From: an uncultured Oscillospiraceae bacterium
GTDB lineage: Bacteria; Bacillota; Clostridia; Oscillospirales; Oscillospiraceae
NCBI GenBank assembly: GCA_934565415.1
Contig: CAKTHQ010000006.1
Coordinates: 1 to 64,000, forward strand
DNA length: 64,000 nt
Direction: 5' to 3'
Of the stretch, positions 1-64,000 are shown in pieces. The notes below the pieces were generated by a model. That model saw only the letters and a list, made by a program, of their open reading frames with translations, was not told where the DNA came from and searched no databases. The translations under genes and the position numbers were made by a program. Position 1 is the stretch's first letter; each line of letters opens with the position of its first letter.

Positions 1-1
1 T

Positions 2-75
2 TGGCAGAGGATGAGGGATTCGAACCCCCGCAAACGGAGTCAGAGTCCGGTGTGCTACCGTTACACAAATCCTCT
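2..75 (-). tRNA. tRNA-Gln (anticodon CTG)
   Basis: Read on the minus strand, the 7-bp acceptor stem AGAGGAT/ATCCTCT is followed by discriminator G and an encoded CCA. The T arm carries GGTTCGAATCC. The anticodon loop CTCTGAC sits on a CGGA/TCCG stem and gives anticodon CTG, which reads CAG (Gln). The gene lies at the very left edge, so any neighbouring tRNA genes are outside the window. Confidence 0.93.
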
Positions 76-180
76 ATGTCACACGGAACAGTTAGCATTA
101 TATCAGATATTTTTGAAATGTCAAGAAGTTTTTTCGAAATCTGAAAATTTTTCTGGAAGGGGTAGATTCTGAGTTTCTTT

Positions 181-201
181 CCCCCTCCAAGCAGGAGGGG
201 G
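181..201. repeat. C-rich hairpin after dapF
   Basis: CCCCCTCC and GGAGGGGG form an 8-bp stem around AAGCA. There is no T run on either side, so it is not a classic intrinsic terminator, but it lies just past the dapF stop codon. A very similar hairpin follows the phosphopantetheinyl transferase gene (18242-18275) and a related one follows the truncated reductase (62069-62094). Confidence 0.5.
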
Positions 202-212
202 AGGGGATTTGC

Positions 213-986
213 TTAGACCTCCAGGACTTCCACAACCTCCGTGGGGCCTTCCAGCAGGAGCTTTTCTACTTCCGTTTCGCCCACGACGGTCAGCTTTAAG
301 GTGCCGCCGGGGACATGGGCGGTAAGGGCTTTTCCGGGGAGCAGGCCCTTTTTCCACAGCACGCAGGCGGTGGCACCGCTGCCCGTGCCGCAGGCCAGGG
401 TAAAATCCTCCACGCCCCGCTCAAAGGTCAGAACTTCCGCTTCCCCGGGGCCTGTCAGGCAGCAGTAGTTGACATTGGCCCCCTTGGGAAAGGCCGGGTC
501 GTAGCGCAGCGCCCGCATTTCCTCCCGCAGAGTGTCCTGGTTATGGAGCAGGGGCCTGCTGCAGAGCTTTACCGCGTGGGGAACACCGGGGCACCCCAGC
601 TCCACATAGGCCACATCCCCCTTCCGGTTCAGGTCCAGAACGGTGGGGGTATTCAGGGCCACCCGGTATTGGTTTTCGTCTACCCGCCAGCCCTCTACCG
701 GGCCTGCCAGGGTGTCAAAAACCATGTGGTCCCCTACGATGCCCAGATCATGGGCGAACCGGCTGATGCACCGGGCGCCGTTGCCGCACATCTCGCCCCG
801 GGTACCGTCGGAGTTGTAGAAGATCATTTCAAAATCCGCGGTTTTGGAATCTCCCACGGCCATCATGCCGTCGGCGTGCCGAATGGCGCAGAGTTTTTTT
901 GCCATTTCCGAAAAATCCATTTGGAGGCCCCGGGCATCGAAAACCATAAAGTCGTTGCCCGCACCGTTCATATAGGTTACTTTCAT
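213..986 (-). CDS. dapF: Diaminopimelate epimerase DapF
   Basis: Interconverts LL- and meso-diaminopimelate in the cytoplasm for lysine and peptidoglycan synthesis. The two active-site cysteine regions are present: MCGNGARC in the N-terminal half and ACGTGSGA in the C-terminal half. The N-terminus matches the family pattern NGAGNDF. At 257 residues it is slightly shorter than typical members. I start at the ATG at 986 rather than the in-frame GTG at 995, because GGGGTGAT, which ends dapB, sits at good spacing before the ATG. It is the last gene of the leftward dapA-dapB-dapF run, separated from dapB by only a few bases. Confidence 0.93.
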   Translation of the reverse strand: MKVTYMNGAGNDFMVFDARGLQMDFSEMAKKLCAIRHADGMMAVGDSKTADFEMIFYNSDGTRGEMCGNGARCISRFAHDLGIVGDHMVFDTLAGPVEGWRVDENQYRVALNTPTVLDLNRKGDVAYVELGCPGVPHAVKLCSRPLLHNQDTLREEMRALRYDPAFPKGANVNYCCLTGPGEAEVLTFERGVEDFTLACGTGSGATACVLWKKGLLPGKALTAHVPGGTLKLTVVGETEVEKLLLEGPTEVVEVLEV

Positions 987-991
987 TCCAA

Positions 992-1711
992 TCACCCCAG
1001 CAGGTTTTCCATATTATAAATGCCCGGCTGCTTGCCGATGACAAAGGCGGCGGCCTCAATGGCCCCGTCGGCAAACATGGCCCGGTCGTGGGCTTCGTGC
1101 TTCAGGGTCAGGGTTTGGGTGGGCGTGCAGATGTGAACCTCATGGATGCCTACCACATTGCCCATGCGCAGGGAGGAAATGCCGATTTCCTCCTTGGTGC
1201 GCTTGCCCTCTCCGGCCCGGCCGCAGTGCTCGGTGGCCTGGGGGCGGACCTGACGAATGGCCTGGAACAGCATATGGGCGGTGCCGCTGGGGGCATCCAC
1301 CTTCCGGTTATGGTGAACCTCCACAATTTCAATGTCCGCCTCCGGGAAGGCACCGGCAGCCTGCTTGGCAAGGCGGCACAGTACCGCAATGCCCAGGCTC
1401 AGGTTACCGGAGTAGAATACGGGAATTTTATTTCCGGCGGCATAGATTCTCTGCTTTTCTTCCTCCGTGTGGCCGGTGGTGCCGATGACTACGGCACAGC
1501 GGAATTTTTCGGCGTAGTCCAGCACTTCCCCGATGGCGGTGTGGTGGGAAAAGTCGATGACCACATCGGCCCCACGGTCCCCCAGCTCCGCAAAGGTTTT
1601 GCAAACGCCGTTGGCCCCGTCAATGCTGACGGCGCCTACCTGGTTTTCTCCCAGGCGATTGGCAATCAGCTTTCCCATGGCGCCGTTGGCGCCGCAAAGC
1701 ACTGCCTTCAT
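992..1711 (-). CDS. dapB: 4-hydroxy-tetrahydrodipicolinate reductase DapB
   Basis: Reduces the DapA product with NAD(P)H in the diaminopimelate pathway. Visible signatures are the N-terminal dinucleotide-binding GANGAMG at residues 8-14 and the catalytic stretch HHNRKVDAPSGTA, which holds the His pair and the Lys of the active site. At 239 residues it is near the usual length for this family (about 240-270). Its ATG overlaps the dapA stop codon as ATGA, so the two are translationally coupled. Confidence 0.93.
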   Translation of the reverse strand: MKAVLCGANGAMGKLIANRLGENQVGAVSIDGANGVCKTFAELGDRGADVVIDFSHHTAIGEVLDYAEKFRCAVVIGTTGHTEEEKQRIYAAGNKIPVFYSGNLSLGIAVLCRLAKQAAGAFPEADIEIVEVHHNRKVDAPSGTAHMLFQAIRQVRPQATEHCGRAGEGKRTKEEIGISSLRMGNVVGIHEVHICTPTQTLTLKHEAHDRAMFADGAIEAAAFVIGKQPGIYNMENLLG

Positions 1712-2595
1712 ACGTTTACCCCCTGTGCCCGCATTTCGGCCAGGAGCTTTGCCCGGTTGGCCTCCTCCATGGGCGTCAGCGGCAGGCGGATGTACTCCTT
1801 GCCGAAGCCCATGGCGCTGACGGCGGCCTTGGCGGGGATGGGGTTCACTTCGCAGAAGAGCAGGTTAATGAGGTTCAGGTACTTGCATTGCAAGGCTGCG
1901 GCCTTCTGCACATCGCCGGCAAAGAAGGCATCGGTCATGGCCACGGCCCCCTGGGGAATGACGTTACTCAGCACGCTGATGGTGCCCTTGCCGCCCATGG
2001 CCAGCATGGGTACCGTCAGGCCGTCCTCGCCGGAGTAGACATCGATCTTATCAGAGCAGCGGGCAAACAGCTCCACCACCTGGCTCATGTTGCCGCTGGC
2101 TTCCTTAATGGCGGCGATATTGGGGTGGTCCGCCAGTTTTTCCACGGTGGCGGGCAGCAGGTTGCAGCCGGTACGGGAGGGGACATTGTACAGAATAATG
2201 GGCTTGTCTACCTTGTCCGCAATGGCGGTAAAGTGGGCGATCAGGCCGTTCTGGGTGGCCTTGTTGTAGTAGGGGGTTACCACCAGCAGGGCATCCGCAC
2301 CGGCCTGAGAGGCGGACACGGAGTAATCAATGGCGTGCTGGGTGTTGTTGGTGCCGGTACCGGCGATAACGGGGACCCGGCCTGCCACCCGGTCGATGGT
2401 AAAGGAAATAACCTTTTTCCGCTCCTCGGGAGAAAGGGTGGCGCTTTCGCCGGTAGTGCCGACGGCTACCAGGGCATTGATGCCGGAGGCAAGCTGGAAG
2501 TCGATAAACCGGCCCAGGGCCTCGTAGTCCACGCCCTCGGGGGTCATGGGGGTGACCATGGCGGTAGCCATGCCTTTGAAAATGGTGTGTTTCAT
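1708..2595 (-). CDS. dapA: 4-hydroxy-tetrahydrodipicolinate synthase DapA
   Basis: Condenses pyruvate with aspartate semialdehyde, the first committed step to diaminopimelate and lysine. The TIM-barrel aldolase motifs are clear: GTTGES near residue 48, YNVPSRTG with the catalytic Tyr, and IKEASG with the Schiff-base Lys. The chosen ATG at 2595 lies 8 bases past AAAGGA; another ATG at 2604 abuts that site and is too close. It lies 18 bases after the DUF2461 gene in the same direction. A second, more divergent family member is at 15167-16060. Confidence 0.93.
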   Translation of the reverse strand: MKHTIFKGMATAMVTPMTPEGVDYEALGRFIDFQLASGINALVAVGTTGESATLSPEERKKVISFTIDRVAGRVPVIAGTGTNNTQHAIDYSVSASQAGADALLVVTPYYNKATQNGLIAHFTAIADKVDKPIILYNVPSRTGCNLLPATVEKLADHPNIAAIKEASGNMSQVVELFARCSDKIDVYSGEDGLTVPMLAMGGKGTISVLSNVIPQGAVAMTDAFFAGDVQKAAALQCKYLNLINLLFCEVNPIPAKAAVSAMGFGKEYIRLPLTPMEEANRAKLLAEMRAQGVNV

Positions 2596-2613
2596 AATAT
2601 TCATTCCTTTCTT

Positions 2614-3264
2614 TCAGGGGGTAAACTGATTGAAATAATCGTACAGGGGAATCAGGTTTTGAAAGAGTCCGCTTACCCTGTCTTCCAGCCGGGCCCCAAA
2701 GATTTCCGGCCCGACTTCTTCCGAGCGGATGCAGCTTAAATCATTTTTCCAGGCAAAGTAGGGGGTCAGCTCTTCGGTGGGGGCTGCCTTGGGCCGCTTA
2801 TAGCATTCCGCGGTTACCGGGATACCGGTTCTTGCTTCCGTGTCCCGGATGAGCTCCAGAAAGTCCCTGGGATTTTCCGCAATCCGCTGCCGGAACAGCT
2901 CCATGGAGGTAACCCTTGGCTTCCAGAAGGTGAAGCCGTAGCTGATGCCCTCCGGCCGGAATTCAAAGAAGAGGCAGGGATTTTCCGCCCACCACTCCAC
3001 ATCCCGGCGGATGCAGATCCAAAGGCTTTCCTTATAGGGCAGGGGATGGTGGAGCCGGGCATCCCGGTAAATCCGGCTGACCTTCAGAATGTTTCCGGGC
3101 TTTTCCAGAAAGGGCTCGAACAGGTCTGCCCCCAAAGCCTTCATGGGCTCGTACAGGGTATCCGTATATTGCTTTTTGTGCGCCAGGAACCAGTCCCGGT
3201 TGTTGTTCATTCGAATGCCCCAGAGAAAATCCACGGTCTCCGGGGTGAAGCCAGTAAATGTCAT
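2614..3264 (-). CDS. DUF2461 family protein
   Basis: A 216-residue cytoplasmic protein that matches the DUF2461 (TIGR02453) pattern. It has an early FLWGIRMNNNRDWF segment, a central PYKESLWICI segment and a FEFRPEGISYGFTFW segment. The molecular role of the family is not established. AAGGAG with proper spacing marks the ATG at 3264; in-frame codons further upstream overlap the preceding gene and have no such site. It sits between the phosphoesterase gene and dapA in a tight same-strand series, so it is probably co-transcribed with the dap genes. Confidence 0.8.
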   Translation of the reverse strand: MTFTGFTPETVDFLWGIRMNNNRDWFLAHKKQYTDTLYEPMKALGADLFEPFLEKPGNILKVSRIYRDARLHHPLPYKESLWICIRRDVEWWAENPCLFFEFRPEGISYGFTFWKPRVTSMELFRQRIAENPRDFLELIRDTEARTGIPVTAECYKRPKAAPTEELTPYFAWKNDLSCIRSEEVGPEIFGARLEDRVSGLFQNLIPLYDYFNQFTP

Positions 3265-3275
3265 AGTTCTCCTTA

Positions 3276-3932
3276 TCAATACTTCGGCGGGTCCGAGATC
3301 CAAATCAGCTTGTTTTTCTTTTTCTCCGGTACCTTCCGGTCGGGGACATTCAGGGTATAGCGCTCGTAGGCGTTGATGATGGTGGTGCCGTTGTGGACGA
3401 TTACCCGCTGGTTTCCGGTGCCGTAGTTCAGATGTACATGGCCATGGAGGTGGTAAAGGGGCTGATAGTTGTCCAAAAAGTCCCGCAGGCAGGGAAAACC
3501 GATGTGGGCCCGGTCTTCGCTGTCCCCCAGGCCCTCCGCCGGGGCGTGGGTCACCAGAATATCCACGCCTCTGGACTTATACAGGGGCCACAGGAGCTTC
3601 CGGATTCTGGCCCGCATTTCCCGGTCAGAATACTGGTTGGGCCCCGGCCGGTACCGCAGGCACCCGCCCAGGCCCACAATTCGCAGGCCGTTGTATTCTA
3701 CCACCTTGCCGTCGATGTTGTCGCAGCCCTCCGGGGGCTCTTTGTCGTAGCGGGTATCGTGGTTCCCGGGTACATACAGCACCGGGCACCGGGCCATGGT
3801 GACAATAAAGCTCAGATAGCTGGCCATCAGGTCCCCGCAGGCGATGATGAGCTGGTATTCGGCCAGCCGCCCGGGCACATAGTAGTCCCACAAAGCGGGA
3901 CATTCCTCATCGGAGAGAACCAGAATCTTCAT
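3276..3932 (-). CDS. Calcineurin-like metallophosphoesterase
   Basis: A 218-residue protein with metallophosphoesterase motifs in order: ACGDL (motif II), GNHDTR (motif III), VTHAP (motif IV) and HGHVH (motif V). The first metal motif, normally D-x-H near the N-terminus, reads SDEE here, so the His ligand is replaced. Some YfcE-like or ribonuclease-like subfamilies also vary at this point, so activity cannot be excluded. GAGGAGG precedes the ATG. The start overlaps the end of the upstream Bmp-like gene by 26 bases, consistent with one operon. The substrate is unknown. Confidence 0.82.
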   Translation of the reverse strand: MKILVLSDEECPALWDYYVPGRLAEYQLIIACGDLMASYLSFIVTMARCPVLYVPGNHDTRYDKEPPEGCDNIDGKVVEYNGLRIVGLGGCLRYRPGPNQYSDREMRARIRKLLWPLYKSRGVDILVTHAPAEGLGDSEDRAHIGFPCLRDFLDNYQPLYHLHGHVHLNYGTGNQRVIVHNGTTIINAYERYTLNVPDRKVPEKKKNKLIWISDPPKY

Positions 3933-5886
3933 GGATCTGTGCCTCCTCGGCAGCGGCGGGCTTCGGGCGATAAATGCCCAGCTCCTCTACCATGGGCCGG
4001 GACATAGGCAGAATTTCGGAGGGGGCGGGAATGTCCCCTATCACGTTGTCGCACAGCCAGTCCATATGCAGCAGCTCATCCGGGGAGAAGCTGTGGCTGC
4101 CGTCGTTTTTTACGGTGCCGTCCTGGGCGACGATCTTCCGGGCAAAGGGGTCCAGCCACTTCCCGGCAATGGAATCCTGCAAAAACTCTGCCATGGTTCT
4201 GATGCCGGTGGGCAGCCGGTCCGACAGGTTTACGGCAATGACGCCGCTGTCCATGCCCAGCCAGTAGTTCAGGGGTTCTTTCCCGGACCGCTCCTTTTTC
4301 CAGGTTCCGGCAAACATGGAGCTGAGGACAAATTCATAGAACTTGCCCCACACCCAGATGGGGGAGCCCAGGGAAATCAATTCTCCCTTGTCGTCCATCA
4401 GATAGGTGCCATAGCTGCAAAAGTCCAGATACATCTTGCTCTGACCGGGGGCATCCCGGTTGGAGATGACCCGGATGCCGTCGGCAAAGAAATCCGCCTG
4501 GGGGTTGCCTGCCACGCAGGACCACCGCAGCTGAATCTGAGCCCGGGGGTTGGTAAACTGGGCCCCCAAGGCAAATGCGTTGATATTGGCCATCTGGCCG
4601 AAAATGGGGTAAGAGGCAATATAGCCGATGCGGTTGTCCTGGGCCAGAGCGCCGGCAATGGCGCCGGTGATAAACTTGCCTTCGTACACCCGCCCATAAT
4701 AGGAGCAGACGCTGGAATAGGGCTGATCCACGGAGCAATTCAAAAATTCCACCTTGGGATATTTGACGGCGGCCTTCAAGGCGGCGGTCCGCAAAAGGGG
4801 CGCCGTGGTAAATACCACCTGGGCACCCTCGGCCACAGCCTGCTCCAACAGGCGTTCGGCTTCCTCCTGGGTGTTGGCATTATAGTAGCTTTTAATGGTC
4901 AGCTTGTTGCCCAGCACCTGCTGCAGGTATTCCTTGCCCTGCTCATGCCCCAGTACCCAGCCGCTGGTGGAAGGGGCCAGCTGGTGCACGAAGGCCACGT
5001 TCAGGTAGACAGGGGTGGAAATCCAGTTCAGAACATTGGTTTTAACCGCCGGGTCTGCTGTGGTGCGCATATGAATGGAGTCTTCCCTGACGGTGGAAAT
5101 CATATCGTATCGCAGGGCCGCCAGGCTTTTCCGGATGGCAGGGACCCCCATTTTGCCCAGATCCCTGTAATCATAAAGCTGGAGCCACAGCAGCAGCGCT
5201 TCCTCCGGCAGGACATCCTCCTTCAGCGGAATCTGCTGGAAAGCATCCAGGAAATAGGAATAGTAGGCGTTAAAGGTCCGCTTTTCCGCATCGGTCCAGG
5301 GCTCTCCCGGCTTTTTGCCAACCTTGGCAAGAAGCTTGCTATAGCAGCCCGGCTTCCGGAACTGAATGACATACAGGCGGCTGTTTTTAAAGAAATCCAG
5401 GAATTCGTAGTAGGCCTGAATTCTGGGGTCGTCGGTTTTGGGCGGCAGCACCCGTTTGACCAGGGCGGGAATGCAGGGGGCCCCAAAGTATCGCAGGACG
5501 CTGACCCGCTTGTTGCCCTCCTGGACATAGAAATTGCCCAGGTATTCATAGCACTGGATGGGGTCCCGGATGCCCGTATCCCCCAGGTGGGCGGCACACA
5601 GGCTCATCCACTTGCTGGAAAATTCCGACTTGGTATCCAGCAGCGGCAAAAAACTGGGGGAGAAGGCGGCAATGCGCCCGGCGGACTTGGTGCCGATGAT
5701 TCGCTGGGAGGGAATCTCCAATAGCCCCAGATCCTGAACCACATCCGCGTTGCCGTCCGGCAGAATCTCGTCCAGCACGGCGGGGTTGGTGGGTTTTCCC
5801 TGGGCGGCCAGCTCCGCAACCTCCCGCTGGCCCTGCTTTAAGGCTCGGTTGTACTCGTCCAATACTACTTCGGTACTTGCTTCCAT
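3907..5886 (-). CDS. Cytoplasmic ParB-like/Bmp (PnrA-like) fusion protein
   Basis: At 659 residues it is about twice the length of an ordinary Bmp/PnrA binding protein. There is no signal peptide or lipobox, so it should stay in the cytoplasm. The N-terminal half contains IRDPIQCYEYLGNFYVQEG followed by NKRVSVLR, which resembles the ParB/sulfiredoxin-like nuclease fold. The C-terminal half (about residues 295-600) resembles the nucleoside- or lipoprotein-type Bmp fold, with VFTTAPLLRTAALKAAVKYP, a GAIAGALAQ stretch and GYIASYPI. A regulator that senses a small ligand is a plausible guess, but no function is established. It is the first gene after the promoter at 5916-5944. Confidence 0.7.
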   Translation of the reverse strand: MEASTEVVLDEYNRALKQGQREVAELAAQGKPTNPAVLDEILPDGNADVVQDLGLLEIPSQRIIGTKSAGRIAAFSPSFLPLLDTKSEFSSKWMSLCAAHLGDTGIRDPIQCYEYLGNFYVQEGNKRVSVLRYFGAPCIPALVKRVLPPKTDDPRIQAYYEFLDFFKNSRLYVIQFRKPGCYSKLLAKVGKKPGEPWTDAEKRTFNAYYSYFLDAFQQIPLKEDVLPEEALLLWLQLYDYRDLGKMGVPAIRKSLAALRYDMISTVREDSIHMRTTADPAVKTNVLNWISTPVYLNVAFVHQLAPSTSGWVLGHEQGKEYLQQVLGNKLTIKSYYNANTQEEAERLLEQAVAEGAQVVFTTAPLLRTAALKAAVKYPKVEFLNCSVDQPYSSVCSYYGRVYEGKFITGAIAGALAQDNRIGYIASYPIFGQMANINAFALGAQFTNPRAQIQLRWSCVAGNPQADFFADGIRVISNRDAPGQSKMYLDFCSYGTYLMDDKGELISLGSPIWVWGKFYEFVLSSMFAGTWKKERSGKEPLNYWLGMDSGVIAVNLSDRLPTGIRTMAEFLQDSIAGKWLDPFARKIVAQDGTVKNDGSHSFSPDELLHMDWLCDNVIGDIPAPSEILPMSRPMVEELGIYRPKPAAAEEAQIHEDSGSLR

Positions 5887-5915
5887 AGGCAGTTCCCTCC
5901 TTTTTCGGATACTAT

Positions 5916-5944
5916 ATCATACCATAATTCCAAGGGAAAATCAA
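5916..5944 (-). promoter_or_regulatory. Promoter of the Bmp-phosphoesterase-dap operon
   Basis: On the minus strand TTGATT (5939-5944) and TATGAT (5916-5921) are separated by exactly 17 bases. The site lies 30 bases before the fusion-protein gene, which has AAGGAGGG upstream. No other comparable promoter was seen before dapA, so the dap genes may depend on it. Confidence 0.7.
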
Positions 5945-6032
5945 TAAAATGGTACTTGCTTTGCTGCGGCCCTGGGCAGCGTATTCCGGACAGAAAAAAG
6001 CTTCCCTCCGGATTTCCGGGGGAAGAAAGGAT

Positions 6033-6165
6033 TACTTGAAATAAACCAGCTCCCAGCCTTCGTAAATCAGGCTGCGGTTCTTTTTCAGGCCGGGGTGGAC
6101 AGATTTGTGGGTGACGCTCCCCAATTTGACGACTTGACCATGCTGGCCGTCCGCAGACTGTAACT
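6033..6165 (-). other. Short open frame after the 3D-domain gene
   Basis: In a frame different from the 3D-domain gene, about 43 codons remain open and end in a TAA at 6033. The predicted tail ends IYEGWELVYFK, which looks protein-like. There is no convincing start codon or ribosome binding site, and the frame runs back into the upstream gene. It may be a gene remnant or chance. The rest of the 5887-6164 interval shows only the promoter described separately. Confidence 0.2.
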
Positions 6166-7169
6166 CACCCCAGAAAATATACGGTGCACCTTCTCCGCCC
6201 AAAGGCCATACAGGCCTCTACGGTGGGCAGGTACAGGTCTACCCGGTCGCCCTTGATGTCCCCGCCGCAGTCCTCCGCTTCCGCAGGGCCGTAAACATAG
6301 CTGCCGTCGGAGGCCATAATGAACATCCGGGTGCCGTAGGGAATGTATCTTGGGTCTACGGCCACGGTGCCCCGGTGGACCCGGGTGCCGGTGGCGGTGG
6401 TGACGGTGCAGCCGGGGTCCGTATGGGTATAGGCCGTGGCCCGGACGAAATCCACCTTGGTATAGTGCAGAATTTCTCCGGTGGGCAGCAGAATCCGGTC
6501 TTCCAGGATGATGGGGTCCTCTGCCTTCCGGGCCCGGCCGACCCCGCCGGTGCCCAAAGCGACAATCCGGGACCGGGGCGCACGGGCCTGCTTTTCCGCA
6601 AGTGTCTCTCTGGATGCCTCATTGAAGTTTACATAACTAACGGACTGGGAAACGGACAGCTCCCCGTCCCGGCCCTCCCTTAAAACCTGCTGCGTACCTG
6701 CGGGCAGCTCCGGGGCATAATACACCTCCGTCTCAAAGGGAATCCGGCGGCTGCTATGCTCTTCCCGGCAGACCACATGGTCCACCTGCAGCGCCATGCC
6801 CGGAGCAAGAACGGTTTCCTCCGGCATATTCAGCCTGTCCCACCGGTCCGGGACCAGCCCCAGCTCCTCCAGCAGCTGCCCGGCGGTCTGCCCCTGAATC
6901 TCAACGGAAATCGGGGTCCCGTGGTAGAGGACCTCAATTCTGGGGTTCCGGTGGACCGTAATGGTCTGCTCCTTCCGGCTGTAGGCGGCGATGGAGCTTA
7001 GCTCCAGCCCCGCAGAGGCCAGGGCCTTTTCCGGGTTCCGGGAAAAGCCAACGGTGCTGTATACCCGGCCGCCGTCCTGAATGGTCCAGCCGGTGGCAAA
7101 TACGCAGGGCGCCAGGATTCCTGCCAGCAGCAGCACCGGCAGCCATAACAAAACCGTCCATTTCCGCAT
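6165..7169 (-). CDS. Secreted G5/3D-domain protein (YabE/resuscitation-factor-like)
   Basis: A 334-residue exported protein. An N-terminal signal peptide or anchor (residues 1-25) is followed by DUF348-like segments with the HRNPRIEVLYHG and VEIQG patterns. A G5-like region comes next (about residues 135-200), then a C-terminal 3D domain with ATAYTHTD, GTVAVDPRYIPYGTRM, AEDCGG and DRVDLYLP. The three Asp residues of the 3D domain are all present. Related proteins are cell-wall lytic transglycosylases, so peptidoglycan turnover is likely. AAAGGAG precedes the ATG at 7169; the longer frame upstream would overlap the promoter. Confidence 0.85.
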   Translation of the reverse strand: MRKWTVLLWLPVLLLAGILAPCVFATGWTIQDGGRVYSTVGFSRNPEKALASAGLELSSIAAYSRKEQTITVHRNPRIEVLYHGTPISVEIQGQTAGQLLEELGLVPDRWDRLNMPEETVLAPGMALQVDHVVCREEHSSRRIPFETEVYYAPELPAGTQQVLREGRDGELSVSQSVSYVNFNEASRETLAEKQARAPRSRIVALGTGGVGRARKAEDPIILEDRILLPTGEILHYTKVDFVRATAYTHTDPGCTVTTATGTRVHRGTVAVDPRYIPYGTRMFIMASDGSYVYGPAEAEDCGGDIKGDRVDLYLPTVEACMAFGRRRCTVYFLG

Positions 7170-7243
7170 AAGACCAGACTCCTTTTCCCGCCGGTCTGTA
7201 TGTATCCCGGAAGCTCCGGGGACGGTTTGCAATTCTTGAAAAG

Positions 7244-7272
7244 ATTATATATTCCCTGCAAATAATTGTCAA
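7244..7272 (-). promoter_or_regulatory. Consensus promoter of the 3D-domain gene
   Basis: Perfect sigma-A type boxes on the minus strand: TTGACA (7267-7272), 17-base spacer, TATAAT (7244-7249). It lies 75 bases before the ATG at 7169. The rest of the 300-base divergent region towards 7471 holds a weak extended -10 (TATACT at 7431-7436) that could serve the MBOAT gene. Confidence 0.85.
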
Positions 7273-7470
7273 GAAACCGGAAATTGTCCGTATTTGCCGG
7301 AACTTTTCGCGGATTGACGAAGGGAAAGACCCCGGGACGAAGCAAGGGAGAATTTGCGGATAAAAATCCGCTTTCCGGTATCCGGCTCGCTTTTTTGGAA
7401 ATACGGATAGCAATTCCCGGGGAACTATGGTATACTGGGGGAAAATACAACGCTTCTTCGGAGGATAAGT

Positions 7471-8913
7471 ATGGTTTTTAACTCCTACGCCTTTCTGCTT
7501 TTTTTCCCGCTGGTGCTGATTCTGGTGGGGCTTCTCCCGGCAAGGTGCAAAAATATGGCCCTGCTGCTGGCAAGCTACTATTATTACAGCTGCTGGGGAA
7601 AGCGCTATTGCCTGCTGCTTCTGGGCTGCACGGCGGTGGTATATGCGGCGGCCCTGCTGCTGGAAAAGAGAAAATGGACTTTCTGGGCAGGACTGACCGT
7701 TGTTCTGGGTTCGCTGGCAGTGTTCAAATATGCGGACTTTGCCCTGTATACCCTGGAACAGCTTCTGGGAAAGACGACCCCAAGGCTGAATCTGATGATG
7801 CCTGCGGGAATTTCCTTTTTCACCTTTCAGGCGGCGGGGTACCTCATTGATGTCTATCAGGGGAAATACAAGGCGGAGCGGAACTTTGTCAATTTTGCCC
7901 TGTTCGTCTCCTTCTTTCCACAGCTTCTTTCCGGGCCTATCGGCCGGGGCGGAAAGCTGCTGCCTCAGTACGATACCCCCCAAAAGCCCGGCTTTGCGGA
8001 CCTGCGCTCCGGGCTGCTGACCATGAGCTGGGGCTACTTTCTAAAGCTGGTGATTGCGGATCGGGCCGCCATGCTGGTAGATACCGTGTATGGGGGCTTT
8101 GCGGCGCTGCCCGGCATCTGCCTGGTGTTTGCGACTGTGGTTTACGGCATCCAGATCTATTGCGACTTTGCGGGCTACTCCGCAATGGCCATTGGGGCGG
8201 GGAGAATGCTGGGGATTCATCTGCCGGTGAACTTCCGGACCCCTTATTTTGCCCAGTCCATCCAGGAATTCTGGCGGCGGTGGCACATTTCTTTGAGCAC
8301 CTGGTTCCGGGATTATGTTTACTTCCCCCTGGGGGGAAGCCGGTGTGCCAAGTGGAAAAATTACCGGAATATCCTGATTGTGTTTCTGCTCAGCGGCCTG
8401 TGGCACGGGGCCAACTGGTCCTTTGTGGTGTGGGGCGGCCTGCACGGGCTGTACCAGATCGTCGGCAAGCTGACGAAGGGTGCCAGAGAAAAGGCGGTTT
8501 CTGTCCTGGGTATCCGGACGGGAACGGCCTCCTGGAAGGTGCTCCGGATGGCGGTGACCTTTTTGCTGGTGGATTTTGCCTGGCTGTTTTTCCGGGCGGA
8601 CGGCCTGGCACCGGCTGCGGAAATGCTGCGGCACATTTTCCGGGACCTGCGGCCGCTGGAACTGCTGGATGCTATCCGCAACAGCACTATGGGCCTGGAT
8701 ACGGCGGAACTATGGGTGCTGCTGCTGGCGGTGCTGCTGATGACGGGGCTGGATGTCGCCCGGTACCGGGGCGTTCCGCTGCAAGCGGTGTTTGAAAAGC
8801 AGAACTGGCTATGCCGGGAGCTGCTGCTGGCGGGATTTCTGCTGCTGATTTTTATTTTTGGAATTTGGGGGAACGGCTTCCATGCGGCGAGCTTTATTTA
8901 TTTCCAGTTTTAA
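7471..8913 (+). CDS. MBOAT family O-acyltransferase (AlgI/DltB-like)
   Basis: A 480-residue polytopic membrane protein. The MBOAT hallmark LSGLWHGANWSFVVWGGLHG is present, with the invariant His, along with the AlgI-type segments MMPAGISFFTFQ and EFWRRWHISLSTWFRDYVY. Such proteins move acyl groups across the membrane onto exopolysaccharide or teichoic acid. GGAGG lies before the ATG. The next gene overlaps its end and codes for an SGNH-like partner, the usual pairing in O-acetylation systems. The acceptor may be a cell-wall polymer or the exopolysaccharide made by the 39-58 kb locus; neither is shown by sequence. Confidence 0.9.
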   Translation: MVFNSYAFLLFFPLVLILVGLLPARCKNMALLLASYYYYSCWGKRYCLLLLGCTAVVYAAALLLEKRKWTFWAGLTVVLGSLAVFKYADFALYTLEQLLGKTTPRLNLMMPAGISFFTFQAAGYLIDVYQGKYKAERNFVNFALFVSFFPQLLSGPIGRGGKLLPQYDTPQKPGFADLRSGLLTMSWGYFLKLVIADRAAMLVDTVYGGFAALPGICLVFATVVYGIQIYCDFAGYSAMAIGAGRMLGIHLPVNFRTPYFAQSIQEFWRRWHISLSTWFRDYVYFPLGGSRCAKWKNYRNILIVFLLSGLWHGANWSFVVWGGLHGLYQIVGKLTKGAREKAVSVLGIRTGTASWKVLRMAVTFLLVDFAWLFFRADGLAPAAEMLRHIFRDLRPLELLDAIRNSTMGLDTAELWVLLLAVLLMTGLDVARYRGVPLQAVFEKQNWLCRELLLAGFLLLIFIFGIWGNGFHAASFIYFQF

Positions 8914-10153
8914 GCGTACGGTCAGTGCGCTGGTGCTGCTGGCGCTGGTGCTTGGCGGTGTGGGCTTCTGCGGGAAGGCCCTGCGGGTGAACGACGGCTA
9001 TTATAAAAACACCCCCTTTCTGGATGACGACCGGGAATACGAGGTCCTGTTTTTCGGCACCAGCCATGTGGTAAACAGTGTGTTTCCCATGCAGCTGTGG
9101 AAGGAAACGGGGATTACCTCTTACAACCTGGCCATTCACGGCGGGTCCGTTGCATCCTCCTACTGGATGCTGCAAATGGCCCTGGAGCATCACAGGCCCA
9201 AGGTGGCGGTGATGGATGTGTTTCTGGCCAAGTCCGACTATATGCAGACGGAACTGGCCCTGGCCCACGCCGCCATGGACCCCTTTCCGCTGAGCAAGAC
9301 CAAGCTCCGGGCTATTTGGGATATTTACCCGGATGCTGCCTCCCGGGCAGAGCTGCTGTTTCCGCTGGATATTTTCCATAACCGCTGGAAGGAGCTGGAT
9401 ACGGAAATGCTGAAGCGCGGCTTTGGAGAATCCGCGGTGACCACGGAGAAGGGAGCGGAATCCCGGATCGGGGTGTATCCCGTGGAGAATCCGGTTGTAG
9501 GCCCTGCGGACGAGGTGGCGGAGGAAATGACCGAGGGGCTGCGGTATTTGCAGAAGTTTATAGAATTATGTCAACAAGAAGGTATTATTCCCGTCATCAC
9601 CTATCTTCCCTACCGGGGGGCTCCGGATGCCGAGCAGCAGAGCTACTCCAACGCAGCCATAAAGCTGGCCCAGTCCCTGGGGGCGGCTACGGTGGACCTG
9701 CAGCATACGGACCTTATGGACGACGAAACCGACTGGTATGACGACGGCGGCCACACCAACCCCATCGGGGCCAAAAAAATCACCGCCTTTTTGGGGCGGT
9801 ACCTGCAAGAAAATTATGATCTCCCGGACCGCAGCGCGGATGCGGACTGGGCAGGGGACTATGAAAAATATTATGCCTGCCAGGCACAGACCCTTCAAAA
9901 AACGGAAGAACTCTGGTCCATGCTGACACTGCTCAGCGTGGAGGATTTCACAGCCACGGTGGAAATCTCCGACGACTACCCAATGGACACCGTAACCCGG
10001 AAGCTGCTGGACGGCCTGGGGGACCGGCTGACGGAAAGAAATCTGGAAGAGGCCCGGCGGCTGAAGCTTACGGTATACGGAAAAGACGGGGAGAAAATCG
10101 TGACACGGAGCTTTAAAGCCAATTTTGAACCGGTGGAAACCGACAATGGGTAG
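8882..10153 (+). CDS. Membrane-anchored SGNH/AlgX-DltD-like protein
   Basis: A 423-residue protein with one N-terminal membrane segment (about residues 8-28) and an extracytoplasmic SGNH-type domain. The candidate catalytic block FFGTSHVVNSVFP carries the nucleophile Ser, and a later DDGGHTNPIGAKK supplies the Asp/His pair. It overlaps the MBOAT gene by 32 bases, so the two are coupled. The ATG at 8882 has GGGGGA at good spacing; an in-frame TTG at 8858 is less likely. By analogy with DltD or AlgX, it probably completes transfer of the acyl group outside the cell. Confidence 0.8.
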   Translation: MRRALFISSFKRTVSALVLLALVLGGVGFCGKALRVNDGYYKNTPFLDDDREYEVLFFGTSHVVNSVFPMQLWKETGITSYNLAIHGGSVASSYWMLQMALEHHRPKVAVMDVFLAKSDYMQTELALAHAAMDPFPLSKTKLRAIWDIYPDAASRAELLFPLDIFHNRWKELDTEMLKRGFGESAVTTEKGAESRIGVYPVENPVVGPADEVAEEMTEGLRYLQKFIELCQQEGIIPVITYLPYRGAPDAEQQSYSNAAIKLAQSLGAATVDLQHTDLMDDETDWYDDGGHTNPIGAKKITAFLGRYLQENYDLPDRSADADWAGDYEKYYACQAQTLQKTEELWSMLTLLSVEDFTATVEISDDYPMDTVTRKLLDGLGDRLTERNLEEARRLKLTVYGKDGEKIVTRSFKANFEPVETDNG

Positions 10154-10175
10154 CGAACACCGGATAAAACAAAAC

Positions 10176-10206
10176 GCCGCAGAGAAATCTGCGGCACTTT
10201 TGTTTT
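10176..10206 (+). terminator. Intrinsic terminator of the MBOAT pair
   Basis: GCCGCAGA and TCTGCGGC form an 8-bp stem around a GAAA tetraloop, followed by ACTTTTGTTTT. It starts 22 bases after the stop codon. Confidence 0.88.
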
Positions 10207-10357
10207 GGAGAAGAAAATGAAAAAGATACAAGCACTCGCCTCTAAGCTTGTTTTTCCAGAATATCCGAAAATGATTAAAAATGAAAGCGGGAAAATGTGA
10301 AGTTCCTATGAAGCTGCGGAGGCTTTGGGTCTACTGTAATACAACAGAACAACCTTA

Positions 10358-10386
10358 TTGACTTTTGAACGGAAATGGCATACTAT
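10358..10386 (+). promoter_or_regulatory. Promoter of the FadR-type regulator
   Basis: TTGACT (10358-10363), 17-base spacer, TACTAT (10381-10386). It covers an in-frame ATG at 10375, which therefore cannot be the true start. The 150 bases before it (from 10207) hold nothing recognisable. Confidence 0.78.
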
Positions 10387-10410
10387 AAAACCAATTACAA
10401 GGGAAAGGCG

Positions 10411-10421
10411 TGTCATACAAT
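10411..10421 (+). promoter_or_regulatory. Operator-like half site at the regulator start
   Basis: TGTCATACAAT overlaps the first base of the regulator start codon. The same 11 bases form the left arm of the palindrome upstream of the TRAP genes (11348-11376), which suggests autoregulation by the FadR-type protein. Confidence 0.5.
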
Positions 10422-11124
10422 GGAACCGATTGTAAGAGTGCCAGTGGTGCAGCAGGTGGAAATGCGGCTGGCCCAAATGATCAAGGATGAGAATTTACCT
10501 GGTGGAACCAAGCTTCCGGCAGAGATGGAATTGTGCAAAACCATGAAGGTAGGCAGGGGAACTGTGCGAGAGGCTTTCCGACTGTTGCAGGCCAAGGGAA
10601 TTGTAGAGATCCGGCCGGGAAAAGGTGCCTTTGTAGCGGTGGAGACCGTGGGTACGGATCTGGATGCCATCCATTGGTTGGTGCAGAATGAAGACAATCT
10701 GCGCAATTCCCTGGATGTTCGGGCCGCGCTGGAACCTATGGCAGCCAGGCTGACAGCCCAAAGGTGTACCCGGGAGCAGCTGCAAAATTTGGAGCAGGTC
10801 CACAAGGAATTTATGCAGGCCGTCAATGACCGGGACGCCAGAAAAATCGGCCAGTTGGATGAAGCCTTCCATACGGCCATTGTATCCGCCTGCGGAAATC
10901 CCCTGATCCAGGAGATCTATACCCGTATTTGCGAAGGCATGAAAACCTTCCGCTCCAAAACCTTCCAGGTGGAGCAGAATGTTCGAAACGTGATCATGCC
11001 CCACAGCAATATTTTCAATGCCATTATGATGGGGGACGCGGATCAAGCGGAATGGGCTATGCGGGCCCACATAGAAAAGGCGAAAGAGGACCTGATCCAG
11101 AACATCCGGGAAGGTCAGGAATGA
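10420..11124 (+). CDS. GntR family (FadR subfamily) transcriptional regulator
   Basis: A 234-residue DNA-binding protein. The N-terminal winged helix-turn-helix (about residues 5-75) contains GTKLPAEMELCKTM and GRGTVREAFRLLQAKGIVEI, and the C-terminal FCD ligand domain contains LDVRAALEPMAARL and DEAFHTAIVSACGNPL with metal-binding His and Asp residues. The ATG at 10420 is used because the upstream in-frame ATG lies inside the promoter. It is directly upstream of, and in line with, TRAP transporter genes whose promoter region holds a matching palindrome. The likely inducer is the sugar acid carried by that transporter. Confidence 0.9.
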   Translation: MEPIVRVPVVQQVEMRLAQMIKDENLPGGTKLPAEMELCKTMKVGRGTVREAFRLLQAKGIVEIRPGKGAFVAVETVGTDLDAIHWLVQNEDNLRNSLDVRAALEPMAARLTAQRCTREQLQNLEQVHKEFMQAVNDRDARKIGQLDEAFHTAIVSACGNPLIQEIYTRICEGMKTFRSKTFQVEQNVRNVIMPHSNIFNAIMMGDADQAEWAMRAHIEKAKEDLIQNIREGQE

Positions 11125-11128
11125 CGAT

Positions 11129-11166
11129 TTGTAGGACAGTCATATGATTGTCCTACAATTTTTTAC
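11129..11166 (+). terminator. Terminator of the FadR-type regulator gene
   Basis: TTGTAGGACA and TGTCCTACAA make a perfect 10-bp stem with a 10-base loop, followed by a run of T. It separates the regulator from the TRAP transcript. Confidence 0.9.
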
Positions 11167-11309
11167 TTTTACGGAATAGGGGCAAAAAAGCGCCTGATTT
11201 GCATTCGAAAAACAAACTGGTATAGTTTGCGGAATTAAAACAGGGGCACCCAGATGAAAATTGTGCTGTTTTACTAAAAATGGGAGAGACATTTTGTAAT
11301 ATCCACGCA

Positions 11310-11338
11310 TTGACAATCATATCCGGTCTGTTTATACT
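11310..11338 (+). promoter_or_regulatory. Promoter of the TRAP-SDR-aldolase operon
   Basis: TTGACA (11310-11315), 17-base spacer, TATACT (11333-11338). The palindromic operator begins 10 bases downstream, where a bound repressor would block transcription. Confidence 0.88.
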
Positions 11339-11347
11339 AATAGCAGA

Positions 11348-11376
11348 TGTCATACAATCTTACAATCAGTATGACA
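11348..11376 (+). promoter_or_regulatory. Palindromic operator for the FadR-type regulator
   Basis: TGTCATAC and GTATGACA are perfect inverted 8-mers 13 bases apart, lying at the transcription start of the TRAP operon. The left arm with three more bases (TGTCATACAAT) recurs at the regulator's own start. GntR-family sites are commonly of this kind, so repression by the adjacent regulator is the simplest reading. Confidence 0.7.
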
Positions 11377-11399
11377 AAAACAAAGAGGAGGATCTTACA

Positions 11400-12470
11400 A
11401 TGAAAAAGCTCATCTCTGTACTGCTGGTTGCTGCCATGATGCTGACCCTTGCCGCCTGCGGCGGCACCTCAGCCCCTGCGCAGACCACTGCCGCAACGGC
11501 TGCTCCCGCGGCAAATGCCCCGGCTGCCGCTGTGGAAGCGTCCATCAAGCCCGTAACACTGACGATCTACTCTCCCGGCAACGAAAACTCCGTTCCTACC
11601 AAAACCATCATCGAGTATGCCCGCCTGGTAAACGAAGCCTCCGGCGGCGCCATCACCTTGGATGTCCACCACTCCGGCGAGCTGGGCAACGATGCCGAAG
11701 CCATCGAGTCTACCCGGATGGGCACCATTGATATGATTTTTGCCGGTACCTCCGGCTTCACCTCCTTCTATGAGAAGGCCAAGGTGCTGGACCTGCCCTT
11801 CCTCTTTAGCAGCGCTGAGCAGGCCTACGAAGTGACCAACAGCGATGTTGGCGAGAAGATTTTCTCCGACTTCGAAAAGTATAATCTGGTATACCTGGCC
11901 GAGGGCGATAACGGTATGCGCCATATCTCCACCACCAACCGGCCCATCAACAGTGCCGCCGATGTGGAAGGCCTGAAGATCCGCGTCCCAACCAGCCAGC
12001 TGTACCTGGACGTTTGGGAAGCTCTGGGCGCCACGCCCGTGGCTCTGGCTCTGCCGGAACTGGCCCTGGCCCTGTCCAACGGTACTGCAGAGGCCCAGGA
12101 CAACGCTACTTACCATCTGGTCGCCAACGCCACCTACGATGACATCAAGTATTTCTCCAACATCAACTATATGTGGATGGGCTGCACCATGGCTGTCAAC
12201 AGCACCACCTGGGGCAAGCTGGATCCTGCCGTTCAGCAGATTTTGAAGGAGCAGGCAAAGGTTGCCGCCAAGTACAGCTTTGATACCATCGCCCAGGATA
12301 ATGAGACCGCCACCAAGGTTTTGCAGGATGCGGGCGTTACCTTCAATTTTGAGCCGGATGTCCAGTCTTTCAAGGATAAACTGGGCGGTGACAGCTACTA
12401 TGACCGCTACGAGAACGAGACCTGGTTCGACCGGGATCTGCTGAACAGCATTCTGGCTGTAGTCCGCTAA
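11400..12470 (+). CDS. TRAP transporter solute-binding lipoprotein (DctP family)
   Basis: A 356-residue extracytoplasmic binding protein. The signal peptide ends in the lipobox LAAC (Cys about residue 20), followed by an Ala/Thr-rich linker. The DctP fold is indicated by GELGNDAEAIESTRMGTIDM, DLPFLFSSAEQAYEV, the conserved Arg-containing stretch GLKIRVP and ELALALSNGTAEAQDN. The ATG at 11400 has GAGGAGG; an earlier in-frame ATG at 11280 lies upstream of the promoter and was discarded. It delivers substrate to the DctQ and DctM proteins encoded next. The neighbouring aldolase points to a sialic acid or other keto-deoxy sugar acid. Confidence 0.92.
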   Translation: MKKLISVLLVAAMMLTLAACGGTSAPAQTTAATAAPAANAPAAAVEASIKPVTLTIYSPGNENSVPTKTIIEYARLVNEASGGAITLDVHHSGELGNDAEAIESTRMGTIDMIFAGTSGFTSFYEKAKVLDLPFLFSSAEQAYEVTNSDVGEKIFSDFEKYNLVYLAEGDNGMRHISTTNRPINSAADVEGLKIRVPTSQLYLDVWEALGATPVALALPELALALSNGTAEAQDNATYHLVANATYDDIKYFSNINYMWMGCTMAVNSTTWGKLDPAVQQILKEQAKVAAKYSFDTIAQDNETATKVLQDAGVTFNFEPDVQSFKDKLGGDSYYDRYENETWFDRDLLNSILAVVR

Positions 12471-12499
12471 AAGTTCTCCGTAAGTACCGACTTCTCGCG

Positions 12500-12524
12500 G
12501 CAGCACGGGCTCTGCCCGTGCTGC
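12500..12524 (+). other. Intercistronic hairpin between dctP and dctQ
   Basis: GCAGCACGGGC and GCCCGTGCTGC pair perfectly over 11 bp around TCT, without a T run. Hairpins at this place often stabilise binding-protein mRNA relative to the downstream permease genes; here that is inference. Confidence 0.6.
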
Positions 12525-12546
12525 TTGTGTAAAACAGGGAGCTTCT

Positions 12547-13038
12547 ATGAAACTATCAAAGAAAATCACGGCGGCCATTGCCAGAGTGGCAGAGGTCATC
12601 ATTATGGTGATGATCGCACTGATGGTGCTGGTGATCGTTGGAGAACTGTGCAACCGGAATCTTTTCGGAAAGTCCTTCCGGCCAACCATTGAGATCTGCG
12701 GCATCGCCTTTTTGTGGATGGCCTTTATTGGCCTGATCCCGCTGTACGAAAAGGAAGGCCTTATGCGGCTGGACTTCTTGGTCAGCAAGACAAAGGGAAA
12801 AATGGCGGATTGCCTGTATCTCGTCAACAAACTGTTTTCGCTGCTGCTGGGTGTGGTCATGGTTATCGCCTTCATTGCCCAGTACCCGTTCGTCAGCACT
12901 CGTACCTATGCCACCTTCAGTTTTCCCCTGCCCTATACGGTGCAGTATGTACCCATGGCCATTGCGGGGGCGTTTATCGCGCTGAAGTCTGTGGAGCAGA
13001 TCGTGGAGCGGATCCTGACAATGACAAAGAAAGGCTGA
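12547..13038 (+). CDS. TRAP transporter small permease (DctQ family)
   Basis: A 163-residue protein with four predicted membrane segments, matching DctQ size and topology. The NRNLFGKSFRPTIEICGIAFLW stretch begins with the family's typical N-R-x-F/L sequence. It sits between the binding protein and the large permease, and ends 11 bases before the latter. It forms the membrane complex with DctM and has no transport role alone. Confidence 0.88.
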   Translation: MKLSKKITAAIARVAEVIIMVMIALMVLVIVGELCNRNLFGKSFRPTIEICGIAFLWMAFIGLIPLYEKEGLMRLDFLVSKTKGKMADCLYLVNKLFSLLLGVVMVIAFIAQYPFVSTRTYATFSFPLPYTVQYVPMAIAGAFIALKSVEQIVERILTMTKKG

Positions 13039-13049
13039 GGTGGCAAGCA

Positions 13050-14318
13050 ATGGCTATATTTTTGATCGCGTTTGTAATTTTGCTGGTCATCGGTGTGCCC
13101 ATCAGCATTTCTATCGGTGCCTCCGCTGTGCTGGGCTGCCTGTCCCTGGGCTACCCCCTGGTGGTCATCGGGCAGAAAATGGTCAGCGGCGTGGATTCCT
13201 TCCTGCTGATCGCCGTACCGTTGTTTATTCTGGCCGGAAACCTGATGAATGCAGGCAAGATCACCGAAAAGATTTTTGATGCCTGCAAAGAGCTGGTGGG
13301 GTGGATCCCCGGCGGCCTGGGCCATGCCAATGTGGTTGCCAGCGTCATTTTTGCCGGTATGTCCGGCAGCGCCGTGGCGGATGCCGGCGGCCTTGGCGCC
13401 ATTGAGATGGAGGCCATGACCAAGAATGGATACGATGAGGAGTTCTCCGGTGCCGTAACTGCTGCGTCCTCTGTGATCGGCCCGATTTTCCCGCCTTCGA
13501 TTCCATTGATTATCTATGGCAGCGTGGCCAGCGTCAGTGTGGACAGGCTGTTTATGGGCGGTGTGATGCCGGGATTGCTCATGGGCGTTCTTCTGATGGT
13601 GCTGATCCTGTGGTACGCCATCCGTAGAAAGTATGAGCGGCACGCTTTCTGCTTGAAAAACTTCCTGAAGAAGACTTTTTACGGTATTCCCGCTTTCCTG
13701 ACCCCGCTGATCATCCTGTCCGGCTTCACGCTGGGATGGTTTACGCCTACAGAAGCCTCCTCTATTGCGGTGATCTACTCCCTGGTTATTTCTCTGTTTG
13801 TTTACCGGACTATGGACTGGGAGAGCTTCAAGAAGTGCCTGAAGGACTCCGCCATTTCTTCCGCCAACACCCTGTTTATCATCGGTACTTCTACGCTGTT
13901 CACCTATGTGATGGCAAAGGAAGGCATTTCCAGAGAGCTGGCGGGCATCATTTTGGGCATCAGCTCCAATCCTGCCATTATTCTGCTGGTCATCAATGTG
14001 CTGCTGCTGGTATTGGGCATGGTAATGGAACCCGGTGCCATCCTGACGCTGATGCTGCCGGTACTGCTGCCCATTGCCAACGGCCTGGGCCTGGATCTGG
14101 TCCACTTCGGTGTGATGATCGTACTGAACCTGATGATCGGCCAGGTGACTCCGCCCTTCGGCGTGTGCCTGTTTGTAATTTCCGATGTGAACAAGGTCAA
14201 GCTGGAAAAGCTCTACAAGGCGATCCTGCCCTTCTTGCTTCCGCTGGTCGGAACACTATTGCTGGTAACATACATTCCCCAAATCGTTACATTCCTTCCC
14301 ACGGTCCTGTTGGGATAA
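13050..14318 (+). CDS. TRAP transporter large permease (DctM family)
   Basis: A 422-residue polytopic protein that forms the sodium-coupled channel of the TRAP system. Family segments include the N-terminal VIGVPISISIGAS, PLFILAGNLMN, FAGMSGSAVADAGGLG and VIGPIFPPSIPLIIYG, and the second repeat has GMVMEPGAILTLMLPVLLP and GQVTPPFGVCLFV. GAGGTGG precedes the ATG at 13050; an in-frame reading from further left overlaps dctQ and was discarded. Confidence 0.92.
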   Translation: MAIFLIAFVILLVIGVPISISIGASAVLGCLSLGYPLVVIGQKMVSGVDSFLLIAVPLFILAGNLMNAGKITEKIFDACKELVGWIPGGLGHANVVASVIFAGMSGSAVADAGGLGAIEMEAMTKNGYDEEFSGAVTAASSVIGPIFPPSIPLIIYGSVASVSVDRLFMGGVMPGLLMGVLLMVLILWYAIRRKYERHAFCLKNFLKKTFYGIPAFLTPLIILSGFTLGWFTPTEASSIAVIYSLVISLFVYRTMDWESFKKCLKDSAISSANTLFIIGTSTLFTYVMAKEGISRELAGIILGISSNPAIILLVINVLLLVLGMVMEPGAILTLMLPVLLPIANGLGLDLVHFGVMIVLNLMIGQVTPPFGVCLFVISDVNKVKLEKLYKAILPFLLPLVGTLLLVTYIPQIVTFLPTVLLG

Positions 14319-14339
14319 GCGAAAAGAGGTTTATTATTT

Positions 14340-15173
14340 ATGGAAGACAAACTGTTTGATGTATCCGGTAAAATCTGCATCGTTACCGGCGGCCTGGGCC
14401 AGATCGGCAAAAATATGGCCCGGGAGTTTTACGAGCGGGGGGCCAAGGTTGCCGTCTTTGCCCGCCATGTAAACCCGGAAAAGGTGGAGGCCATTTTCCC
14501 CAAGGAGAAGTACGACGGGGAACGGATGAAGTTCTATGCCGTAGACATCAACCGGAAGGACACCATTGAGGCAGCGCTGGATGCCATGGAGCAGGCCTGG
14601 GGGGATGCCCCGGATGTGCTTATCAACAATGCGGGCATCGATACCCAGCCCTCTGCGCCTCCGGAGGTCTCCGGACCCTTTGAGAACTTCCCGGAGGAGG
14701 TGTTCCGGGAGGTGGTGGATACCAATCTGGTAGGTACCTTCCTGTGCTGCCAGGCTGTGGGCAGCCGGATGGTCAAGGCCGGAAAGGGCGGCTCCATCAT
14801 CAATGTGGGCTCCATCTACGGAATGCTGTCCCCCATTCAGGATATTTACAAGTACAAAGAGGAGCGTACCGGCATTCCCTTTATTAAGCCCGTGGCCTAC
14901 TCCGCGGCCAAGTCCGGCGTTTACAATCTGACCCGGTACCTGGCTACCTACTGGGGCAAGAAGGGCATCCGGGTAAACACCCTGACTCCTGCCGGTGTGT
15001 GGCGGGACACCCAGGACGAAACCTTTATTGCCAACTTCACCGCACGGATGCCTATGGGCCGCATGAGCCATGAGGACGAATACAACGGCGCCGTGATTTT
15101 CCTGGCCTCTCAGGCCTCCTCCTTTATGACGGGGGCCAACCTGGTCATCGACGGAGGCTGGACCGCATGGTAA
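14340..15173 (+). CDS. Short-chain dehydrogenase/reductase
   Basis: A 277-residue Rossmann-fold oxidoreductase. The cofactor motif TGGLGQIG is near residue 16, followed by NNAG near residue 98, a catalytic Ser (NVGSIYG) and the YSAAK pair of Tyr and Lys. An insert between NNAG and the Ser is slightly longer than usual. Its place between a TRAP transporter and an aldolase suggests oxidation or reduction of a sugar acid before cleavage. AAAAGAGG lies before the ATG. The exact substrate cannot be read from the sequence. Confidence 0.88.
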   Translation: MEDKLFDVSGKICIVTGGLGQIGKNMAREFYERGAKVAVFARHVNPEKVEAIFPKEKYDGERMKFYAVDINRKDTIEAALDAMEQAWGDAPDVLINNAGIDTQPSAPPEVSGPFENFPEEVFREVVDTNLVGTFLCCQAVGSRMVKAGKGGSIINVGSIYGMLSPIQDIYKYKEERTGIPFIKPVAYSAAKSGVYNLTRYLATYWGKKGIRVNTLTPAGVWRDTQDETFIANFTARMPMGRMSHEDEYNGAVIFLASQASSFMTGANLVIDGGWTAW

Positions 15174-16060
15174 CGGATTTTGCCCGCATCTGGTCCGCCC
15201 TCATTACCCCTACCCGGGCGGATGAAAGCCTGAACCTGGATGCCCTGGAAGAAATCGTAGACCTGCAGATCAAGGACGGTGTGGAGGGCTTCTACTGCTG
15301 CGGTTCCTCCGGAGAGGGGCTGCTGCTGACGCTGGAGGAGCGGAAGCAGGTGGTAGAGCACACCGTTCGTGCCGCAGCCGGGCGGGTACCGGTGATTGCC
15401 CATGTGGGTACCATCCGGACCCGGGATGTGATTGAGCTGGCGGACCACGCCATGAAGGCCGGGGCGATGGCGGTTTCCATGATCCCGCCCTACTACTATA
15501 AGTTCAGCATGGATGAAATCATGGGCTACTATGAGCAGGTGATTGAGGCTCTGCCGGGCCTGCCGGCCATTGTGTACAACATCCCCCAGTTTACCGGCGT
15601 GGAATTCAACAAGGACAATGCCGGGCGGCTGCTGGCCAATCCCAACATTGTGGGCATCAAGCATACTTCTACGAATCTGTACAGCCTGGAACGGATGGGC
15701 CAGGCCTTCCCCGGAAAGGCGCTGATCAACGGTTTCGATGAGCAGTTTATCGCTGCCTATGCCATGGGTGCTGCGGCAACCATCGGCACCACGGTGAACC
15801 TGTTTGCACCGCTGTTTTTAAAGGCAAGGGAGGCCTTTCAGGCGGGGGATATGGCTGCGGCCTACCGCTGGCAGCACGCCATCAACCACCGGGTGGAGGA
15901 AACCGTTAAAATCGGCATCTTCAACGCCATGAAGTATGGCTGGACCCTGCGGGGCGTGGACTGCGGCTTCTGCAGGAGCCCCTTTAAGCCTTTGGACCAA
16001 GAGGCCCGGGCTGTCATGGAGCAGCTGATGGCCCTGCCCCTGGAAATGGAAGGAACCTGA
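15167..16060 (+). CDS. N-acetylneuraminate lyase/DapA-family aldolase
   Basis: A 297-residue TIM-barrel, class I aldolase. Signatures are GSSGEG (pyruvate binding), YNIPQFTGV (catalytic Tyr) and GIKHTS (Schiff-base Lys). These fit the N-acetylneuraminate lyase branch better than DapA. Its ATG overlaps the end of the dehydrogenase gene by 7 bases. It probably splits an imported keto-deoxy sugar acid to pyruvate and an aldehyde or sugar. No nanE, nanK or sialidase gene lies in the window, so sialic acid itself is only one possibility. Confidence 0.85.
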   Translation: MVTDFARIWSALITPTRADESLNLDALEEIVDLQIKDGVEGFYCCGSSGEGLLLTLEERKQVVEHTVRAAAGRVPVIAHVGTIRTRDVIELADHAMKAGAMAVSMIPPYYYKFSMDEIMGYYEQVIEALPGLPAIVYNIPQFTGVEFNKDNAGRLLANPNIVGIKHTSTNLYSLERMGQAFPGKALINGFDEQFIAAYAMGAAATIGTTVNLFAPLFLKAREAFQAGDMAAAYRWQHAINHRVEETVKIGIFNAMKYGWTLRGVDCGFCRSPFKPLDQEARAVMEQLMALPLEMEGT

Positions 16061-16069
16061 CGAAAAAAG

Positions 16070-16109
16070 ATCGCTGCGAACGGGCCGTTTCCGTTCGCAG
16101 CGATTTTTT
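16070..16109. terminator. Bidirectional terminator between aldolase and lysozyme genes
   Basis: ATCGCTGCGAACGG (16070-16083) and CCGTTCGCAGCGAT (16091-16104) form a perfect 14-bp stem. It is flanked by AAAAAA on the left and TTTTTT on the right, so it can stop transcription from both sides of this convergent junction. Confidence 0.95.
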
Positions 16110-17049
16110 AGTTGATCCACACCTTCCGTGCATCCGGCATAAACACATTGATGTCCACATCTCCGTTGATGCCGGGGACTCTGCCGGTGCAGGTGTACTG
16201 CCACATTTCTACCCGGAAGGGGTAGGTCATCCGGTCCTGGTACAGGGCAAGCCAGAAGGGATAGTCTTCCAGCTCATTCAGGTAGAGCCGACGGTCTGCC
16301 AGGCTCCAGTTGAAGTAAACCATAGGCTGATAGCCAAAGTCCACCATGGTCTCGCAGAAGTGCTTTTGCAGATCCGTCAGGGTTCGGGCATCTACATGGG
16401 CTGTCCGGGCGGTGTCGGAAATATACTCCCAGTCCAGGATGATGGGCATGGTGAGCTTGGTGTCTCCCAGAATCTGCATGAAGAAGAAAATTTCGTCGTC
16501 CACCTCGTCGATGCTGGTGGCCTGGGAGAAGAAGTAGGCGCCGATTTCCAGGCCTGCCTTCCGGGCCTCTTTCAGATTATACCGGGCATACTCGTCCTCT
16601 ACCATGTTTCCGGCCTGGCCGTAGCCCCGGTAGCCCAGGCGGATGAGGGCAAAGCGGATGCCGGAGGCCTTTACCTGTTTCCAGTTGATTTCTCCCTGGA
16701 AGGCGGAGACATCAATGCCCGGGAAACTATCCTGCCGGGTACAGTAAAGGTAGTTGTTTTTGTCGTACTGGAAATCGTATTTGGTGTAGGGGTTGCTTTC
16801 CGGGGGAATGGTGGGCTCCGTGGTTTCCTCGGTGTTTTCCTCGGTGGGCTCCAGGGGATCCGCTTCTTCCCGGCGCTGCTGCTCGATTCTTACGTTTTGC
16901 AGCAGGGACTCCGGGTCGGAGGAGCGGCCGTAGTAGGGAATGCACAGAATGGCCACGGCCAACAGTCCCAGAAAACAGACTAGGGCCACCAGGGCAATGA
17001 TGCCCTCCGGCGGGATGCGTTTCCGCTCTTTTACGGTTTCGGGGTCCAT
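16108..17049 (-). CDS. Membrane-anchored GH25 lysozyme-like muramidase
   Basis: A 313-residue protein with one N-terminal membrane segment (about residues 16-40), an acidic Glu/Thr/Pro-rich linker and a GH25 domain. The domain begins FPGIDVSAFQGEINW and includes IRFALIRLGYRGYG, the catalytic-type LDWEY, and an end DINVF that is typical of the family. It likely cleaves peptidoglycan at the outer face. GAGG stands 9 bases before the ATG at 17049. Its promoter (TTGGAA-N17-TACAAT) is at 17082-17110. Confidence 0.87.
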   Translation of the reverse strand: MDPETVKERKRIPPEGIIALVALVCFLGLLAVAILCIPYYGRSSDPESLLQNVRIEQQRREEADPLEPTEENTEETTEPTIPPESNPYTKYDFQYDKNNYLYCTRQDSFPGIDVSAFQGEINWKQVKASGIRFALIRLGYRGYGQAGNMVEDEYARYNLKEARKAGLEIGAYFFSQATSIDEVDDEIFFFMQILGDTKLTMPIILDWEYISDTARTAHVDARTLTDLQKHFCETMVDFGYQPMVYFNWSLADRRLYLNELEDYPFWLALYQDRMTYPFRVEMWQYTCTGRVPGINGDVDINVFMPDARKVWIN

Positions 17050-17081
17050 GGCGGGCACCTCGTTTCGTCAAAATTTCCCCT

Positions 17082-17110
17082 ATTGTATCATATTATCCGC
17101 CACTTTCCAA
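17082..17110 (-). promoter_or_regulatory. Promoter of the GH25 gene
   Basis: On the minus strand TTGGAA (17105-17110), 17-base spacer, TACAAT (17082-17087). Confidence 0.65.
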
Positions 17111-17162
17111 GGGAATTCCCCAAAATCCAGTTGTGAATTTTTTTCCAGAGGGGCCTGAACAA

Positions 17163-17191
17163 TTGACACCCAGGGGAAAAACGGGTATCAT
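17163..17191 (+). promoter_or_regulatory. Promoter of the HdeD-like gene
   Basis: TTGACA (17163-17168), 17-base spacer, TATCAT (17186-17191). It is divergent from the GH25 promoter and 38 bases before the chosen ATG. Confidence 0.8.
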
Positions 17192-17229
17192 ATAGCTATA
17201 AAGTGTTTGCTGGAAAGGCGGAAACGGGT

Positions 17230-17763
17230 ATGAAAAAACAGGAACTTTTGCGGATGGGCAAGCTTTTGCTGACGCCTGTGATTATGATTTTGCTGGGACT
17301 TCTGCTGGTGGTGCGGCCGGATTCGGCCTCCGCCCTGGTGGGGCGGATTGTCGGCGGTATCCTGGCTTTGATTGGGGCGGGGCTTATTCTGGAAACTCTG
17401 TTCTGGAAGGATGCCAGCACCGGTAAAATCCTGTTTGCGGCGGTGACCCTGGCTATGGGGGTGTGGCTCCTGCGGAACCCCCTGCGGCTGGCGGCCACCA
17501 TCGGGCGGATTGCCGGACTGATGATCCTGATCCGCGGGGTTCAGGACATTGTCAATGCTTCCCGGTGGAAATGCAGTATGCGCTTTGCCGTGATTGCCTG
17601 CCTGGTGGGGGCGGTGCTCATTGTGCTGCCGATGACTACCTCCCGGATTGTAATGGTCCTGCTGGGGCTGCTCGTGATGGTGCTGGGCGGGCTTATGGCC
17701 TGGGATCGGCTGAAATTCGGCAAGCTCCTGCCGGACGGAGAAGGGAACATTATCGACGTATGA
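17230..17763 (+). CDS. HdeD/DUF308-like membrane protein
   Basis: A 177-residue protein composed almost wholly of six hydrophobic segments, arranged as two to three similar halves (LLGLLLVVRPDSASALVGRI and TLAMGVWLLRNPLRLAATI). This is the pattern of the HdeD/DUF308 family. The function is unknown in most bacteria. I start at the ATG at 17230, with AAAGGCGG upstream, rather than an in-frame GTG at 17203. Its stop codon overlaps the start of the phosphopantetheinyl transferase gene. Confidence 0.75.
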   Translation: MKKQELLRMGKLLLTPVIMILLGLLLVVRPDSASALVGRIVGGILALIGAGLILETLFWKDASTGKILFAAVTLAMGVWLLRNPLRLAATIGRIAGLMILIRGVQDIVNASRWKCSMRFAVIACLVGAVLIVLPMTTSRIVMVLLGLLVMVLGGLMAWDRLKFGKLLPDGEGNIIDV

Positions 17764-18233
17764 TGCGGCTTGCCCTTTGCAGGCTCTCCGGCCGCAGCGG
17801 CCATGCCGCCGGACGGGAGCTGCTGGCCCGGCTCTACCGGGAGGAGACAGGGGAGCCGCTGCCAACCATCCACATTTCCCGTACAGGCTGCCCCTATTTC
17901 CCGGGCAGCCCTTACCGTTTTTCCATTGCCCACACCCACCGCCATGCAGTCTGCGTCCTGTCTACCCGCCCGGTGGGCATCGATGCCGAGGAGCTGGACA
18001 GGCCCGTGAATCTTCGCCTGGCAAAACGGATTTTATCCGGCAGCGAGTATGCCCAGTTTGAGCAGGCGCCGGACAAGCAAAAGGCCATGCTGAAATTCTG
18101 GGTTTTAAAAGAGGCCCGGGTGAAGCTGACGGGGCGTGGCTTACAGGGCTTCCCCAATAACACCGCCTTTTCCCTGGAGGACCCCAGAGTCTGGGAATGG
18201 GACGGGTGCCTCATTGGGATGATCGTAGAATAG
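17760..18233 (+). CDS. 4'-phosphopantetheinyl transferase (Sfp-type superfamily)
   Basis: A 157-residue enzyme expected to attach phosphopantetheine to a carrier protein. The two superfamily motifs are present: GIDAEELDR, with Mg-binding Asp and Glu, and FWVLKEARVKLTG, with the W-x-x-KEA core. It is shorter than Sfp (about 220 residues) because the N-terminal half is reduced. The ATG overlaps the previous stop codon (ATGATG at 17760). No polyketide or peptide synthetase gene is in the window, so its carrier protein is elsewhere. Confidence 0.86.
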   Translation: MMRLALCRLSGRSGHAAGRELLARLYREETGEPLPTIHISRTGCPYFPGSPYRFSIAHTHRHAVCVLSTRPVGIDAEELDRPVNLRLAKRILSGSEYAQFEQAPDKQKAMLKFWVLKEARVKLTGRGLQGFPNNTAFSLEDPRVWEWDGCLIGMIVE

Positions 18234-18241
18234 AAAAATCC

Positions 18242-18275
18242 CCTTTCCCCTCCACGCAGGAGGGGGAAGGTTTTT
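18242..18275 (+). terminator. Terminator after the phosphopantetheinyl transferase gene
   Basis: CCTTTCCCCTCC and GGAGGGGGAAGG form a 12-bp stem (one G-T pair) around ACGCA, followed by TTTTT. The stem resembles the hairpins at 181-201 and 62069-62094. Confidence 0.85.
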
Positions 18276-18309
18276 GCTACCTATAGATAAACCAGAAAGG
18301 AAACACACT

Positions 18310-19074
18310 ATGCTCTTTGATACCCACGCCCATATGGATGACCGGGCTTTTGACCTGGACCGGGAGGAGCTTCTGGCCGCATTTCCGGAGCAGGGCATTG
18401 GCCTGTTGGTAAACCCCGGCTGCAGCCTGGCTTCTTCCAAAGCGGCCTGCGAGCTTGCGAAAAAATACGGTTTTGTGTATGCCGCCGTAGGTTCCCATCC
18501 GGATGCTGCGGACGAGGTGGACGAAAGCTGCATCGATGCCTATCGGGAAATGTGCCGGGAAAACGACAGGATCGTGGCCATTGGAGAAATCGGCCTGGAC
18601 TACCACTACGAGGACATCCCCCGGGACATCCAGCAGAAGGCCTTCCGGATGCAGATGGCGCTGGCCAGGGAATTGAATCTGCCGGTGATTGTCCACGAGC
18701 GGGAGGCCCACGAGGACGGAATGAAAATCGTAGACGGGTATCCGGAAGTTACCGGGGTGTTCCACTGCTATTCCGGCTCTGCGGAAATGGCCAAGATACT
18801 GGTAAAAAAGGGCTGGTATGTGGGCTTTACCGGTGTGCTGACCTTTAAAAATGCCCGCCGGGCCCTGGAAGCGGCGGCGGCGGTGCCCAGGGACCGGGTG
18901 GTGATCGAGACGGACTGCCCCTATATGTCCCCGGAGCCCTTCCGGGGGCAGCGCAACGACCCAAGAAAGCTCTACCGGATGGCAGAGGCGCTGGCGGCCC
19001 TTTGGGGCGTGACGCCGGAGGAGGCCCAGAGGATCACCTTTGAAAACGGAAAGCGGCTGTATCGGATAAAATAA
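18310..19074 (+). CDS. TatD family metal-dependent DNase
   Basis: A 254-residue TIM-barrel metallohydrolase. Metal ligands are visible in FDTHAHMD, the GEIGLDYHY Glu, VIVHEREA, FHCYSG and IETDCPYM. AAAGGAAA with good spacing marks the ATG at 18310. TatD proteins act as 3'-5' exonucleases and are often linked with DNA repair. It is followed after 16 bases by a TetR-type gene. Confidence 0.92.
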   Translation: MLFDTHAHMDDRAFDLDREELLAAFPEQGIGLLVNPGCSLASSKAACELAKKYGFVYAAVGSHPDAADEVDESCIDAYREMCRENDRIVAIGEIGLDYHYEDIPRDIQQKAFRMQMALARELNLPVIVHEREAHEDGMKIVDGYPEVTGVFHCYSGSAEMAKILVKKGWYVGFTGVLTFKNARRALEAAAAVPRDRVVIETDCPYMSPEPFRGQRNDPRKLYRMAEALAALWGVTPEEAQRITFENGKRLYRIK

Positions 19075-19090
19075 ACAAAAGGAGGCCCAT

Positions 19091-19648
19091 ATGTCACAAT
19101 TCACCAAGCGGGCGCTGGAGGAATCCCTGAAGCATCTGCTTCTGAAGAAGCCCTTGAACAAAATCACCATCAACGACATCACCGAGGACTGCGGCATCAA
19201 CCGGATGACCTTCTATTACCACTTTAAGGACATTTACGACCTGGTGGAATGGTCCTGCCTGGAGGATGCCCAGCGGGCCCTGGACGGGAAAAAGACCTAC
19301 GACAGCTGGCAGCGGGGCTTTGTACAGATTTTCAAAGCGGTGCTGGAGAACAAGCCCTTTATTATGAACGTTTACCGCTGCGTCAGCCGGGAGCAGGTGG
19401 AGCGGTACCTGCAGCCCCTGACGGACCAGCTCATTATGGGCGTCATTGAAGAGCTGTCCCGGGGGATGGTTGTCCGGGAGGAGGACAAGGCCTTTATTGC
19501 CCGGGTCTACTCCTACGCCTTTGTGGGGCTCATGCTGGACTGGATTAAGGACGATATGCGCGCCGAACCGGAAACCTTGGTAAAGCGGTTTGCCCTGGTG
19601 ATTCACGACGATCTGGCTGCTGCCCTGAACCGGTTCCGGGTGGGATAA
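19091..19648 (+). CDS. TetR/AcrR family transcriptional regulator
   Basis: A 185-residue protein. Residues 1-55 form the DNA-binding part, with KKPLNKITINDITEDCGINR then MTFYYHFKDIYDL. The C-terminal part fits the DhaS-like TetR_C_8 type. It lies just upstream of the oleate hydratase gene in the same direction, separated by a terminator. Control of that gene in response to unsaturated fatty acid is plausible but unproven. AAAGGAGG precedes the ATG. Confidence 0.86.
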   Translation: MSQFTKRALEESLKHLLLKKPLNKITINDITEDCGINRMTFYYHFKDIYDLVEWSCLEDAQRALDGKKTYDSWQRGFVQIFKAVLENKPFIMNVYRCVSREQVERYLQPLTDQLIMGVIEELSRGMVVREEDKAFIARVYSYAFVGLMLDWIKDDMRAEPETLVKRFALVIHDDLAAALNRFRVG

Positions 19649-19664
19649 TTTATCACATTCGCCT

Positions 19665-19695
19665 CCCTGATGGACTTTCCATCAGGGGGATTTTT
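19665..19695 (+). terminator. Terminator after the TetR gene
   Basis: CCCTGATGG and CCATCAGGG pair over 9 bp with loop ACTTT, followed by GGATTTTT. Confidence 0.8.
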
Positions 19696-19702
19696 CTGTT
19701 CA

Positions 19703-19731
19703 TGGTCAATTTTTCACTTTCGGGGTATACT
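19703..19731 (+). promoter_or_regulatory. Promoter of the oleate hydratase gene
   Basis: TGGTCA (19703-19708), 17-base spacer, TATACT (19726-19731). The weak -35 box may point to activation or to regulation by the adjacent TetR-type protein. Confidence 0.6.
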
Positions 19732-19768
19732 TGGGTCAGAAAGAAAAACAAATACGGAGGTAACGAGT

Positions 19769-21562
19769 ATGTATTATTCTGCCGGAACTTACGAAGCTTT
19801 TGCCCATCCTGAAAAGCCCCAGGGCGTGGACAACAAGTCCGCCTATATCATCGGCACCGGCCTTGCCGGTCTGACCGCCGCCTTCTACCTGGTCCGTGAC
19901 GGCCAGATGAAGGGCGAGCGGGTCCATCTGCTGGAAAAGCTGGACCTGGCCGGCGGCAGCTGCGACGGCCGGAAGGACGTTTCCAAGGGCTTTTATATGC
20001 GGGGCGGCCGGGAAATGGACAACCACTTTGAAGTGATGTGGGATGTGTTCCGGGATGTGCCCAGCATCGAGACTCCCAATGTATCCGTATTGGATGAGTA
20101 CTACTGGCTCAACAAGCACGACCCCAACTACTCCCTGTGCCGGGCCACTGTCAAGTGCGGCCAGGATGCCCACACCGATAAGCAGTTCAAGCTGGACCGG
20201 GAGTCCGCTATGGCCCTGAGCAAGCTCTTTATTACCCCGGAAGCCCAGCTGGAGGGCAAAAAGATTTCCGAGGTGCTGCCGGACTCCTTCTGGGATACCA
20301 ACTTCTGGCTGTACTGGCAGACCATGTTCGCCTTCCAGCGCTGGTCCAGCGCCCTGGAAATGAAGCGGTACCTGTGCCGGTATGTCCACCACATCGACGG
20401 CCTGCCGGACTTTTCCGCCCTGCGCTTTACCAAGTACAACCAGTATGAGAGCATGATTTTGCCCCTGTGCAAGTATCTGGAAAGCAAGGGCGTGCAGATC
20501 GAGTTCGGCATGGATGTAAAGAATGTGGTCATCGACCATGTGGATGGAAAGCAGATTGCCCGGGCCATCGAATATGAGAAGGATGGCCAGAAGCAGACCA
20601 TCGACCTGGTGGAGGACGATCTGGTGTTCATCACCAACGGCTGCTGCACCGATACCTCCTGCTACGGCGATCAGACCCACGCCCCGGACCTGAGCGGCAT
20701 CCACAATGGCTGCGGAGAAAGCTGGGACCTGTGGAAGAACATCGCCGCCCAGGCAGAGCAGGGAGAGTACGGCAACCCCGATGCTTTCTGCTCCGATGTG
20801 GAGGCCACCAACTGGATGAGCGCCACGGTACAGACTAAGGACGAAAAGATCATCCGGCACATTATGGACATCTGCCAGCGGGACCCCAGAGCGGGCAAAG
20901 TCACCACCGGCGGCATCGTTACCGTCAAGGACAGCACCGAGAACTGGTACCTGAGCTGGACCATCAACCGCCAGCCCCAGTTCCGGGCCCAGGATAAGGA
21001 TACGGTGCTGGTGTGGGTATACGCCTTGAACACCAATACCCCCGGCCAGTTTGTAAAGAAGCCCATGCGGGAATGCACCGGCGAGGAGGTCTGCCAGGAG
21101 TGGCTGTACCACATCGGCGTGAATCCGGAGGAGATTCCCACCCTGGCGGAGAATGCCTGCAATACCACTACCTGCTATATGCCCTATATCAACGCCTTCT
21201 TCCAGCCCCGGAAGGAGTCCGACCGGCCTAAGGTTGTGCCGGAGGGCGCCGTAAACTTCGCCTTCATCGGCCAGTTCGCCGAGACCCCCAGAGACACCAT
21301 TTTCACCACGGAGTACTCCATGCGCACCGGCATGGAAAGCGTGTATACTCTGCTGAACGTGGACCGGGCCGTCCCCGAGGTCTGGGGCAGCAAGTACGAT
21401 GTCCGGGAGCTGCTGCGGGCCTGCTACTATGCCATTGACAAAAAGCCCATCTCCCAGGCACCTCTGTCCTTCGCGGAGAAGGAAATGCTGAAAATCCTGG
21501 TCCGGAAGGTGAGAGGTACCGACCTGGAGCTGCTATTGAAGGATAGCGGCCTCATCGAGTAA
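19769..21562 (+). CDS. ohyA: Oleate hydratase (FAD-dependent, MCRA family)
   Basis: A 597-residue flavoenzyme that adds water to the cis-9 double bond of oleic and related fatty acids. Signatures are YIIGTGLAGLTAAFYLVRDG (FAD binding), the nearby EKLDLAGGSCDG, RGGREMDNHFE, FQRWSSALEMKRYL and the C-terminal GQFAETPRDTIFTTEYSMR. ACGGAGG sits before the ATG at 19769; the longer frame upstream overlaps the promoter. In gut and skin bacteria it detoxifies host unsaturated fatty acids. Its length agrees with the family. Confidence 0.95.
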   Translation: MYYSAGTYEAFAHPEKPQGVDNKSAYIIGTGLAGLTAAFYLVRDGQMKGERVHLLEKLDLAGGSCDGRKDVSKGFYMRGGREMDNHFEVMWDVFRDVPSIETPNVSVLDEYYWLNKHDPNYSLCRATVKCGQDAHTDKQFKLDRESAMALSKLFITPEAQLEGKKISEVLPDSFWDTNFWLYWQTMFAFQRWSSALEMKRYLCRYVHHIDGLPDFSALRFTKYNQYESMILPLCKYLESKGVQIEFGMDVKNVVIDHVDGKQIARAIEYEKDGQKQTIDLVEDDLVFITNGCCTDTSCYGDQTHAPDLSGIHNGCGESWDLWKNIAAQAEQGEYGNPDAFCSDVEATNWMSATVQTKDEKIIRHIMDICQRDPRAGKVTTGGIVTVKDSTENWYLSWTINRQPQFRAQDKDTVLVWVYALNTNTPGQFVKKPMRECTGEEVCQEWLYHIGVNPEEIPTLAENACNTTTCYMPYINAFFQPRKESDRPKVVPEGAVNFAFIGQFAETPRDTIFTTEYSMRTGMESVYTLLNVDRAVPEVWGSKYDVRELLRACYYAIDKKPISQAPLSFAEKEMLKILVRKVRGTDLELLLKDSGLIE

Positions 21563-21575
21563 GATACGCCATTCC

Positions 21576-21600
21576 CCGGAGGCAGTGCCGCTGCCTCCGG
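21576..21600 (+). other. Hairpin after oleate hydratase
   Basis: CCGGAGGCAG and CTGCCTCCGG form a perfect 10-bp stem, without a T run. Together with the longer hairpin at 21623-21690 it may form a double stop or protect the mRNA end. Confidence 0.5.
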
Positions 21601-21622
21601 AGGATAAAAAGCAAAGGATACG

Positions 21623-21690
21623 GAATCGGCACGCCAATGCAGACCGGAGTAAGGACCGGTTTGCGACGGCGTGCCGAATTCTTTTGTATT
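21623..21690 (+). terminator. Long two-tier terminator hairpin
   Basis: The outer stem TCGGCACGCC/GGCGTGCCGA encloses an inner stem GCAGACCGG/CCGGTTTGC with a small internal loop. TTCTTTTGTATTTTT follows. It should end the oleate hydratase transcript. Confidence 0.75.
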
Positions 21691-21787
21691 TTTATGCTGC
21701 CATACTAGACTTATCCTTTAAAATATGCTATTCTATAGCATAACAATACTTCCCGAATGGCGGGAAAGGGGATTGGGGGGTACGGCA

Positions 21788-22444
21788 ATGAAAGAGAATC
21801 CTTTTACGCCGGAGGACCGGCGGCTTCTGGAAAGTTTTTTCCCGATTGCGGAGGGCCTGGGGGCCTATCTGGGCCCCAGCTACGAGGTGGTGATCCACAG
21901 CCTGGAGGACCTGGAGCATTCCGTTGTCAAGATTGTCAATGGGCTGCATACGGGCAGAACCGTGGGGGCTCCCATTACGGACCTGGCCCTGCAAATGCTG
22001 GAAAAGCTGCGGTCCGACAAGCCCCAGACGGACTACCAGGTTTACTTCTGCAAAAACCAGCGGGGGGACCCTATGCGCTCTACCACCATAGCTATCCGGA
22101 ACGCAGGCCGGAAAATAATTGGCCTGCTGTGCATTAACCTCTATTTAAATGCCACAATTACGGAATTTGTATCCGGTTTTCTGCCTCCGGGCAATTCCGT
22201 ATTTACGACGGAGCATTTTGCGGAGAACTCGGCAGAGGCCGTGCGGCAGAAGGTGGCAGAGGCCCGGACCATTGTAGAGGGGAACCCCGGAATTCTGCCC
22301 TCCCTGCGGAACAAGGAGATGATCCGCCTGCTGGAGGGCTGGCACGTTTTTGACCTGAAAAGCGCTATCGACCAGGTGGCGGCGGAACTGGGAATTTCCA
22401 GCCATACCGTTTACTTCCACCTGCGGAATCTATCCAGGAAATGA
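21788..22444 (+). CDS. YheO-type PAS/HTH transcriptional regulator
   Basis: A 218-residue protein with a PAS-like YheO domain (about residues 10-125; FFPIAEGLGAYLGPSYEVVI, MRSTTIAIRNAGRKIIGLLC). A C-terminal DNA-binding domain of the HTH_22 type follows (about residues 165-218; AIDQVAAELGISSHTVYFHL). GGGGGG at suitable spacing supports the ATG at 21788. The family senses an unknown small molecule. No operon partner is adjacent; oleate hydratase lies upstream behind a terminator. Confidence 0.85.
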   Translation: MKENPFTPEDRRLLESFFPIAEGLGAYLGPSYEVVIHSLEDLEHSVVKIVNGLHTGRTVGAPITDLALQMLEKLRSDKPQTDYQVYFCKNQRGDPMRSTTIAIRNAGRKIIGLLCINLYLNATITEFVSGFLPPGNSVFTTEHFAENSAEAVRQKVAEARTIVEGNPGILPSLRNKEMIRLLEGWHVFDLKSAIDQVAAELGISSHTVYFHLRNLSRK

Positions 22445-22448
22445 GTTT

Positions 22449-22476
22449 CGCCCCCGGGCACTTGTACCCGGGGGCG
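22449..22476 (+). other. Strong hairpin after the YheO-type gene
   Basis: CGCCCCCGGG and CCCGGGGGCG form a 10-bp GC stem with an 8-base loop, starting 4 bases after the stop codon. No T run follows; the true terminator is probably at 22501-22548. Confidence 0.6.
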
Positions 22477-22500
22477 CTGCAGCGTTGGTCCTTTACTGAA

Positions 22501-22548
22501 AAATAAGACGGACTCCCGGAAGAAATGGGAATCCGTCTTATTTATTTC
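22501..22548. terminator. Bidirectional terminator between YheO-type and flippase-like genes
   Basis: AATAAGACGGA and TCCGTCTTATT form an 11-bp stem with an inner TCCC/GGGA pairing. T-rich tracts lie on both sides, consistent with convergent transcription. Confidence 0.82.
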
Positions 22549-22576
22549 CAGTGGAAGAGAAGGCTTCGGGGCGGGT

Positions 22577-23587
22577 TTACAGCACAAAATGGGCCACAAC
22601 GGTAAACAGTGCGCTGATGAAAAGCTCTGTATAGTAGCTGAGCCCCCGGCTCAAAACCATGCCGGGGAGCAGCAGGGCTTCTCCGAAAATGGGGTCGAAA
22701 ATGGCCAGGAACAGGGTTTCGCTGATGCCCATGCCCCCGGGAAGAGGCATCATGTCTGCTGCAATGGAGATAACCGCCTGCAGCAGGACAATGGTCACCG
22801 GGGAAATCCCCCGGAGCCCGAAGGCGAGGTACACGAAATAAGTAGAGGAAAACAGGGCAATGCGCTGCAAAAAGGTAATGGCAAATACCTTTCCGACGAC
22901 GGCCTTGTGGGTGCCGAAGAAGGTAGCGGACTGCTCGTATTTCCCGATGGCGGCTTCTGCCCGGTCCCAGAGCTTTTCACTGCCGTGAAGGACATGGAGC
23001 TTTTCCAGCAGCTTCAGCAGCTTCCACAAAATGGCCTTTGCCAAAGAGGTCCGGAATACCAGCAGCAGAAGCAGCCCTACGCATAGGATGTTCAGCCCGA
23101 TGCCGAAATAAAAAATCGGCAGAATATCCATGAGGTACCTGTGGACAAAGCCCTGACCGAACAGAATGATCCCCAAGCCCAAAAGCACCAGAACCGATTT
23201 GTAGGCAATGGTAATGACCATCAGCACCAGGGTGGCAATGGGCAGGGGAATGTTTTTCCGGCGCATATAGTATAGCTGCATGGGCTGACCGCCGGAGGCA
23301 GAGGGGGTAATGCAGTTAAAGAAAAAGCCTACCGTAGAGAACAGAAAGCAGGCTCCCGGGGTGACGGGAATTTCCTGGATTCCAAGGAGGTACCGCAGGG
23401 TAACGGCCTCCCCCCACAGGAAGAGAACCACACAGCCGACTGCCGGGAGCAGCCACACCTTGCGGACTTCACTGAGGGCCTGCATCACTTCCCCCAGATC
23501 CTCTCCGTGGAAGACTCCGTACACAGTCCCGAAAAAAACCACCAGGAGGAACAGGACCTCCCAGATATACTTCTTTTTATTGCCCAT
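22577..23587 (-). CDS. Lysylphosphatidylglycerol synthase TM-region (UPF0104) protein
   Basis: A 336-residue integral membrane protein with about eight hydrophobic segments. It matches the N-terminal flippase-like domain of MprF without the lysyl-transferase domain. Diagnostic stretches are PSASGGQPMQLYYM and DMMPLPGGMGISE near the C-terminal half. Stand-alone members are proposed to move lipids or lipid-linked sugars; this is family knowledge, not proven. It faces the YheO-type gene and is followed upstream by the MATE gene in the same direction. Confidence 0.87.
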   Translation of the reverse strand: MGNKKKYIWEVLFLLVVFFGTVYGVFHGEDLGEVMQALSEVRKVWLLPAVGCVVLFLWGEAVTLRYLLGIQEIPVTPGACFLFSTVGFFFNCITPSASGGQPMQLYYMRRKNIPLPIATLVLMVITIAYKSVLVLLGLGIILFGQGFVHRYLMDILPIFYFGIGLNILCVGLLLLLVFRTSLAKAILWKLLKLLEKLHVLHGSEKLWDRAEAAIGKYEQSATFFGTHKAVVGKVFAITFLQRIALFSSTYFVYLAFGLRGISPVTIVLLQAVISIAADMMPLPGGMGISETLFLAIFDPIFGEALLLPGMVLSRGLSYYTELFISALFTVVAHFVL

Positions 23588-23675
23588 GGCGTAACTCCGA
23601 TATCATTAAAATTTCCAGCGTAGGATACACCAACTTGGGCAGAAACGCAAGTCTTTTTTCGGGGTTCCTAAATTT

Positions 23676-25010
23676 TTAAGAATTGCTCGCTTGGTTCCAG
23701 GGGCCGTTCCGGTAGAAAAGGATGGACATAACGGTAGCGATGATCCAGCCGATGGGCCAGGCGCACCAGATGCCCAGGGTCCCAAAGGGGCCGGACAGCA
23801 CTTCTGCCAGTACCACCCGGAGAATCAGGTCCGTAAAGGTGGCAATCATAAACTGCTTCATAAGCCCGGCGCCCCGGAGGATGCCGTCGGATACCAGCTT
23901 GGCGGATACCACAAAGTAGAAGGGAGACAGCACCCGCAGGAACTGAATGCCTACCTGCATGGCGGTGCTGCTGGAGTCATCCAGGAAGATGTACAGCAGC
24001 TGCTTCCCCACAAAGAAGTACAGCAGTACCAGGGGCAGGCTCAGCATCCATACCAGCTTCAGCCCCGCCCGGAAGCCCTGGCGGACCCGTTCCGGCTTTT
24101 CGGCGCCCATATTCTGGGCGGTGTAGTTGGAAATGCCGTTGCCCAGAGTGGTAAAGGAGGTAATCACCAGGTTATTGAGCTTGACGGAAGCGGAATAACC
24201 GGCCATCACACTGGAGCCAAAGGTATTGATGACACCCTGGATCACAATGTTGCCGAGGGAAATAAAGCTCTGCTGCAAAATACTGGGAATGGCCACAATG
24301 GCGATTTTTTTCAGAAGCGCCCAGGAAAAGACGGCGGGCTTTTTCTCGGTCTCAATGGTCCGGAACCGGCGGAATACTACCACTACGGCCAGAATGCAGC
24401 TGACACCCTGGCACAGGAAGGTGGCCCAGGCCACACCGGCCACGCCCATTTTGAAGGCGGTGACAAAGAGAATATCCACCGCAATGTTGGATAGGGAAGA
24501 AGCGGCCAGGAAATAGAAGGGGGTCTTGGAGTCGCCCAATGCGGAGAAGATGCCGGTGGCCACATTATAGTAAAATACAAAAGGCAGGCCCAGAATGTAA
24601 ATGTCCAGGTACAGCTTGGAGTCCGGCAGAATGTCCTCCGGGGTATGGATCAGCCGCAGCAGATCCGTGCAGCACAGGGTGCCCACCAGCATCAGAAGCA
24701 GACACACCACGCCGCTGGAAATAAGGGTGGTGTATACGGCGGTTTTTAGGTCCGCCATGCGCTTGGCGCCAAAAAGCTGGGAAACGATGACGGAGCAGCC
24801 AATGTTGCAGCCGAAGGCAAAGGCGATAAAAATCAGGGTGATCTCGTAGCTGTTGCCAACGGCGGCCAGGGCGCTTTCGCCCACGAATTTACCTGCTACA
24901 AAGCTGTCGGCCAGGTTGTAAAGCTGCTGGAAAATGATGCTGCCGAACAGCGGCAGACAGAACTTCCACAGCACCGATTCGGGTTTCCCCACGGTTAAGT
25001 CCTTATTCAT
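23676..25010 (-). CDS. MATE family efflux transporter
   Basis: A 444-residue protein with about 12 membrane segments. The two-fold repeat typical of MATE exporters is seen, with LPLFGSIIFQQLYNLADSFVAG at the start and IPSILQQSFISLGNIVIQGV at the start of the second half. It exports a cation-coupled toxic or metabolic compound. The ATG overlaps the end of the cytidylate-kinase-like gene by 8 bases, so the two are translated together. The substrate is unknown. Confidence 0.92.
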   Translation of the reverse strand: MNKDLTVGKPESVLWKFCLPLFGSIIFQQLYNLADSFVAGKFVGESALAAVGNSYEITLIFIAFAFGCNIGCSVIVSQLFGAKRMADLKTAVYTTLISSGVVCLLLMLVGTLCCTDLLRLIHTPEDILPDSKLYLDIYILGLPFVFYYNVATGIFSALGDSKTPFYFLAASSLSNIAVDILFVTAFKMGVAGVAWATFLCQGVSCILAVVVVFRRFRTIETEKKPAVFSWALLKKIAIVAIPSILQQSFISLGNIVIQGVINTFGSSVMAGYSASVKLNNLVITSFTTLGNGISNYTAQNMGAEKPERVRQGFRAGLKLVWMLSLPLVLLYFFVGKQLLYIFLDDSSSTAMQVGIQFLRVLSPFYFVVSAKLVSDGILRGAGLMKQFMIATFTDLILRVVLAEVLSGPFGTLGIWCAWPIGWIIATVMSILFYRNGPWNQASNS

Positions 25011-25632
25011 GGCCGTTTACCCCCAGCTTCTTTTGCAGCAAATACACAATGGCATCGGCGCAGCCCTGGGTGCCCAGGGTGCTGGTGGAGAGCATGGCAT
25101 CGTAGCTTTCCGGCTTGCCCCACTCGGTCATGGCATAGAAGTTAAAATACCGGCGGCGCATCCGGTTGATTTTTTCCATCCGCTCCCGGGCGGCGCGTTC
25201 CGTCAGCCCGTTCCGGGCGGCGATGCGGTCTACGCAGTCGCTTTCCTTGCCGTACAGGAAGACGGACAGCACATTGGGCTTACCGGAAAGGATTGCAGAG
25301 GCGCACCTGCCGATGATGACAGAGGACTCCCGGCCGGAAATGGCCTGAATGGCGCTCTTTTCCGCATTGTAGGCATGGTCACCGGCAAAATAGAAGATAC
25401 CGGACATATCTGCCGTATCCGCAAAGCAGTTCCCGCTGAAGGGCAGAATCACATCCTTCAGGTTTTCGTCGTTCCGCTTCAGGTATTCCTCGTCTATGCC
25501 GCTTTTTCTGGCGGCTTCCTGAATGAGCAGCTTATCATAGCAGGTAACGCCCAGCTTTTTTGCAACCAGCTCGCCCACTTCCCGGCCGCCGCTGCCATAT
25601 TGCCGGCCGATACAGATGGTGTAATTTTCCAT
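25003..25632 (-). CDS. Cytidylate kinase-like family protein
   Basis: A 209-residue P-loop protein (Cytidylate_kin2 type). The nucleotide-binding loop IGRQYGSGGREVGE is at residue 6, followed by YDKLLIQEAARKSG and SSVIIGRCASAIL. AGGAG precedes the ATG at 25632; longer in-frame starts would overlap the promoter. Proteins of this family are widespread in Clostridia, often beside transport genes, and their substrate is not settled. It is co-transcribed with the MATE exporter. Confidence 0.85.
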   Translation of the reverse strand: MENYTICIGRQYGSGGREVGELVAKKLGVTCYDKLLIQEAARKSGIDEEYLKRNDENLKDVILPFSGNCFADTADMSGIFYFAGDHAYNAEKSAIQAISGRESSVIIGRCASAILSGKPNVLSVFLYGKESDCVDRIAARNGLTERAARERMEKINRMRRRYFNFYAMTEWGKPESYDAMLSTSTLGTQGCADAIVYLLQKKLGVNGHE

Positions 25633-25676
25633 TTTGCATTCCTCCCGGAATTTCATTGATTTTCCCAAACGGATAT

Positions 25677-25705
25677 AGTATAATGCGAGGCGCACAATAT
25701 GTAAA
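25677..25705 (-). promoter_or_regulatory. Promoter of the kinase-MATE operon
   Basis: On the minus strand TTTACA (25700-25705), 17-base spacer, TATACT (25677-25682). It directly abuts the palindrome at 25706-25718. Confidence 0.78.
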
Positions 25706-25718
25706 ATCAATCATTGAT
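25706..25718. promoter_or_regulatory. LysR-type palindrome in the divergent region
   Basis: ATCAATCATTGAT is a perfect 13-base palindrome with the T-N11-A spacing style of LysR boxes. It lies immediately upstream of the kinase-MATE promoter and 38 bases before the LysR start, so the LysR protein may control both directions. Confidence 0.55.
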
Positions 25719-25755
25719 ATTGCACATATAAAGATTTTATATGGAGGGGCCTGCT

Positions 25756-26667
25756 ATGCTTGCATCTATGGACCATTATCGCATTTTTTACCAGGTTGCC
25801 CGGTGCGGGAATATCACCCAGGCGGCGGCGGCCCTGTACAGCAGCCAGCCCAATGTAACCCATAGCATCAAGTGCCTGGAAGAGGAATTGGGCTGTACCC
25901 TGTTTCTCCGCTCCAACAAAGGCGTCCGGCTGACACCGGAGGGGGAGTTGCTCTTTTCCCATGTGGCCCCGGCTATGGAGCATCTGGCCCGGGGAGAGGA
26001 GGAGCTGCTGCTGGAAACCCGGCTGCGCACCGGCAGCGTATCCATCGGGGCCAGCGAGGTGGCCCTGCGGTGCCTGCTGCTGCCGGTGCTGCGGCAGTTC
26101 CGGCTGGAATTTCCCGGGGTTCAGGTCCGGGTCAGCAACCACTCTACGCCGCAGGCCCTCCGGGCCCTGGAAGAGGGGCTGGTGGACCTGGCGGTGGTAA
26201 CCACCCCGGCCGAACCGGGGAAGGACATCCAAAAAACGGACTTGCGGCAGATTCGGGAGACGGCGGTATGCAGCCCCGGGTTAGGCCTGTTCCCGGCAAG
26301 GCCCATTACCCTGGAGGAGCTGGCCCAATACCCCCTTATCTGCCTGGGGCGGGACACCATGACCTACCGGCTGTACGAAAACTGGTTCCATGAAAACGGG
26401 CTGCCCTTCCACCCGGACATTGAGGCGGCCACCGCGGACCAGATTCTGCCCTTGGTCAGGCATGATTTGGGAATCGGCTTTGTGCCGGAAGCCTTCCTGG
26501 AAAACGGGGCTGCGGGCCTGCGCCGCATTGCCCTGCAGGTTTCGCCGCCCAGCCGGAGCATCTGTCTGCTCCAAAGGGCAGACCGTCCCCAGCGCCCGGC
26601 AGCCAAGAAGCTATTGGAGCTGCTGGAGGCGGCCTCTGCCCCGAAAAAAGAAAATACGGCGCTGTAA
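25756..26667 (+). CDS. LysR family transcriptional regulator
   Basis: A 303-residue regulator. Its N-terminal helix-turn-helix reads DHYRIFYQVARCGNITQAAA, then SSQPNVTHSIKCLEEELG and RSNKGVRLTPEGE. The substrate-binding part begins about residue 95 (GSVSIGASEVALRCLLLPVL). GGAGGGG marks the ATG at 25756. It lies divergent from the kinase-MATE pair and upstream of, in line with, the secreted FMN/FAD reductase gene; either may be its target. Confidence 0.92.
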   Translation: MLASMDHYRIFYQVARCGNITQAAAALYSSQPNVTHSIKCLEEELGCTLFLRSNKGVRLTPEGELLFSHVAPAMEHLARGEEELLLETRLRTGSVSIGASEVALRCLLLPVLRQFRLEFPGVQVRVSNHSTPQALRALEEGLVDLAVVTTPAEPGKDIQKTDLRQIRETAVCSPGLGLFPARPITLEELAQYPLICLGRDTMTYRLYENWFHENGLPFHPDIEAATADQILPLVRHDLGIGFVPEAFLENGAAGLRRIALQVSPPSRSICLLQRADRPQRPAAKKLLELLEAASAPKKENTAL

Positions 26668-26790
26668 AATAATGGAAAATTCGATATTTTTTTACCGCTT
26701 TCCACAAAAATGAGGAAAACCAGTGACTGAAATCCGGGATTTTGTGCAGGATGCATACAATGTGCTACATAAAATTCCTATTTTTGCAGA

Positions 26791-26819
26791 TTGACAAGAT
26801 TGCAAACATCCTGTAGAAT
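26791..26819 (+). promoter_or_regulatory. Promoter of the secreted reductase gene
   Basis: TTGACA (26791-26796), 17-base spacer, TAGAAT (26814-26819). A hairpin occupies the leader just after it. Confidence 0.85.
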
Positions 26820-26825
26820 GAGGGC

Positions 26826-26859
26826 GGCTTCCGGAGGTTCGCCTCCGCAAACGGAAGCC
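26826..26859 (+). other. Leader hairpin of the secreted reductase mRNA
   Basis: GGCTTCCG (26826-26833) and CGGAAGCC (26852-26859) pair over 8 bp. An alternative inner stem CGGAGG/CCTCCG closes a TTCG tetraloop. Because it begins at the expected 5' end of the mRNA, it probably stabilises the transcript. Confidence 0.55.
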
Positions 26860-26888
26860 AAATGTATACATACAAGGAGAAAGGAATC

Positions 26889-28802
26889 ATGAAGAAAAAC
26901 AAAAGTCTTGCAGCTCTGCTTCTGGCTGGCGCTCTGCTTCTGACCGCCTGCGGCACTGCAGCCCCCGCTGAAACCACCGCGGCTGCCACCGAAGGGGCTG
27001 CCGGTGTTTCCGGTACCTTTAGCGGTACTGCCAAGGGCATGGGCGGCGATGTGACCGTTACCATGACCCTGACCGACAATGTCATTACCGACTGCACCGC
27101 CGTCGGCGACAGCGAGACCCCGGGCATCGGCTCCGTGGTCATCGAGCAGTTCCCCGCCCAGGTTGTGGAGGGCAACACCATCAACATTGATGGCATCAGC
27201 GGTGCTACCGTTACCTCTACCGCTTTCCTGGATGCCGCCAAGGCCGCTCTGACCGAGGCCGGCGTAAACCCCGACGACTACATGACCAAGCTGGAGAACA
27301 CCTCCGGCGGCGAAGTCAGCTATGATGCTGATGTGGCCGTGGTCGGTGCCGGCGGCGCAGGTATGGCCGCTGCCATGACCGCTGCCGATGCCGGTAAGAA
27401 GGTCATCATTCTGGAGAGCCAGGCCATGGTGGGCGGCAACTCCGCCCGGTCCACCGGCGGCATGAACGCTGCCAAGACCGTCTACCAGGACGACAACGAG
27501 TTCGGCGAGTCCGCCGGTGTGGAGAAGACCCTGAAGAGCGCTGCCGACAACTATGCCGACAACGAGACCATCACCGCTCTGGCCAAGACCGTTGCCGAGC
27601 AGTGGGCCGAGTACCAGGCCAACCCTGTGGGTTACTTCGACAGCGTTGAGCTGATGGAGCTGGACACCATGGTGGGCGGCAAGGGTATCAACAACCCCGA
27701 GCTGGTTAAGACCCTGTGCGAGAACACCGCCGCTGCCATTGACTGGCTGGATGAGAACGGTATGTCCCTGCACAATGTTTCCAGCTTCGGCGGCGCTTCC
27801 GTCAAGCGGATCCATCGCCCTGTCAACGAAGAGGGCAAGGTTGTCTCCGTTGGCGCTTATCTGATTCCCCTGATGCAGAAGAACTGCGAGGACCGCGGTA
27901 TTGAGATCGTTCTGAACACCACCGTCGACACCATTCTGACCGATGCCAACGGCGCTGCCGTAGGCGTTTCCGGCACCGACAAGGACGGCAATACCGTTAC
28001 CGTCAATGCCAAGAGCGTGGTTCTGGCCACCGGCGGCTTCGGCGCCAACCTGGATATGGTTACCTCCTACAAGCCTGAGCTGGCCGGCTTTATGACCACC
28101 AACGCTGCCGGCGCCCAGGGTCAGGGCATTGCCATGGCCACTGCCATCGGTGCTGCCACCGTGGATATGAACCAGATTCAGATCCATCCCACCGTGGAAG
28201 CCAACACTGCTGCTCTGATTACCGAAGGCCTCCGGGGCGACGGTGCCATTCTGGTGAATGCCAACGGCGAGCGGTTCATCGACGAAGTGGGTACCCGTGA
28301 TGTGGTTTCCGCCGCCGAAATCGCCCAGCCCGGCAGCTTCAGCTGGCTAATCGTGGACCAGGCCATGGCGGATGCTTCCAGCGTCATCCAGGGCTACATT
28401 ACCAAGGGCTACACCAAGACCGGTGCCACCTACGAGGAGCTGGCCAAGGAAATTGAAGTGGATCCTGCCACCTTCGCTGCCACTATGGAAACCTGGAACG
28501 GCTATGTTGAGGCCAAGAACGACCCTGACTTCAATCGTACCAGCTTCGCCAGCCCCCTGAACACCGCTCCCTACTACGCCATTAAGGTTACTGCCGGTGT
28601 GCACCACACCATGGGCGGCGTTGTGATCAACAGCAACACCGAGGTCCTGAAGGAAGACGGCTCCGTCATTCCCGGCCTGTTCGCTGCCGGCGAGGTCACC
28701 GGAGGCGTCCACGGTGCCAACCGTCTGGGCGGTACCGCCGTTGCCGACTTTGTGGTCTTCGGCCGCATCGCCGGTACCAGCGCCGCTGCTTACGCCGGTT
28801 AA
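26889..28802 (+). CDS. Secreted FMN/FAD flavoprotein reductase lipoprotein (fumarate reductase-like)
   Basis: A 637-residue extracytoplasmic enzyme. A signal peptide ends at LTAC (Cys about 21). An FMN-binding domain follows (about residues 45-130), with flavinylation motif DGISGAT whose Thr (about 107) should carry covalent FMN. The FAD domain starts VAVVGAGGAGMAAAMTAADAG (about residue 148) and continues with GGNSARSTGGMNA, VVLATGGFG and GANRLGG near the C-terminus. This architecture is shared by extracellular fumarate, urocanate and cinnamate-type reductases. The electron acceptor cannot be named from sequence. No ApbE flavin transferase is in the window. Confidence 0.9.
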   Translation: MKKNKSLAALLLAGALLLTACGTAAPAETTAAATEGAAGVSGTFSGTAKGMGGDVTVTMTLTDNVITDCTAVGDSETPGIGSVVIEQFPAQVVEGNTINIDGISGATVTSTAFLDAAKAALTEAGVNPDDYMTKLENTSGGEVSYDADVAVVGAGGAGMAAAMTAADAGKKVIILESQAMVGGNSARSTGGMNAAKTVYQDDNEFGESAGVEKTLKSAADNYADNETITALAKTVAEQWAEYQANPVGYFDSVELMELDTMVGGKGINNPELVKTLCENTAAAIDWLDENGMSLHNVSSFGGASVKRIHRPVNEEGKVVSVGAYLIPLMQKNCEDRGIEIVLNTTVDTILTDANGAAVGVSGTDKDGNTVTVNAKSVVLATGGFGANLDMVTSYKPELAGFMTTNAAGAQGQGIAMATAIGAATVDMNQIQIHPTVEANTAALITEGLRGDGAILVNANGERFIDEVGTRDVVSAAEIAQPGSFSWLIVDQAMADASSVIQGYITKGYTKTGATYEELAKEIEVDPATFAATMETWNGYVEAKNDPDFNRTSFASPLNTAPYYAIKVTAGVHHTMGGVVINSNTEVLKEDGSVIPGLFAAGEVTGGVHGANRLGGTAVADFVVFGRIAGTSAAAYAG

Positions 28803-28818
28803 TTTTAGATTTCCCTTT

Positions 28819-28848
28819 GCCGCTGCGGGCTTGCCCGCGGCGGCTTTT
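28819..28848 (+). terminator. Terminator after the secreted reductase
   Basis: GCCGCTGCGGGC and GCCCGCGGCGGC form a 12-bp stem (one T-G pair) around TT, followed by TTTT. Confidence 0.8.
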
Positions 28849-28883
28849 GGGTTTCGGGCAGCCACACGGTCAATGTCTTTGAC

Positions 28884-28936
28884 GCAAAAAACCGTGCATC
28901 CATTGGGCCATTCCCTTTTGGATACACGGTTTTTGC
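28884..28936. terminator. Bidirectional terminator between reductase and ROK gene
   Basis: CAAAAACCGTG and CACGGTTTTTG form an 11-bp stem, extended inward by ATCCA/TGGAT with one extra base on each side. A-rich and T-rich flanks serve both convergent genes. Confidence 0.85.
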
Positions 28937-28943
28937 TTGTTTT

Positions 28944-30056
28944 TTACACCGTAAAGAACTTGGAGAATACCACCTCCGCGGCGGACAGCACCCCTACGTT
29001 GGGATTCTGGGCCACAGGGGCAATGTGCAGATCGAACTTGCTCCGGAACAGAGCCTTGGTGCCGATCTCCCGCTTGAGCCGCTGAGCAAGCAGCTCATAC
29101 CGGCAGCAGATATCTCCTGCCAGGTAGATGCTGTCCAGCGGGATCAGATTCAGCAAATTGACCAGGCCCGCAGACAGATACAGAGCTTCCTGATCTAACA
29201 GCCTCCGGGCTTCCGGGTCTGTGTCGGCGTGGGCTACCAGCTCCGCCCAGCTGTGGAAGGGGGAGCCCTCCAGCAGTGCGGGAATGGAGGCATAGGTTTC
29301 CAGACAGCCCCGGTTTCCGCATACACATTGCCGTCCGTCGAAACGAATGGTCGTATGGCCCAGCTCTCCTGTAAAGTTGCCGAAGTTTCCCAGCAGCCGT
29401 CCGCCGGACATAATGGCCGCACCGATACCGATATCGATAAACAGCAGCATAAAGTTCCGGCTTTGGCCCAATTCCAGCTGGTGCAGGGCCATGGCGCAGA
29501 CATCATGCTCCAAATAGGCGGGTTTCTGCAGCGCATCGGATAAGAGCTTACTGATTTCCACTCCGTGCCAGCGCTCAAAACGGGGCGGATTTAAGATCCG
29601 TCCACCGGCGCGGTCCAAAGGGCCGGGAGAGCTGATGCCGATTCCCAGTACCTTTTCCCGGTCCACGGTTTTCAGAAGGGCCTCCAGCTCGGCGATGATT
29701 GCTGAAACCATGTAGTCCTGGTCCGGAAGCGTTTTGCATTGCAGCAGATTTCCGGCCATATCACACAGGCCTACGGTGCAGCCCTTCCTGGCAAGATCTA
29801 CGGCCAGGGCATAGTATCGATCGGCCCGCAGGGTCAAGGGGGTGGCACTGCGGCCCCGGCCAACGGATTGGGGCGCCAGCTCGGTAATGAATCCTGTATT
29901 CAAAAGCTCCTCTACGATCAAAGAGGACCCTGCCCGGGTCAGGCCGGTGGCTCTGGCCAGCTCGGCTCTGCTCATGGTCTGCCGCCGCAGGATCCGAAGA
30001 ATCGCTTTTTGATTGTATTCCTTTGTATAGTCTGCGTTGCGTGGTTTTTGTGCCAT
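28944..30056 (-). CDS. ROK family transcriptional regulator
   Basis: A 370-residue NagC/XylR-type repressor. The N-terminal winged helix (about residues 15-75) includes MSRAELARATGLTR, and the ROK kinase-like domain contains GIGISSPGP. Its zinc motif CVCGNRGCLETYAS follows GELGHTT. It is the last gene in the sugar locus and probably controls it in response to the sugar. The start is uncertain: the ATG at 30056 has GGAAG too close, and an in-frame TTG at 30080 gives eight more residues. It is separated from the fructokinase gene by a likely terminator. Confidence 0.88.
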   Translation of the reverse strand: MAQKPRNADYTKEYNQKAILRILRRQTMSRAELARATGLTRAGSSLIVEELLNTGFITELAPQSVGRGRSATPLTLRADRYYALAVDLARKGCTVGLCDMAGNLLQCKTLPDQDYMVSAIIAELEALLKTVDREKVLGIGISSPGPLDRAGGRILNPPRFERWHGVEISKLLSDALQKPAYLEHDVCAMALHQLELGQSRNFMLLFIDIGIGAAIMSGGRLLGNFGNFTGELGHTTIRFDGRQCVCGNRGCLETYASIPALLEGSPFHSWAELVAHADTDPEARRLLDQEALYLSAGLVNLLNLIPLDSIYLAGDICCRYELLAQRLKREIGTKALFRSKFDLHIAPVAQNPNVGVLSAAEVVFSKFFTV

Positions 30057-30151
30057 CTTCCGTGAACCGCTTTCTTTCAAGATAGGCCTATTATACGGGT
30101 TCCGATTTCTATTGTCAATCTGCTGACGGGAGGAAGCTGCTTCGCAATGCG

Positions 30152-30184
30152 AAAAAAGAGGGGCGCCCGGCAGGACGCTCCCCG
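30152..30184 (-). terminator. Probable terminator after the fructokinase gene
   Basis: On the minus strand GGGGAGCG pairs imperfectly with CGCCCCTC, then TTTTTT. The stem contains one mismatch and one G-T pair, so it may stop only part of transcription into the ROK gene. Confidence 0.55.
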
Positions 30185-30185
30185 A

Positions 30186-31136
30186 TTATTGCATAGCCTT
30201 CAAAACGGCTTCCTTCTCCGGAATACTGGGGATCCCTCCCGGGTGTTCGGTGGAGAGGCTGGCCGCCGTAGCGGCAAATGAACCGATATAGGCAAGATCC
30301 TCCGCCGTCAGGTCCGGGAGGGCTTTGCCCAGGTCCAGGAATCTTGCCATAGCGCTGCCGCCAAAAATATCTCCGGCACCGGTGGTATCGATGGGATGGA
30401 CCTTGGGACATTTGCCCAGGTAGGATGCGTTCTTTGTTTTTAAGAGACACCCTCCCGGCCCCAGGGTCACCATGGCCAGAGTAACCCCAAATTCGGCAAG
30501 CAGCTTGTCTGCCCCTTCCTCCGGGGAGCAGTCCCAGAGAAATTCTACCTCGTTATCGCTGATCTTTACCACATCTGCCTGCCGGAGGCTCCACAGGATC
30601 TGCTCCTTGGCGGCTTCCTCCGTTTTCCATAGGGGCAGCCGCAGGTTGGGGTCGCAGCTGATGAGCTTCCCTTGTTCCTTTGCGTAGGCCACTGCCTTTT
30701 GGGTGGTGGTACGGACAGGCTCATCCGTCAGGCTCAGGGTTCCAAAGTGGAAGACGCTGGCCTCGTCAATGAGGACCTTGTTGATCTCCTCCCAGCGCAG
30801 CTGGGTATCCGCTCCGGGCTTCCTGGCAAAGGAGAAGGAGCGGTCCCCGGATGCATCAAAGGTCACGAAGGCAAGGGTGGTAAAGACGCTGTCGTCCACC
30901 AGAATCCCCTTGGTTTCGATCCCGGCATCTTTCAGGGTAGACAACAGCAGACGGCCAAAAGCATCCTGCCCGACTTTGCCCAGAAATGCGGCCTTTTTCC
31001 CGTAAGCATTCAGGGCGGCCAGAAAGTTTCCGGGGGCGCCGCCGGGGTTGGCGGCCATGGTGGGGTAACCGGCCGCATCGGTGGATTTTGCTGCAAAGTC
31101 GATCAGCAGCTCCCCAAGAGCAACAACATCGGTCAT
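30186..31136 (-). CDS. PfkB family carbohydrate kinase (fructokinase-like)
   Basis: A 316-residue sugar kinase. The N-terminal PfkB motif reads GGAPGNFLAALNAYG with Gly-rich substrate contacts, and the C-terminal signature DTTGAGDIFGG holds the catalytic Asp and anion hole. The overall sequence is closest to bacterial fructokinases. AGGAGG precedes the ATG. Together with the upstream D-lyxose isomerase family enzyme, it could turn the isomerised ketose to its phosphate for glycolysis. Confidence 0.88.
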   Translation of the reverse strand: MTDVVALGELLIDFAAKSTDAAGYPTMAANPGGAPGNFLAALNAYGKKAAFLGKVGQDAFGRLLLSTLKDAGIETKGILVDDSVFTTLAFVTFDASGDRSFSFARKPGADTQLRWEEINKVLIDEASVFHFGTLSLTDEPVRTTTQKAVAYAKEQGKLISCDPNLRLPLWKTEEAAKEQILWSLRQADVVKISDNEVEFLWDCSPEEGADKLLAEFGVTLAMVTLGPGGCLLKTKNASYLGKCPKVHPIDTTGAGDIFGGSAMARFLDLGKALPDLTAEDLAYIGSFAATAASLSTEHPGGIPSIPEKEAVLKAMQ

Positions 31137-31151
31137 GGGAAACGCCTCCTA

Positions 31152-31841
31152 TTAATCTTTCGCTGCCGGATACTCTGTGCAAAGCAGGCGGTAAGGGGGC
31201 TCATCCTCTTCAATGGCAGGGAAACGGCCCATAGGGGGATTGAACCGATTGTCAATGCTGTCGTCGTTGCACTGGCTGACTTCGCCCAGCAGCACGTTCC
31301 CGGTGCCGGGTTCCACTTCAAAATCGTGGTACAGGCCCTGAGTAACATAAATGCTTTCGCCGGGAGTCAGGCGAATCTGGGTCCCCGCGGGGACCGTATA
31401 GGCCCGGCCGTCGGTATGGACCGTTACATCGGAAACATAGTCGATTTCCTCGTCCGGGGTGGAATTGTATACCCGGATCAGTACGTTTCCGCCGCCCCGG
31501 TTGATGATGTCCTCTGTCTTATACCAATGGAAATGGTTGGGGGAATACTGGCCCTCCTTTAAAAAGAGCAGCTTTTCGGCGTAGACCTTGGGATATTTTT
31601 CTTTCATGGTCTGGCTGCCGTTGCGGATGGTGATCAGGGAAAAGCCAATTTTATCAAAGTTTCCCTGGCCGTAGTCGGTGATGTCCCAGCCCAGGCAGCA
31701 GTCCCGGACCTCGTCGTATTCATGCCCCTTGTTTTCCCATTCCTCCGGGGTGAAATGGCAGAAGGGGGGCAGATAGCAGCAATATTTTTTGCACATGGCT
31801 TCCAGCTCACGAAGAGCTTTGTTAATTTCGGAACGCTTCAT
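31152..31841 (-). CDS. D-lyxose isomerase family sugar isomerase
   Basis: A 229-residue cupin-type isomerase matching the D-lyxose ketol-isomerase family. The metal-binding block reads QYSPNHFHWYKTEDIINRGG with two His and a Glu, and a further His lies in GLYHDFEVE. Known members convert D-lyxose to D-xylulose and also D-mannose to D-fructose. Paired with a fructokinase, the mannose/fructose reaction is attractive but unproven. AAAGGAG marks the ATG. It has its own promoter after the terminator of the binding-protein gene. Confidence 0.87.
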   Translation of the reverse strand: MKRSEINKALRELEAMCKKYCCYLPPFCHFTPEEWENKGHEYDEVRDCCLGWDITDYGQGNFDKIGFSLITIRNGSQTMKEKYPKVYAEKLLFLKEGQYSPNHFHWYKTEDIINRGGGNVLIRVYNSTPDEEIDYVSDVTVHTDGRAYTVPAGTQIRLTPGESIYVTQGLYHDFEVEPGTGNVLLGEVSQCNDDSIDNRFNPPMGRFPAIEEDEPPYRLLCTEYPAAKD

Positions 31842-31872
31842 AGATGATTCTCCTTTGCCTAAATCGGGCTTA

Positions 31873-31895
31873 GCAAAGGGCAGCCGCCCTTTTGC
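31873..31895. promoter_or_regulatory. Inverted repeat in the isomerase leader
   Basis: GCAAAGGGC and GCCCTTTTGC are inverted around AGCC. It lies about 10 bases after the -10 box at 31907-31912, between promoter and start codon, so it could be an operator (perhaps for the ROK protein) or an mRNA hairpin. Confidence 0.45.
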
Positions 31896-31906
31896 CTTTT
31901 ATAGGT

Positions 31907-31935
31907 ATTATAGCACAGTTTGCTCCCTTTGGCAA
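31907..31935 (-). promoter_or_regulatory. Promoter of the isomerase-kinase genes
   Basis: On the minus strand TTGCCA (31930-31935), 17-base spacer, TATAAT (31907-31912). It lets the enzymes be expressed apart from the transporter. Confidence 0.85.
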
Positions 31936-31960
31936 AAGCGCCGGTGTACCGGCGCTTTTG
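31933..31960 (-). terminator. Terminator of the sugar transporter operon
   Basis: CAAAAGCGCCGG and CCGGCGCTTTTG form a perfect 12-bp stem around a 4-base loop. It begins 15 bases after the binding-protein stop codon and overlaps the -35 box of the next promoter. Confidence 0.85.
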
Positions 31961-31974
31961 TGATTGGAAAATAC

Positions 31975-33753
31975 TTACTTGGTCAGGACGGAGACACCGG
32001 TATCGGTAACGGCGCCGCCCAGATTTTCACCGTTCAGGGCAGCAACGGCAGCCTTTACGCCTTCCGCACCCATCACATCGGGGTTCTGAGCCATGGTAGC
32101 CAGAATGTAGCCATCCGCAATCAGCCCCATGATGGCATCGGACTTATCGAAGCCCACGCAGACCACATCAGAGCCGGCGGCCTTGACAGCATTGCCTGCA
32201 CCGTTGGTAGAGCCTTCGTTGCAGCCGAAGATACCAACAACGCCCTGGGTGATGTAGTTCTCGGCAATGCCCTGGGACTTGGCGGCGTCGCCTTCGCCGT
32301 ACTGGGTCTCCAGCAGCTCGAAGCCGGTGCCCTCAAAGGCGGAGCGGAAGCCGGTTTCCCGGGCCACGCAGGAAGCGGTAGCGGCATTGACATTGACGAT
32401 ACCGATCTTGCCGGAGGTGACGCCCTTGTCGGTCAGGGCCTTCAGCATGGTCTCACCGGCGGTTTTACCGGCGGCGGTGTTGTCGGTGGAGAAGGTGGCC
32501 TCGGCGGGAACGTTGGCGGGGGAGTCTACATAGACGATCTTTACACCGGCGGCTTCCGCTTCCTTCAGCGCAGAGGAGATGGCGTCGGGACCGTTGGCGG
32601 CGACAATGATTGCCTGGCAGCCGGCGGCTACGGCGTTGTTGACCTGCTCAATCTGCTGGGCGTCGTCCTTGGTATTGGGAGCCATGAAGACCAGCTCCAC
32701 ACCCAGCTCCTTGGCGGTCTTTTCAGCGCCCTCTTTCAGGGTAATCCAGTGCTGATCGATGGAGTCCATGGTGATCAGGGCAATTTTATAACTGCCATTG
32801 GCGGTCACTTCGGAGGGAGCGGCAGCGGCGGCGGAGGCCTTCAGAACGGAAACGCCGGTATCGGTGACGGCACCGCCCAGATTTTCGCCCTTCAACGCGG
32901 CAACGGCTGCCTTTACGCCCTCGTAGCCCATCACATCGGGGTTCTGGGCCATGGTGGCCAGAATGTAGCCATCCGCAATCAGCCCCATGATGGCATCGGA
33001 CTTATCGAAGCCCACGCAGACCACATCAGAGCCGGCGGCCTTGACAGCATTGCCTGCACCGTTGGTAGAGCCTTCGTTGCAGCCGAAGATACCAACAACG
33101 CCCTGGGTGATGTAGTTCTCGGCAATGCCCTGGGACTTGGCGGCGTCGCCTTCGCCGTACTGGGTCTCCAGCAGCTCGAAGCCGGTGCCCTCAAAGGCAG
33201 AGCGGAAGCCGGTTTCCCGGGCAACGCAGGAGGCGGTAGCGGCGTTGACATTAACGATGCCGATCTTGCCGGAGGTGACACCCTTGGCGGTCAGCGCATC
33301 CAGCATGGTTTCACCGGCGGTTTTACCGGCGGCGGTGTTGTCGGTGGAGAAGGTGGCCTCGGCGGGGACATTGGCGGGAGAGTCTACATAGATGATCTTC
33401 ACACCGGCATCGGAGGCTTCCTTCAATGCGGAGGAAATGGCGTCCGGGCCGTTGGCGGCGACGATGATCGCCTGGTTGCCTGCGGAGACGGCGTTATTGA
33501 CCTGCTCAATCTGCAGTGCGTCGTCCTTGGTGTTGGGGGCCATAAAGGTCAGGTCTACGCCCAATTCCTTGGCGGCCTTTTCGGCACCCTCCTTCAGGGT
33601 GATCCAGTGCTGGTCGATGGAGTCCATGGTGATCAGCGCGATTTTGTAGGTTTCGCCGGAGTTTGCCGCAGGGCTCTGGGAGCCGCTGGAGCAGCCTGCC
33701 ATCAGGCTAAAGATCATAGCCAAGCACAGCAGAATGGATAATGCCTTTTTCAT
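31975..33753 (-). CDS. Sugar ABC transporter binding lipoprotein with two fused ligand domains
   Basis: At 592 residues it is about twice the length of a ribose-type binding protein. A signal peptide ends at MAGC (Cys about 21). Two almost identical Peripla_BP_4 domains follow (about residues 36-310 and 322-592), joined by an Ala-rich linker of about 12 residues. Each starts YKIALITMDSIDQHW and ends GGAVTDTGVSVL. At DNA level the copies are 858 bases (286 codons) apart and share a perfectly identical stretch of about 240 bases (32099-32340 and 32957-33198). The frame is intact, so this looks like a functional fusion rather than a broken gene. Confidence 0.9.
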   Translation of the reverse strand: MKKALSILLCLAMIFSLMAGCSSGSQSPAANSGETYKIALITMDSIDQHWITLKEGAEKAAKELGVDLTFMAPNTKDDALQIEQVNNAVSAGNQAIIVAANGPDAISSALKEASDAGVKIIYVDSPANVPAEATFSTDNTAAGKTAGETMLDALTAKGVTSGKIGIVNVNAATASCVARETGFRSAFEGTGFELLETQYGEGDAAKSQGIAENYITQGVVGIFGCNEGSTNGAGNAVKAAGSDVVCVGFDKSDAIMGLIADGYILATMAQNPDVMGYEGVKAAVAALKGENLGGAVTDTGVSVLKASAAAAAPSEVTANGSYKIALITMDSIDQHWITLKEGAEKTAKELGVELVFMAPNTKDDAQQIEQVNNAVAAGCQAIIVAANGPDAISSALKEAEAAGVKIVYVDSPANVPAEATFSTDNTAAGKTAGETMLKALTDKGVTSGKIGIVNVNAATASCVARETGFRSAFEGTGFELLETQYGEGDAAKSQGIAENYITQGVVGIFGCNEGSTNGAGNAVKAAGSDVVCVGFDKSDAIMGLIADGYILATMAQNPDVMGAEGVKAAVAALNGENLGGAVTDTGVSVLTK

Positions 33754-33803
33754 AGTAGTTCCTCCTAGTTTTTATTACGCGGGGATCCCGCGAAAATTAC
33801 AAT

Positions 33804-34811
33804 TTATTTCTTTGCCTTTTTGGTGCCTTGGCGGAAGACTACATCCACCAGAACGGCACCGGCCACGATGACGCCGATGACGATCCGCTGAATGCCGACG
33901 GGGGCGCCGATGATGCCCAGGCCATTTTCCAGAGTCTGCCACACGCCGGCACCGGCGAAGGCGCCCAGCAGCAGGCCGCTGCCGCCCAGGGGAGAGATGC
34001 CGCCGATAACACCTGCGGCAACACCGTACATTTCGTAGCAGTTGCCGGCCTCCATGTTGCCCATGCCCGCCTGACCGGCCAGGATCAGGCCAACGACGGC
34101 GGAACAGAAGGCACTGATGAGATAGGCCTTGGTGGTGGTGGTAAATACGTTGACGCCGGAGAGCTTGGCGGCATCCACATTGGAGCCGATGGCATAAATA
34201 TGGCGGCCGGTGCGGGTCTTGCTCATGATAAAGAACACGGCCAGGAAAATGACGAAGGCGATCCAGAAGGCGTTATAAATGCCCAGGAATTTTCCGTAGT
34301 AGAAGAAGTTCTGGAAGGCATCTCCGGCCTCCTTGCCCAGTCCGGAGACGATGGCATCGGTATTGCGGTTGCCGTTGGCCATGTAGGCAATGCCTCTGGC
34401 GCAGAACATAGTGCCCAGGGTGGCAATGAAGGGAGGCAGCTTGAATTTGCCGACCAGAACGCCGTTGACCACGCCCACGGCCAGGCAGCAGATAATGGCG
34501 GCCAGAATGGCGATGATAGCGGCCACGCCCTTGCTCATCATGGTGGCGGAGATCATGGCGGACATGGCCACCACGGAGCCAATGGAAAGATCGATGTTGC
34601 CGGTGATCAGGATCACGCCCTGCCCCACGCCTACCAGCAGGTATTTTGCCATGGACCGCAGCAGGTTCAGCATATTGTTGGTGGCAAAGATGTTGGGCTC
34701 GATCAGACCGAAGACCACATACAGGATGATCCAGCCTGCGAAGCCAACCAGCGCGGCGCCCATGCCGCGGATGGAAGTGATTTTCCGTTTGTTATCATTC
34801 AGGGTGCTCAT
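33804..34811 (-). CDS. Sugar ABC transporter permease (RbsC-like)
   Basis: A 335-residue permease with about nine to ten membrane segments, of the ribose/galactose BPD_transp_2 family. Typical stretches are VGVGQGVILITGNIDLSIGS and AIGSNVDAAKLSGVNV, the second likely facing the ATPase. AAGGAGGAG precedes the ATG. It lies between the ATPase and binding-protein genes, with 15 and about 50 bases between them. Confidence 0.92.
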   Translation of the reverse strand: MSTLNDNKRKITSIRGMGAALVGFAGWIILYVVFGLIEPNIFATNNMLNLLRSMAKYLLVGVGQGVILITGNIDLSIGSVVAMSAMISATMMSKGVAAIIAILAAIICCLAVGVVNGVLVGKFKLPPFIATLGTMFCARGIAYMANGNRNTDAIVSGLGKEAGDAFQNFFYYGKFLGIYNAFWIAFVIFLAVFFIMSKTRTGRHIYAIGSNVDAAKLSGVNVFTTTTKAYLISAFCSAVVGLILAGQAGMGNMEAGNCYEMYGVAAGVIGGISPLGGSGLLLGAFAGAGVWQTLENGLGIIGAPVGIQRIVIGVIVAGAVLVDVVFRQGTKKAKK

Positions 34812-34826
34812 TGTTTCTGCTCCTCC

Positions 34827-36341
34827 TTAGTTGGCCTTTTCCGCAAACTTGTTTTCAAATCTGGTTGCCAGGGTCAGAATTTCCGCCTGAGTGGTTTCCC
34901 GGGCCATGACCTCGCCGGTAATGCGCCCGTCGCACATGACCAAGATTCTGTCCGCAATGCCCATGACTTCCGGCATTTCGGAGGAGACGAACATAACGGC
35001 GATGCCCTGCTGCTTCAGCTGATTCATCAGGTTGTAGATCTCTACCTTAGCCGCTACATCGATACCGCGGGTGGGTTCGTCAAAGATGACCACCCGGGAA
35101 TCCCGTGCAAGCCACTTGCCTACGACCACCTTCTGCTGGTTGCCGCCGGACAGGCCGCCGGCATCGATCTCCACATTGGGTGTTTTGATTTTGAGCTCCT
35201 GCACGGCCTTCCGGCACATGGCATCCTCTTTCTTCCGGTTGACCACCCCAAGCCCGTTGCACAAAAGATCCAGGTTAGGAAGGGCAATGTTTTCCCGGAT
35301 GGGGAGCTTGGTGCACAGACCGTCTTTCTTTCGGTCCTCCGGTGCCAGGACAATACCTGCCTTAATGGCATCGGCAGGACAGCAGATGGAAACCGGCTTG
35401 CCATCCAGAAGGACCTCGCCGCTTTCCTTGGGGTCTACTCCGAAAATGGCCCGGGTGGTTTCCGTCCGGCCGGCACCCATGAGCCCGGCAAAGCCTACGA
35501 TTTCACCGGCGTACAGCTCAAAATTGATGTCGCGGACCATTCGTCCGGCGTTGAGGCCCCGTACCTCAAAAACCTTCTCGCCCCGGTTGCATTGAACTCG
35601 GGGAAACTGCTCCTTGATCTCCCGGCCTACCATGCCTGTGATGATCTCGTCCATGGTGGTGTCCTTGAAGTTCATGGAGGTGATGTACTGGCCGTCCCGC
35701 ATGATGGTGACCCGGTCTACAATGTGCTGCAGCTCCTCCAACCGATGGGAGATATACACAATGCCGCAGCCGCTGGCCTTGAGCTGGCGGATGATTCGGA
35801 ACAGTTCGTCGATTTCTTTGGCGGTCAGTGCGGAGGTGGGCTCGTCCATGATGAGTACCTTGGCGTTGATGGAAAGGGCCTTGGCGATTTCTACCATTTG
35901 CTGCTTGGAAACCGGCAGATTACCGACGATCTCATCCGGAGAAATGTTGATCCGCAGATCGTCCAAGATCCGTTTGGCCTCCGCCTCCATGGCACGGTGG
36001 TCTACGAAAAGCCCCCTCATCTTCTCTCTGCCCAGGAACATATTTTCTGCCACGCTCAGGTGGGGGCACATATTCAGCTCCTGGTGGATGATTGCCACAC
36101 CCAGCTGCTGGGCCTGCTTGGGACTCAGGTCATCGTAGCTTTTCCCGAAGATCTCTACAGTGCCGCTGTCTCTGGTGTACACACCACTGAGGATCTTCAT
36201 CAGCGTGGATTTGCCTGCGCCGTTCTCTCCAAGCAGGGCCATAACCTCCCCGGAACGCAGCTCAAAGTGGACATTGTCCAGCGCTTTTACCCCCGGAAAG
36301 CTTTTGCAGATCCCCTGCATGGAAACAATGGTTTCGTTCAT
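34827..36341 (-). CDS. Sugar ABC transporter ATP-binding protein (RbsA/MglA-like)
   Basis: A 504-residue protein with two ATPase domains. The first has the full Walker A GENGAGKST and Walker B VLIMDEPTSALT. The second lacks a canonical Walker A (GLMGAGRTET), as usual in this family, but keeps the LSGGNQQKV signature and VVIFDEPTRGIDV. The ATG at 36341 has AAGGGAG upstream; an in-frame extension to 36398 lacks one. It is the first gene of the transporter operon. Confidence 0.93.
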   Translation of the reverse strand: MNETIVSMQGICKSFPGVKALDNVHFELRSGEVMALLGENGAGKSTLMKILSGVYTRDSGTVEIFGKSYDDLSPKQAQQLGVAIIHQELNMCPHLSVAENMFLGREKMRGLFVDHRAMEAEAKRILDDLRINISPDEIVGNLPVSKQQMVEIAKALSINAKVLIMDEPTSALTAKEIDELFRIIRQLKASGCGIVYISHRLEELQHIVDRVTIMRDGQYITSMNFKDTTMDEIITGMVGREIKEQFPRVQCNRGEKVFEVRGLNAGRMVRDINFELYAGEIVGFAGLMGAGRTETTRAIFGVDPKESGEVLLDGKPVSICCPADAIKAGIVLAPEDRKKDGLCTKLPIRENIALPNLDLLCNGLGVVNRKKEDAMCRKAVQELKIKTPNVEIDAGGLSGGNQQKVVVGKWLARDSRVVIFDEPTRGIDVAAKVEIYNLMNQLKQQGIAVMFVSSEMPEVMGIADRILVMCDGRITGEVMARETTQAEILTLATRFENKFAEKAN

Positions 36342-36418
36342 TTGCTCACTCCCTTTGCCTTCCCCGAGAAAATAGATATGTGATAATGCACAGTTCATGT
36401 TTGATTTTGCTTGGCCTT

Positions 36419-36447
36419 ACAGTATCATTCATCCATCATTTTGTCAA
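36419..36447 (-). promoter_or_regulatory. Promoter of the sugar transporter operon
   Basis: On the minus strand TTGACA (36442-36447), 17-base spacer, TACTGT (36419-36424). The remaining 180 bases of the divergent region are AT-rich, with a possible weak TAAGAT -10 box near 36590 for the epimerase gene. Confidence 0.82.
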
Positions 36448-36630
36448 GCCACTTTACAATAAAAATCAGCATTTTCAGGCATCTGAGCTGTTTTTCTTGC
36501 AATATACACAATTCTGAACATTATTTTTAGTGCATGATAACAATGCGCCGAAAAAATTGCGCTTGATTTTGCCGAATGCCGGGTATAAGATAGATCCGCA
36601 GTAAAATCAACGCACGGAAGGAGAATCGGA

Positions 36631-37500
36631 ATGAACATCACCATTCGCAACGAGACGCTGACGGCCCGGATCGATCCCTTGGGAGCACAGCTCATGTGTC
36701 TTCGGGGAGAGGACAATACCCAATACCTCTGGCAGGGGGACCCCAAGTACTGGCCGGACTGCAGTCTTACCATTTTCCCTTATGTTGCCAGACTGACAAA
36801 AGGGTGCTATCGCTACAGGGGCAGGCTCTACCATATGCCCATCCACGGCTTCGGTCCCACATCGGAATTTACCGTTTCCGAGCATACGGACACCTGCCTG
36901 ACGCTTAGCCTGGAGAGCACCCCAGCGACTCGGGAAATGTACCCATTTGACTTCCGCTTTTCCGTTACCTACCGCCTGGAGGGCACAACGCTGCAGGTGA
37001 CCTACCGCGTGGAAAATCGGGATGAAAAGACCATGTATTTCGGCTTGGGCGGGCATCCGGGCATCAATGTCCCCCTGGAGCCCGGACTTTTCTTTGAAGA
37101 TTATCTGCTGGAATTTCCGGACTGTCGGCCCAAACGGGTAGAGTTTACCCCGGAATGTTTTATCACCGGGCGGGAGTTGCAATATCCCTTAAACGGGAAC
37201 CGGCTTCCCCTGTCTCATGACCTGTTTGACCAGGATGCCATTGTCCTGAAAGGGGTCCCCGGACAGGTCACCCTCCGCAGCGAGAAGGGCAGAAAGGGAG
37301 TCAGTCTGATCGCGCCGGACTTCCCCATATTGGGCCTTTGGCACACGCCGGGTACCGATGCGCCCTATATTTGTCTGGAACCCTGGAGCAGCCTGCCATC
37401 TCACCAGGACATGATCGAAGACCTGGAGCAGCAGGCTGACCTGATCTCCCTGCCGCCGAAAGAGGTATATAAAACAACTTGGAGTCTGAAAACCTTTTGA
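36631..37500 (+). CDS. Aldose 1-epimerase family protein
   Basis: A 289-residue galactose-mutarotase-like enzyme. Key stretches are IHGFG, FGLGGHPGIN (with the conserved His), YICLEPWSSLP with the catalytic-type Glu, and an N-terminal LGAQLMCLRG. It belongs to the YeaD/LacX-like branch, which works on sugars or hexose phosphates. Its divergent position beside the sugar transporter suggests it equilibrates the anomers of the imported sugar. GGAAGGAG precedes the ATG. Confidence 0.88.
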   Translation: MNITIRNETLTARIDPLGAQLMCLRGEDNTQYLWQGDPKYWPDCSLTIFPYVARLTKGCYRYRGRLYHMPIHGFGPTSEFTVSEHTDTCLTLSLESTPATREMYPFDFRFSVTYRLEGTTLQVTYRVENRDEKTMYFGLGGHPGINVPLEPGLFFEDYLLEFPDCRPKRVEFTPECFITGRELQYPLNGNRLPLSHDLFDQDAIVLKGVPGQVTLRSEKGRKGVSLIAPDFPILGLWHTPGTDAPYICLEPWSSLPSHQDMIEDLEQQADLISLPPKEVYKTTWSLKTF

Positions 37501-37652
37501 ACAGGGCGCCTGACAACCTATTTTCGTCAAAACAGGATGTATGTTCTGTACACAAAGACATTCCCTGCGTAGATGCCGTTTCCGGATCTCCCGCCGTCCT
37601 GGCGCCTCTCACCCTGCGAAGATTTCCCTATATCCGTATATTTCACGGCAGA

Positions 37653-37680
37653 AAGGCACTTGCCGAAAAGCAAGTGCCTT
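37653..37680. repeat. Hairpin, left copy
   Basis: AAGGCACTTGC and GCAAGTGCCTT form a perfect 11-bp stem with loop CGAAAA. A near-copy with A/T flanks is at 37904-37938. The two copies bracket the palindrome array. Confidence 0.7.
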
Positions 37681-37707
37681 AGTATGAACAGCAGCATAAT
37701 GAAAATA

Positions 37708-37740
37708 CAAATTCCGTCCAGCCGGAATTTGAGGCTGCTC
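37708..37740. repeat. 33-base repeat, copy 1
   Basis: Identical to 37976-38008. The repeat begins CAAATTCCGTCCAGC and contains the inverted arms AAATTCCG/CGGAATTT. Confidence 0.8.
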
Positions 37741-37761
37741 AAGATCGAACGATACGAAAAA

Positions 37762-37901
37762 GAAATCCTTGCTAAGGCAAGGAAGAAATCTGCTTCGCAG
37801 AAGAAATCCGCAAAAGCGGACGAAATGAAATCCGTCCCAACTCCCGCCGCCAGGCGGATTTCACCCCGCCGGGATTTCACCCGTCCAACGGACGGATTTC
37901 A
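37762..37901. repeat. Array of short palindromes spaced by GAAAT/ATTTC
   Basis: Six small palindromes follow one another: CCTTGC/GCAAGG, TCTGC/GCAGA, TCCGC/GCGGA, CCGCC/GGCGG, CCCGCCGGG-like and CCGTCC/GGACGG. On the left half they are preceded by GAAAT; on the right half they are followed by ATTTCA, so the array is itself a large imperfect inversion. It has no coding capacity I would trust. Confidence 0.6.
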
Positions 37902-37903
37902 CT

Positions 37904-37938
37904 GAAAAAAGCACCTGCCGAAAAGCAAGTGCTTTTTT
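37904..37938. terminator. Hairpin, right copy with A/T flanks
   Basis: AAAAAAGCACCTGC and GCAAGTGCTTTTTT pair with one mismatch around CGAAAA. In position it corresponds to a tRNA terminator, because a tRNA-Leu 3' end fragment lies directly to its right. Confidence 0.65.
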
Positions 37939-37962
37939 CTTGGTGCGGGCAACAGGACTCGA
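37934..37962 (-). pseudogene. Duplicated 3' end of tRNA-Leu
   Basis: 29 bases are identical to 38086-38114, the T tract plus the acceptor end and part of the T arm of the intact tRNA-Leu gene. The match stops after GGACTCGA, and the rest of the tRNA is absent. Confidence 0.8.
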
Positions 37963-37975
37963 TTATAGTAAGGAG

Positions 37976-38008
37976 CAAATTCCGTCCAGCCGGAATTTGA
38001 GGCTGCTC
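37976..38008. repeat. 33-base repeat, copy 2
   Basis: Same sequence as 37708-37740. Here it continues into GGCTGCTC-CACC-GGAGCAGCC, a further 8- to 9-bp hairpin. Confidence 0.8.
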
Positions 38009-38027
38009 CACCGGAGCAGCCCATTGA

Positions 38028-38058
38028 AGTGGGTTCGAGTCCCATTGCTTTTCCGACC
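38028..38058 (+). pseudogene. tRNA-like T arm and CCA end on the plus strand
   Basis: GTGGGTTCGAGTCCCAT forms a T-arm, followed by a stretch ending CCGACCA. The acceptor spacing is off, and no matching 5' half exists upstream, so this is a remnant of a plus-strand tRNA, not a working gene. Confidence 0.45.
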
Positions 38059-38061
38059 AAG

Positions 38062-38090
38062 AAAAAAGAGCCCCGAAGGGCTCATTTTTC
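38062..38090. terminator. Bidirectional terminator beside tRNA-Leu
   Basis: GAGCCCC and GGGGCTC form a 7-bp stem around GAA, with AAAAAA and TTTTT on the two sides. It serves tRNA-Leu on the minus strand. Confidence 0.9.
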
Positions 38091-38092
38091 TT

Positions 38093-38175
38093 GGTGCGGG
38101 CAACAGGACTCGAACCTGCACGCTTTTGGCAGTGGAACCTAAATCCACCGAGTCTACCAATTCCACCATGCCCGC
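38093..38175 (-). tRNA. tRNA-Leu (anticodon TAG)
   Basis: Acceptor stem GCGGGCA/TGCCCGC, discriminator A, encoded CCA. The anticodon arm GTGGA-TTTAGGT-TCCAC gives TAG, reading CUA. The variable arm is long (class II), as expected for Leu. Confidence 0.93.
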
Positions 38176-38311
38176 ATAGGAAGTGGGTTCATTCTATCAT
38201 GCTGGGTTGTTTTTGTCAACGAAGATGTCTTATAAAAATTTCTCCCACCCTATGCAGCGGGTTAATTGTTTTTTCGGCTGGATACGGTATGATGGAGAGG
38301 CAGCGTGCGAC

Positions 38312-38566
38312 TTATTTTTTCTGCTGGAATTTTTGGGATATCCGTTTTTGCTTGCGCCGGGGATCCGGCTCTGTGCCCAGAAAGAAATCTGCCGAAACAT
38401 TGTATAAGCGGCACAGAGCCACCAGATGACGGATGGGCAGCTCGTTGGCGCCACGCTCGTAGCGGGCATACATTGTCTGCGAGGTGCCCAGATATTGGGC
38501 AACCTGGGACTGCGTCAGGTCGTTGTCCTCCCGCAGTCCCCGAAGACGGTCCAGGAAGGTGTGCAT
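38312..38566 (-). CDS. Small XRE family regulator
   Basis: An 84-residue protein consisting of one HTH_3 domain: LRGLREDNDLTQSQVAQYLG, then TSQTMYARYERGANELP and LVALCRLYNVSADFFLG, ending in a basic tail. AGGAG precedes the ATG. Its promoter (TTTACT-N17-TATTAC, 38585-38613) has its -35 box inside operator O1, which implies autoregulation. On the other side, the same operators cover the promoter of a short transcript at 38660-38800. No toxin, integrase or phage gene is adjacent. Confidence 0.88.
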   Translation of the reverse strand: MHTFLDRLRGLREDNDLTQSQVAQYLGTSQTMYARYERGANELPIRHLVALCRLYNVSADFFLGTEPDPRRKQKRISQKFQQKK

Positions 38567-38584
38567 GAATTCAACTCCTAAACG

Positions 38585-38613
38585 GTAATATGCTCACAGT
38601 TTATCAAAGTAAA
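38585..38613 (-). promoter_or_regulatory. Promoter of the small XRE gene
   Basis: On the minus strand TTTACT (38608-38613), 17-base spacer, TATTAC (38585-38590). The -35 box coincides with one arm of O1. Confidence 0.65.
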
Positions 38614-38623
38614 CATATTTACT
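38608..38623. promoter_or_regulatory. Operator O1 of the XRE switch
   Basis: AGTAAACATATTTACT has perfect 6-base arms around CATA. It lies 2 bases left of the -35 box of the plus-strand promoter and covers the -35 box of the XRE promoter. Confidence 0.7.
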
Positions 38624-38624
38624 A

Positions 38625-38653
38625 TTGACTTTAGTACACATCTTTACTATAAT
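38625..38653 (+). promoter_or_regulatory. Strong promoter of the short transcript
   Basis: TTGACT (38625-38630), 17-base spacer, perfect TATAAT (38648-38653). Its spacer is operator O2. Confidence 0.85.
38633..38648. promoter_or_regulatory. Operator O2 of the XRE switch
   Basis: AGTACACATCTTTACT differs from O1 at two of 16 positions. It fills the spacer of the plus-strand promoter, exactly 25 bases from O1. Confidence 0.65.
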
Positions 38654-38659
38654 TGATGC

Positions 38660-38800
38660 AATGCGGCACTTCCTCCAATTTTGTTGGCGAATATGTGCGT
38701 GTAGTTGCCGCAGAGCTTCAGCCGTGACCGGTACGTCTCTGCCCGGCAGCCGGTCGGCTGATCGAAAGCCGGGTGTTATTTAAAAGCACCCGGCTTTTTT
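38660..38800 (+). ncRNA. Unidentified short RNA or attenuated leader
   Basis: A near-consensus promoter and a strong terminator (AAGCCGGGTG/CACCCGGCTT then T6) bound about 140 bases with no coding frame. Stems visible are GCGGCA/TGCCGC, CCAA/TTGG, and CAGCC plus GACCGG with CCGGTC plus GGCTG. CCCGGC upstream could pair with GCCGGG of the terminator, so an antiterminator form is possible. I do not recognise it as 6S RNA, SRP RNA, tmRNA or a known riboswitch. It may be a free RNA controlled by the XRE protein or a leader for the exopolysaccharide genes. Confidence 0.5.
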
Positions 38801-38824
38801 CATTACGAAAGAAAGGAGAATTGA

Positions 38825-38853
38825 TTGCTTTTTTACGGGAAATCGGGTATAAT
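38825..38853 (+). promoter_or_regulatory. Promoter upstream of the exopolysaccharide genes (distal)
   Basis: TTGCTT (38825-38830), 17-base spacer, TATAAT (38848-38853). About 200 bases of leader follow, containing the small hairpin GTCCG-GTTC-CGGAC near 38925 and no gene. Confidence 0.65.
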
Positions 38854-38980
38854 CTCCAATTAGAATGCCTGTTTTTACCTCAGGTCCGAAGCGCGCCGAA
38901 AAGCGGTTCACGAAAAAGCGGTCCGGTTCCGGACGCAAGTTGTTCAAAATGCAGATAAGCGAAGAAACACCATATTTTTC

Positions 38981-39008
38981 TTGAATTTTCGACAAAAGGT
39001 GCTATGAT
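38981..39008 (+). promoter_or_regulatory. Promoter of the exopolysaccharide locus (proximal)
   Basis: TTGAAT (38981-38986), 16-base spacer, TATGAT (39003-39008), 47 bases before the first gene of the locus. Confidence 0.65.
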
Positions 39009-39055
39009 ATGAGGGTATGTGAAACTGGGAAAATGGGCTGATTGGAGAGACGCAG

Positions 39056-40444
39056 ATGTTTAACAGCCAGCAAAAACGCCAGGCACTGATGACGCTGTTC
39101 AGTGCGGTATTGACCATTGCAAACGGGGCCTTGTTTGCCTTTGTCTGGTACCGGTATTACAAAATGAAAATGTACATTTTCCCTTTCTTTGCCAAGGGGG
39201 ATTTCATTGTGATTTTCCTGTATACCGTGCTTTATTGTGTATTCGCCCAGCTCTACGGGGGCTTTGACGTAACGTTTCACGGTTCCGGAGAGCTTACTTA
39301 CTCCCACGCCGTGTCTGCGGTGCTCAGCGGGGCCATTATGTATCTGATGACGGCGCTGCTGATGCGGGCGGTGCCCAGCGTACTGCCTATGCTGGGGCTG
39401 ATTGCGGTATCGATTCTGGTAGGGGGGCTGTGGGCCTGGGGCGTGAAAAAGCTGACCGCCAGACTGCTGGCAGCCAGATCGATTCTCCTGATTTATGACA
39501 ACCAGGACGCCCGGGAAGATGGCGAAGCCATTATAAAAGGGCTGCCCGGTGTGTTCCGCTTTCTGGGCTCCGTAGATGCAGCCCAGGGGGAAGCGTCTCT
39601 GCGGGCGCAGATTGAAAAGCAGCAGGTTCGGGCGGTGATGCTCTGCGGCATTCCCTCCTCCATGCGCAATGACCTGGTAAAATACTGCATTGACCACAAT
39701 GTGGAGGCCTATGTCCGGCCCAATATCGGTGATTTTCTGATTAAAGGCGCCCGGTCCCTGCAGCTGGACAATCTGCCGGTGCTGCTGTGCCACCGGGCCA
39801 GCCCCTCCATCGGCTACCTGGCAATCAAGCGGCTGATGGATATTGTATTGAGCCTGGTTGCCCTGGTGGTGTTCAGCCCCTTCATGCTGGTAACGGCCGT
39901 TGCCATCAAGGCCTACGACCGCGGCCCCATCCTCTACAGGCAGCTGCGGCTGACCAAGGACCGGAAGGAATTTTATGTCTACAAGTTCCGCAGTATGAAG
40001 GTGGATGCGGAAAAGGACGGCGTGGCGAGGCTTGCCCAGACAAATGACGACCGGATTACCCCGGTGGGGAAAATCATCCGGATGCTCCGCATTGACGAAA
40101 TGCCCCAGCTGTTCTGCATTCTGCTGGGGGCCATGAGCATCGTAGGCCCCCGGCCGGAGCGGCCGGAGATTGCGGCCCAGTACGAAAAGGATTTCCCGGA
40201 GTTTGCCCTGCGGCTCCAGGCCAAGGCCGGCCTGACGGGCCTGGCCCAGGTATACGGGAAATACAACACAACACCCTACAACAAGCTCCAGATGGACCTG
40301 CAATATATCGGGTCCATGGGCATTGTTACCGACCTGAAAATTATTTTTGCAACGGTGAAGATTCTCTTTATGCCCGAAAGCACCGAGGGCGTGGCCCAGG
40401 GGCAGGTGACGGCGGAGAAAGGAAGCGAGGAGAAAAACGGATAA
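39056..40444 (+). CDS. Polyprenyl glycosylphosphotransferase (initiating sugar transferase)
   Basis: A 462-residue membrane enzyme that loads a sugar-1-phosphate on undecaprenyl phosphate to start the repeat unit. Four to five N-terminal membrane segments and a CoA-binding-like middle part are followed by the C-terminal catalytic domain: KRLMDIVLSLVALVVFSP, FYVYKFRSM, LRIDEMPQLF and VGPRPERPE. GGAGAGA precedes the ATG. It opens the exopolysaccharide locus. A second enzyme of the same family is at 40882-42336, so one may add a different first sugar or serve another polymer. Confidence 0.92.
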   Translation: MFNSQQKRQALMTLFSAVLTIANGALFAFVWYRYYKMKMYIFPFFAKGDFIVIFLYTVLYCVFAQLYGGFDVTFHGSGELTYSHAVSAVLSGAIMYLMTALLMRAVPSVLPMLGLIAVSILVGGLWAWGVKKLTARLLAARSILLIYDNQDAREDGEAIIKGLPGVFRFLGSVDAAQGEASLRAQIEKQQVRAVMLCGIPSSMRNDLVKYCIDHNVEAYVRPNIGDFLIKGARSLQLDNLPVLLCHRASPSIGYLAIKRLMDIVLSLVALVVFSPFMLVTAVAIKAYDRGPILYRQLRLTKDRKEFYVYKFRSMKVDAEKDGVARLAQTNDDRITPVGKIIRMLRIDEMPQLFCILLGAMSIVGPRPERPEIAAQYEKDFPEFALRLQAKAGLTGLAQVYGKYNTTPYNKLQMDLQYIGSMGIVTDLKIIFATVKILFMPESTEGVAQGQVTAEKGSEEKNG

Positions 40445-40490
40445 GCGGAAGCGTTTTGCTCTGTGGATTCTGGCGCTGGCAGCATTTGGA

Positions 40491-40889
40491 ATGATTCTGG
40501 GCCTGACGCTGCAGTCGGCCCGGGGGACCACGGCACTGTCGGACTGGTGCCGGGATGCACTTTTAAAAATCCTGCCGGAGGGCTCCGGGGCGGCAGCGTG
40601 GGCTGCACGGAATATCCGCCGCCTGGGGCACGTTCCGGAATACTTCCTGCTGGGCGTTACGGCTTATGGCGCCATGCAAAGCAGCTTTCCGGGGAAGAAG
40701 GTTATTCTCCGGACCCTGGCGGCCTGCGCGGCGGTGTCGGCAGGGGATGAGTGCCTGAAGGCAATGCTGCCTACGCGGCATTTTGATATTTTGGATATGC
40801 CAATGGATGTAATCGGCTATGCCCTGGGAACGGCTCTGGGGTGGGCAATCTGGAAGACGGGAAAAAGAAGAGGAAACGGAAATGTATAG
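40491..40889 (+). CDS. VanZ-like membrane protein
   Basis: About 132 residues from the ATG at 40491, with membrane segments and the VanZ-type C-terminal DECLKAMLPTRHFDILDMPM followed by DVIGYALGTALGW. The frame upstream of this ATG is open back to about 40430 and encodes KRKRFALWILALAAFG, an obvious first membrane helix with a positive N-terminus. Yet it holds no ATG, GTG or TTG there. AGGAGA at 40428-40433 would fit a rare start such as ACG at 40437. It overlaps the next gene by 8 bases. Confidence 0.75.
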   Translation: MILGLTLQSARGTTALSDWCRDALLKILPEGSGAAAWAARNIRRLGHVPEYFLLGVTAYGAMQSSFPGKKVILRTLAACAAVSAGDECLKAMLPTRHFDILDMPMDVIGYALGTALGWAIWKTGKRRGNGNV

Positions 40890-42336
40890 AAAAAATTCGG
40901 AAACCTGGCTGAAGCACTGGGATTTTATGCTGATCGACCTGATTGTATTGCAGGTGTCCTTTGTGCTGGCCTATATCATCCGCGGGGATGAGGGCTGGGC
41001 CTATGGGGACCAGATGTACCGGTATATGGCCATCTTCCTGGCCCTGGCGGACATTGTGGTCATCGGCTTCAACGGTACTATGAAGGATGTACTGAAGCGG
41101 GGCCACTGGCGGAATTTCGTAGTCACCCTGGGGCACAGCGTCATCCTGGGCGGGGCGGCTATGGCCTACCTGTTTATGGTGAAAATGGGCAGCGATTACT
41201 CCCGGCTGCAGCTGGCCTATACCTTCTGCCTGTACTTTGTGCTGTCCTACTGCGCCCGGGAGCTGTGGAAGCAGGTTCTGGTCCGGCGGATGCAGGAGGG
41301 GGAGGGAGACCGCTCCCTGCTGATTGTCACCACCGCAAAGGAGGCGGAAAATGCCATTGCCTCCATCCGGGAGGATATGTTTGCCCGGGTACACCTGGCG
41401 GGCCTGGCCATTCTGGACGAGGACCGGACCGGGCAGGAAATCGCCGGCGTGCAGGTGGTGGCCAATGCGGATACCGCCCCCATGTATGTTTGCCAGAACT
41501 GGATTGATGAGGTGCTGATTGCCCCCCCTGAGGAAGGACCCTACCCCGCAGAGCTCATGAAGAAGCTGGGGGAAACCGGCGTTACCACCCACCTGAACCT
41601 GGCCAAGGTTTCCCACACCCCCGGCAAGAAGCAGCTGGTGGAGAAGATGGGCTCCTATACCGTCCTGACTACCGCCATGAATTGCGCGTCCACCAGTCAG
41701 CTGATGCTCAAGCGCCTGATGGACATTCTGGGCGGCCTGGTAGGCTGCCTGCTTACCGGCATCATTTTCATTTTCGTAGCCCCGGCTATCTATATTTCTT
41801 CCCCCGGCCCCATCTTCTTCTCCCAGACCAGAGTGGGCCGGAACGGACGGACTTTTAAGATGTACAAATTCCGCAGTATGTACATGGATGCGGAAGCCAG
41901 GAAGGCCGAGCTTATGAAGGACAACAAGCTGGGCGACGGCAAAATGTTCAAGCTGGACTTCGACCCCCGGGTCATTGGCAACAAGATCCTCCCCGACGGC
42001 ACGAAGAAAACCGGCGTAGGCGACTTCATCCGCCGCACCAGCCTGGACGAGTTCCCCCAGTTCTTCAATGTGCTGAAGGGCGATATGTCCGTCGTCGGCA
42101 CCCGCCCGCCCCTGCCCTCCGAGACGAGCCTCTACGAGCTGCGCCACCGGGCCCGCCTGGCCATCAAGCCCGGAGTCACCGGTATGTGGCAGGTCAGCGG
42201 CAGAAGCGACATTACGGACTTTGAAGAGGTTGTCAGGCTGGACAAGGAATACATTGAAAACTGGAATCTGGGGCTGGATATTAAAATTTTGCTGAAGACC
42301 ATTCAGGTTGTGTTTGAGAAGGATGGGTCGATGTAA
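40882..42336 (+). CDS. Second polyprenyl glycosylphosphotransferase
   Basis: A 484-residue enzyme with the same plan as the first initiating transferase: membrane helices, a soluble middle, and a catalytic domain with LKRLMDILGGLVG, FKMYKFRSMYMDAE, RRTSLDEFPQF and VVGTRPPLPSE, ending MWQVSGRSDITDFEE. The C-terminal part resembles galactosyl- or undecaprenyl-glucose phosphotransferases. AGAGGAAA precedes the ATG at 40882; a longer frame overlaps the VanZ-like gene. Two such enzymes in one locus is unusual but known. Confidence 0.9.
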   Translation: MYRKNSETWLKHWDFMLIDLIVLQVSFVLAYIIRGDEGWAYGDQMYRYMAIFLALADIVVIGFNGTMKDVLKRGHWRNFVVTLGHSVILGGAAMAYLFMVKMGSDYSRLQLAYTFCLYFVLSYCARELWKQVLVRRMQEGEGDRSLLIVTTAKEAENAIASIREDMFARVHLAGLAILDEDRTGQEIAGVQVVANADTAPMYVCQNWIDEVLIAPPEEGPYPAELMKKLGETGVTTHLNLAKVSHTPGKKQLVEKMGSYTVLTTAMNCASTSQLMLKRLMDILGGLVGCLLTGIIFIFVAPAIYISSPGPIFFSQTRVGRNGRTFKMYKFRSMYMDAEARKAELMKDNKLGDGKMFKLDFDPRVIGNKILPDGTKKTGVGDFIRRTSLDEFPQFFNVLKGDMSVVGTRPPLPSETSLYELRHRARLAIKPGVTGMWQVSGRSDITDFEEVVRLDKEYIENWNLGLDIKILLKTIQVVFEKDGSM

Positions 42337-42390
42337 CCTGCAGACCCTGTTTTACGGATATTGAGAAGAGTTTTGGTTGGAGAAAGAAAA

Positions 42391-43515
42391 ATGAAAGAAA
42401 AACCCGCAGTGGCGATGTTCGGTCAAAAAAGACTCAGCCGGGAAGGCGGAATCGAGATCGTCGTCAAAGAGCTCTGCACCAGAATGGCCCGGAAGGGGTA
42501 CCAGGTAACCTGCTACAATCGGTCAGGCCACCATATCAGCGGTGCGGAATATGACAGGGAGGCGGAATACGCAGGCGTCTGCCAGAAAACGGTCCCGACC
42601 ATTCAGCGGAAGGGCCTGGCGGCGGTAAGCTCCTCTTTCTTCGGGGCGCTGTACAGCGCCTTCGGAAAGTATGATGTGGTACATATCCATGCGGAGGGAC
42701 CGGCCTTTTTTGCCTGGCTGCCGAAGCTGCTGGGCAAACGGGTGATTGTAACCATCCATGGCCTGGACTGGCAGCGGGAAAAGTGGAAATACGGATTTGC
42801 CTCCAAGTTTATCCGCATGGGCGAACGGATTGCCGTAGGGTGTGCGGACGAAATCATTGTATTGAGCAAGGACATTCAGGACTACTTCCTGGAAACCTAC
42901 GGACGGGAAACCGTTTTTATTCCCAACGGTGTGAGTCGGCCCCAGATACGGGAAGCCGAGCTGATTCAAGAAAAGTTCGGCCTGGAGAAGAATGGCTACA
43001 TTCTGTTTTTGGGCCGCCTGGTGCCGGAAAAAGGGCTCCGCTACCTGGTAAAGGCGTTTCGGCAGGTAAAAACGGAGAAAAAACTGGTCATTGCCGGCGG
43101 CGCCAGTGATACGGCCGCCTTTGCGGGGGAGCTGAAAGCGCTGGCGGAAGACGACGACAGAATCCTGTTTACGGGCTTTGTGCAGGGCCGGATGCTGGAT
43201 GAGCTGTACAGCAATGCCTATGTATATACCCTGCCCTCAGACCTGGAGGGGATGCCCCTGAGCCTGCTGGAGGCTATGAGCTACGGCAGCTGCTGCCTGG
43301 TATCGGACATCCCGGAGTGCACGGAGGTCATCGAGGACAAGGCGTTGATTTTCCGAAAATCGGATGTGGAGGACCTCCGGGAAAAGCTCCAGGAGGCCTG
43401 CGATGAGCCCGCCATGGTGCAGAGATACAAGGACCGGGCGGCGGACTTTATCTGCGGGAAATACAGCTGGGACGATGTGGTGGAAAAGACGGTTGCTCTG
43501 TATGGGAGGAAATAA
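42391..43515 (+). CDS. Glycosyltransferase family 4
   Basis: A 374-residue GT-B enzyme. REGGIEIVVKELC near the N-terminus is the acceptor-side loop, followed by IHGLDWQREKW. The donor part has LGRLVPEKG and the E-x7-E motif in DLEGMPLSLLEAMSYG. It is of the type that adds hexose or rhamnose units to a lipid-linked chain. GGAGAAAG fits the ATG at 42391. Confidence 0.9.
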   Translation: MKEKPAVAMFGQKRLSREGGIEIVVKELCTRMARKGYQVTCYNRSGHHISGAEYDREAEYAGVCQKTVPTIQRKGLAAVSSSFFGALYSAFGKYDVVHIHAEGPAFFAWLPKLLGKRVIVTIHGLDWQREKWKYGFASKFIRMGERIAVGCADEIIVLSKDIQDYFLETYGRETVFIPNGVSRPQIREAELIQEKFGLEKNGYILFLGRLVPEKGLRYLVKAFRQVKTEKKLVIAGGASDTAAFAGELKALAEDDDRILFTGFVQGRMLDELYSNAYVYTLPSDLEGMPLSLLEAMSYGSCCLVSDIPECTEVIEDKALIFRKSDVEDLREKLQEACDEPAMVQRYKDRAADFICGKYSWDDVVEKTVALYGRK

Positions 43516-43517
43516 AA

Positions 43518-44717
43518 ATGAAGGTTTTGATGATTAACAAATTCCTGTATCCCAACGGCGGGTCGGAAACCTATATATTCAAGCTGGGTGAGGCCCTGGA
43601 GCAGCATGGACACGAGGTCCAGTATTTTGGCATGGAACACGAGGGCCGCTGCGTGGGCAACCGGGTCAATGCCTATACCGGCGACATGGATTTCCACGGC
43701 GGCAGCAAGCTTGCCAAGCTGACCTACCCCATCAAGACGATCTACAGCAGCGAGGCCCGGAAGAAGCTGCGGCTGGTATTGGACGACTTCCAGCCGGATG
43801 TGTGCCACCTGAACAACTTCAACTACCAGCTGACCCCTTCCATGATTCTCGAAATCGTAAAGTGGCGGAAAGACACCGGGCATGATTGCAAGATCGTCTT
43901 TACGGCCCATGACTATCAGCTGGTCTGCCCGAACCATATGCTGAACAACCCTGTGACCCACGAGAACTGCGAGAAGTGTCTGGGCGGTCACTTCCTAAAC
44001 TGCACCAAGGGCAAGTGCATCCACGGTTCTACCGCCAAGAGCATCATCGGCACCATGGAAGCCACCTTCTGGAAGCTGAACGGCGCCTACAAGTACATCG
44101 ATACCATGATCTGCTGCTCCGAGTTTATGAAGCGAAAAATGGACACCAACCCGCTGTTTGCGAAAAAGACTGTAGCCATGCACAACTTTATCGACAAGGT
44201 GGACTGGAAGGATGTGCAGAAGAAGGACTATGTGCTGTACTTCGGCCGGTTTGCAATGGAAAAAGGCATTGGCACGCTGGTTAAGGTCTGCAAAGAGCTG
44301 CCGGAGGTGCAGTTTGTCTTCGCCGGTACAGGCCCTCTGGAGGACCGGGTGAACGGGGTAGCCAATATCCGGAACGTGGGCTTCCAGAAGGGCGAGGCCC
44401 TGGAAACCTTGATCCGGGAGGCCCGATTCTCCATCTACCCTTCCGAGTGGTACGAGAACTGCCCCTTCTCCGTCATGGAATCCCAGATGTACGGCACCCC
44501 GGTGCTGGGGGCGGACATCGGCGGCATCCCCGAGCTGCTCCGGGTAGGCGAGACCGGTGAGCTGTTCCAGAGCGGGAATGCGGAGGATTTGAAGCGCAAG
44601 ATCCAAAAGCTCTGGGAGAGCAAAGCACTGTGCCAGGAATACAGCGAAAACTGCAAGGGCATCAGCTTTGATACGATTGATGCGTATTACGAAAAGATCA
44701 TGAAGATTTATCGGTAA
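43518..44717 (+). CDS. Glycosyltransferase family 4 with cysteine-rich insert
   Basis: A 399-residue GT-B enzyme that follows the previous gene after two bases. PNGGSETYIFKLGEAL marks the N-terminal loop and YFGRFAMEKG the donor domain, with YENCPFSVMESQMYG as the E-x7-E region. A middle insert has six cysteines in a row of spacings (ENCEKC, LNC, KGKC), which may bind a metal; such inserts occur in some GT4 members. Confidence 0.88.
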   Translation: MKVLMINKFLYPNGGSETYIFKLGEALEQHGHEVQYFGMEHEGRCVGNRVNAYTGDMDFHGGSKLAKLTYPIKTIYSSEARKKLRLVLDDFQPDVCHLNNFNYQLTPSMILEIVKWRKDTGHDCKIVFTAHDYQLVCPNHMLNNPVTHENCEKCLGGHFLNCTKGKCIHGSTAKSIIGTMEATFWKLNGAYKYIDTMICCSEFMKRKMDTNPLFAKKTVAMHNFIDKVDWKDVQKKDYVLYFGRFAMEKGIGTLVKVCKELPEVQFVFAGTGPLEDRVNGVANIRNVGFQKGEALETLIREARFSIYPSEWYENCPFSVMESQMYGTPVLGADIGGIPELLRVGETGELFQSGNAEDLKRKIQKLWESKALCQEYSENCKGISFDTIDAYYEKIMKIYR

Positions 44718-44732
44718 GTAAGGAGGATGGCC

Positions 44733-45746
44733 GTGAGTACAAAGGCGGAGCACTATAAGGGAATCGATGGACTGAAAGCCTACGCCATCATTGGTATTGC
44801 TCTGATGCACATTCTTTCAAATGGGAACTATGCAGTAGGCGGCTTTGTATTTGAACGGCTGATTCCGGCGTTTACAAATCTCGTCTTCCTCTTTATGATG
44901 GTCAGCGGCTTTGGGATGTGCTGTGGCTACTATCAGAAAATTGTGGACCGGGAAATCAGCATGGAGGAATTCTACAAGAAGCGGTATATCAAGATTTGGC
45001 CCTACTTTGCCCTGCTCTGCGGGCTGGATTTGATGGTTTCACCGAGCAAGAATTCCTTGTTTGAAGTTTTTGCCAACCTGACTCTGTGTCAGGGACTGCT
45101 GCCGGATGCCAATATTTCCGTCATTGGCGTAAGCTGGACGCTGGCGGTTATTTTTGTTTTCTATATGCTGTTCCCCTTTTTCTGCTTTTTACTGGGGAAC
45201 AAGAAGCGCGCCTGGGGCGTGGCAACGGCGGCGCTGGTATTCAACTACCTGTGCGGCAGCTACTTTCATGCAAGCAGGAACAATATTGTTTATGACGCAA
45301 TTTACTTTATCGCAGGCGGCCTGATCTTCCTGTATCGGAAGGAAGCGGCCGAATTTGCCCGGGGACATAGGATACTCGCCGGTGCTGTTCTGCTGTGGGC
45401 CACAGTTGCTTATTTTGTACTTGGTGCCTCTACGCTTACCATGTTATTTTTCTGTGTGGCCGCACTTATCTACACCCTCGGATGTAATTGGGGGGGGGGG
45501 GGACTGGTTAACCCGGTTGCACAATTCCTCGGCGGCATCAGCTTCGAGATTTACCTGTGCCATATGGTAATTTATCGTGTGTTTGAAAAAATGCACCTTC
45601 TTCATTTGTTTCGAAATGACTTACTTGCATACGTTTTCGCATCGGTTGGCATACTCTGCGGATCGGTGGCGTTTTCGGTATGCGCAAAGTGGTTCTTAAA
45701 TAAATTGGAAACCTGGATGGGGAATAGGAGAGTTCATCATGTCTGA
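44733..45746 (+). CDS. Acyltransferase 3 family membrane protein with poly-G tract
   Basis: A 337-residue polytopic protein of the Acyl_transf_3 type (GIDGLKAYAIIGIALMH at the N-terminus, with the catalytic-type His region). It probably adds an acetyl or other acyl group to the polymer. AGGAGG sits 6 bases before a GTG at 44733; an ATG at 44727 overlaps that site and is less likely. A run of 13 G (45490-45502) codes WGGGG in the last third; gain or loss of one G would break the frame. Its end overlaps the radical SAM gene by 8 bases. Confidence 0.86.
   Translation: MSTKAEHYKGIDGLKAYAIIGIALMHILSNGNYAVGGFVFERLIPAFTNLVFLFMMVSGFGMCCGYYQKIVDREISMEEFYKKRYIKIWPYFALLCGLDLMVSPSKNSLFEVFANLTLCQGLLPDANISVIGVSWTLAVIFVFYMLFPFFCFLLGNKKRAWGVATAALVFNYLCGSYFHASRNNIVYDAIYFIAGGLIFLYRKEAAEFARGHRILAGAVLLWATVAYFVLGASTLTMLFFCVAALIYTLGCNWGGGGLVNPVAQFLGGISFEIYLCHMVIYRVFEKMHLLHLFRNDLLAYVFASVGILCGSVAFSVCAKWFLNKLETWMGNRRVHHV
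45490..45502 (+). repeat. Poly-G tract (13 G)
   Basis: Thirteen consecutive G inside the acyltransferase gene. The present length keeps the frame open. Confidence 0.85.
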
Positions 45747-46920
45747 AGAAAAGAAAGTAAACGGGACGGTCATTGTTACTTACCGCTGCAATGCCCGGTG
45801 CTCTATGTGCAACCGGTATAAGGCCCCTTCCAAGCCGGAAGAGGAAATCAGCATTGAGACGATTAAAAAGCTGCCGAAGATGTATTTTACCAACATCACC
45901 GGCGGCGAGCCCTTTATCCGTACCGATCTGAAGGATATTGTGCGGGAACTGTACAAAAAGTCTGACCGGATTGTGATTTCCACCAACGGTTTTTTTACGG
46001 ACCGCATTGTGGACCTGTGCAAGGAATTTCCTCAGATCGGTATTCGTATTTCTATCGAGGGCCTGGAACAGACCAACAACGAAATTCGCGGCCTGGAAAA
46101 CGGCTACCAGCGGGGCTATGGCACGCTGAAAAAGCTGCGGGAGATGGGCATGAAGGACGTGGGCTTCGGTATGACCGTCCAGGATAAGAACGCCCCGGAC
46201 CTGGTGCCCCTGTACCGGATTTCCAACGAGATGGGTATGGAGTTTGCCACGGCATCCTTGCACAACAGCTTCTATTTTGTGGAGGCCAAGAACATCATCC
46301 ACGACCGGCCCATGGTTGCCAAGAACTTCGAGAACCTGGTCAACGAGCTGCTCCGCAGCAACAGCCCCAAGAAGTGGTTCCGGGCTTACTTTAACCATGG
46401 CCTCATCAACTACATCTACGGCCAGAAGCGGCTGCTGCCTTGCGACATGAGCTTTGATACCTTCTTCATCGACCCCTATGGCGATGTTATGCCTTGCAAC
46501 GGTACCAAGGATAAGGAAGTCATGGGCAATCTGAACACCCAGAGCTGGGACGAGCTGTGGAACAGCCCCCAGGCCGAGGAGGTCCGCAAAAAGGTTCGCT
46601 GCTGCGACCGGGACTGCTGGATGATCGGTAGTGTAAGTCCGGCTATGCACAAGTATATCTGGAAGCCCGCTTCCTGGGTGCTGGTACATAAGTTCAAGGC
46701 ACTGTTCACCAAGCATCCGTATTCCATGTACGAGCTGAAGATCTGCCGGGACTACCGTGATGGTAAAGTCACCAAAGAGGAGCTGGACAAGTGCAGCACC
46801 TGCGACATGAACTGCGTGGTCAACAACGGCCTGAGCGAGGCAAGTAAGGAGCAGCTGAAGCATAAGACGGGGGAAGAGATCGTGGACGCGGATATTGCGG
46901 AGCAGATGGGGAAGAAGTAA
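45739..46920 (+). CDS. Radical SAM/SPASM domain protein
   Basis: A 393-residue iron-sulfur protein. The AdoMet-binding cluster motif is CNARCSMC at residues 17-24, followed by NITGGEPFIR. The C-terminal half has a SPASM-like cysteine set: CDMSFDTFFIDPYGDVMPC, CCDRDCW and CSTCDMNC. Radical SAM enzymes with SPASM act on peptides, proteins or sugars. Placed inside an exopolysaccharide locus, it may modify a sugar or an aminosugar. No obvious precursor peptide was seen beside it. It is the last gene with GC-rich codon use before the AT-rich block. Confidence 0.88.
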   Translation: MSEEKKVNGTVIVTYRCNARCSMCNRYKAPSKPEEEISIETIKKLPKMYFTNITGGEPFIRTDLKDIVRELYKKSDRIVISTNGFFTDRIVDLCKEFPQIGIRISIEGLEQTNNEIRGLENGYQRGYGTLKKLREMGMKDVGFGMTVQDKNAPDLVPLYRISNEMGMEFATASLHNSFYFVEAKNIIHDRPMVAKNFENLVNELLRSNSPKKWFRAYFNHGLINYIYGQKRLLPCDMSFDTFFIDPYGDVMPCNGTKDKEVMGNLNTQSWDELWNSPQAEEVRKKVRCCDRDCWMIGSVSPAMHKYIWKPASWVLVHKFKALFTKHPYSMYELKICRDYRDGKVTKEELDKCSTCDMNCVVNNGLSEASKEQLKHKTGEEIVDADIAEQMGKK

Positions 46921-46933
46921 GGAAGATAACGAT

Positions 46934-47815
46934 ATGACAGTAACAGTTTTAACCCCTACTTTTAACCGGGGGAGGGTACTGGAAAAACTTTATGAGTCAC
47001 TAGAACGGCAGTCCTGCAAGGATTTTGAGTGGCTTGTAGTTGATGACGGAAGTACTGACGGTACAGACAATTTGATTGCACAGTTGCAAGAGAAAAGCGA
47101 ATTTCCAATACGATATATTTACAAAGGCAATGGTGGGAAACATACAGCTTTGAATGTTGGTGTACAGTCCATTGACAGTGAACTCGTGTTTATAGTTGAC
47201 TCAGATGATGTTGTGACAGAGGATGCAATTGAATCGATTCTAAAGATTCATCAAAAGTATGGTGTACGAGATAATATTTGCGGCTATGCGTTTCTTAGAG
47301 CATTTCCTGATGGAAAAGTCAATGGCAAGAAATTTGATAAGGATGAGCAAATCGGCTCCTATGTTCAGGTGCGTGTAAACGGAAATGATACCGGTGCGGA
47401 CAAGGCTGAAGTGTTTAAAACACATTGCTTAAAAGAATTTCCGTTTCCAGAATACCCAAATGAAAAATTCCTGGGGGAAGACTTGGTTTGGGTCAGAATG
47501 GCCAGAAAGTATGAAATGGTACATATTAACAAGTCTATTTATATAGGAAATTATCTTGAGGGCGGTTTGACGAACAATCGGCGCAAGCATAATATTGCTT
47601 CGCCGATGGGATGCCTACATCGAGCAGAAGAATTTATGGAGCCGGATTTGAATATTCGGTACAGGATTAAAGGCGGGCTTCAGTATATTACATATGGGAA
47701 ATTTGCCGGTTTTGGTGTTAAAGACTTGGTTCGTAAGTCAAAACACAAAATTCTTGCGATGCTGTGTGTGCCTGGGGGGCTGGTGCTGTATTCCAGATGG
47801 AGTAAAATAAAGTAG
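46934..47815 (+). CDS. Glycosyltransferase family 2
   Basis: A 293-residue GT-A enzyme. VLTPTFNRGRVLEKLYESL opens the nucleotide fold, VVDDGSTDGT follows, and FIVDSDDV is the metal-binding D-x-D. GGAAGA precedes the ATG at 46934. Codon use is markedly more AT-rich than in the preceding gene, marking the left edge of the AT-rich block. Confidence 0.88.
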   Translation: MTVTVLTPTFNRGRVLEKLYESLERQSCKDFEWLVVDDGSTDGTDNLIAQLQEKSEFPIRYIYKGNGGKHTALNVGVQSIDSELVFIVDSDDVVTEDAIESILKIHQKYGVRDNICGYAFLRAFPDGKVNGKKFDKDEQIGSYVQVRVNGNDTGADKAEVFKTHCLKEFPFPEYPNEKFLGEDLVWVRMARKYEMVHINKSIYIGNYLEGGLTNNRRKHNIASPMGCLHRAEEFMEPDLNIRYRIKGGLQYITYGKFAGFGVKDLVRKSKHKILAMLCVPGGLVLYSRWSKIK

Positions 47816-47855
47816 AACGGTGCCTGGCAATGGCAAATAAAGGAAAGGCTTTGCA

Positions 47856-48860
47856 ATGGAAAAAGGTGCAAAACAGTACTTTAACGAAATAAATATAATG
47901 CGAGGAATGGCGGTGCTTTGTGTCGTCATCGGACATTCTTTCGATACAACGGAAATGCCTACAGTTCTAGGCTTTATAAAAAGCTTTGTGTATTGTTTCC
48001 ATATGCCAGCTTTCTTTTTTATCAGCGGATTTCTTGAAGGAGAAAAAAGGAGAAGCTCTAGCGAAAAGAAACAGGCGATTATAAAGAAAGCCAAACGACT
48101 AATGATACCGTACTCCTTTTTGACATTCGTTACAGCCTTACTCAAAGTTATATTTGGAGCATTTGCAAGGAATCCACTTAATTATTCTACTCTTGCAGTA
48201 GATGTTTTAATTGGAAGAAACAATCCAAATGGTGGTCTTTGGTTTCTGTATGCTTTGTTTGTTATTTCTATTTTTGGAATCTTATTTGATAGCGTGAGTC
48301 GTACAGTTTTAGCGGGTGTTATGTTTGTGGTATATGTGTTAAACACAGTTGTCTTCAAACAATCCGGCTATATTGTGGGATTTTTCTTCAGCTATGCCTG
48401 GATTTATTTTGCAGGAAGTATTACGAGAAAATATCTTTATGAAAAAATAAAGAATTCCGAACTACTGATGTCGGTAAAAGGAATAGTGATAATAGCGGTT
48501 GTTTCCGTAGGATATATGATGCTTGCGTTTGTTAGAATCTATAAGTCTCAGTCATGGATTTTGGCAACCGCAGTAACCGTTATTGGTGTATTTCTGCTTT
48601 TTGCTATTGCCGTGCAGATTGAACATTACCATTGTGGAGAAAAGCTGTGGATGGTGCTAGGTGATTATGGAATGGATATATATATGATTGGGTATTATGT
48701 GCAGCAGGCGATTTTTGTTGTATGTGGCAAAATCTTAGGATTTGATTATTTAGTATATGCTTGGTTAATGTTGCTCTTTGGAGTGATAGCTCCGATATTT
48801 CTATCAAAATACATTGTTAGAAAAAGTCGCATACTTTCAATGCTAATTCTTGGGAGGTGA
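47856..48860 (+). CDS. Acyltransferase 3 family membrane protein
   Basis: A 334-residue membrane protein of the OafA/NodX type. INIMRGMAVLCVVIGHSFD carries the conserved Arg and His, with FFFISGFLEG after it, and about ten membrane segments. It is a second candidate O-acyltransferase for the polymer. AAAGGAAAGG precedes the ATG. Its stop codon overlaps the ribosome binding site of the next gene. Confidence 0.88.
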   Translation: MEKGAKQYFNEINIMRGMAVLCVVIGHSFDTTEMPTVLGFIKSFVYCFHMPAFFFISGFLEGEKRRSSSEKKQAIIKKAKRLMIPYSFLTFVTALLKVIFGAFARNPLNYSTLAVDVLIGRNNPNGGLWFLYALFVISIFGILFDSVSRTVLAGVMFVVYVLNTVVFKQSGYIVGFFFSYAWIYFAGSITRKYLYEKIKNSELLMSVKGIVIIAVVSVGYMMLAFVRIYKSQSWILATAVTVIGVFLLFAIAVQIEHYHCGEKLWMVLGDYGMDIYMIGYYVQQAIFVVCGKILGFDYLVYAWLMLLFGVIAPIFLSKYIVRKSRILSMLILGR

Positions 48861-48864
48861 AATG

Positions 48865-50076
48865 ATGAACTATCTTATTTCTGCGTATAGTGTGAATCCA
48901 TACCATGGATCGGAAGATGGTGTGGGGTGGAATTGGGTTTTACAATACGAAAAAAATTATAAAGCAGGAGATCAAATCATTCTTCTTACAAAAAAATATA
49001 ATGAAGAAGATACTCGAAAGGGACTTGAAGAATTTGGAATTAAACACATTGAACTAGCTATCACTGATGTGCCGCTTATTCTAAATTGGTTTAGAGAAAA
49101 GTACTCGATGTTCCATCATATGTACTATATCTTGTGGCAGCATTATGCTTGGAAATGGGTAAAACAGTCAGGTATTAACTTCGATGTGATTCATCATGTG
49201 ACGATGGGAGATTATAGAATACCCGGTGAAATGTCCAAAGCAAAGAATGCAAGAACTATATTTGGCCCAGTAGGAGGGGCACAAATCACACCGGATAGCT
49301 TGAAAATATATGAAAAGAATATAATTACGGCTAAAATCCGCGAGCTAGTTAACGCTTCTTGTAGTGTAAATCCCTTTTATATAAAGAAAATAAGAGCATA
49401 TACAGATGTTATAGCGAGCAATGATGAGACATATCAACAAATTACGCGGATTAGAGGAAAAAAACACACGCAACAGATGGTAGAGCTTGGTATAGCGGAA
49501 GAATATAAAAATCGGGAAATAATTACGAAGCCTGACGGAAAATTGAAAATTCTGTTCTCTGGACGATTGATTGAAAAGAAAGGCGTTGTTTTTTTGATTG
49601 AGGTAATGAATATGTTAAAAGATAAAGTTGATTTTGAATTAAATCTGTGTGGGGGGGGGTACCTTGCCGATACGGTTTCACAACTTATTGATGAATATGG
49701 ATTAAATGATTATGTAAATATGCTTGGAGAAATTCGGCATAATCAAATGATGTCATATTATTACAATGCGGATGTGTTTGTAATGCCATCTCTTCGTGAA
49801 ACTGGCGGGACAGTTTTAATCGAAGCTATGGCATATGGATTGCCTATAGTAGCATTTGATACAAGTTTTTGCACTCAGCTTAAAAGACATAATTGCGGTA
49901 TCTTTGTAGAAACGAACCAGGATATAGGTAAGGTAAAGGCTGATTTTTGCGGCGCTTTAGTGGAATTATCTGGGAACAGGCAATTGTGCTGCGAGCTGGG
50001 AACAAATGGATATAGATATGTAAATGATGAATTAACGTGGGAGAAAAAGTATAATTCGATTTTTGAAACCGCGTAA
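48865..50076 (+). CDS. Glycosyltransferase family 4 with poly-G tract
   Basis: A 403-residue enzyme. NPYHGSEDGVGWNW near the N-terminus and SLRETGGTVLIEAMAYG as the E-x7-E region define GT-B type 4. It is paralogous to the next gene over its full length; both begin MNYLISAYSVNPY. A run of nine G (49651-49659) codes Gly-Gly-Gly in the donor domain, where the paralogue has GDG without a G run. GGAGG precedes two adjacent ATG codons (48862, 48865); the second matches the paralogue. Confidence 0.88.
   Translation: MNYLISAYSVNPYHGSEDGVGWNWVLQYEKNYKAGDQIILLTKKYNEEDTRKGLEEFGIKHIELAITDVPLILNWFREKYSMFHHMYYILWQHYAWKWVKQSGINFDVIHHVTMGDYRIPGEMSKAKNARTIFGPVGGAQITPDSLKIYEKNIITAKIRELVNASCSVNPFYIKKIRAYTDVIASNDETYQQITRIRGKKHTQQMVELGIAEEYKNREIITKPDGKLKILFSGRLIEKKGVVFLIEVMNMLKDKVDFELNLCGGGYLADTVSQLIDEYGLNDYVNMLGEIRHNQMMSYYYNADVFVMPSLRETGGTVLIEAMAYGLPIVAFDTSFCTQLKRHNCGIFVETNQDIGKVKADFCGALVELSGNRQLCCELGTNGYRYVNDELTWEKKYNSIFETA
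49651..49659 (+). repeat. Poly-G tract (9 G)
   Basis: Nine consecutive G in an AT-rich gene, in frame as three Gly codons. Confidence 0.8.
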
Positions 50077-50171
50077 ATTCTAAAGATTTACTACCCTTTA
50101 TGATAATGCTATCTACGAATAAGGTGATTCTCGTTACATGTGCTTCCGTGTTTTTAGGAACGGAGGCAATA

Positions 50172-51380
50172 ATGAATTATCTTATTTCTGCATATAGTGT
50201 GAACCCTTATAAGGGTTCAGAGGATAGTATTGGTTGGAATTGGGTTTTACAGTACGAGAAAAACTATAAAGAAGGAGATAGAATAATCCTTCTTACTAAG
50301 AAATTCAATGAGAAGGACACGAGAAGAGGTCTCAAAGAATTTAATATACAGCATGTTGAATTGGCTATTCTTGATGTCCCTAATGCACTTAACTGGTTCA
50401 GAGAAAAGCATTCCGCTTTTCATCATATGTATTATATTTTATGGCGGCATTGGGCATGGCTTTGGGTTAAACATTCAGGAACCCGTTTTGATGTAATCCA
50501 TCATGTTACTATGAATGATTACAGGATTCCAAGTGAGATGTATAAAGCTAAAGGTGCAAAGGTGATTTGGGGACCAATGGGTGGTGCACAGGTCACACCT
50601 AAGCCATTGAAGGCCTATGAAAAAAATCAATTTGCTGCTGCATTTAGAGAATTTGTTAATAAAAGCTGTTCATGGAATCCATTTTATAGAAATGCCATCA
50701 AACAGTATAAGGCTATTTACTGTATTAATAAGGAAACACAAATTCAAATAGAAAAAATAGTTGGTAAAAGCGTAGAATTGCTGCCAGAATTGGCTCTGAG
50801 AGAAGAGTATAGAAATATAGATTATTTTAAACGGAATAATCAAACTTGCAAAATAGTTTTTGTCGGAAGGTTAATCGGGAAAAAAGGAATTGCATTTTTA
50901 GTTGATGCTTTAAGTTATATGCCAAATGATCTGTCTTGGAAATTGGATATATATGGAGATGGAGCGGATCGAGAAAGTATTGAAAAGAAAATAGAAAATA
51001 GTGTTGTGGCAAATCACATAAATCTTTTGGGAAATAGACCTTTGAATCAAATATCAGAAGCTTATAAGACAGCGGATATTTTTGTTCTTCCTAGCTTGAG
51101 AGAAACAAGTGGTAATGTATTACTGGAAGCAATGGCATATGCAGTGCCAATCGTTGCATTTGATACAAGTTTTTGCAGTCAGTTAAAAGAAGTTGGTTGC
51201 GGCATTTTTGTAAATACAGAACAGACGCTTGATAATATTAAAGCTGATTTCTGTAATGCGATTGTCACATTGGGGCAGAACAAAGAATTGGCGAAACAGC
51301 TAGGCCAGAACGGTTATAAATACGCAAACGAAAAATTAACATGGGATGAGAAGTATAAAATGGTTGTTGAAACTATATGA
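50172..51380 (+). CDS. Glycosyltransferase family 4 (paralogue of preceding gene)
   Basis: A 402-residue enzyme with the same motifs as the upstream paralogue (NPYKGSEDSIGWNW; SLRETSGNVLLEAMAYA). More than half of the positions look identical by eye, which implies tandem duplication and divergence, perhaps to add two similar sugars. ACGGAGG precedes the ATG at 50172; an in-frame ATG at 50100 lacks such a site. No poly-G run is present. Confidence 0.88.
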   Translation: MNYLISAYSVNPYKGSEDSIGWNWVLQYEKNYKEGDRIILLTKKFNEKDTRRGLKEFNIQHVELAILDVPNALNWFREKHSAFHHMYYILWRHWAWLWVKHSGTRFDVIHHVTMNDYRIPSEMYKAKGAKVIWGPMGGAQVTPKPLKAYEKNQFAAAFREFVNKSCSWNPFYRNAIKQYKAIYCINKETQIQIEKIVGKSVELLPELALREEYRNIDYFKRNNQTCKIVFVGRLIGKKGIAFLVDALSYMPNDLSWKLDIYGDGADRESIEKKIENSVVANHINLLGNRPLNQISEAYKTADIFVLPSLRETSGNVLLEAMAYAVPIVAFDTSFCSQLKEVGCGIFVNTEQTLDNIKADFCNAIVTLGQNKELAKQLGQNGYKYANEKLTWDEKYKMVVETI

Positions 51381-51444
51381 TTTTGGCATTTCTCATAAGA
51401 TATAGGGATGGTTGTTTAGTAGGTACATCTATGAGGAGCTTGGA

Positions 51445-52497
51445 ATGAATCAAATGATTAAATTTAGTGTAGTGTTACCAATTTACAATGTGGAAAAATA
51501 TTTGAATAGATGTCTTGATAGTGTCATGAATCAGACATATGAAAATCTGGAGATAATTTTGGTTGATGATGGCTCTCCAGATAACTGCCCCCTAATAAGT
51601 GATGAGTGGGCAAAGGTTGATAACAGGATTAAGGTTATACATAAAATAAATGCAGGTTTAGGTGAGGCAAGAAATTCTGGATTGGATGTAGCAACAGGAG
51701 ATTATATTTGCTTTTTCGATAGTGACGATTATATCGATAAAAGATTGTTTGAAGAAGTATATAATACTATAATTGCTGAAAAACCTGATTTGATTGAATT
51801 TGGTCGGCATAATGTTGATAAAAATGGAAATATTACAGAAACTTTTATTCCTAAAACTGCATTAGCAAAATATGAGGGCAAAGAGGTTATGGCGAAATTC
51901 TTGCCCGAACTGATATGTACAGATCCGAAAACCGGTATAGCAAGCGATTTGCTGATGAGTGCATGGTGCTGTTTGTATCGAAGACAGCTTTTGGTGGATT
52001 GTAAATTCCATTTTGTATCAGAAAGACAATATATTAGCGAGGATGTTTACTCTTTAATGGAGCTTATGCCTAGTGTTCATAGCGTTTGCATTGTAGAGAA
52101 GGCGTATTATTTCTATTGTGAAAATGGTGAGTCGCTTACACATGTATATAGACCGGATCGATTTGAAAAGCTGGTTGATTTTCAACAGAAATTGGAGTTG
52201 TTGTGTTCGTCAGATCTTTACAGCGATGAAGTAAGATATAGAATCAAAAGACCATTTCTGGATAATTTACTTGCCTGTATGAAAAGTGAAGTTGGTTGTA
52301 TGAAGGAAATTGGCTTTAAAGAAATCTACAAGTCAATTTCCCAAATATGCAACGATGGCATGGTTCAGGAAATTGTAAGAGCTGTACCTGGAACCAGCTT
52401 TTCTAAAGTAAGAGGAGTCATCCATTATTGTATAAAGCAGAAGTTGAGCTTAAGCGTTATAGCGCTGATACAGTTCCAGCAGTTTTTAGGGAGATAG
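51445..52497 (+). CDS. Glycosyltransferase family 2
   Basis: A 350-residue GT-A enzyme of the capsular type. SVVLPIYNVEKYLNRCLDSV opens the fold, with LVDDGSPDNCP, GLGEARNSGLDVA and the metal-binding FFDSDDY. GAGGAG precedes the ATG at 51445. The C-terminal 150 residues have no recognised motif. Confidence 0.9.
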   Translation: MNQMIKFSVVLPIYNVEKYLNRCLDSVMNQTYENLEIILVDDGSPDNCPLISDEWAKVDNRIKVIHKINAGLGEARNSGLDVATGDYICFFDSDDYIDKRLFEEVYNTIIAEKPDLIEFGRHNVDKNGNITETFIPKTALAKYEGKEVMAKFLPELICTDPKTGIASDLLMSAWCCLYRRQLLVDCKFHFVSERQYISEDVYSLMELMPSVHSVCIVEKAYYFYCENGESLTHVYRPDRFEKLVDFQQKLELLCSSDLYSDEVRYRIKRPFLDNLLACMKSEVGCMKEIGFKEIYKSISQICNDGMVQEIVRAVPGTSFSKVRGVIHYCIKQKLSLSVIALIQFQQFLGR

Positions 52498-52502
52498 AGG
52501 GC

Positions 52503-53795
52503 ATGCGAAGAGAATTGTTTATTATAACGCCTAAAAAGTGCATAAATTGGATATTATATGCATGTGTTTTGTTTTCGGCAGCGTATAGTTTGTTTGGAGT
52601 CAGCCTTTCGACTTTCTATATATGTGATATTTTAAATTTGATTCTATTTTATTTTGAAATGAAGCATATAAAAGAGATTCGAAAAGAATGCGCACCGCTC
52701 ATCAATATTTTGACAGCCCTTCTGCTCTCTTTGATGATCGGTGCATGTATAAATTTGGTAAAACTGCCACTGATTTTTTGGGGCTTGAGAAATTTGGGCC
52801 GCTATTTCATTATTTTCTTTGGAGTAGTATTTTTCTTTACACTTGACGATGTTGAAAGGGTTATCCGGTTCTATTTTAAAGCGCAGATATTTAACGCTAT
52901 TGTTGGGTTATATAAATATTTTATCCTTGGACTGTTTAGTGATGATTTTGGCGGTGGTATTTTTTGGGGTGGCGGTGGACTAAATCCATTTTGCTTGCTG
53001 CTGCTTTGCTATTATGTGAATCTCTATTTTAGAAAAAAAACAACATTCAAAAAATTTGTGTTTATTGTAGCCGCTACGTTTATGCTCGGAGCAATGGCTG
53101 AGGAAAAAATGATGCTAATGCTGGCGGTCCTTTGCATCTTGCTGTCGGTAATAATCAATCAGTATATTGAAAAAGGATTAACGGTTAGAAAACTTGCTAT
53201 ATTGCTGGGAATATTGGTGGGGTTCGTTGTTGCTATTTATGCGGTCAACCGTTTGGCACCAGATATGCTAAGTATTCTTCTAAACAAAGAGAATTTTATG
53301 AATTATGCGACTGCTACCTTTGATGAAGGCTACCGGATCCCTAGAGTTGGATCTTTTAAAGTGATTAATAGTTTATTCCTGAGAACACCGATTAAAAAAT
53401 GGTTTGGGCTGGGGATTGGAAATTGTGACACATCTGCTTTTTCCTTCCTTCAAAGTGATTTTTATAGGATGTATGGCGATTATAATTACCGGTGGTTTAC
53501 AAATCAGTGGACATATTTGGAGTGCGGAATTTTGGGGTTTGGCCTCTATTTGCTTTTTTTTGTGACGCTAATTATTACACTGTTTAGTAAGCTGAAAAAA
53601 TATCCTAGGATATGCCAGCCATATATGATAATGAGTGCTGTTTATACCATTGCGATGATTGGTTTGATGTGGCATAGTTCAGCAATTAAAGTGGATACAG
53701 CCTATTTGATTTATTTCGGTATGGCGATTGGGCTTGTGGCCATGAAGTGTGTACACAAAGGGATAGAACGGGGGAGCGATAAAAAGTGGGCTTAA
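52503..53795 (+). CDS. Wzy-like O-antigen/polysaccharide polymerase
   Basis: A 430-residue protein with ten or more membrane segments and one larger loop in the second half (about residues 270-360), the usual plan of Wzy polymerases. Such proteins are poorly conserved; identification rests on topology, size and locus. It would join repeat units on the outer side of the membrane. The ATG at 52503 follows GAGGG. The last 10 bases overlap the acetyltransferase gene. Confidence 0.75.
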   Translation: MRRELFIITPKKCINWILYACVLFSAAYSLFGVSLSTFYICDILNLILFYFEMKHIKEIRKECAPLINILTALLLSLMIGACINLVKLPLIFWGLRNLGRYFIIFFGVVFFFTLDDVERVIRFYFKAQIFNAIVGLYKYFILGLFSDDFGGGIFWGGGGLNPFCLLLLCYYVNLYFRKKTTFKKFVFIVAATFMLGAMAEEKMMLMLAVLCILLSVIINQYIEKGLTVRKLAILLGILVGFVVAIYAVNRLAPDMLSILLNKENFMNYATATFDEGYRIPRVGSFKVINSLFLRTPIKKWFGLGIGNCDTSAFSFLQSDFYRMYGDYNYRWFTNQWTYLECGILGFGLYLLFFVTLIITLFSKLKKYPRICQPYMIMSAVYTIAMIGLMWHSSAIKVDTAYLIYFGMAIGLVAMKCVHKGIERGSDKKWA

Positions 53796-54505
53796 AGGAT
53801 ATTGTAAGGAAGGCTGCTTATGGATATAAAGCGGAATCATCATCATATATTCGACATTTGAGATCAGTAGGAATGAAGATTGGGGATGACTGCATTATAT
53901 ATGCTCCGACAAAGACATTGATTGATGAACAATACCCCTGGATGATCACGATTGGAGACCATGTGCGAATTACTGAAGGCGTAAAAATATTGACGCACGA
54001 CTATTCGTGGTCAGTGCTCAAAAATTACCGGGGGGGGGTATTTGGAGCCAGCGGCATTGTTGAAATTGGCGATAATGTGTTTATTGGAATGAATGCGATT
54101 ATTGAAAAAAATGTCAGAATTGGAGACAATGTTGTAATTGGTGCAGGAAGTGTAGTGACAAAAGACTGTTCCCCGAACAGTGTGTACGCAGGTGTACCGG
54201 CGCAGAGAATTATGAGTATTGATGAGTTTTTCGAAAAGCGTTGCTCGAGGCAAAAAGCTGAAGCCAAGGAACTAGCAATAAAATACCACGAGCGGTTTCA
54301 AAGAAGACCTGGTCAGAGCATCTTCCATGAGTATTTCATGTTGTTTGAAACATATGACAGTGCGTTGCAGAACAATATATTTACGGATAAACTTCAACTG
54401 GGCAATACTCAAAATCTCTCAATTACATATATGAAAGAACATTCTCCTGAATTTTCAAGCTATGAAGAATTTATGAGGTATTGTTTTAATGAGGAACCAA
54501 ACTAG
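53786..54505 (+). CDS. Left-handed beta-helix acetyltransferase with poly-G tract
   Basis: A 239-residue protein whose middle part has hexapeptide repeats (GIVEIGDNVFIGMNAIIEKN, VRIGDNVVIGAGSVVTKDCS) and the end VYAGVPAQRI, typical of sugar O-acetyltransferases. A region of about 80 residues after the helix is not recognised. It starts with GTG and overlaps the polymerase gene. A run of nine G (54030-54038) codes R-G-G early in the domain, so slippage would remove the catalytic part. Confidence 0.85.
   Translation: MGLKDIVRKAAYGYKAESSSYIRHLRSVGMKIGDDCIIYAPTKTLIDEQYPWMITIGDHVRITEGVKILTHDYSWSVLKNYRGGVFGASGIVEIGDNVFIGMNAIIEKNVRIGDNVVIGAGSVVTKDCSPNSVYAGVPAQRIMSIDEFFEKRCSRQKAEAKELAIKYHERFQRRPGQSIFHEYFMLFETYDSALQNNIFTDKLQLGNTQNLSITYMKEHSPEFSSYEEFMRYCFNEEPN
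54030..54038 (+). repeat. Poly-G tract (9 G)
   Basis: Nine consecutive G in an otherwise AT-rich acetyltransferase gene, currently in frame. Confidence 0.8.
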
Positions 54506-55463
54506 AGAATGTGTATTGATTTTACCGTATTTCGGAGAGTTTAATAATTATTTTCCATTGTTTCTTAAGTCGTGTGCGTTAAATCCTAAATACACATGGA
54601 TGATTTTTACGGATAATCAATTTGGTTATGAGTGCCCCCAAAATGTTCATGTGATAAAAACCACATTGGAAGACATACGGAATAGTGCAAATGCAAAATT
54701 TGAATTCGATGTGTCGCTTGATTCCCCCTATAAATTGTGTGACTATAAACCGGCATATGGATTTATTTTTGAAGAATATATAAAGGATTACAAATATTGG
54801 GGGCACTGCGATTGCGATTTGCTTTTTGGAAATCTTGAAAAAATGCTAACCCCTTTGTTAAACAAAGGTTATGATAAACTTTTTGCTGCGGGACATTTGA
54901 CACTCTACAAAAATACATATGCTAACAATCGTCGGTTTATGAAACCGCTTGAAGGACGGTATCCATATAAGGAGGCGTTTACAACAAATAAAATTTTTGT
55001 GTTTGATGAAGACTGTAATAACAGCAGCAATGTGCATAAAGTTTTTTCTGAAGATGGAGCAAAGATATACGAAAGTGATTTGAGTATGAATCCGTCAGTT
55101 TTCTCCGCAAAATTTATTCGGGCATTTTATGATGCTTCTCAACATAATTTTGTAAATGAGGAGTATAGGAGAGCGCGATATTATTGGAACAACGGTAGTG
55201 TTATACGAATTGAGTGGAACGGTGCAGAACTTATTCAGACGGAATTTGCATATATCCATCTTCAAATGCGAAAAATGCGTGTTAAAGTGTCTTTAGATGA
55301 TACCTGTTTCGAGATTTTACCGGACAGGTTTGTTAAAAAAGACTTACCGGATAATCGGAGCGATATGGACTTGATGACGGTTGGTTGGCCATATTTGTAT
55401 TGGGTAGATAACTATAGGAAACGGATAAAAAGATTCTATCAGAGAACTTTTGGCAAGCGGTAA
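54489..55463 (+). CDS. DUF6625-like putative glycosyltransferase
   Basis: A 324-residue protein starting ECVLILPYFGEFNNYFPLFL, with a nearby IFTDNQ and a CDCDLLFGN stretch that resembles a metal-binding D-x-D. This pattern is seen in glycosyltransferase-like proteins of capsule loci (DUF6625). The ATG at 54489 overlaps the end of the acetyltransferase gene by 17 bases. The sugar added is unknown. After it, 55464-55552 holds nothing recognisable. Confidence 0.68.
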   Translation: MRNQTRECVLILPYFGEFNNYFPLFLKSCALNPKYTWMIFTDNQFGYECPQNVHVIKTTLEDIRNSANAKFEFDVSLDSPYKLCDYKPAYGFIFEEYIKDYKYWGHCDCDLLFGNLEKMLTPLLNKGYDKLFAAGHLTLYKNTYANNRRFMKPLEGRYPYKEAFTTNKIFVFDEDCNNSSNVHKVFSEDGAKIYESDLSMNPSVFSAKFIRAFYDASQHNFVNEEYRRARYYWNNGSVIRIEWNGAELIQTEFAYIHLQMRKMRVKVSLDDTCFEILPDRFVKKDLPDNRSDMDLMTVGWPYLYWVDNYRKRIKRFYQRTFGKR

Positions 55464-55552
55464 CAACAATACACCATAAACTGGGGTAATCAAATTATTT
55501 CTAATGTAAATATATAAAATTTGACTGGGGAAATAATAGAGGAGAATAGACT

Positions 55553-56365
55553 ATGATACCTAAGGTGATACACTACTGCTGGTTTGGAGGCAACCCGCTT
55601 CCAGAAGATGCGAAGAAATGCATAGCGTCATGGAAAAAATACTGTCCAGATTATGAAATAATAGAGTGGAATGAAAGCAACTATGATGTAAATAGTAATG
55701 CGTATATAAGAGCCGCATACAAGGAAAAAAAGTGGGCGTTTGTATCAGATTATGCCAGAGTAGATGTTCTGTATAAATATGGTGGTGTATATATGGATAC
55801 AGATGTCGAACTTATTAAACCACTGGATAAGTTCTTAAGTCACAGCTTGTTTTGCGGATGGGAATATCGAGATCCGCTGCTGGACAAAAAGAAAGTCGCA
55901 TATGAAAATTCAGTAGCATTTGGTTTGGGATATGGTTCGGAGAAAGGTCATCCGGCATTAAAAGCAATTCTTAAATTATACGATAATATGTCTTTTTATA
56001 ATAAGGACGGGTCTTTGAATTTGATGGCGTGCCCGCATTATCAAACAGAAATATTGAAAAAGTTTGGCTTGGATGACACAAAAAGGACATTTCAAGAATT
56101 AGAAGCCGGAATTGCCGTTTATGAGGAAGATGTTTTTTCACCGAAATCTCCGCTGACGGGAATAATACACATTACGGATGAAACGGTAAGTATCCATCAT
56201 TTTTCGATGACCTGGATAAATGAAAAAGAAAGAAAACTTCAAAATTTGGAATGGAAACTTACAGAACGGTTTGGATATAGTATTGCTCATGGAGTCACAA
56301 AGGTTGCATCGGTGCCGTATAGAATAGAAAAAAAGATAAAGAAAATAGCGGTAAAATCGGGATAA
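55553..56365 (+). CDS. Glycosyltransferase with DXD sugar-binding motif (GT32-like)
   Basis: A 270-residue enzyme. IPKVIHYCWFGGNPLP at the start, SDYARVDVLYKYGGVYMDTD with the metal-binding D-x-D and the late HHFSMTW are typical of the Gly_transf_sug family. GAGGAG precedes the ATG. It belongs to the capsule or exopolysaccharide type of alpha-mannosyl- or galactosyl-transferases. Confidence 0.88.
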   Translation: MIPKVIHYCWFGGNPLPEDAKKCIASWKKYCPDYEIIEWNESNYDVNSNAYIRAAYKEKKWAFVSDYARVDVLYKYGGVYMDTDVELIKPLDKFLSHSLFCGWEYRDPLLDKKKVAYENSVAFGLGYGSEKGHPALKAILKLYDNMSFYNKDGSLNLMACPHYQTEILKKFGLDDTKRTFQELEAGIAVYEEDVFSPKSPLTGIIHITDETVSIHHFSMTWINEKERKLQNLEWKLTERFGYSIAHGVTKVASVPYRIEKKIKKIAVKSG

Positions 56366-56431
56366 AGCTCTTTACATGAGAACTGGGCACAAAATGACAG
56401 AAGGAGTTTAGGGCGATAGGCCCCGAATACA

Positions 56432-57874
56432 ATGCAAAAATCACTCGCTAAAAATTCAATTTATAATATTATCTACACGGTTGTCAATATACTATTTCCA
56501 TTTGCAACTTCCATTTATGTCTCGAGGATCCTGCTTCCTGCCGGTGTTGGAAAGGTTGCGTCGGCGCAGAATATTGCATCATATTTTGTGACGCTTGCAG
56601 CTTTGGGACTGCCGTCCTATGGTGTGCGTGAATTTGCAAAGATTCGGGATAGTGAAGCGAAAAAGAACAAGCTGTTTACGGAGCTGCTGCTGCTGAATAT
56701 TGTATCAACAACTCTGGCGGTGGTTGGCTTTTTTGCGCTTGTGCTTGCAAATGCGGGGTTTCACGGAGAATGGGCGCTCTATGGTGTATGTGGCCTTGCC
56801 ATTGTTTTTAACTATCTGAACATTGACTGGATGTATAATGGCCTGGAAGAATACGGCTACATCACCGGCAGGAGCCTGGCAATGAAAGGAATTTCGTTGC
56901 TTGCGCTGTTTCTCTTTGTGAAAACAAGGCAGGATTATGTTGTTTATGCCCTGATTTCGAGTCTGGCAACCGGTGGTAATTACGTTTTCAATGTGATTCA
57001 TTCCAGAAAGTTTGTCAAAATCTGTTTTTCCGGGATTGAACTAAAAAAACATTTGAAACCGGTGCTTCTAATTGCCTGCATTATTTTTCTGTCCAGTATT
57101 TATAATAAGATCGATGTGACGATGCTAAATATGATGGCAACGGATGAGTCCGTTGGCTTCTATTCATATGCCCAAAAGACAGTTACCATGGTTCTTACAA
57201 TGGCAAATGCGGTTACTGCTGCACTTCTACCCAGACTGAGCTACTATTATGAAAATGATCGGGATGGTTTTTACCGGCTTTTGGACAAAGGCTTTCAAAT
57301 CCTTTGCCTGATGACGCTCCCTTTGGCGGTTGGTATGGCTTTGGTAGCATCGCAGACAGTGGAGTTCCTTTATGGAGAGGCCTTCGCACCGGCGGCTTGG
57401 ACTATCCGGCTTATGTGTCCTCTGATTTTAATTAAGGGCTTTGGTGATTTGTTTTGTTATCAGCTGGTTTACAGTACTAAAAGCGAAAAAATCATTTTGC
57501 CTGCGTCGGCTTCTGCATCTATAATCAATGTTATCATGAATGCGGCATTGATTCCAGTTCTATTGCAAAATGGAGCCGTGATTGCATCGGTTATCAGTGA
57601 ATTGGTAACAAATGCCATCCAGTTTATTTATATGAAAAAGAAGGTCCATTTTGGCATTAACTGGAAGGCGCTTGCTACAGGCCTATTGAGTACAGCCATT
57701 ATGTCCGTATGTGTGTTGGGACTTATGGCTCTGAAACTGCCCAATACGATTGGCCTTTTTGTAGAAGTAGGATGCGGGGCACTGGTTTATGTGGGAATCA
57801 ACCTGATGATGAAAAATGCACTGATGTTTGAAATGATTCAAAAGGTCAGAACGAAGCTATTGCACAAACCATAA
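56432..57874 (+). CDS. Wzx-like polysaccharide flippase
   Basis: A 480-residue protein with about 12-14 membrane segments. LAKNSIYNIIYTVVNILFPF at the start and the following SIYVSRILLPAGVGKVASAQ match the oligosaccharide flippase family. It moves the lipid-linked repeat unit to the outer side for the Wzy-like polymerase. The nearest good ribosome binding site (AAGGAG) is about 25 bases before the ATG, so initiation is not fully clear. It is the last gene of the locus. Confidence 0.9.
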   Translation: MQKSLAKNSIYNIIYTVVNILFPFATSIYVSRILLPAGVGKVASAQNIASYFVTLAALGLPSYGVREFAKIRDSEAKKNKLFTELLLLNIVSTTLAVVGFFALVLANAGFHGEWALYGVCGLAIVFNYLNIDWMYNGLEEYGYITGRSLAMKGISLLALFLFVKTRQDYVVYALISSLATGGNYVFNVIHSRKFVKICFSGIELKKHLKPVLLIACIIFLSSIYNKIDVTMLNMMATDESVGFYSYAQKTVTMVLTMANAVTAALLPRLSYYYENDRDGFYRLLDKGFQILCLMTLPLAVGMALVASQTVEFLYGEAFAPAAWTIRLMCPLILIKGFGDLFCYQLVYSTKSEKIILPASASASIINVIMNAALIPVLLQNGAVIASVISELVTNAIQFIYMKKKVHFGINWKALATGLLSTAIMSVCVLGLMALKLPNTIGLFVEVGCGALVYVGINLMMKNALMFEMIQKVRTKLLHKP

Positions 57875-57878
57875 ACCA

Positions 57879-57941
57879 CACCGCCCCCCTGGGCCTCCTG
57901 ATGTCGTCGCACCAAACATCAGTTTGCGCAAGAGGGCGGTG
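57879..57941 (+). other. Two-tier hairpin after the flippase gene
   Basis: The outer stem CACCGCCC/GGGCGGTG encloses an inner CTGATGT/ACATCAG stem. No T run follows directly. It may close the exopolysaccharide transcript along with the hairpin at 58027-58075. Confidence 0.55.
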
Positions 57942-58026
57942 CTGTATACGGTATACCGGCTTTTGCAGAAACCGCAAGCGTTTTCCGGGAGCCAAATAAT
58001 TCAGAAAAAACCCTCATAACTCCAAC

Positions 58027-58075
58027 CAGCCCGTTCTACCCCACCTCCGGGGCCGAACGGGCTGCTTTTATTACA
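58027..58075. terminator. Terminator between flippase and epimerase genes
   Basis: AGCCCGTTC and GAACGGGCT form a 9-bp stem with an inner CCCC/GGGG, followed by GCTTTTATTA on the plus strand. It lies at the convergent junction. Confidence 0.8.
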
Positions 58076-59138
58076 CTTTGTAGAATTCCTTATACCACTC
58101 CGCGAACCTTCGCAGCCCCTCCCTTAGGGGGGTATCGGGCTTAAAGCCGAAGTCCCGTTCCAGGGGGGTGGTGTCGGCGTAGGTGACGGGGACGTCGCCG
58201 GGCTGCATGGGGACCAGTTGTTTGTGGGCTTCGAAATCGTAGTCCGCAGGGAGTACCTGGGCCCTTACCAGCTCCTCGGAGAGAATCCGGACGAAGTCTA
58301 AGAGGTTTTCCGGATTGGAGTTGCCGATGTTGTATACGGCGTAGGGGGGGATGGGCAGGCCGTCTTCTCCGGTTTTCTTTTCCGGGGCCCCCTGCATCAC
58401 CCGCAGGACCCCTTCCACGATGTCGTCCACATAGGTAAAGTCCCGCTGGCAGTTGCCGTAGTTGAAAATCTGGATGGTTTCGCCCTTCAATAGCTTGTTG
58501 GTAAAGCCAAAGTAGGCCATATCCGGCCGGCCGGCGGGGCCGTAGACGGTAAAGAACCGCAGACCGGTGGAGGGAATGTTATAGAGCTTACTGTAGGCGT
58601 GGGCCATGAGCTCGTTGCTCTTTTTGGTGGCAGCGTACAGGGACACCGGGTGATCTACCTTATCCTCCGTAGAGTAGGGCACCTTTTTGTTGCTGCCGTA
58701 TACGCTGGAGGAGGAGGCGTACACCAGGTGGGCAACCATGTTGTGGCGGCAGGCCTCCAGGATGTTGTAGAAGCCAATCAGGTTACTCTGGATGTAGGCG
58801 TCCGGGTTGGTGATGGAGTACCGGACCCCGGCCTGGGCGGCCAGGTTTACAACCACATCCGGCCTATGGGCTTCGAATATGCCGTCGATGGTATTTTTGT
58901 CCGCAATGTCGCCCGTTACAAAGGTCCATTTGGATTCCGGGTGCCGGGCAGCCAGGGCGGCGATTCTCTCCAGACGCCAATGCTTGATGGATACATCGTA
59001 GTAGTCGTTCAGATTGTCGATGCCCACGATGTTTATGGGAGATACGGTATCCAGAAGCTTCAGTACCAGATTGGCGCCGATAAAGCCCGCGGCACCGGTT
59101 ACGAAAACGGTTTTGTTCTGTAAATCGATCTGATCCAT
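58071..59138 (-). CDS. UDP-glucuronate 4-epimerase-type NAD-dependent epimerase
   Basis: A 355-residue short-chain dehydrogenase fold. The NAD motif is VTGAAGFIGANL, with YAATKKSNE as the Tyr/Lys pair, NLAAQAGVRYS, and RFFTVYGPAGRPDMA. This combination is typical of UDP-glucuronate epimerases that yield UDP-galacturonate. It follows the UDP-glucose dehydrogenase gene by 9 bases, supplying the substrate chain UDP-glucose to UDP-glucuronate to UDP-galacturonate for the exopolysaccharide. Confidence 0.9.
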   Translation of the reverse strand: MDQIDLQNKTVFVTGAAGFIGANLVLKLLDTVSPINIVGIDNLNDYYDVSIKHWRLERIAALAARHPESKWTFVTGDIADKNTIDGIFEAHRPDVVVNLAAQAGVRYSITNPDAYIQSNLIGFYNILEACRHNMVAHLVYASSSSVYGSNKKVPYSTEDKVDHPVSLYAATKKSNELMAHAYSKLYNIPSTGLRFFTVYGPAGRPDMAYFGFTNKLLKGETIQIFNYGNCQRDFTYVDDIVEGVLRVMQGAPEKKTGEDGLPIPPYAVYNIGNSNPENLLDFVRILSEELVRAQVLPADYDFEAHKQLVPMQPGDVPVTYADTTPLERDFGFKPDTPLREGLRRFAEWYKEFYKV

Positions 59139-59147
59139 GGTTCCTCC

Positions 59148-60614
59148 TTAGTCCCGCTTGAAGATGTCCCGGGTGAAGACCTTGTCCTTTACATCGTCCA
59201 GGCAGCTGTCGTACCGGTTGGCGATGATGCAGCCGGACTGGGCCTTGAACTTCTTCAGGTTGTTGACCACCTTGCTGCCGAAGAAGGTATCCCCGTCCTT
59301 CAGGGTGGGCTCATAGATGATGACGGTAGCGCCCTTGGCCTTGATGCGCTTCATCACCCCCTGGATGGCGGACTGGCGGAAGTTATCGGAATTGGCCTTC
59401 ATGGTCAGCCGGTATACGCCTACCACGGTCTCTTTTTCCTTGCTCTCGCTCCAGCTGTCGTTGGCCTCGTAGCCGCCGGCAATTTCCAGCACCTTGTCCG
59501 CAATAAAGTCCTTCCGGGTCCGGTTACTTTCCACAATGGCGGTCATCATGTTCTGGGGCACATCCTGGAAGTTGGCCAGCAGCTGCTTGGTGTCCTTGGG
59601 CAGGCAGTAGCCGCCGTAGCCAAAGCTGGGGTTATTGTAATGAGTGCCGATCCGGGGGTCCAGGCACACGCCGTCGATGATGTCTTTTGTGTTCAGCCCC
59701 TTGGTCTCGGCGTAGGTGTCCAGCTCATTAAAGTAGCTCACCCGCAGGGCCAGGTAGGTATTGGCAAAGAGCTTGACGGCTTCGGCCTCGGTAAAGCCCA
59801 TAAACAGGGTGGGGATGTCCTCTTTGATGGCCCCCTGCTGCAAAAGAGAGGCGAAAATCTCCGCCTTTTTGCGGCTGGCCCCATCGCAGGAGACAATGAT
59901 CCGGCTGGGGTACAGGTTATCGTACAGGGCTTTGCTCTCCCGCAGGAATTCCGGGCTGAACAGAATATTGTCCGTACCGTACTTTTTCCGGACGGAGGCG
60001 GTGTAGCCTACGGGGATAGTGGACTTGATAACCATGGTGGCATTGGGGTTTACCTTCAGCACCAGCTCGATGACGGCCTCCACGGCGGAGGTGTCGAAGT
60101 AGTTCTTCTTGCTGTCGTAGTTGGTGGGGGCGGCGATGACCACAAAGTCGGCATCCCGGTAGGCTTTTTCCCCATCCAGGGTGGCGGTCAGGTCCAGATC
60201 CTTTTCGGAAAGGTATTTTTCAATGTATTCGTCCTGAATGGGGGACTTCCGCCGGTTGATGAGGTCCACCTTTTCGGGGATAATATCCACGGCGGTAACG
60301 TGGTTGTGCTGGGAAAGAAGCGTGGCAATAGACAGCCCCACATAGCCGGTACCGGCTACGGCTATATTGTAGGCCCGGCCCGGGGCGGACTTGGGGGCGG
60401 GGTCTTCTACATACAGGTCGGTAATTTCAAAGTCCAGGGCCTGAGCCAGGGCCTCCAGCTGCTCGATGGAGGGCTGAAAGGTCTGCTTTTCCAGCTGCCC
60501 GATCATGGATCGGTTGATGCCGGTTTTTTCGGCCAGCTGGGCCTGGGTCAGGCCTTTGGCCTTCCGCCCTGCTTTTACCGTTTGGGCAAGGAGTGCAAAG
60601 GATAGCTTTTTCAT
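59148..60614 (-). CDS. UDP-glucose 6-dehydrogenase with N-terminal XRE domain
   Basis: A 488-residue protein. Residues 8-65 form an XRE helix-turn-helix: [20 protein letters not shown], then [15 protein letters not shown] and [15 protein letters not shown]. After a short Pro/Ala linker, a complete nucleotide-sugar dehydrogenase follows ([20 protein letters not shown], catalytic Cys in [11 protein letters not shown]). It oxidises UDP-glucose to UDP-glucuronate. The DNA-binding part may control its own promoter, where a palindrome lies at 60636-60654. AAGGAGGG precedes the ATG. Confidence 0.9.
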
Positions 60615-60635
60615 ATGGAAGGACCCTCCTTTTAA

Positions 60636-60654
60636 ATGATATTATTTATATCAT
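60636..60654. promoter_or_regulatory. Palindrome over the UDP-glucose dehydrogenase promoter
   Basis: ATGATAT and ATATCAT are perfect 7-base arms, 5 bases apart. On the minus strand they cover a likely -10 box (TATAAA), with TTTACT 16 bases upstream. A further TATCATATCA lies near 60703. Binding by the fused XRE domain is an attractive guess. The rest of 60655-60806 holds no gene. Confidence 0.55.
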
Positions 60655-60806
60655 ACATAACACAACAGTAAAATGGAAATCCCATCTCTATCGGGAATTC
60701 TATCATATCAAAAGGGAGAAATCAAGAAAAAGTTGCTGAAAATAGGGGCGCTTTTGAAAAATCTCTTGATGAGCATACGGAGAGGATATTTATAATATCT
60801 TTTTAT

Positions 60807-61517
60807 CTACAGCTGCCGGAGAATGGCCTGCAGGTCGAATTCCTCCAGGCGGCTTTTTTTGCAGCCCAGGGCAATAAAGCGCTTGACTTTGTCCTGACGG
60901 AAGGGGACGGTTACAAGGCCCTCCGTATTCAGGGTGGGATTCATGGCTACGATGCATAGGCCCAGGCGGCTGCGGACCAGGGACAGAAGGGAGTTGTCTT
61001 CGTCGGCCTCGGCAACGATCCGGGGGTGGAGCTTCAGGTCCCGCAGCGCCACCTCGTAAAGCTTATAAAATAGGCCGCTTTTGGTGTGGCCAACCATGGC
61101 CTGACCGGCCAGATCCTCCGGCAATAGCTCCTTCCGGTTGGCCAGGGGATGGGTGGGGTAAAGGCAGACATACAGGGGCTGCTCCGCCAGGTCAAAGAAT
61201 ACAATGTCGGAGTACCGCTCCGAGGGGGCGCAGAGGACCAGGTCCAGTTCGTCCTCCTCCAGCAGGTCCTGCAGGGCGAAGGATACATCGTTGCGGATGC
61301 GGACATAGGCCCCGGGGTAGACCTTTTGGTAGGCTCCTATAAAAGCGGGGATAACCTGCCCGGGCATAGCGGTGATGGCTCCCAGCCGCAGGACCCGGTG
61401 CTCCCGGAGGGCGGCCCGGATGCCCTGGTCCAGCTGATCTACGGCGCCTTGGGCATATCGGCGAAAAACGGCCCCCTGAGGGCTCAAGCGAATGCTCCGC
61501 CCTTGCTTGAGGAAGAG
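60807..61517 (-). pseudogene. LysR family regulator, 5'-truncated
   Basis: About 236 residues of a LysR protein, beginning at LFLKQGRSIRLSPQGAVF, which in intact members lies near residue 43. The effector-binding domain (LRLGAITAMPGQVIPAFI and on) is complete to the stop codon. The DNA-binding helix-turn-helix is missing, because the sequence to the right belongs to another gene on the opposite strand. It has no start codon or ribosome binding site of its own and should be inactive. Confidence 0.82.
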
Positions 61518-62051
61518 GAGCTGAAGCAGGAGGGCGGTATGCTGTACCTGCTGCTGGATTCCGAGACCTTTGAGGTCTGGAAGACCAAGCTGGCTTCCGC
61601 CGGTATCTCCGATGCCGATATCGAAAAGTATCTGGAAGCCAACGGCACCAGCACCCCGGTCTTTGCCCACGGCGAAACTCTGGAAGAGGCTGCTGCCGCT
61701 GCCGGTGTGAACGCCGACAACCTGAAGGCTACCGTAGAAAAGTACAACGGCTTTGTGGCCGCCGGTTCCGATGCCGACTTCGGCAGAGCCGCTACCTACC
61801 TGACCAAGACCATCGGCGAGGGCCCCTACTACCTGATCGAGCAGAAGCCCCGCTTCGCTACCACCATGGGCGGCCTGGTCATCAACACCTCCATGCAGGT
61901 GCTGAATGAATCCGGCGAGGCCATCCCCGGCCTGTACGCCGCCGGTGAAAACTGCGGCCAGGTCATGGGCGACGACTCCCCCTCCGGCGCCAACAACGCC
62001 TGGGCCCTGACCTCCGGCAAGCTGGCTGCGGAAGCCATTGCCGCGAAGTAA
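61518..62051 (+). pseudogene. Flavoprotein reductase, 5'-truncated
   Basis: About 177 C-terminal residues of a fumarate reductase-like FAD protein, from GGMLYLLLDSETFEVW to the stop. The late substrate/FAD stretches TMGGLVINTSMQVLNESGEA and IPGLYAAGENCGQVMG are intact. The signal peptide, any FMN domain and the FAD-binding N-terminus are absent. Codon use is like the secreted reductase at 26889-28802, but the sequence is a different paralogue. The break lies within about 15 bases of the LysR break. Confidence 0.82.
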
Positions 62052-62068
62052 GACCATAACAAAGCGTT

Positions 62069-62094
62069 CCCCCCCTGCCGTAAGGCAGAGGGGG
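62069..62094. repeat. C-rich hairpin after the truncated reductase
   Basis: An 11-position stem with one mismatch (CCCCCCCTGCC against GGCAGAGGGGG) around GTAA, at a convergent junction. There is no T run. Confidence 0.55.
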
Positions 62095-62104
62095 ATTCCT
62101 ATTG

Positions 62105-62887
62105 TTAAATCAGGCCATAGTGCTCCATGGCTTTTTGTACGCCGTCCTCCGGCAGGGGGGCGGTAACGTATTCGACGATACCCTTTACCTCCTCCATGCC
62201 GTTGCCCATGCACACACTGTGGGCGGCGGCCTCAAACATGGGCAGGTCGTTGGTGCTGTCACCGATGGCCAGGGTTTCGGACTGCGGAATATTGAGCGCT
62301 TCCAATAGAGCCCGCATCCCGTCGGCCTTGGAGCAGCCTTTCAGAACGAATTCCGTAAAGCCGTCCGTGCCCCGGTGGATGACGGTAAACCAGGGCTCCA
62401 TGGCCTTTTGGAAGCCCAGAGCGTTTTTCGCCTCCGGGCACCAGGAGACAAACTTCATAAACCGGGGATGCTCCTGTACGGTGGTGATGGGGAACCCCTT
62501 TTCCCGCATCTGCTGAATTTCCAATTGCTGCTTGGGGTAACCCAAGTGGTTCGGGTCATACGCCATGCTTCCGTCGCTGCATTCATACAGGGGCAGGATG
62601 TTCCATTTTTCTACCTGTTCCCGCACATAGGCACAAAGGCGTTCGTCCGGATGGCGGCGGTATAGCCAGCTGCCGTTCAGCTTTATTTCCATGCCGCAGC
62701 CGCAGATCCAGCCGGAAAAGTCCATTTCCCGGATCCGGGGGTCAATGTGGGCGTAGGGCCTGCCGGTATTGACCACGGGGATGTGGCCGCCCTCCCGCAG
62801 GGCGGTAACGGTCTTTGCCGCGGAAGGGGGGATGAATAAGGTTTTGGTATCGACGACGGTGCCGTCGAGATCGAAAAAGACGACCAT
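62105..62887 (-). CDS. Cof-type HAD family hydrolase
   Basis: A 260-residue phosphatase. Motif I is FFDLDGTVVDTKT near the N-terminus with the nucleophile Asp, motif II is VNTGRPYA, and motif IV is AIGDSTNDLPMFEAA. The cap domain between about residues 85 and 190 is of the Cof (IIB) type. Members dephosphorylate sugar phosphates or flavin precursors. It lies 15 bases after the dipeptidase gene in the same direction. Confidence 0.9.
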   Translation of the reverse strand: MVVFFDLDGTVVDTKTLFIPPSAAKTVTALREGGHIPVVNTGRPYAHIDPRIREMDFSGWICGCGMEIKLNGSWLYRRHPDERLCAYVREQVEKWNILPLYECSDGSMAYDPNHLGYPKQQLEIQQMREKGFPITTVQEHPRFMKFVSWCPEAKNALGFQKAMEPWFTVIHRGTDGFTEFVLKGCSKADGMRALLEALNIPQSETLAIGDSTNDLPMFEAAAHSVCMGNGMEEVKGIVEYVTAPLPEDGVQKAMEHYGLI

Positions 62888-62902
62888 TTTGTTCCTCTCT
62901 TT

Positions 62903-64000
62903 TTAGGCGTCGGACCGGGCGTAGGCGTTTTTCATCACGTTGCTGCGCTCAATAAGCACCTGGTCCAGGGCTTTCTGGCTCAGCTCCTTTATGGCGTCCG
63001 CAATTTCCTGATTGGCCTGCAGCCGCAGCTCTAAGCGCTTCTGCTGATCCCGCTGGGCGGTAAGAAGCTTATCGAACCGGTTCAGAATCCTTCGTGCCTC
63101 CGAGGCGGCGGAGAGCTGATAGCGCTCGATGTAGATGAGGCTTCCCTTGTAGCTGCCGTCGGCCAGAGCGCCGATCAGGCGGCTGACCCAGTAGAAGCTG
63201 CCCGTATCGGCGTGGCCGGTGGTACAGCTCAGGTATTCCGGCACCTCCGGCACCCGGGCATAGATGGGCAGGCCCACGTTAAAGGCGTTGGAGCCAAAGC
63301 AGATCCACTGCACCGCGGCGCAGTCAGCGGGCACGCCGGGCCGGATGCAGCTGATGGACAGAAAATCCGTCCGGTTGATGCCGATGGGCCGGTATTTGCC
63401 ACGAAGGGCAGGGTCTCCATAGCTGCCGTAGGGGTCGTAGGGGGTGCCCTGGTAGTGGGAGGACAAGAGGTATTTTACATCCTCCACGGTGATTTTCCGC
63501 TCGGGCCGCACGCACCAGGGCAGATCGTCGTCCTCCGGGCCGTAGTCTGCATTTGGCCCCTCCCAGGTAAAGGAATGGGGCAGGAGATACCGGAGCATGA
63601 ACCAGGCCCGGGGGGTATTGTATACATGGTCCGAGTCGTCGTGGGAGCCGAAGGCCAGCCGGGGGTCAAAGGGGCCGTCCATGCTTAGGTCCAGGGAATT
63701 GTCCGCAATAAACTGGGGCAGGTTCTTGGAGAAGAGGCTGCTCTTTCCGGCGGTATCCGTCAGGTCCAGCCGGTCAATTCCCAGCTGGTTTGGCATGACC
63801 ACAACGCCGTCCTTGGGTACCCGCCGGGCCATCCAGTGGTGGCCGCCGATGGTTTCCAGCCACCAGATGTCCTTCTCATCCTGGAAGGCAATGCCGTTCA
63901 TCTCGTAGGTACCGTAGGTTTCCAGGAGCTTTCCCAGATACTCTACGCCTTCCTTGGCGGAATGGACATAGGGCAGCACCAGCATGACAAAGTCCTCTTC
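62903..64000 (-). CDS. C69 family dipeptidase, 5' part beyond the window
   Basis: At least 365 residues of a PepD-type dipeptidase (Ntn hydrolase fold) are seen. Typical stretches are WWLETIGGHHWMARRVP, MPNQLGI, GKYRPIGINRTDFLSI and WICFGSNAFNVGLPIY. The N-terminal catalytic Cys should lie in the missing part right of the window edge. Members hydrolyse dipeptides of broad sequence. The frame is still open at 64000. Confidence 0.88.
   Translation of the reverse strand, partial: EEDFVMLVLPYVHSAKEGVEYLGKLLETYGTYEMNGIAFQDEKDIWWLETIGGHHWMARRVPKDGVVVMPNQLGIDRLDLTDTAGKSSLFSKNLPQFIADNSLDLSMDGPFDPRLAFGSHDDSDHVYNTPRAWFMLRYLLPHSFTWEGPNADYGPEDDDLPWCVRPERKITVEDVKYLLSSHYQGTPYDPYGSYGDPALRGKYRPIGINRTDFLSISCIRPGVPADCAAVQWICFGSNAFNVGLPIYARVPEVPEYLSCTTGHADTGSFYWVSRLIGALADGSYKGSLIYIERYQLSAASEARRILNRFDKLLTAQRDQQKRLELRLQANQEIADAIKELSQKALDQVLIERSNVMKNAYARSDA

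What the first reader, a model, noticed from the sequence alone, without database searches (positions are those of the whole stretch)
45490..54038. Three long poly-G tracts in exopolysaccharide modification genes suggest phase variation
Runs of 13, 9 and 9 G lie in frame in an acyltransferase (45490-45502), a GT4 glycosyltransferase (49651-49659) and an acetyltransferase (54030-54038). Two of these genes are strongly AT-rich, so such runs are not expected by composition. The tandem paralogue of the GT4 has GDG with no run at the same place. Poly-G slippage is the classic contingency-locus mechanism in Campylobacter and Neisseria but is rarely noted in Clostridia. Here it would switch acylation and one sugar of the surface polymer on and off independently, giving up to eight forms.
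Basis: partly seen in the sequence, partly recalled or inferred. Interest (0 to 1): 0.78.

Follow-up and report, generated by a model that had tools for sequence, protein, structure and literature searches.

The report
Poly-G on/off switches in surface-sugar genes
Runs of the letter G inside surface-polysaccharide genes of a gut Clostridia-type bacterium change length between close relatives and break or restore the genes, so they very probably act as random on/off switches of the kind known from Campylobacter and Neisseria but little noted in this group.

Summary
The three poly-G runs are real, at the stated coordinates and in frame. Whole-window composition does not make them remarkable; local composition and a synonymous-codon null do. 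Comparison settles the matter. At the acyltransferase tract, gene copies carry 7-13 G. 34 of the 120 listed proteins leave frame exactly there, in both wrong frames. Four of them match an intact protein at 240/240 residues before the tract. Among 52 gene copies, 8 of 10 with 7 or more G are frame-broken, against 0 of 42 with 6 or fewer. Coding sequence beyond the tract stays under purifying selection in OFF copies (dN/dS 0-0.11). The GT4 tract has a 99.3% identical OFF relative. The acetyltransferase tract is conserved (8 vs 9 G, both ON), but no OFF form was seen at that site. Related genomes carry further tracts in acyltransferase, GT2, FrhB-like, Wzy-like and hexapeptide genes. Mechanism: classic replication-slippage phase variation. 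Switching rate, reversibility in culture and glycan effect are untested. Ten literature searches listed no title or abstract start on it in Clostridia.

The parts
45490..45502 (+). 13-G tract, codons 255-259 (W-G-G-G-G) of the acyltransferase; ON frame
   Evidence: the same loop carries 7-10 G in nine other gene copies, 8 of the 10 copies with >=7 G (window included) frame-broken
44727..45746 (+). membrane acyltransferase (PF01757 Acyl_transf_3), 339 aa; tract in the loop before the last long helices
   Evidence: Pfam 2.3e-32; AlphaFold2 model, mean pLDDT 80, loop 252-262; invariant E274, Y276, L277, M280, E287 lie beyond the tract in 28 aligned sequences
49651..49659 (+). 9-G tract, codons 268-270 (G-G-G) of the GT4; ON frame
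   Evidence: P0171 (99.3% identical up to the tract, 280 aa) continues in the window's +1 frame after it
48850..50076 (+). GT4 glycosyltransferase (PF00534), TTG start as listed, ATG starts lie a few codons inside; tract in a glycine loop of the C-terminal domain
   Evidence: Pfam 3.8e-32; solved relatives such as 6kih and 5d00
54030..54038 (+). 9-G tract, codons 82-85 (R-G-G-V) of the hexapeptide acetyltransferase; ON frame
   Evidence: a 77% identical homologue has 8 G at the same site, also ON
53786..54505 (+). hexapeptide-repeat O-acetyltransferase (PF00132), 239 aa
   Evidence: Pfam 2.2e-14; best solved relative galactoside O-acetyltransferase 1kqa
50172..51380 (+). tandem GT4 paralogue without tract (G-D-G at the site)
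   Evidence: 57% identical; the syntenic cluster of genome G266 has a single such GT4, closest to this copy (79.7%)
42375..46927 (+). exchanged cassette GT4-GT4-acyltransferase-radical SAM/SPASM
   Evidence: longest pieces 78-82% identical in DNA in L001, L003, L005, L006, L007; 75-81% in L002, 77-82% in L042, 70-73% in L004
47839..57660 (+). right part of the polysaccharide cluster (acyltransferase, GT4 pair, GT2, a membrane protein without Pfam match, acetyltransferase, DUF6625, glycosyltransferase, flippase), syntenic in G266
   Evidence: 82% and 75% DNA identity in the two long pieces; Pfam

Best explanation
The tracts are contingency loci. The replicating polymerase slips on the poly-G run, adding or removing G. 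When the length leaves the reading frame, the gene soon ends: the acyltransferase loses its last long helices, the GT4 its donor-binding part, and the acetyltransferase most of its beta-helix. When the length returns, the full enzyme is made again. In this window all three are ON. The effect is random, heritable and reversible presence or absence of acyl/acetyl decorations and one sugar on the surface polysaccharide, presumably favoured by phage, IgA or niche selection. Shown: tract length variation with all three frames in natural, near-identical alleles (acyltransferase), an OFF near-twin (GT4), coincidence of frame breaks with the tract, and purifying selection beyond the break. Inferred: slippage as the cause, reversibility within a strain, the enzymes' substrates, and the third tract's switching.
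For: Frame breaks sit at the tract: 34 of 120 listed proteins leave frame there (23 and 11 in the two wrong frames), and 1 of 120 breaks elsewhere. Four OFF/ON pairs agree at 240/240 residues before the tract; ON P0091 has OFF partners in both wrong frames (P0149, 0 differences; P0160, 1). 8 of 10 copies with a run of >=7 G are OFF vs 0 of 42 with <=6, Fisher p 6e-8 (L120 counted OFF). dN/dS over 74 codons beyond the tract between OFF copies 0.04-0.11, or dN = 0 with dS 0.06 for L006/L007. GT4: P0171 OFF at 99.3% identity, P0179 OFF at 75%. Tract clustering: 7 of 43 genome tracts of >=9 G fall in the seven 21-kb loci chosen by gene homology, 0.28 expected, p 1e-8. Locked alleles exist: an interrupting codon (R-R-G, R-M-G) in ON copies.
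Against: No reads were available: no mixed lengths within one culture or sample were seen. Database G-tract lengths can be wrong (PMC9187656, passages), and the window's 13 G may be 12 G plus T. Whole-window shuffles do not make the runs unusual. One copy with 7 G in another register (L032) is ON. L001, L002 and L004 carry interrupted or short runs and are ON. No OFF allele was found for the acetyltransferase at its own site. 30 of the 43 tracts in the seven genomes were not shown to lie in polysaccharide-type genes, so poly-G runs are not confined to them. The acyltransferase is patchy: at the cut-offs used, 5 of 31 genomes of the Faecalibacterium genus (two with most of the gene at about 80% identity) and 13 of 397 of the family of C. 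fessum matched.
Confidence: 0.87

Rival explanations
1. Sequencing or assembly artefact: poly-G runs are miscounted, so the frame breaks are not in the organisms.
For: Miscounting of G tracts and 'G's end' reads are documented (PMC9187656, passages). The 13 G of the window vs the P0001 reading, and runs of 18-20 G at contig ends of G002, suggest artefacts do occur.
Against: The OFF state recurs in many assemblies. A run of only 7 G is OFF in named isolates such as F. prausnitzii APC923/51-1 (record title: coverage 653). Tract and break recur over about 45-83% protein identity, and clusters with many members carry the OFF protein (P0161 265, P0136 199 members).
Confidence: 0.05
2. Dead genes: the tract is a mutational hotspot that merely inactivates genes no longer needed.
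For: Many OFF copies in single-genome records (8 of 10 with >=7 G). L042 has an acyltransferase with an internal deletion of about 0.5 kb.
Against: dN/dS 0-0.11 beyond the break between OFF copies L003, L005, L006, L007; their C-terminal pieces stay open to the end; ON and OFF forms of near-identical alleles coexist.
Confidence: 0.05
3. Programmed or leaky ribosomal/transcriptional slippage on the run lets OFF lengths still make some full-length enzyme, so the gene is tuned, not switched.
For: Purifying selection beyond the tract in OFF copies fits this too; frame transitions conserved in prokaryotes are catalogued (PMC3711429, listing and abstract start only).
Against: Near-identical alleles occur in all three frames, which recoding neither needs nor explains; tract sites move between homologues.
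Confidence: 0.08
4. Chance glycine-rich codons in G-rich context, without function.
For: Whole-window shuffles reach the observed count in 15 of 100.
Against: Local expectation 0.02 vs 2 seen; synonymous shuffles 1 of 5000; glycines at the acyltransferase site are not conserved (no invariant column there; R-M-G, R-V-G, R-R-G seen), yet the G run recurs.
Confidence: 0.03

Closest known systems
Poly-G contingency genes of Campylobacter (phasome; PMC6321876)
   Same: G runs mostly of 9-10, mostly inside ORFs and on the coding strand, ON/OFF by frame; cut-off there is >=7 G (passages). That many modify surface structures is from recall and an abstract start (PMC6097035)
   Different: Different phylum; fewer tracts per genome here (1-13 of >=9 G in seven genomes, contig-end runs excluded); switching not measured here
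Poly-G switch of sortase-dependent pili in Bifidobacterium breve UCC2003 (PMC9187656)
   Same: Gram-positive gut commensal, poly-G in frame, ON/OFF by slippage measured by maximum-depth sequencing (abstract and passages)
   Different: Pilus genes, Actinobacteria; here acyl/glycosyltransferases in Clostridia-type bacteria
Homopolymeric-tract gene Cj1295 for flagellin-glycan modification in C. jejuni (PMC3068675, listing and abstract start)
   Same: Homopolymeric tract in a gene that modifies a surface glycan
   Different: Protein-linked glycan rather than exopolysaccharide; epsilonproteobacterium
Invertible-promoter switching of capsules in Bacteroides (recalled)
   Same: Random variation of commensal surface polysaccharide
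   Different: DNA inversion, whole loci; here single enzymes by slippage

Membership tests
Simple-sequence-repeat (homopolymer) phase-variable gene | Homopolymer of length known to slip (>=7-8 G/C) in ORF or promoter | tested here: met
   13, 9, 9 G in frame
Simple-sequence-repeat (homopolymer) phase-variable gene | Tract length differs between close relatives | tested here: met
   acyltransferase; GT4 (inferred from the protein frame); acetyltransferase 8 vs 9 G at 77% identity only
Simple-sequence-repeat (homopolymer) phase-variable gene | Length change alters reading frame and truncates the product | tested here: met
   both wrong frames seen in natural proteins of the acyltransferase; one for the GT4; for the acetyltransferase only in a homologue at a nearby site
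Simple-sequence-repeat (homopolymer) phase-variable gene | Gene not decayed: coding sequence beyond the tract maintained | tested here: met
   dN/dS 0-0.11 between OFF copies of the acyltransferase; not tested for the other two genes
Simple-sequence-repeat (homopolymer) phase-variable gene | High-frequency reversible switching within a clone | not testable with these tools
   needs reads or cultures
Simple-sequence-repeat (homopolymer) phase-variable gene | Phenotypic difference between ON and OFF cells | not testable with these tools
   needs glycan analysis
Acyltransferase family 3 (PF01757) | Profile match over the domain, multi-helix membrane protein | tested here: met
GT4 glycosyltransferase (PF00534) | Profile match above curated cut-off | tested here: met

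The most novel reading that the evidence does not exclude
Gut Clostridia (Faecalibacterium, Lachnospiraceae, other Oscillospirales) carry a largely unrecognised poly-G phasome centred on polysaccharide-decorating genes, above all acyltransferase-3 genes. The switchable genes travel between families by horizontal transfer together with their tracts. Bacteroidales relatives of the same acyltransferase have gained the equivalent switch independently as a poly-C (once poly-G) tract at the 5' end of the gene. O-acylation of surface sugars would then be a general contingency trait of gut commensals.
Probability: 0.5. Interest if true: 0.78.

Novelty: new member of a known kind. Interest (0 to 1): 0.66.

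Why it matters
The best known surface variation in gut commensals is DNA inversion in Bacteroides (recalled). A slippage phasome in gut Clostridia would help explain strain-level variation in phage sensitivity, IgA binding and colonisation, and would mean that assemblies present switchable genes as split or truncated genes. It is directly testable: count tract lengths in high-accuracy reads of cultured F. prausnitzii or C. fessum before and after gut passage.

Tried and rejected
The UDP-sugar dehydrogenase at 59148-60614 is at best 84% identical in 31 genomes of the Faecalibacterium genus and was not used as a marker. The acyltransferase was not found in 250 sampled genomes of the family of G972, which shows little. 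G-quadruplex or recombination-site readings of the runs were considered but not tested. Solved structures gave no match for the acyltransferase, so I relied on the model and hydropathy for the position of the tract. Whole-window composition was rejected as an argument. Rows dropped before counts: the two G runs at contig ends of G002, L042 (deleted gene), L121 (same as L017), L122 (same as L020), L043, L044, L078, L079 (short or weak matches) and the loci that repeat L001-L003, L007 or L042 (L075, L076, L080, L116, L117, L128, L129); L024 and L025 look near-identical and are not independent. Of the 43 tracts, 20 gene pieces went to Pfam; the rest were read by eye only.
Full report
OBSERVATION. 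They lie in frame in open genes: an acyltransferase-3 membrane protein, a GT4 glycosyltransferase and a hexapeptide acetyltransferase. All sit in a polysaccharide cluster whose right half is AT-rich (GC 0.35-0.37 in 48-56 kb). The tandem GT4 paralogue has G-D-G without a run.

CHANCE. It holds locally: the left 42 kb, richer in GC, has no G run above 6 with 1.5 runs of >=9 expected, while the AT-rich 47856-57874 stretch has two with 0.02 expected. With protein and codon usage kept, 1 of 5000 shuffles of 14 cluster genes gives three or more runs.

ACYLTRANSFERASE TRACT. A scan of named genomes gave 44 loci. In the tract loop, L003 (C. fessum, 7 G), L005 (8 G), L006 (M. glycyrrhizinilyticus, 9 G), L007 (F. 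prausnitzii, 7 G), L020 (7 G), L120 (10 G), L123 (7 G) and a second gene copy in L005 (8 G) are frame-broken there. Of 52 gene copies tabulated, 10 have a run of >=7 G and 8 of these are broken (the window and L032, whose 7 G lie in another register, are not); 42 have <=6 and none is broken (Fisher p 6e-8). L120 is labelled 'short' and I count it as broken because one search shows its C-terminal piece in another frame. In the protein database, a search scored on residues 60-256 listed the best 120 of 1971 proteins: 85 run through the tract, 34 leave frame at it (23 in one wrong frame, 11 in the other) and 1 breaks elsewhere. Most of the 34 stop within about 35 residues; P0137 runs on to 321 aa in the wrong frame and P0154 ends two residues past the glycines, perhaps at a contig end. 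Four of the 34 agree at 240 of 240 residues before the tract with an ON protein, and ON P0091 has OFF counterparts in both other frames with 0 and 1 differences. The database is clustered at 90%, so these counts are of clusters, not cells.

NOT PSEUDOGENES. Beyond the tract the OFF copies L003, L005, L006 and L007 keep an open C-terminal frame with dN/dS of 0.04-0.11 between them over 74 codons; L006 and L007, from different genera, differ there by 3 silent and 0 replacing changes, with 9 and 7 G. The site itself is a loop without invariant residues in 28 aligned sequences, whereas E274, Y276, L277, M280 and E287 beyond it are invariant. The model (mean pLDDT 80) puts the tract between helices 236-251 and 263-270. 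OFF products therefore lack the helices 263-288 and 298-331. Alleles with an interrupting codon (R-R-G, R-M-G, R-V-G) exist and are ON, as expected of locked forms.

GT4 TRACT. P0171 is 99.3% identical to the window protein up to the tract, then continues with the very residues of the window's +1 frame and stops after 14; P0172-P0174 are ON at the same site with the same triple glycine, and P0175 (ON) reads G-W-G there. P0179 (75%) is also broken there. The syntenic cluster in genome G266 has one such GT4 instead of two, closest to the tract-free copy, and lacks the 13-G acyltransferase gene (no tblastn match at 1e-8).

ACETYLTRANSFERASE TRACT. The G266 homologue (77%) has 8 G at the same site, ON; five more distant homologues have no run there. 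A C. fessum homologue has a 10-G tract about seven codons further on, OFF. No OFF allele of the window's own site was found, so its switching is inferred.

WIDER CONTEXT. Seven genomes carry 43 distinct G>=9 tracts, contig-end runs of G002 excluded. Seven of these lie in the seven 21-kb loci that were picked by acyltransferase homology (in L002, L003, L006 and L042; none in L001, L005 or L007), against 0.28 expected (genome sizes rounded). Thirteen of the 43 lie in polysaccharide-type genes: acyltransferase-3 four, FrhB-like four, hexapeptide two, GT2 two, Wzy-like one. Eleven rest on Pfam (the Wzy-like match and the 90-aa acyltransferase piece of L097 are below Pfam's curated cut-off); the L111 GT2 and L115 rest on sequence identity with labelled twins. 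The other 30 are in other genes, intergenic or unclear. The G266 genome has only two G>=9 tracts in 3.4 Mb, and one is in this cluster, in another, frame-broken acyltransferase-3 gene; an 8-G run breaks a further one. Of 14 relatives of the acyltransferase that I assign to Bacteroidales by record title, 6 have 9-10 C (once 9 G) within 100 bases before the matched start, at or near the 5' end of the gene, and 3 more have 7 C; by my reading of the frames L023 and L014 look ON and L022 OFF. The GT4-acyltransferase-radical SAM cassette is mostly 75-82% identical in DNA between the window and Faecalibacterium/Lachnospiraceae-type loci, and L001 and L002, from different genera, share 8 kb at 98.1%: it moves between lineages.

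MECHANISM. The simplest account is replication slippage at poly-G giving random, heritable ON/OFF states. Artefact, gene death and recoding are considered above. Recoding could coexist, since selection beyond the tract fits it too, but it does not explain near-identical alleles in three frames. Rates, reversibility and phenotype remain untested, and the enzymes' substrates are inferred from family.

LITERATURE. The closest published cases are Campylobacter phasomes (PMC6321876, passages) and the B. breve pilus switch (PMC9187656, abstract and passages). The latter also warns that G-tract lengths in databases can be wrong. Ten searches of the open library showed no title or abstract start on homopolymer phase variation in Faecalibacterium, Lachnospiraceae or other Clostridia; several lists were capped (for example 20 of 42 and 15 of 199), and subscription papers and preprints are not held, so this is not proof of absence.

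VERDICT. The finding is real and its core interpretation is right for two of three tracts and likely for the third. The mechanism is known; the host group and the acylation-centred, transferable set of genes appear new.

Noticed in passing
L095:3033 and L087:3012 (Faecalibacterium genomes G006, G001): 10- and 11-G tracts shortly after TTGACA and before TATACT- or TAAACT-like boxes, like promoter-spacer phase variation of Neisseria; similar C/G10 tracts lie in short intergenic stretches of L081, L082 and L091.
   Followed up: partly
L094:3009: 11-G/C tract just upstream of a Gram-positive pilin gene (PF16569, PF17802) in F. prausnitzii.
   Followed up: partly
L096:12653, L099:3087, L104:4831, L111:2999: FrhB-like (PF04432) genes carry G9-10 tracts in four genomes, three of them at the 3' end.
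   Followed up: partly
L093:3010 and L102:2991: 9-nt C and G tracts at the 3' end of hybrid histidine kinases in two genomes.
   Followed up: no
L014, L021, L022, L023, L029, L030: Bacteroidales relatives of the acyltransferase have C9-10 or G9 at or near the 5' end of the gene; the L021 contig begins inside such a tract.
   Followed up: partly
L001 / L002: 8 kb at 98.1% DNA identity between a Faecalibacterium and a Hominifimenecus polysaccharide locus: recent transfer between lineages.
   Followed up: partly
L145:6403-7369 and L145:17326-18132: Two further acyltransferase-3 genes with 10-G and 8-G runs, both frame-broken at the run, in the cluster syntenic to the window.
   Followed up: yes
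59148-60614: UDP-glucose dehydrogenase with an N-terminal Cro/C1-type HTH domain; Faecalibacterium-genus homologues match only from residue 78 or later.
   Followed up: no
31975-33753: Sugar-binding ABC protein with two RbsB-like stretches in one 592-aa chain.
   Followed up: no
45502: Last G of the 13-G run appears to be T in the 99% identical P0001 (inferred from protein); possible read error after the run.
   Followed up: partly
55553-56365: Cluster glycosyltransferase (PF04488) with a weaker TcdA_TcdB profile match; I read it as the shared DXD glycosyltransferase fold, not a toxin.
   Followed up: no
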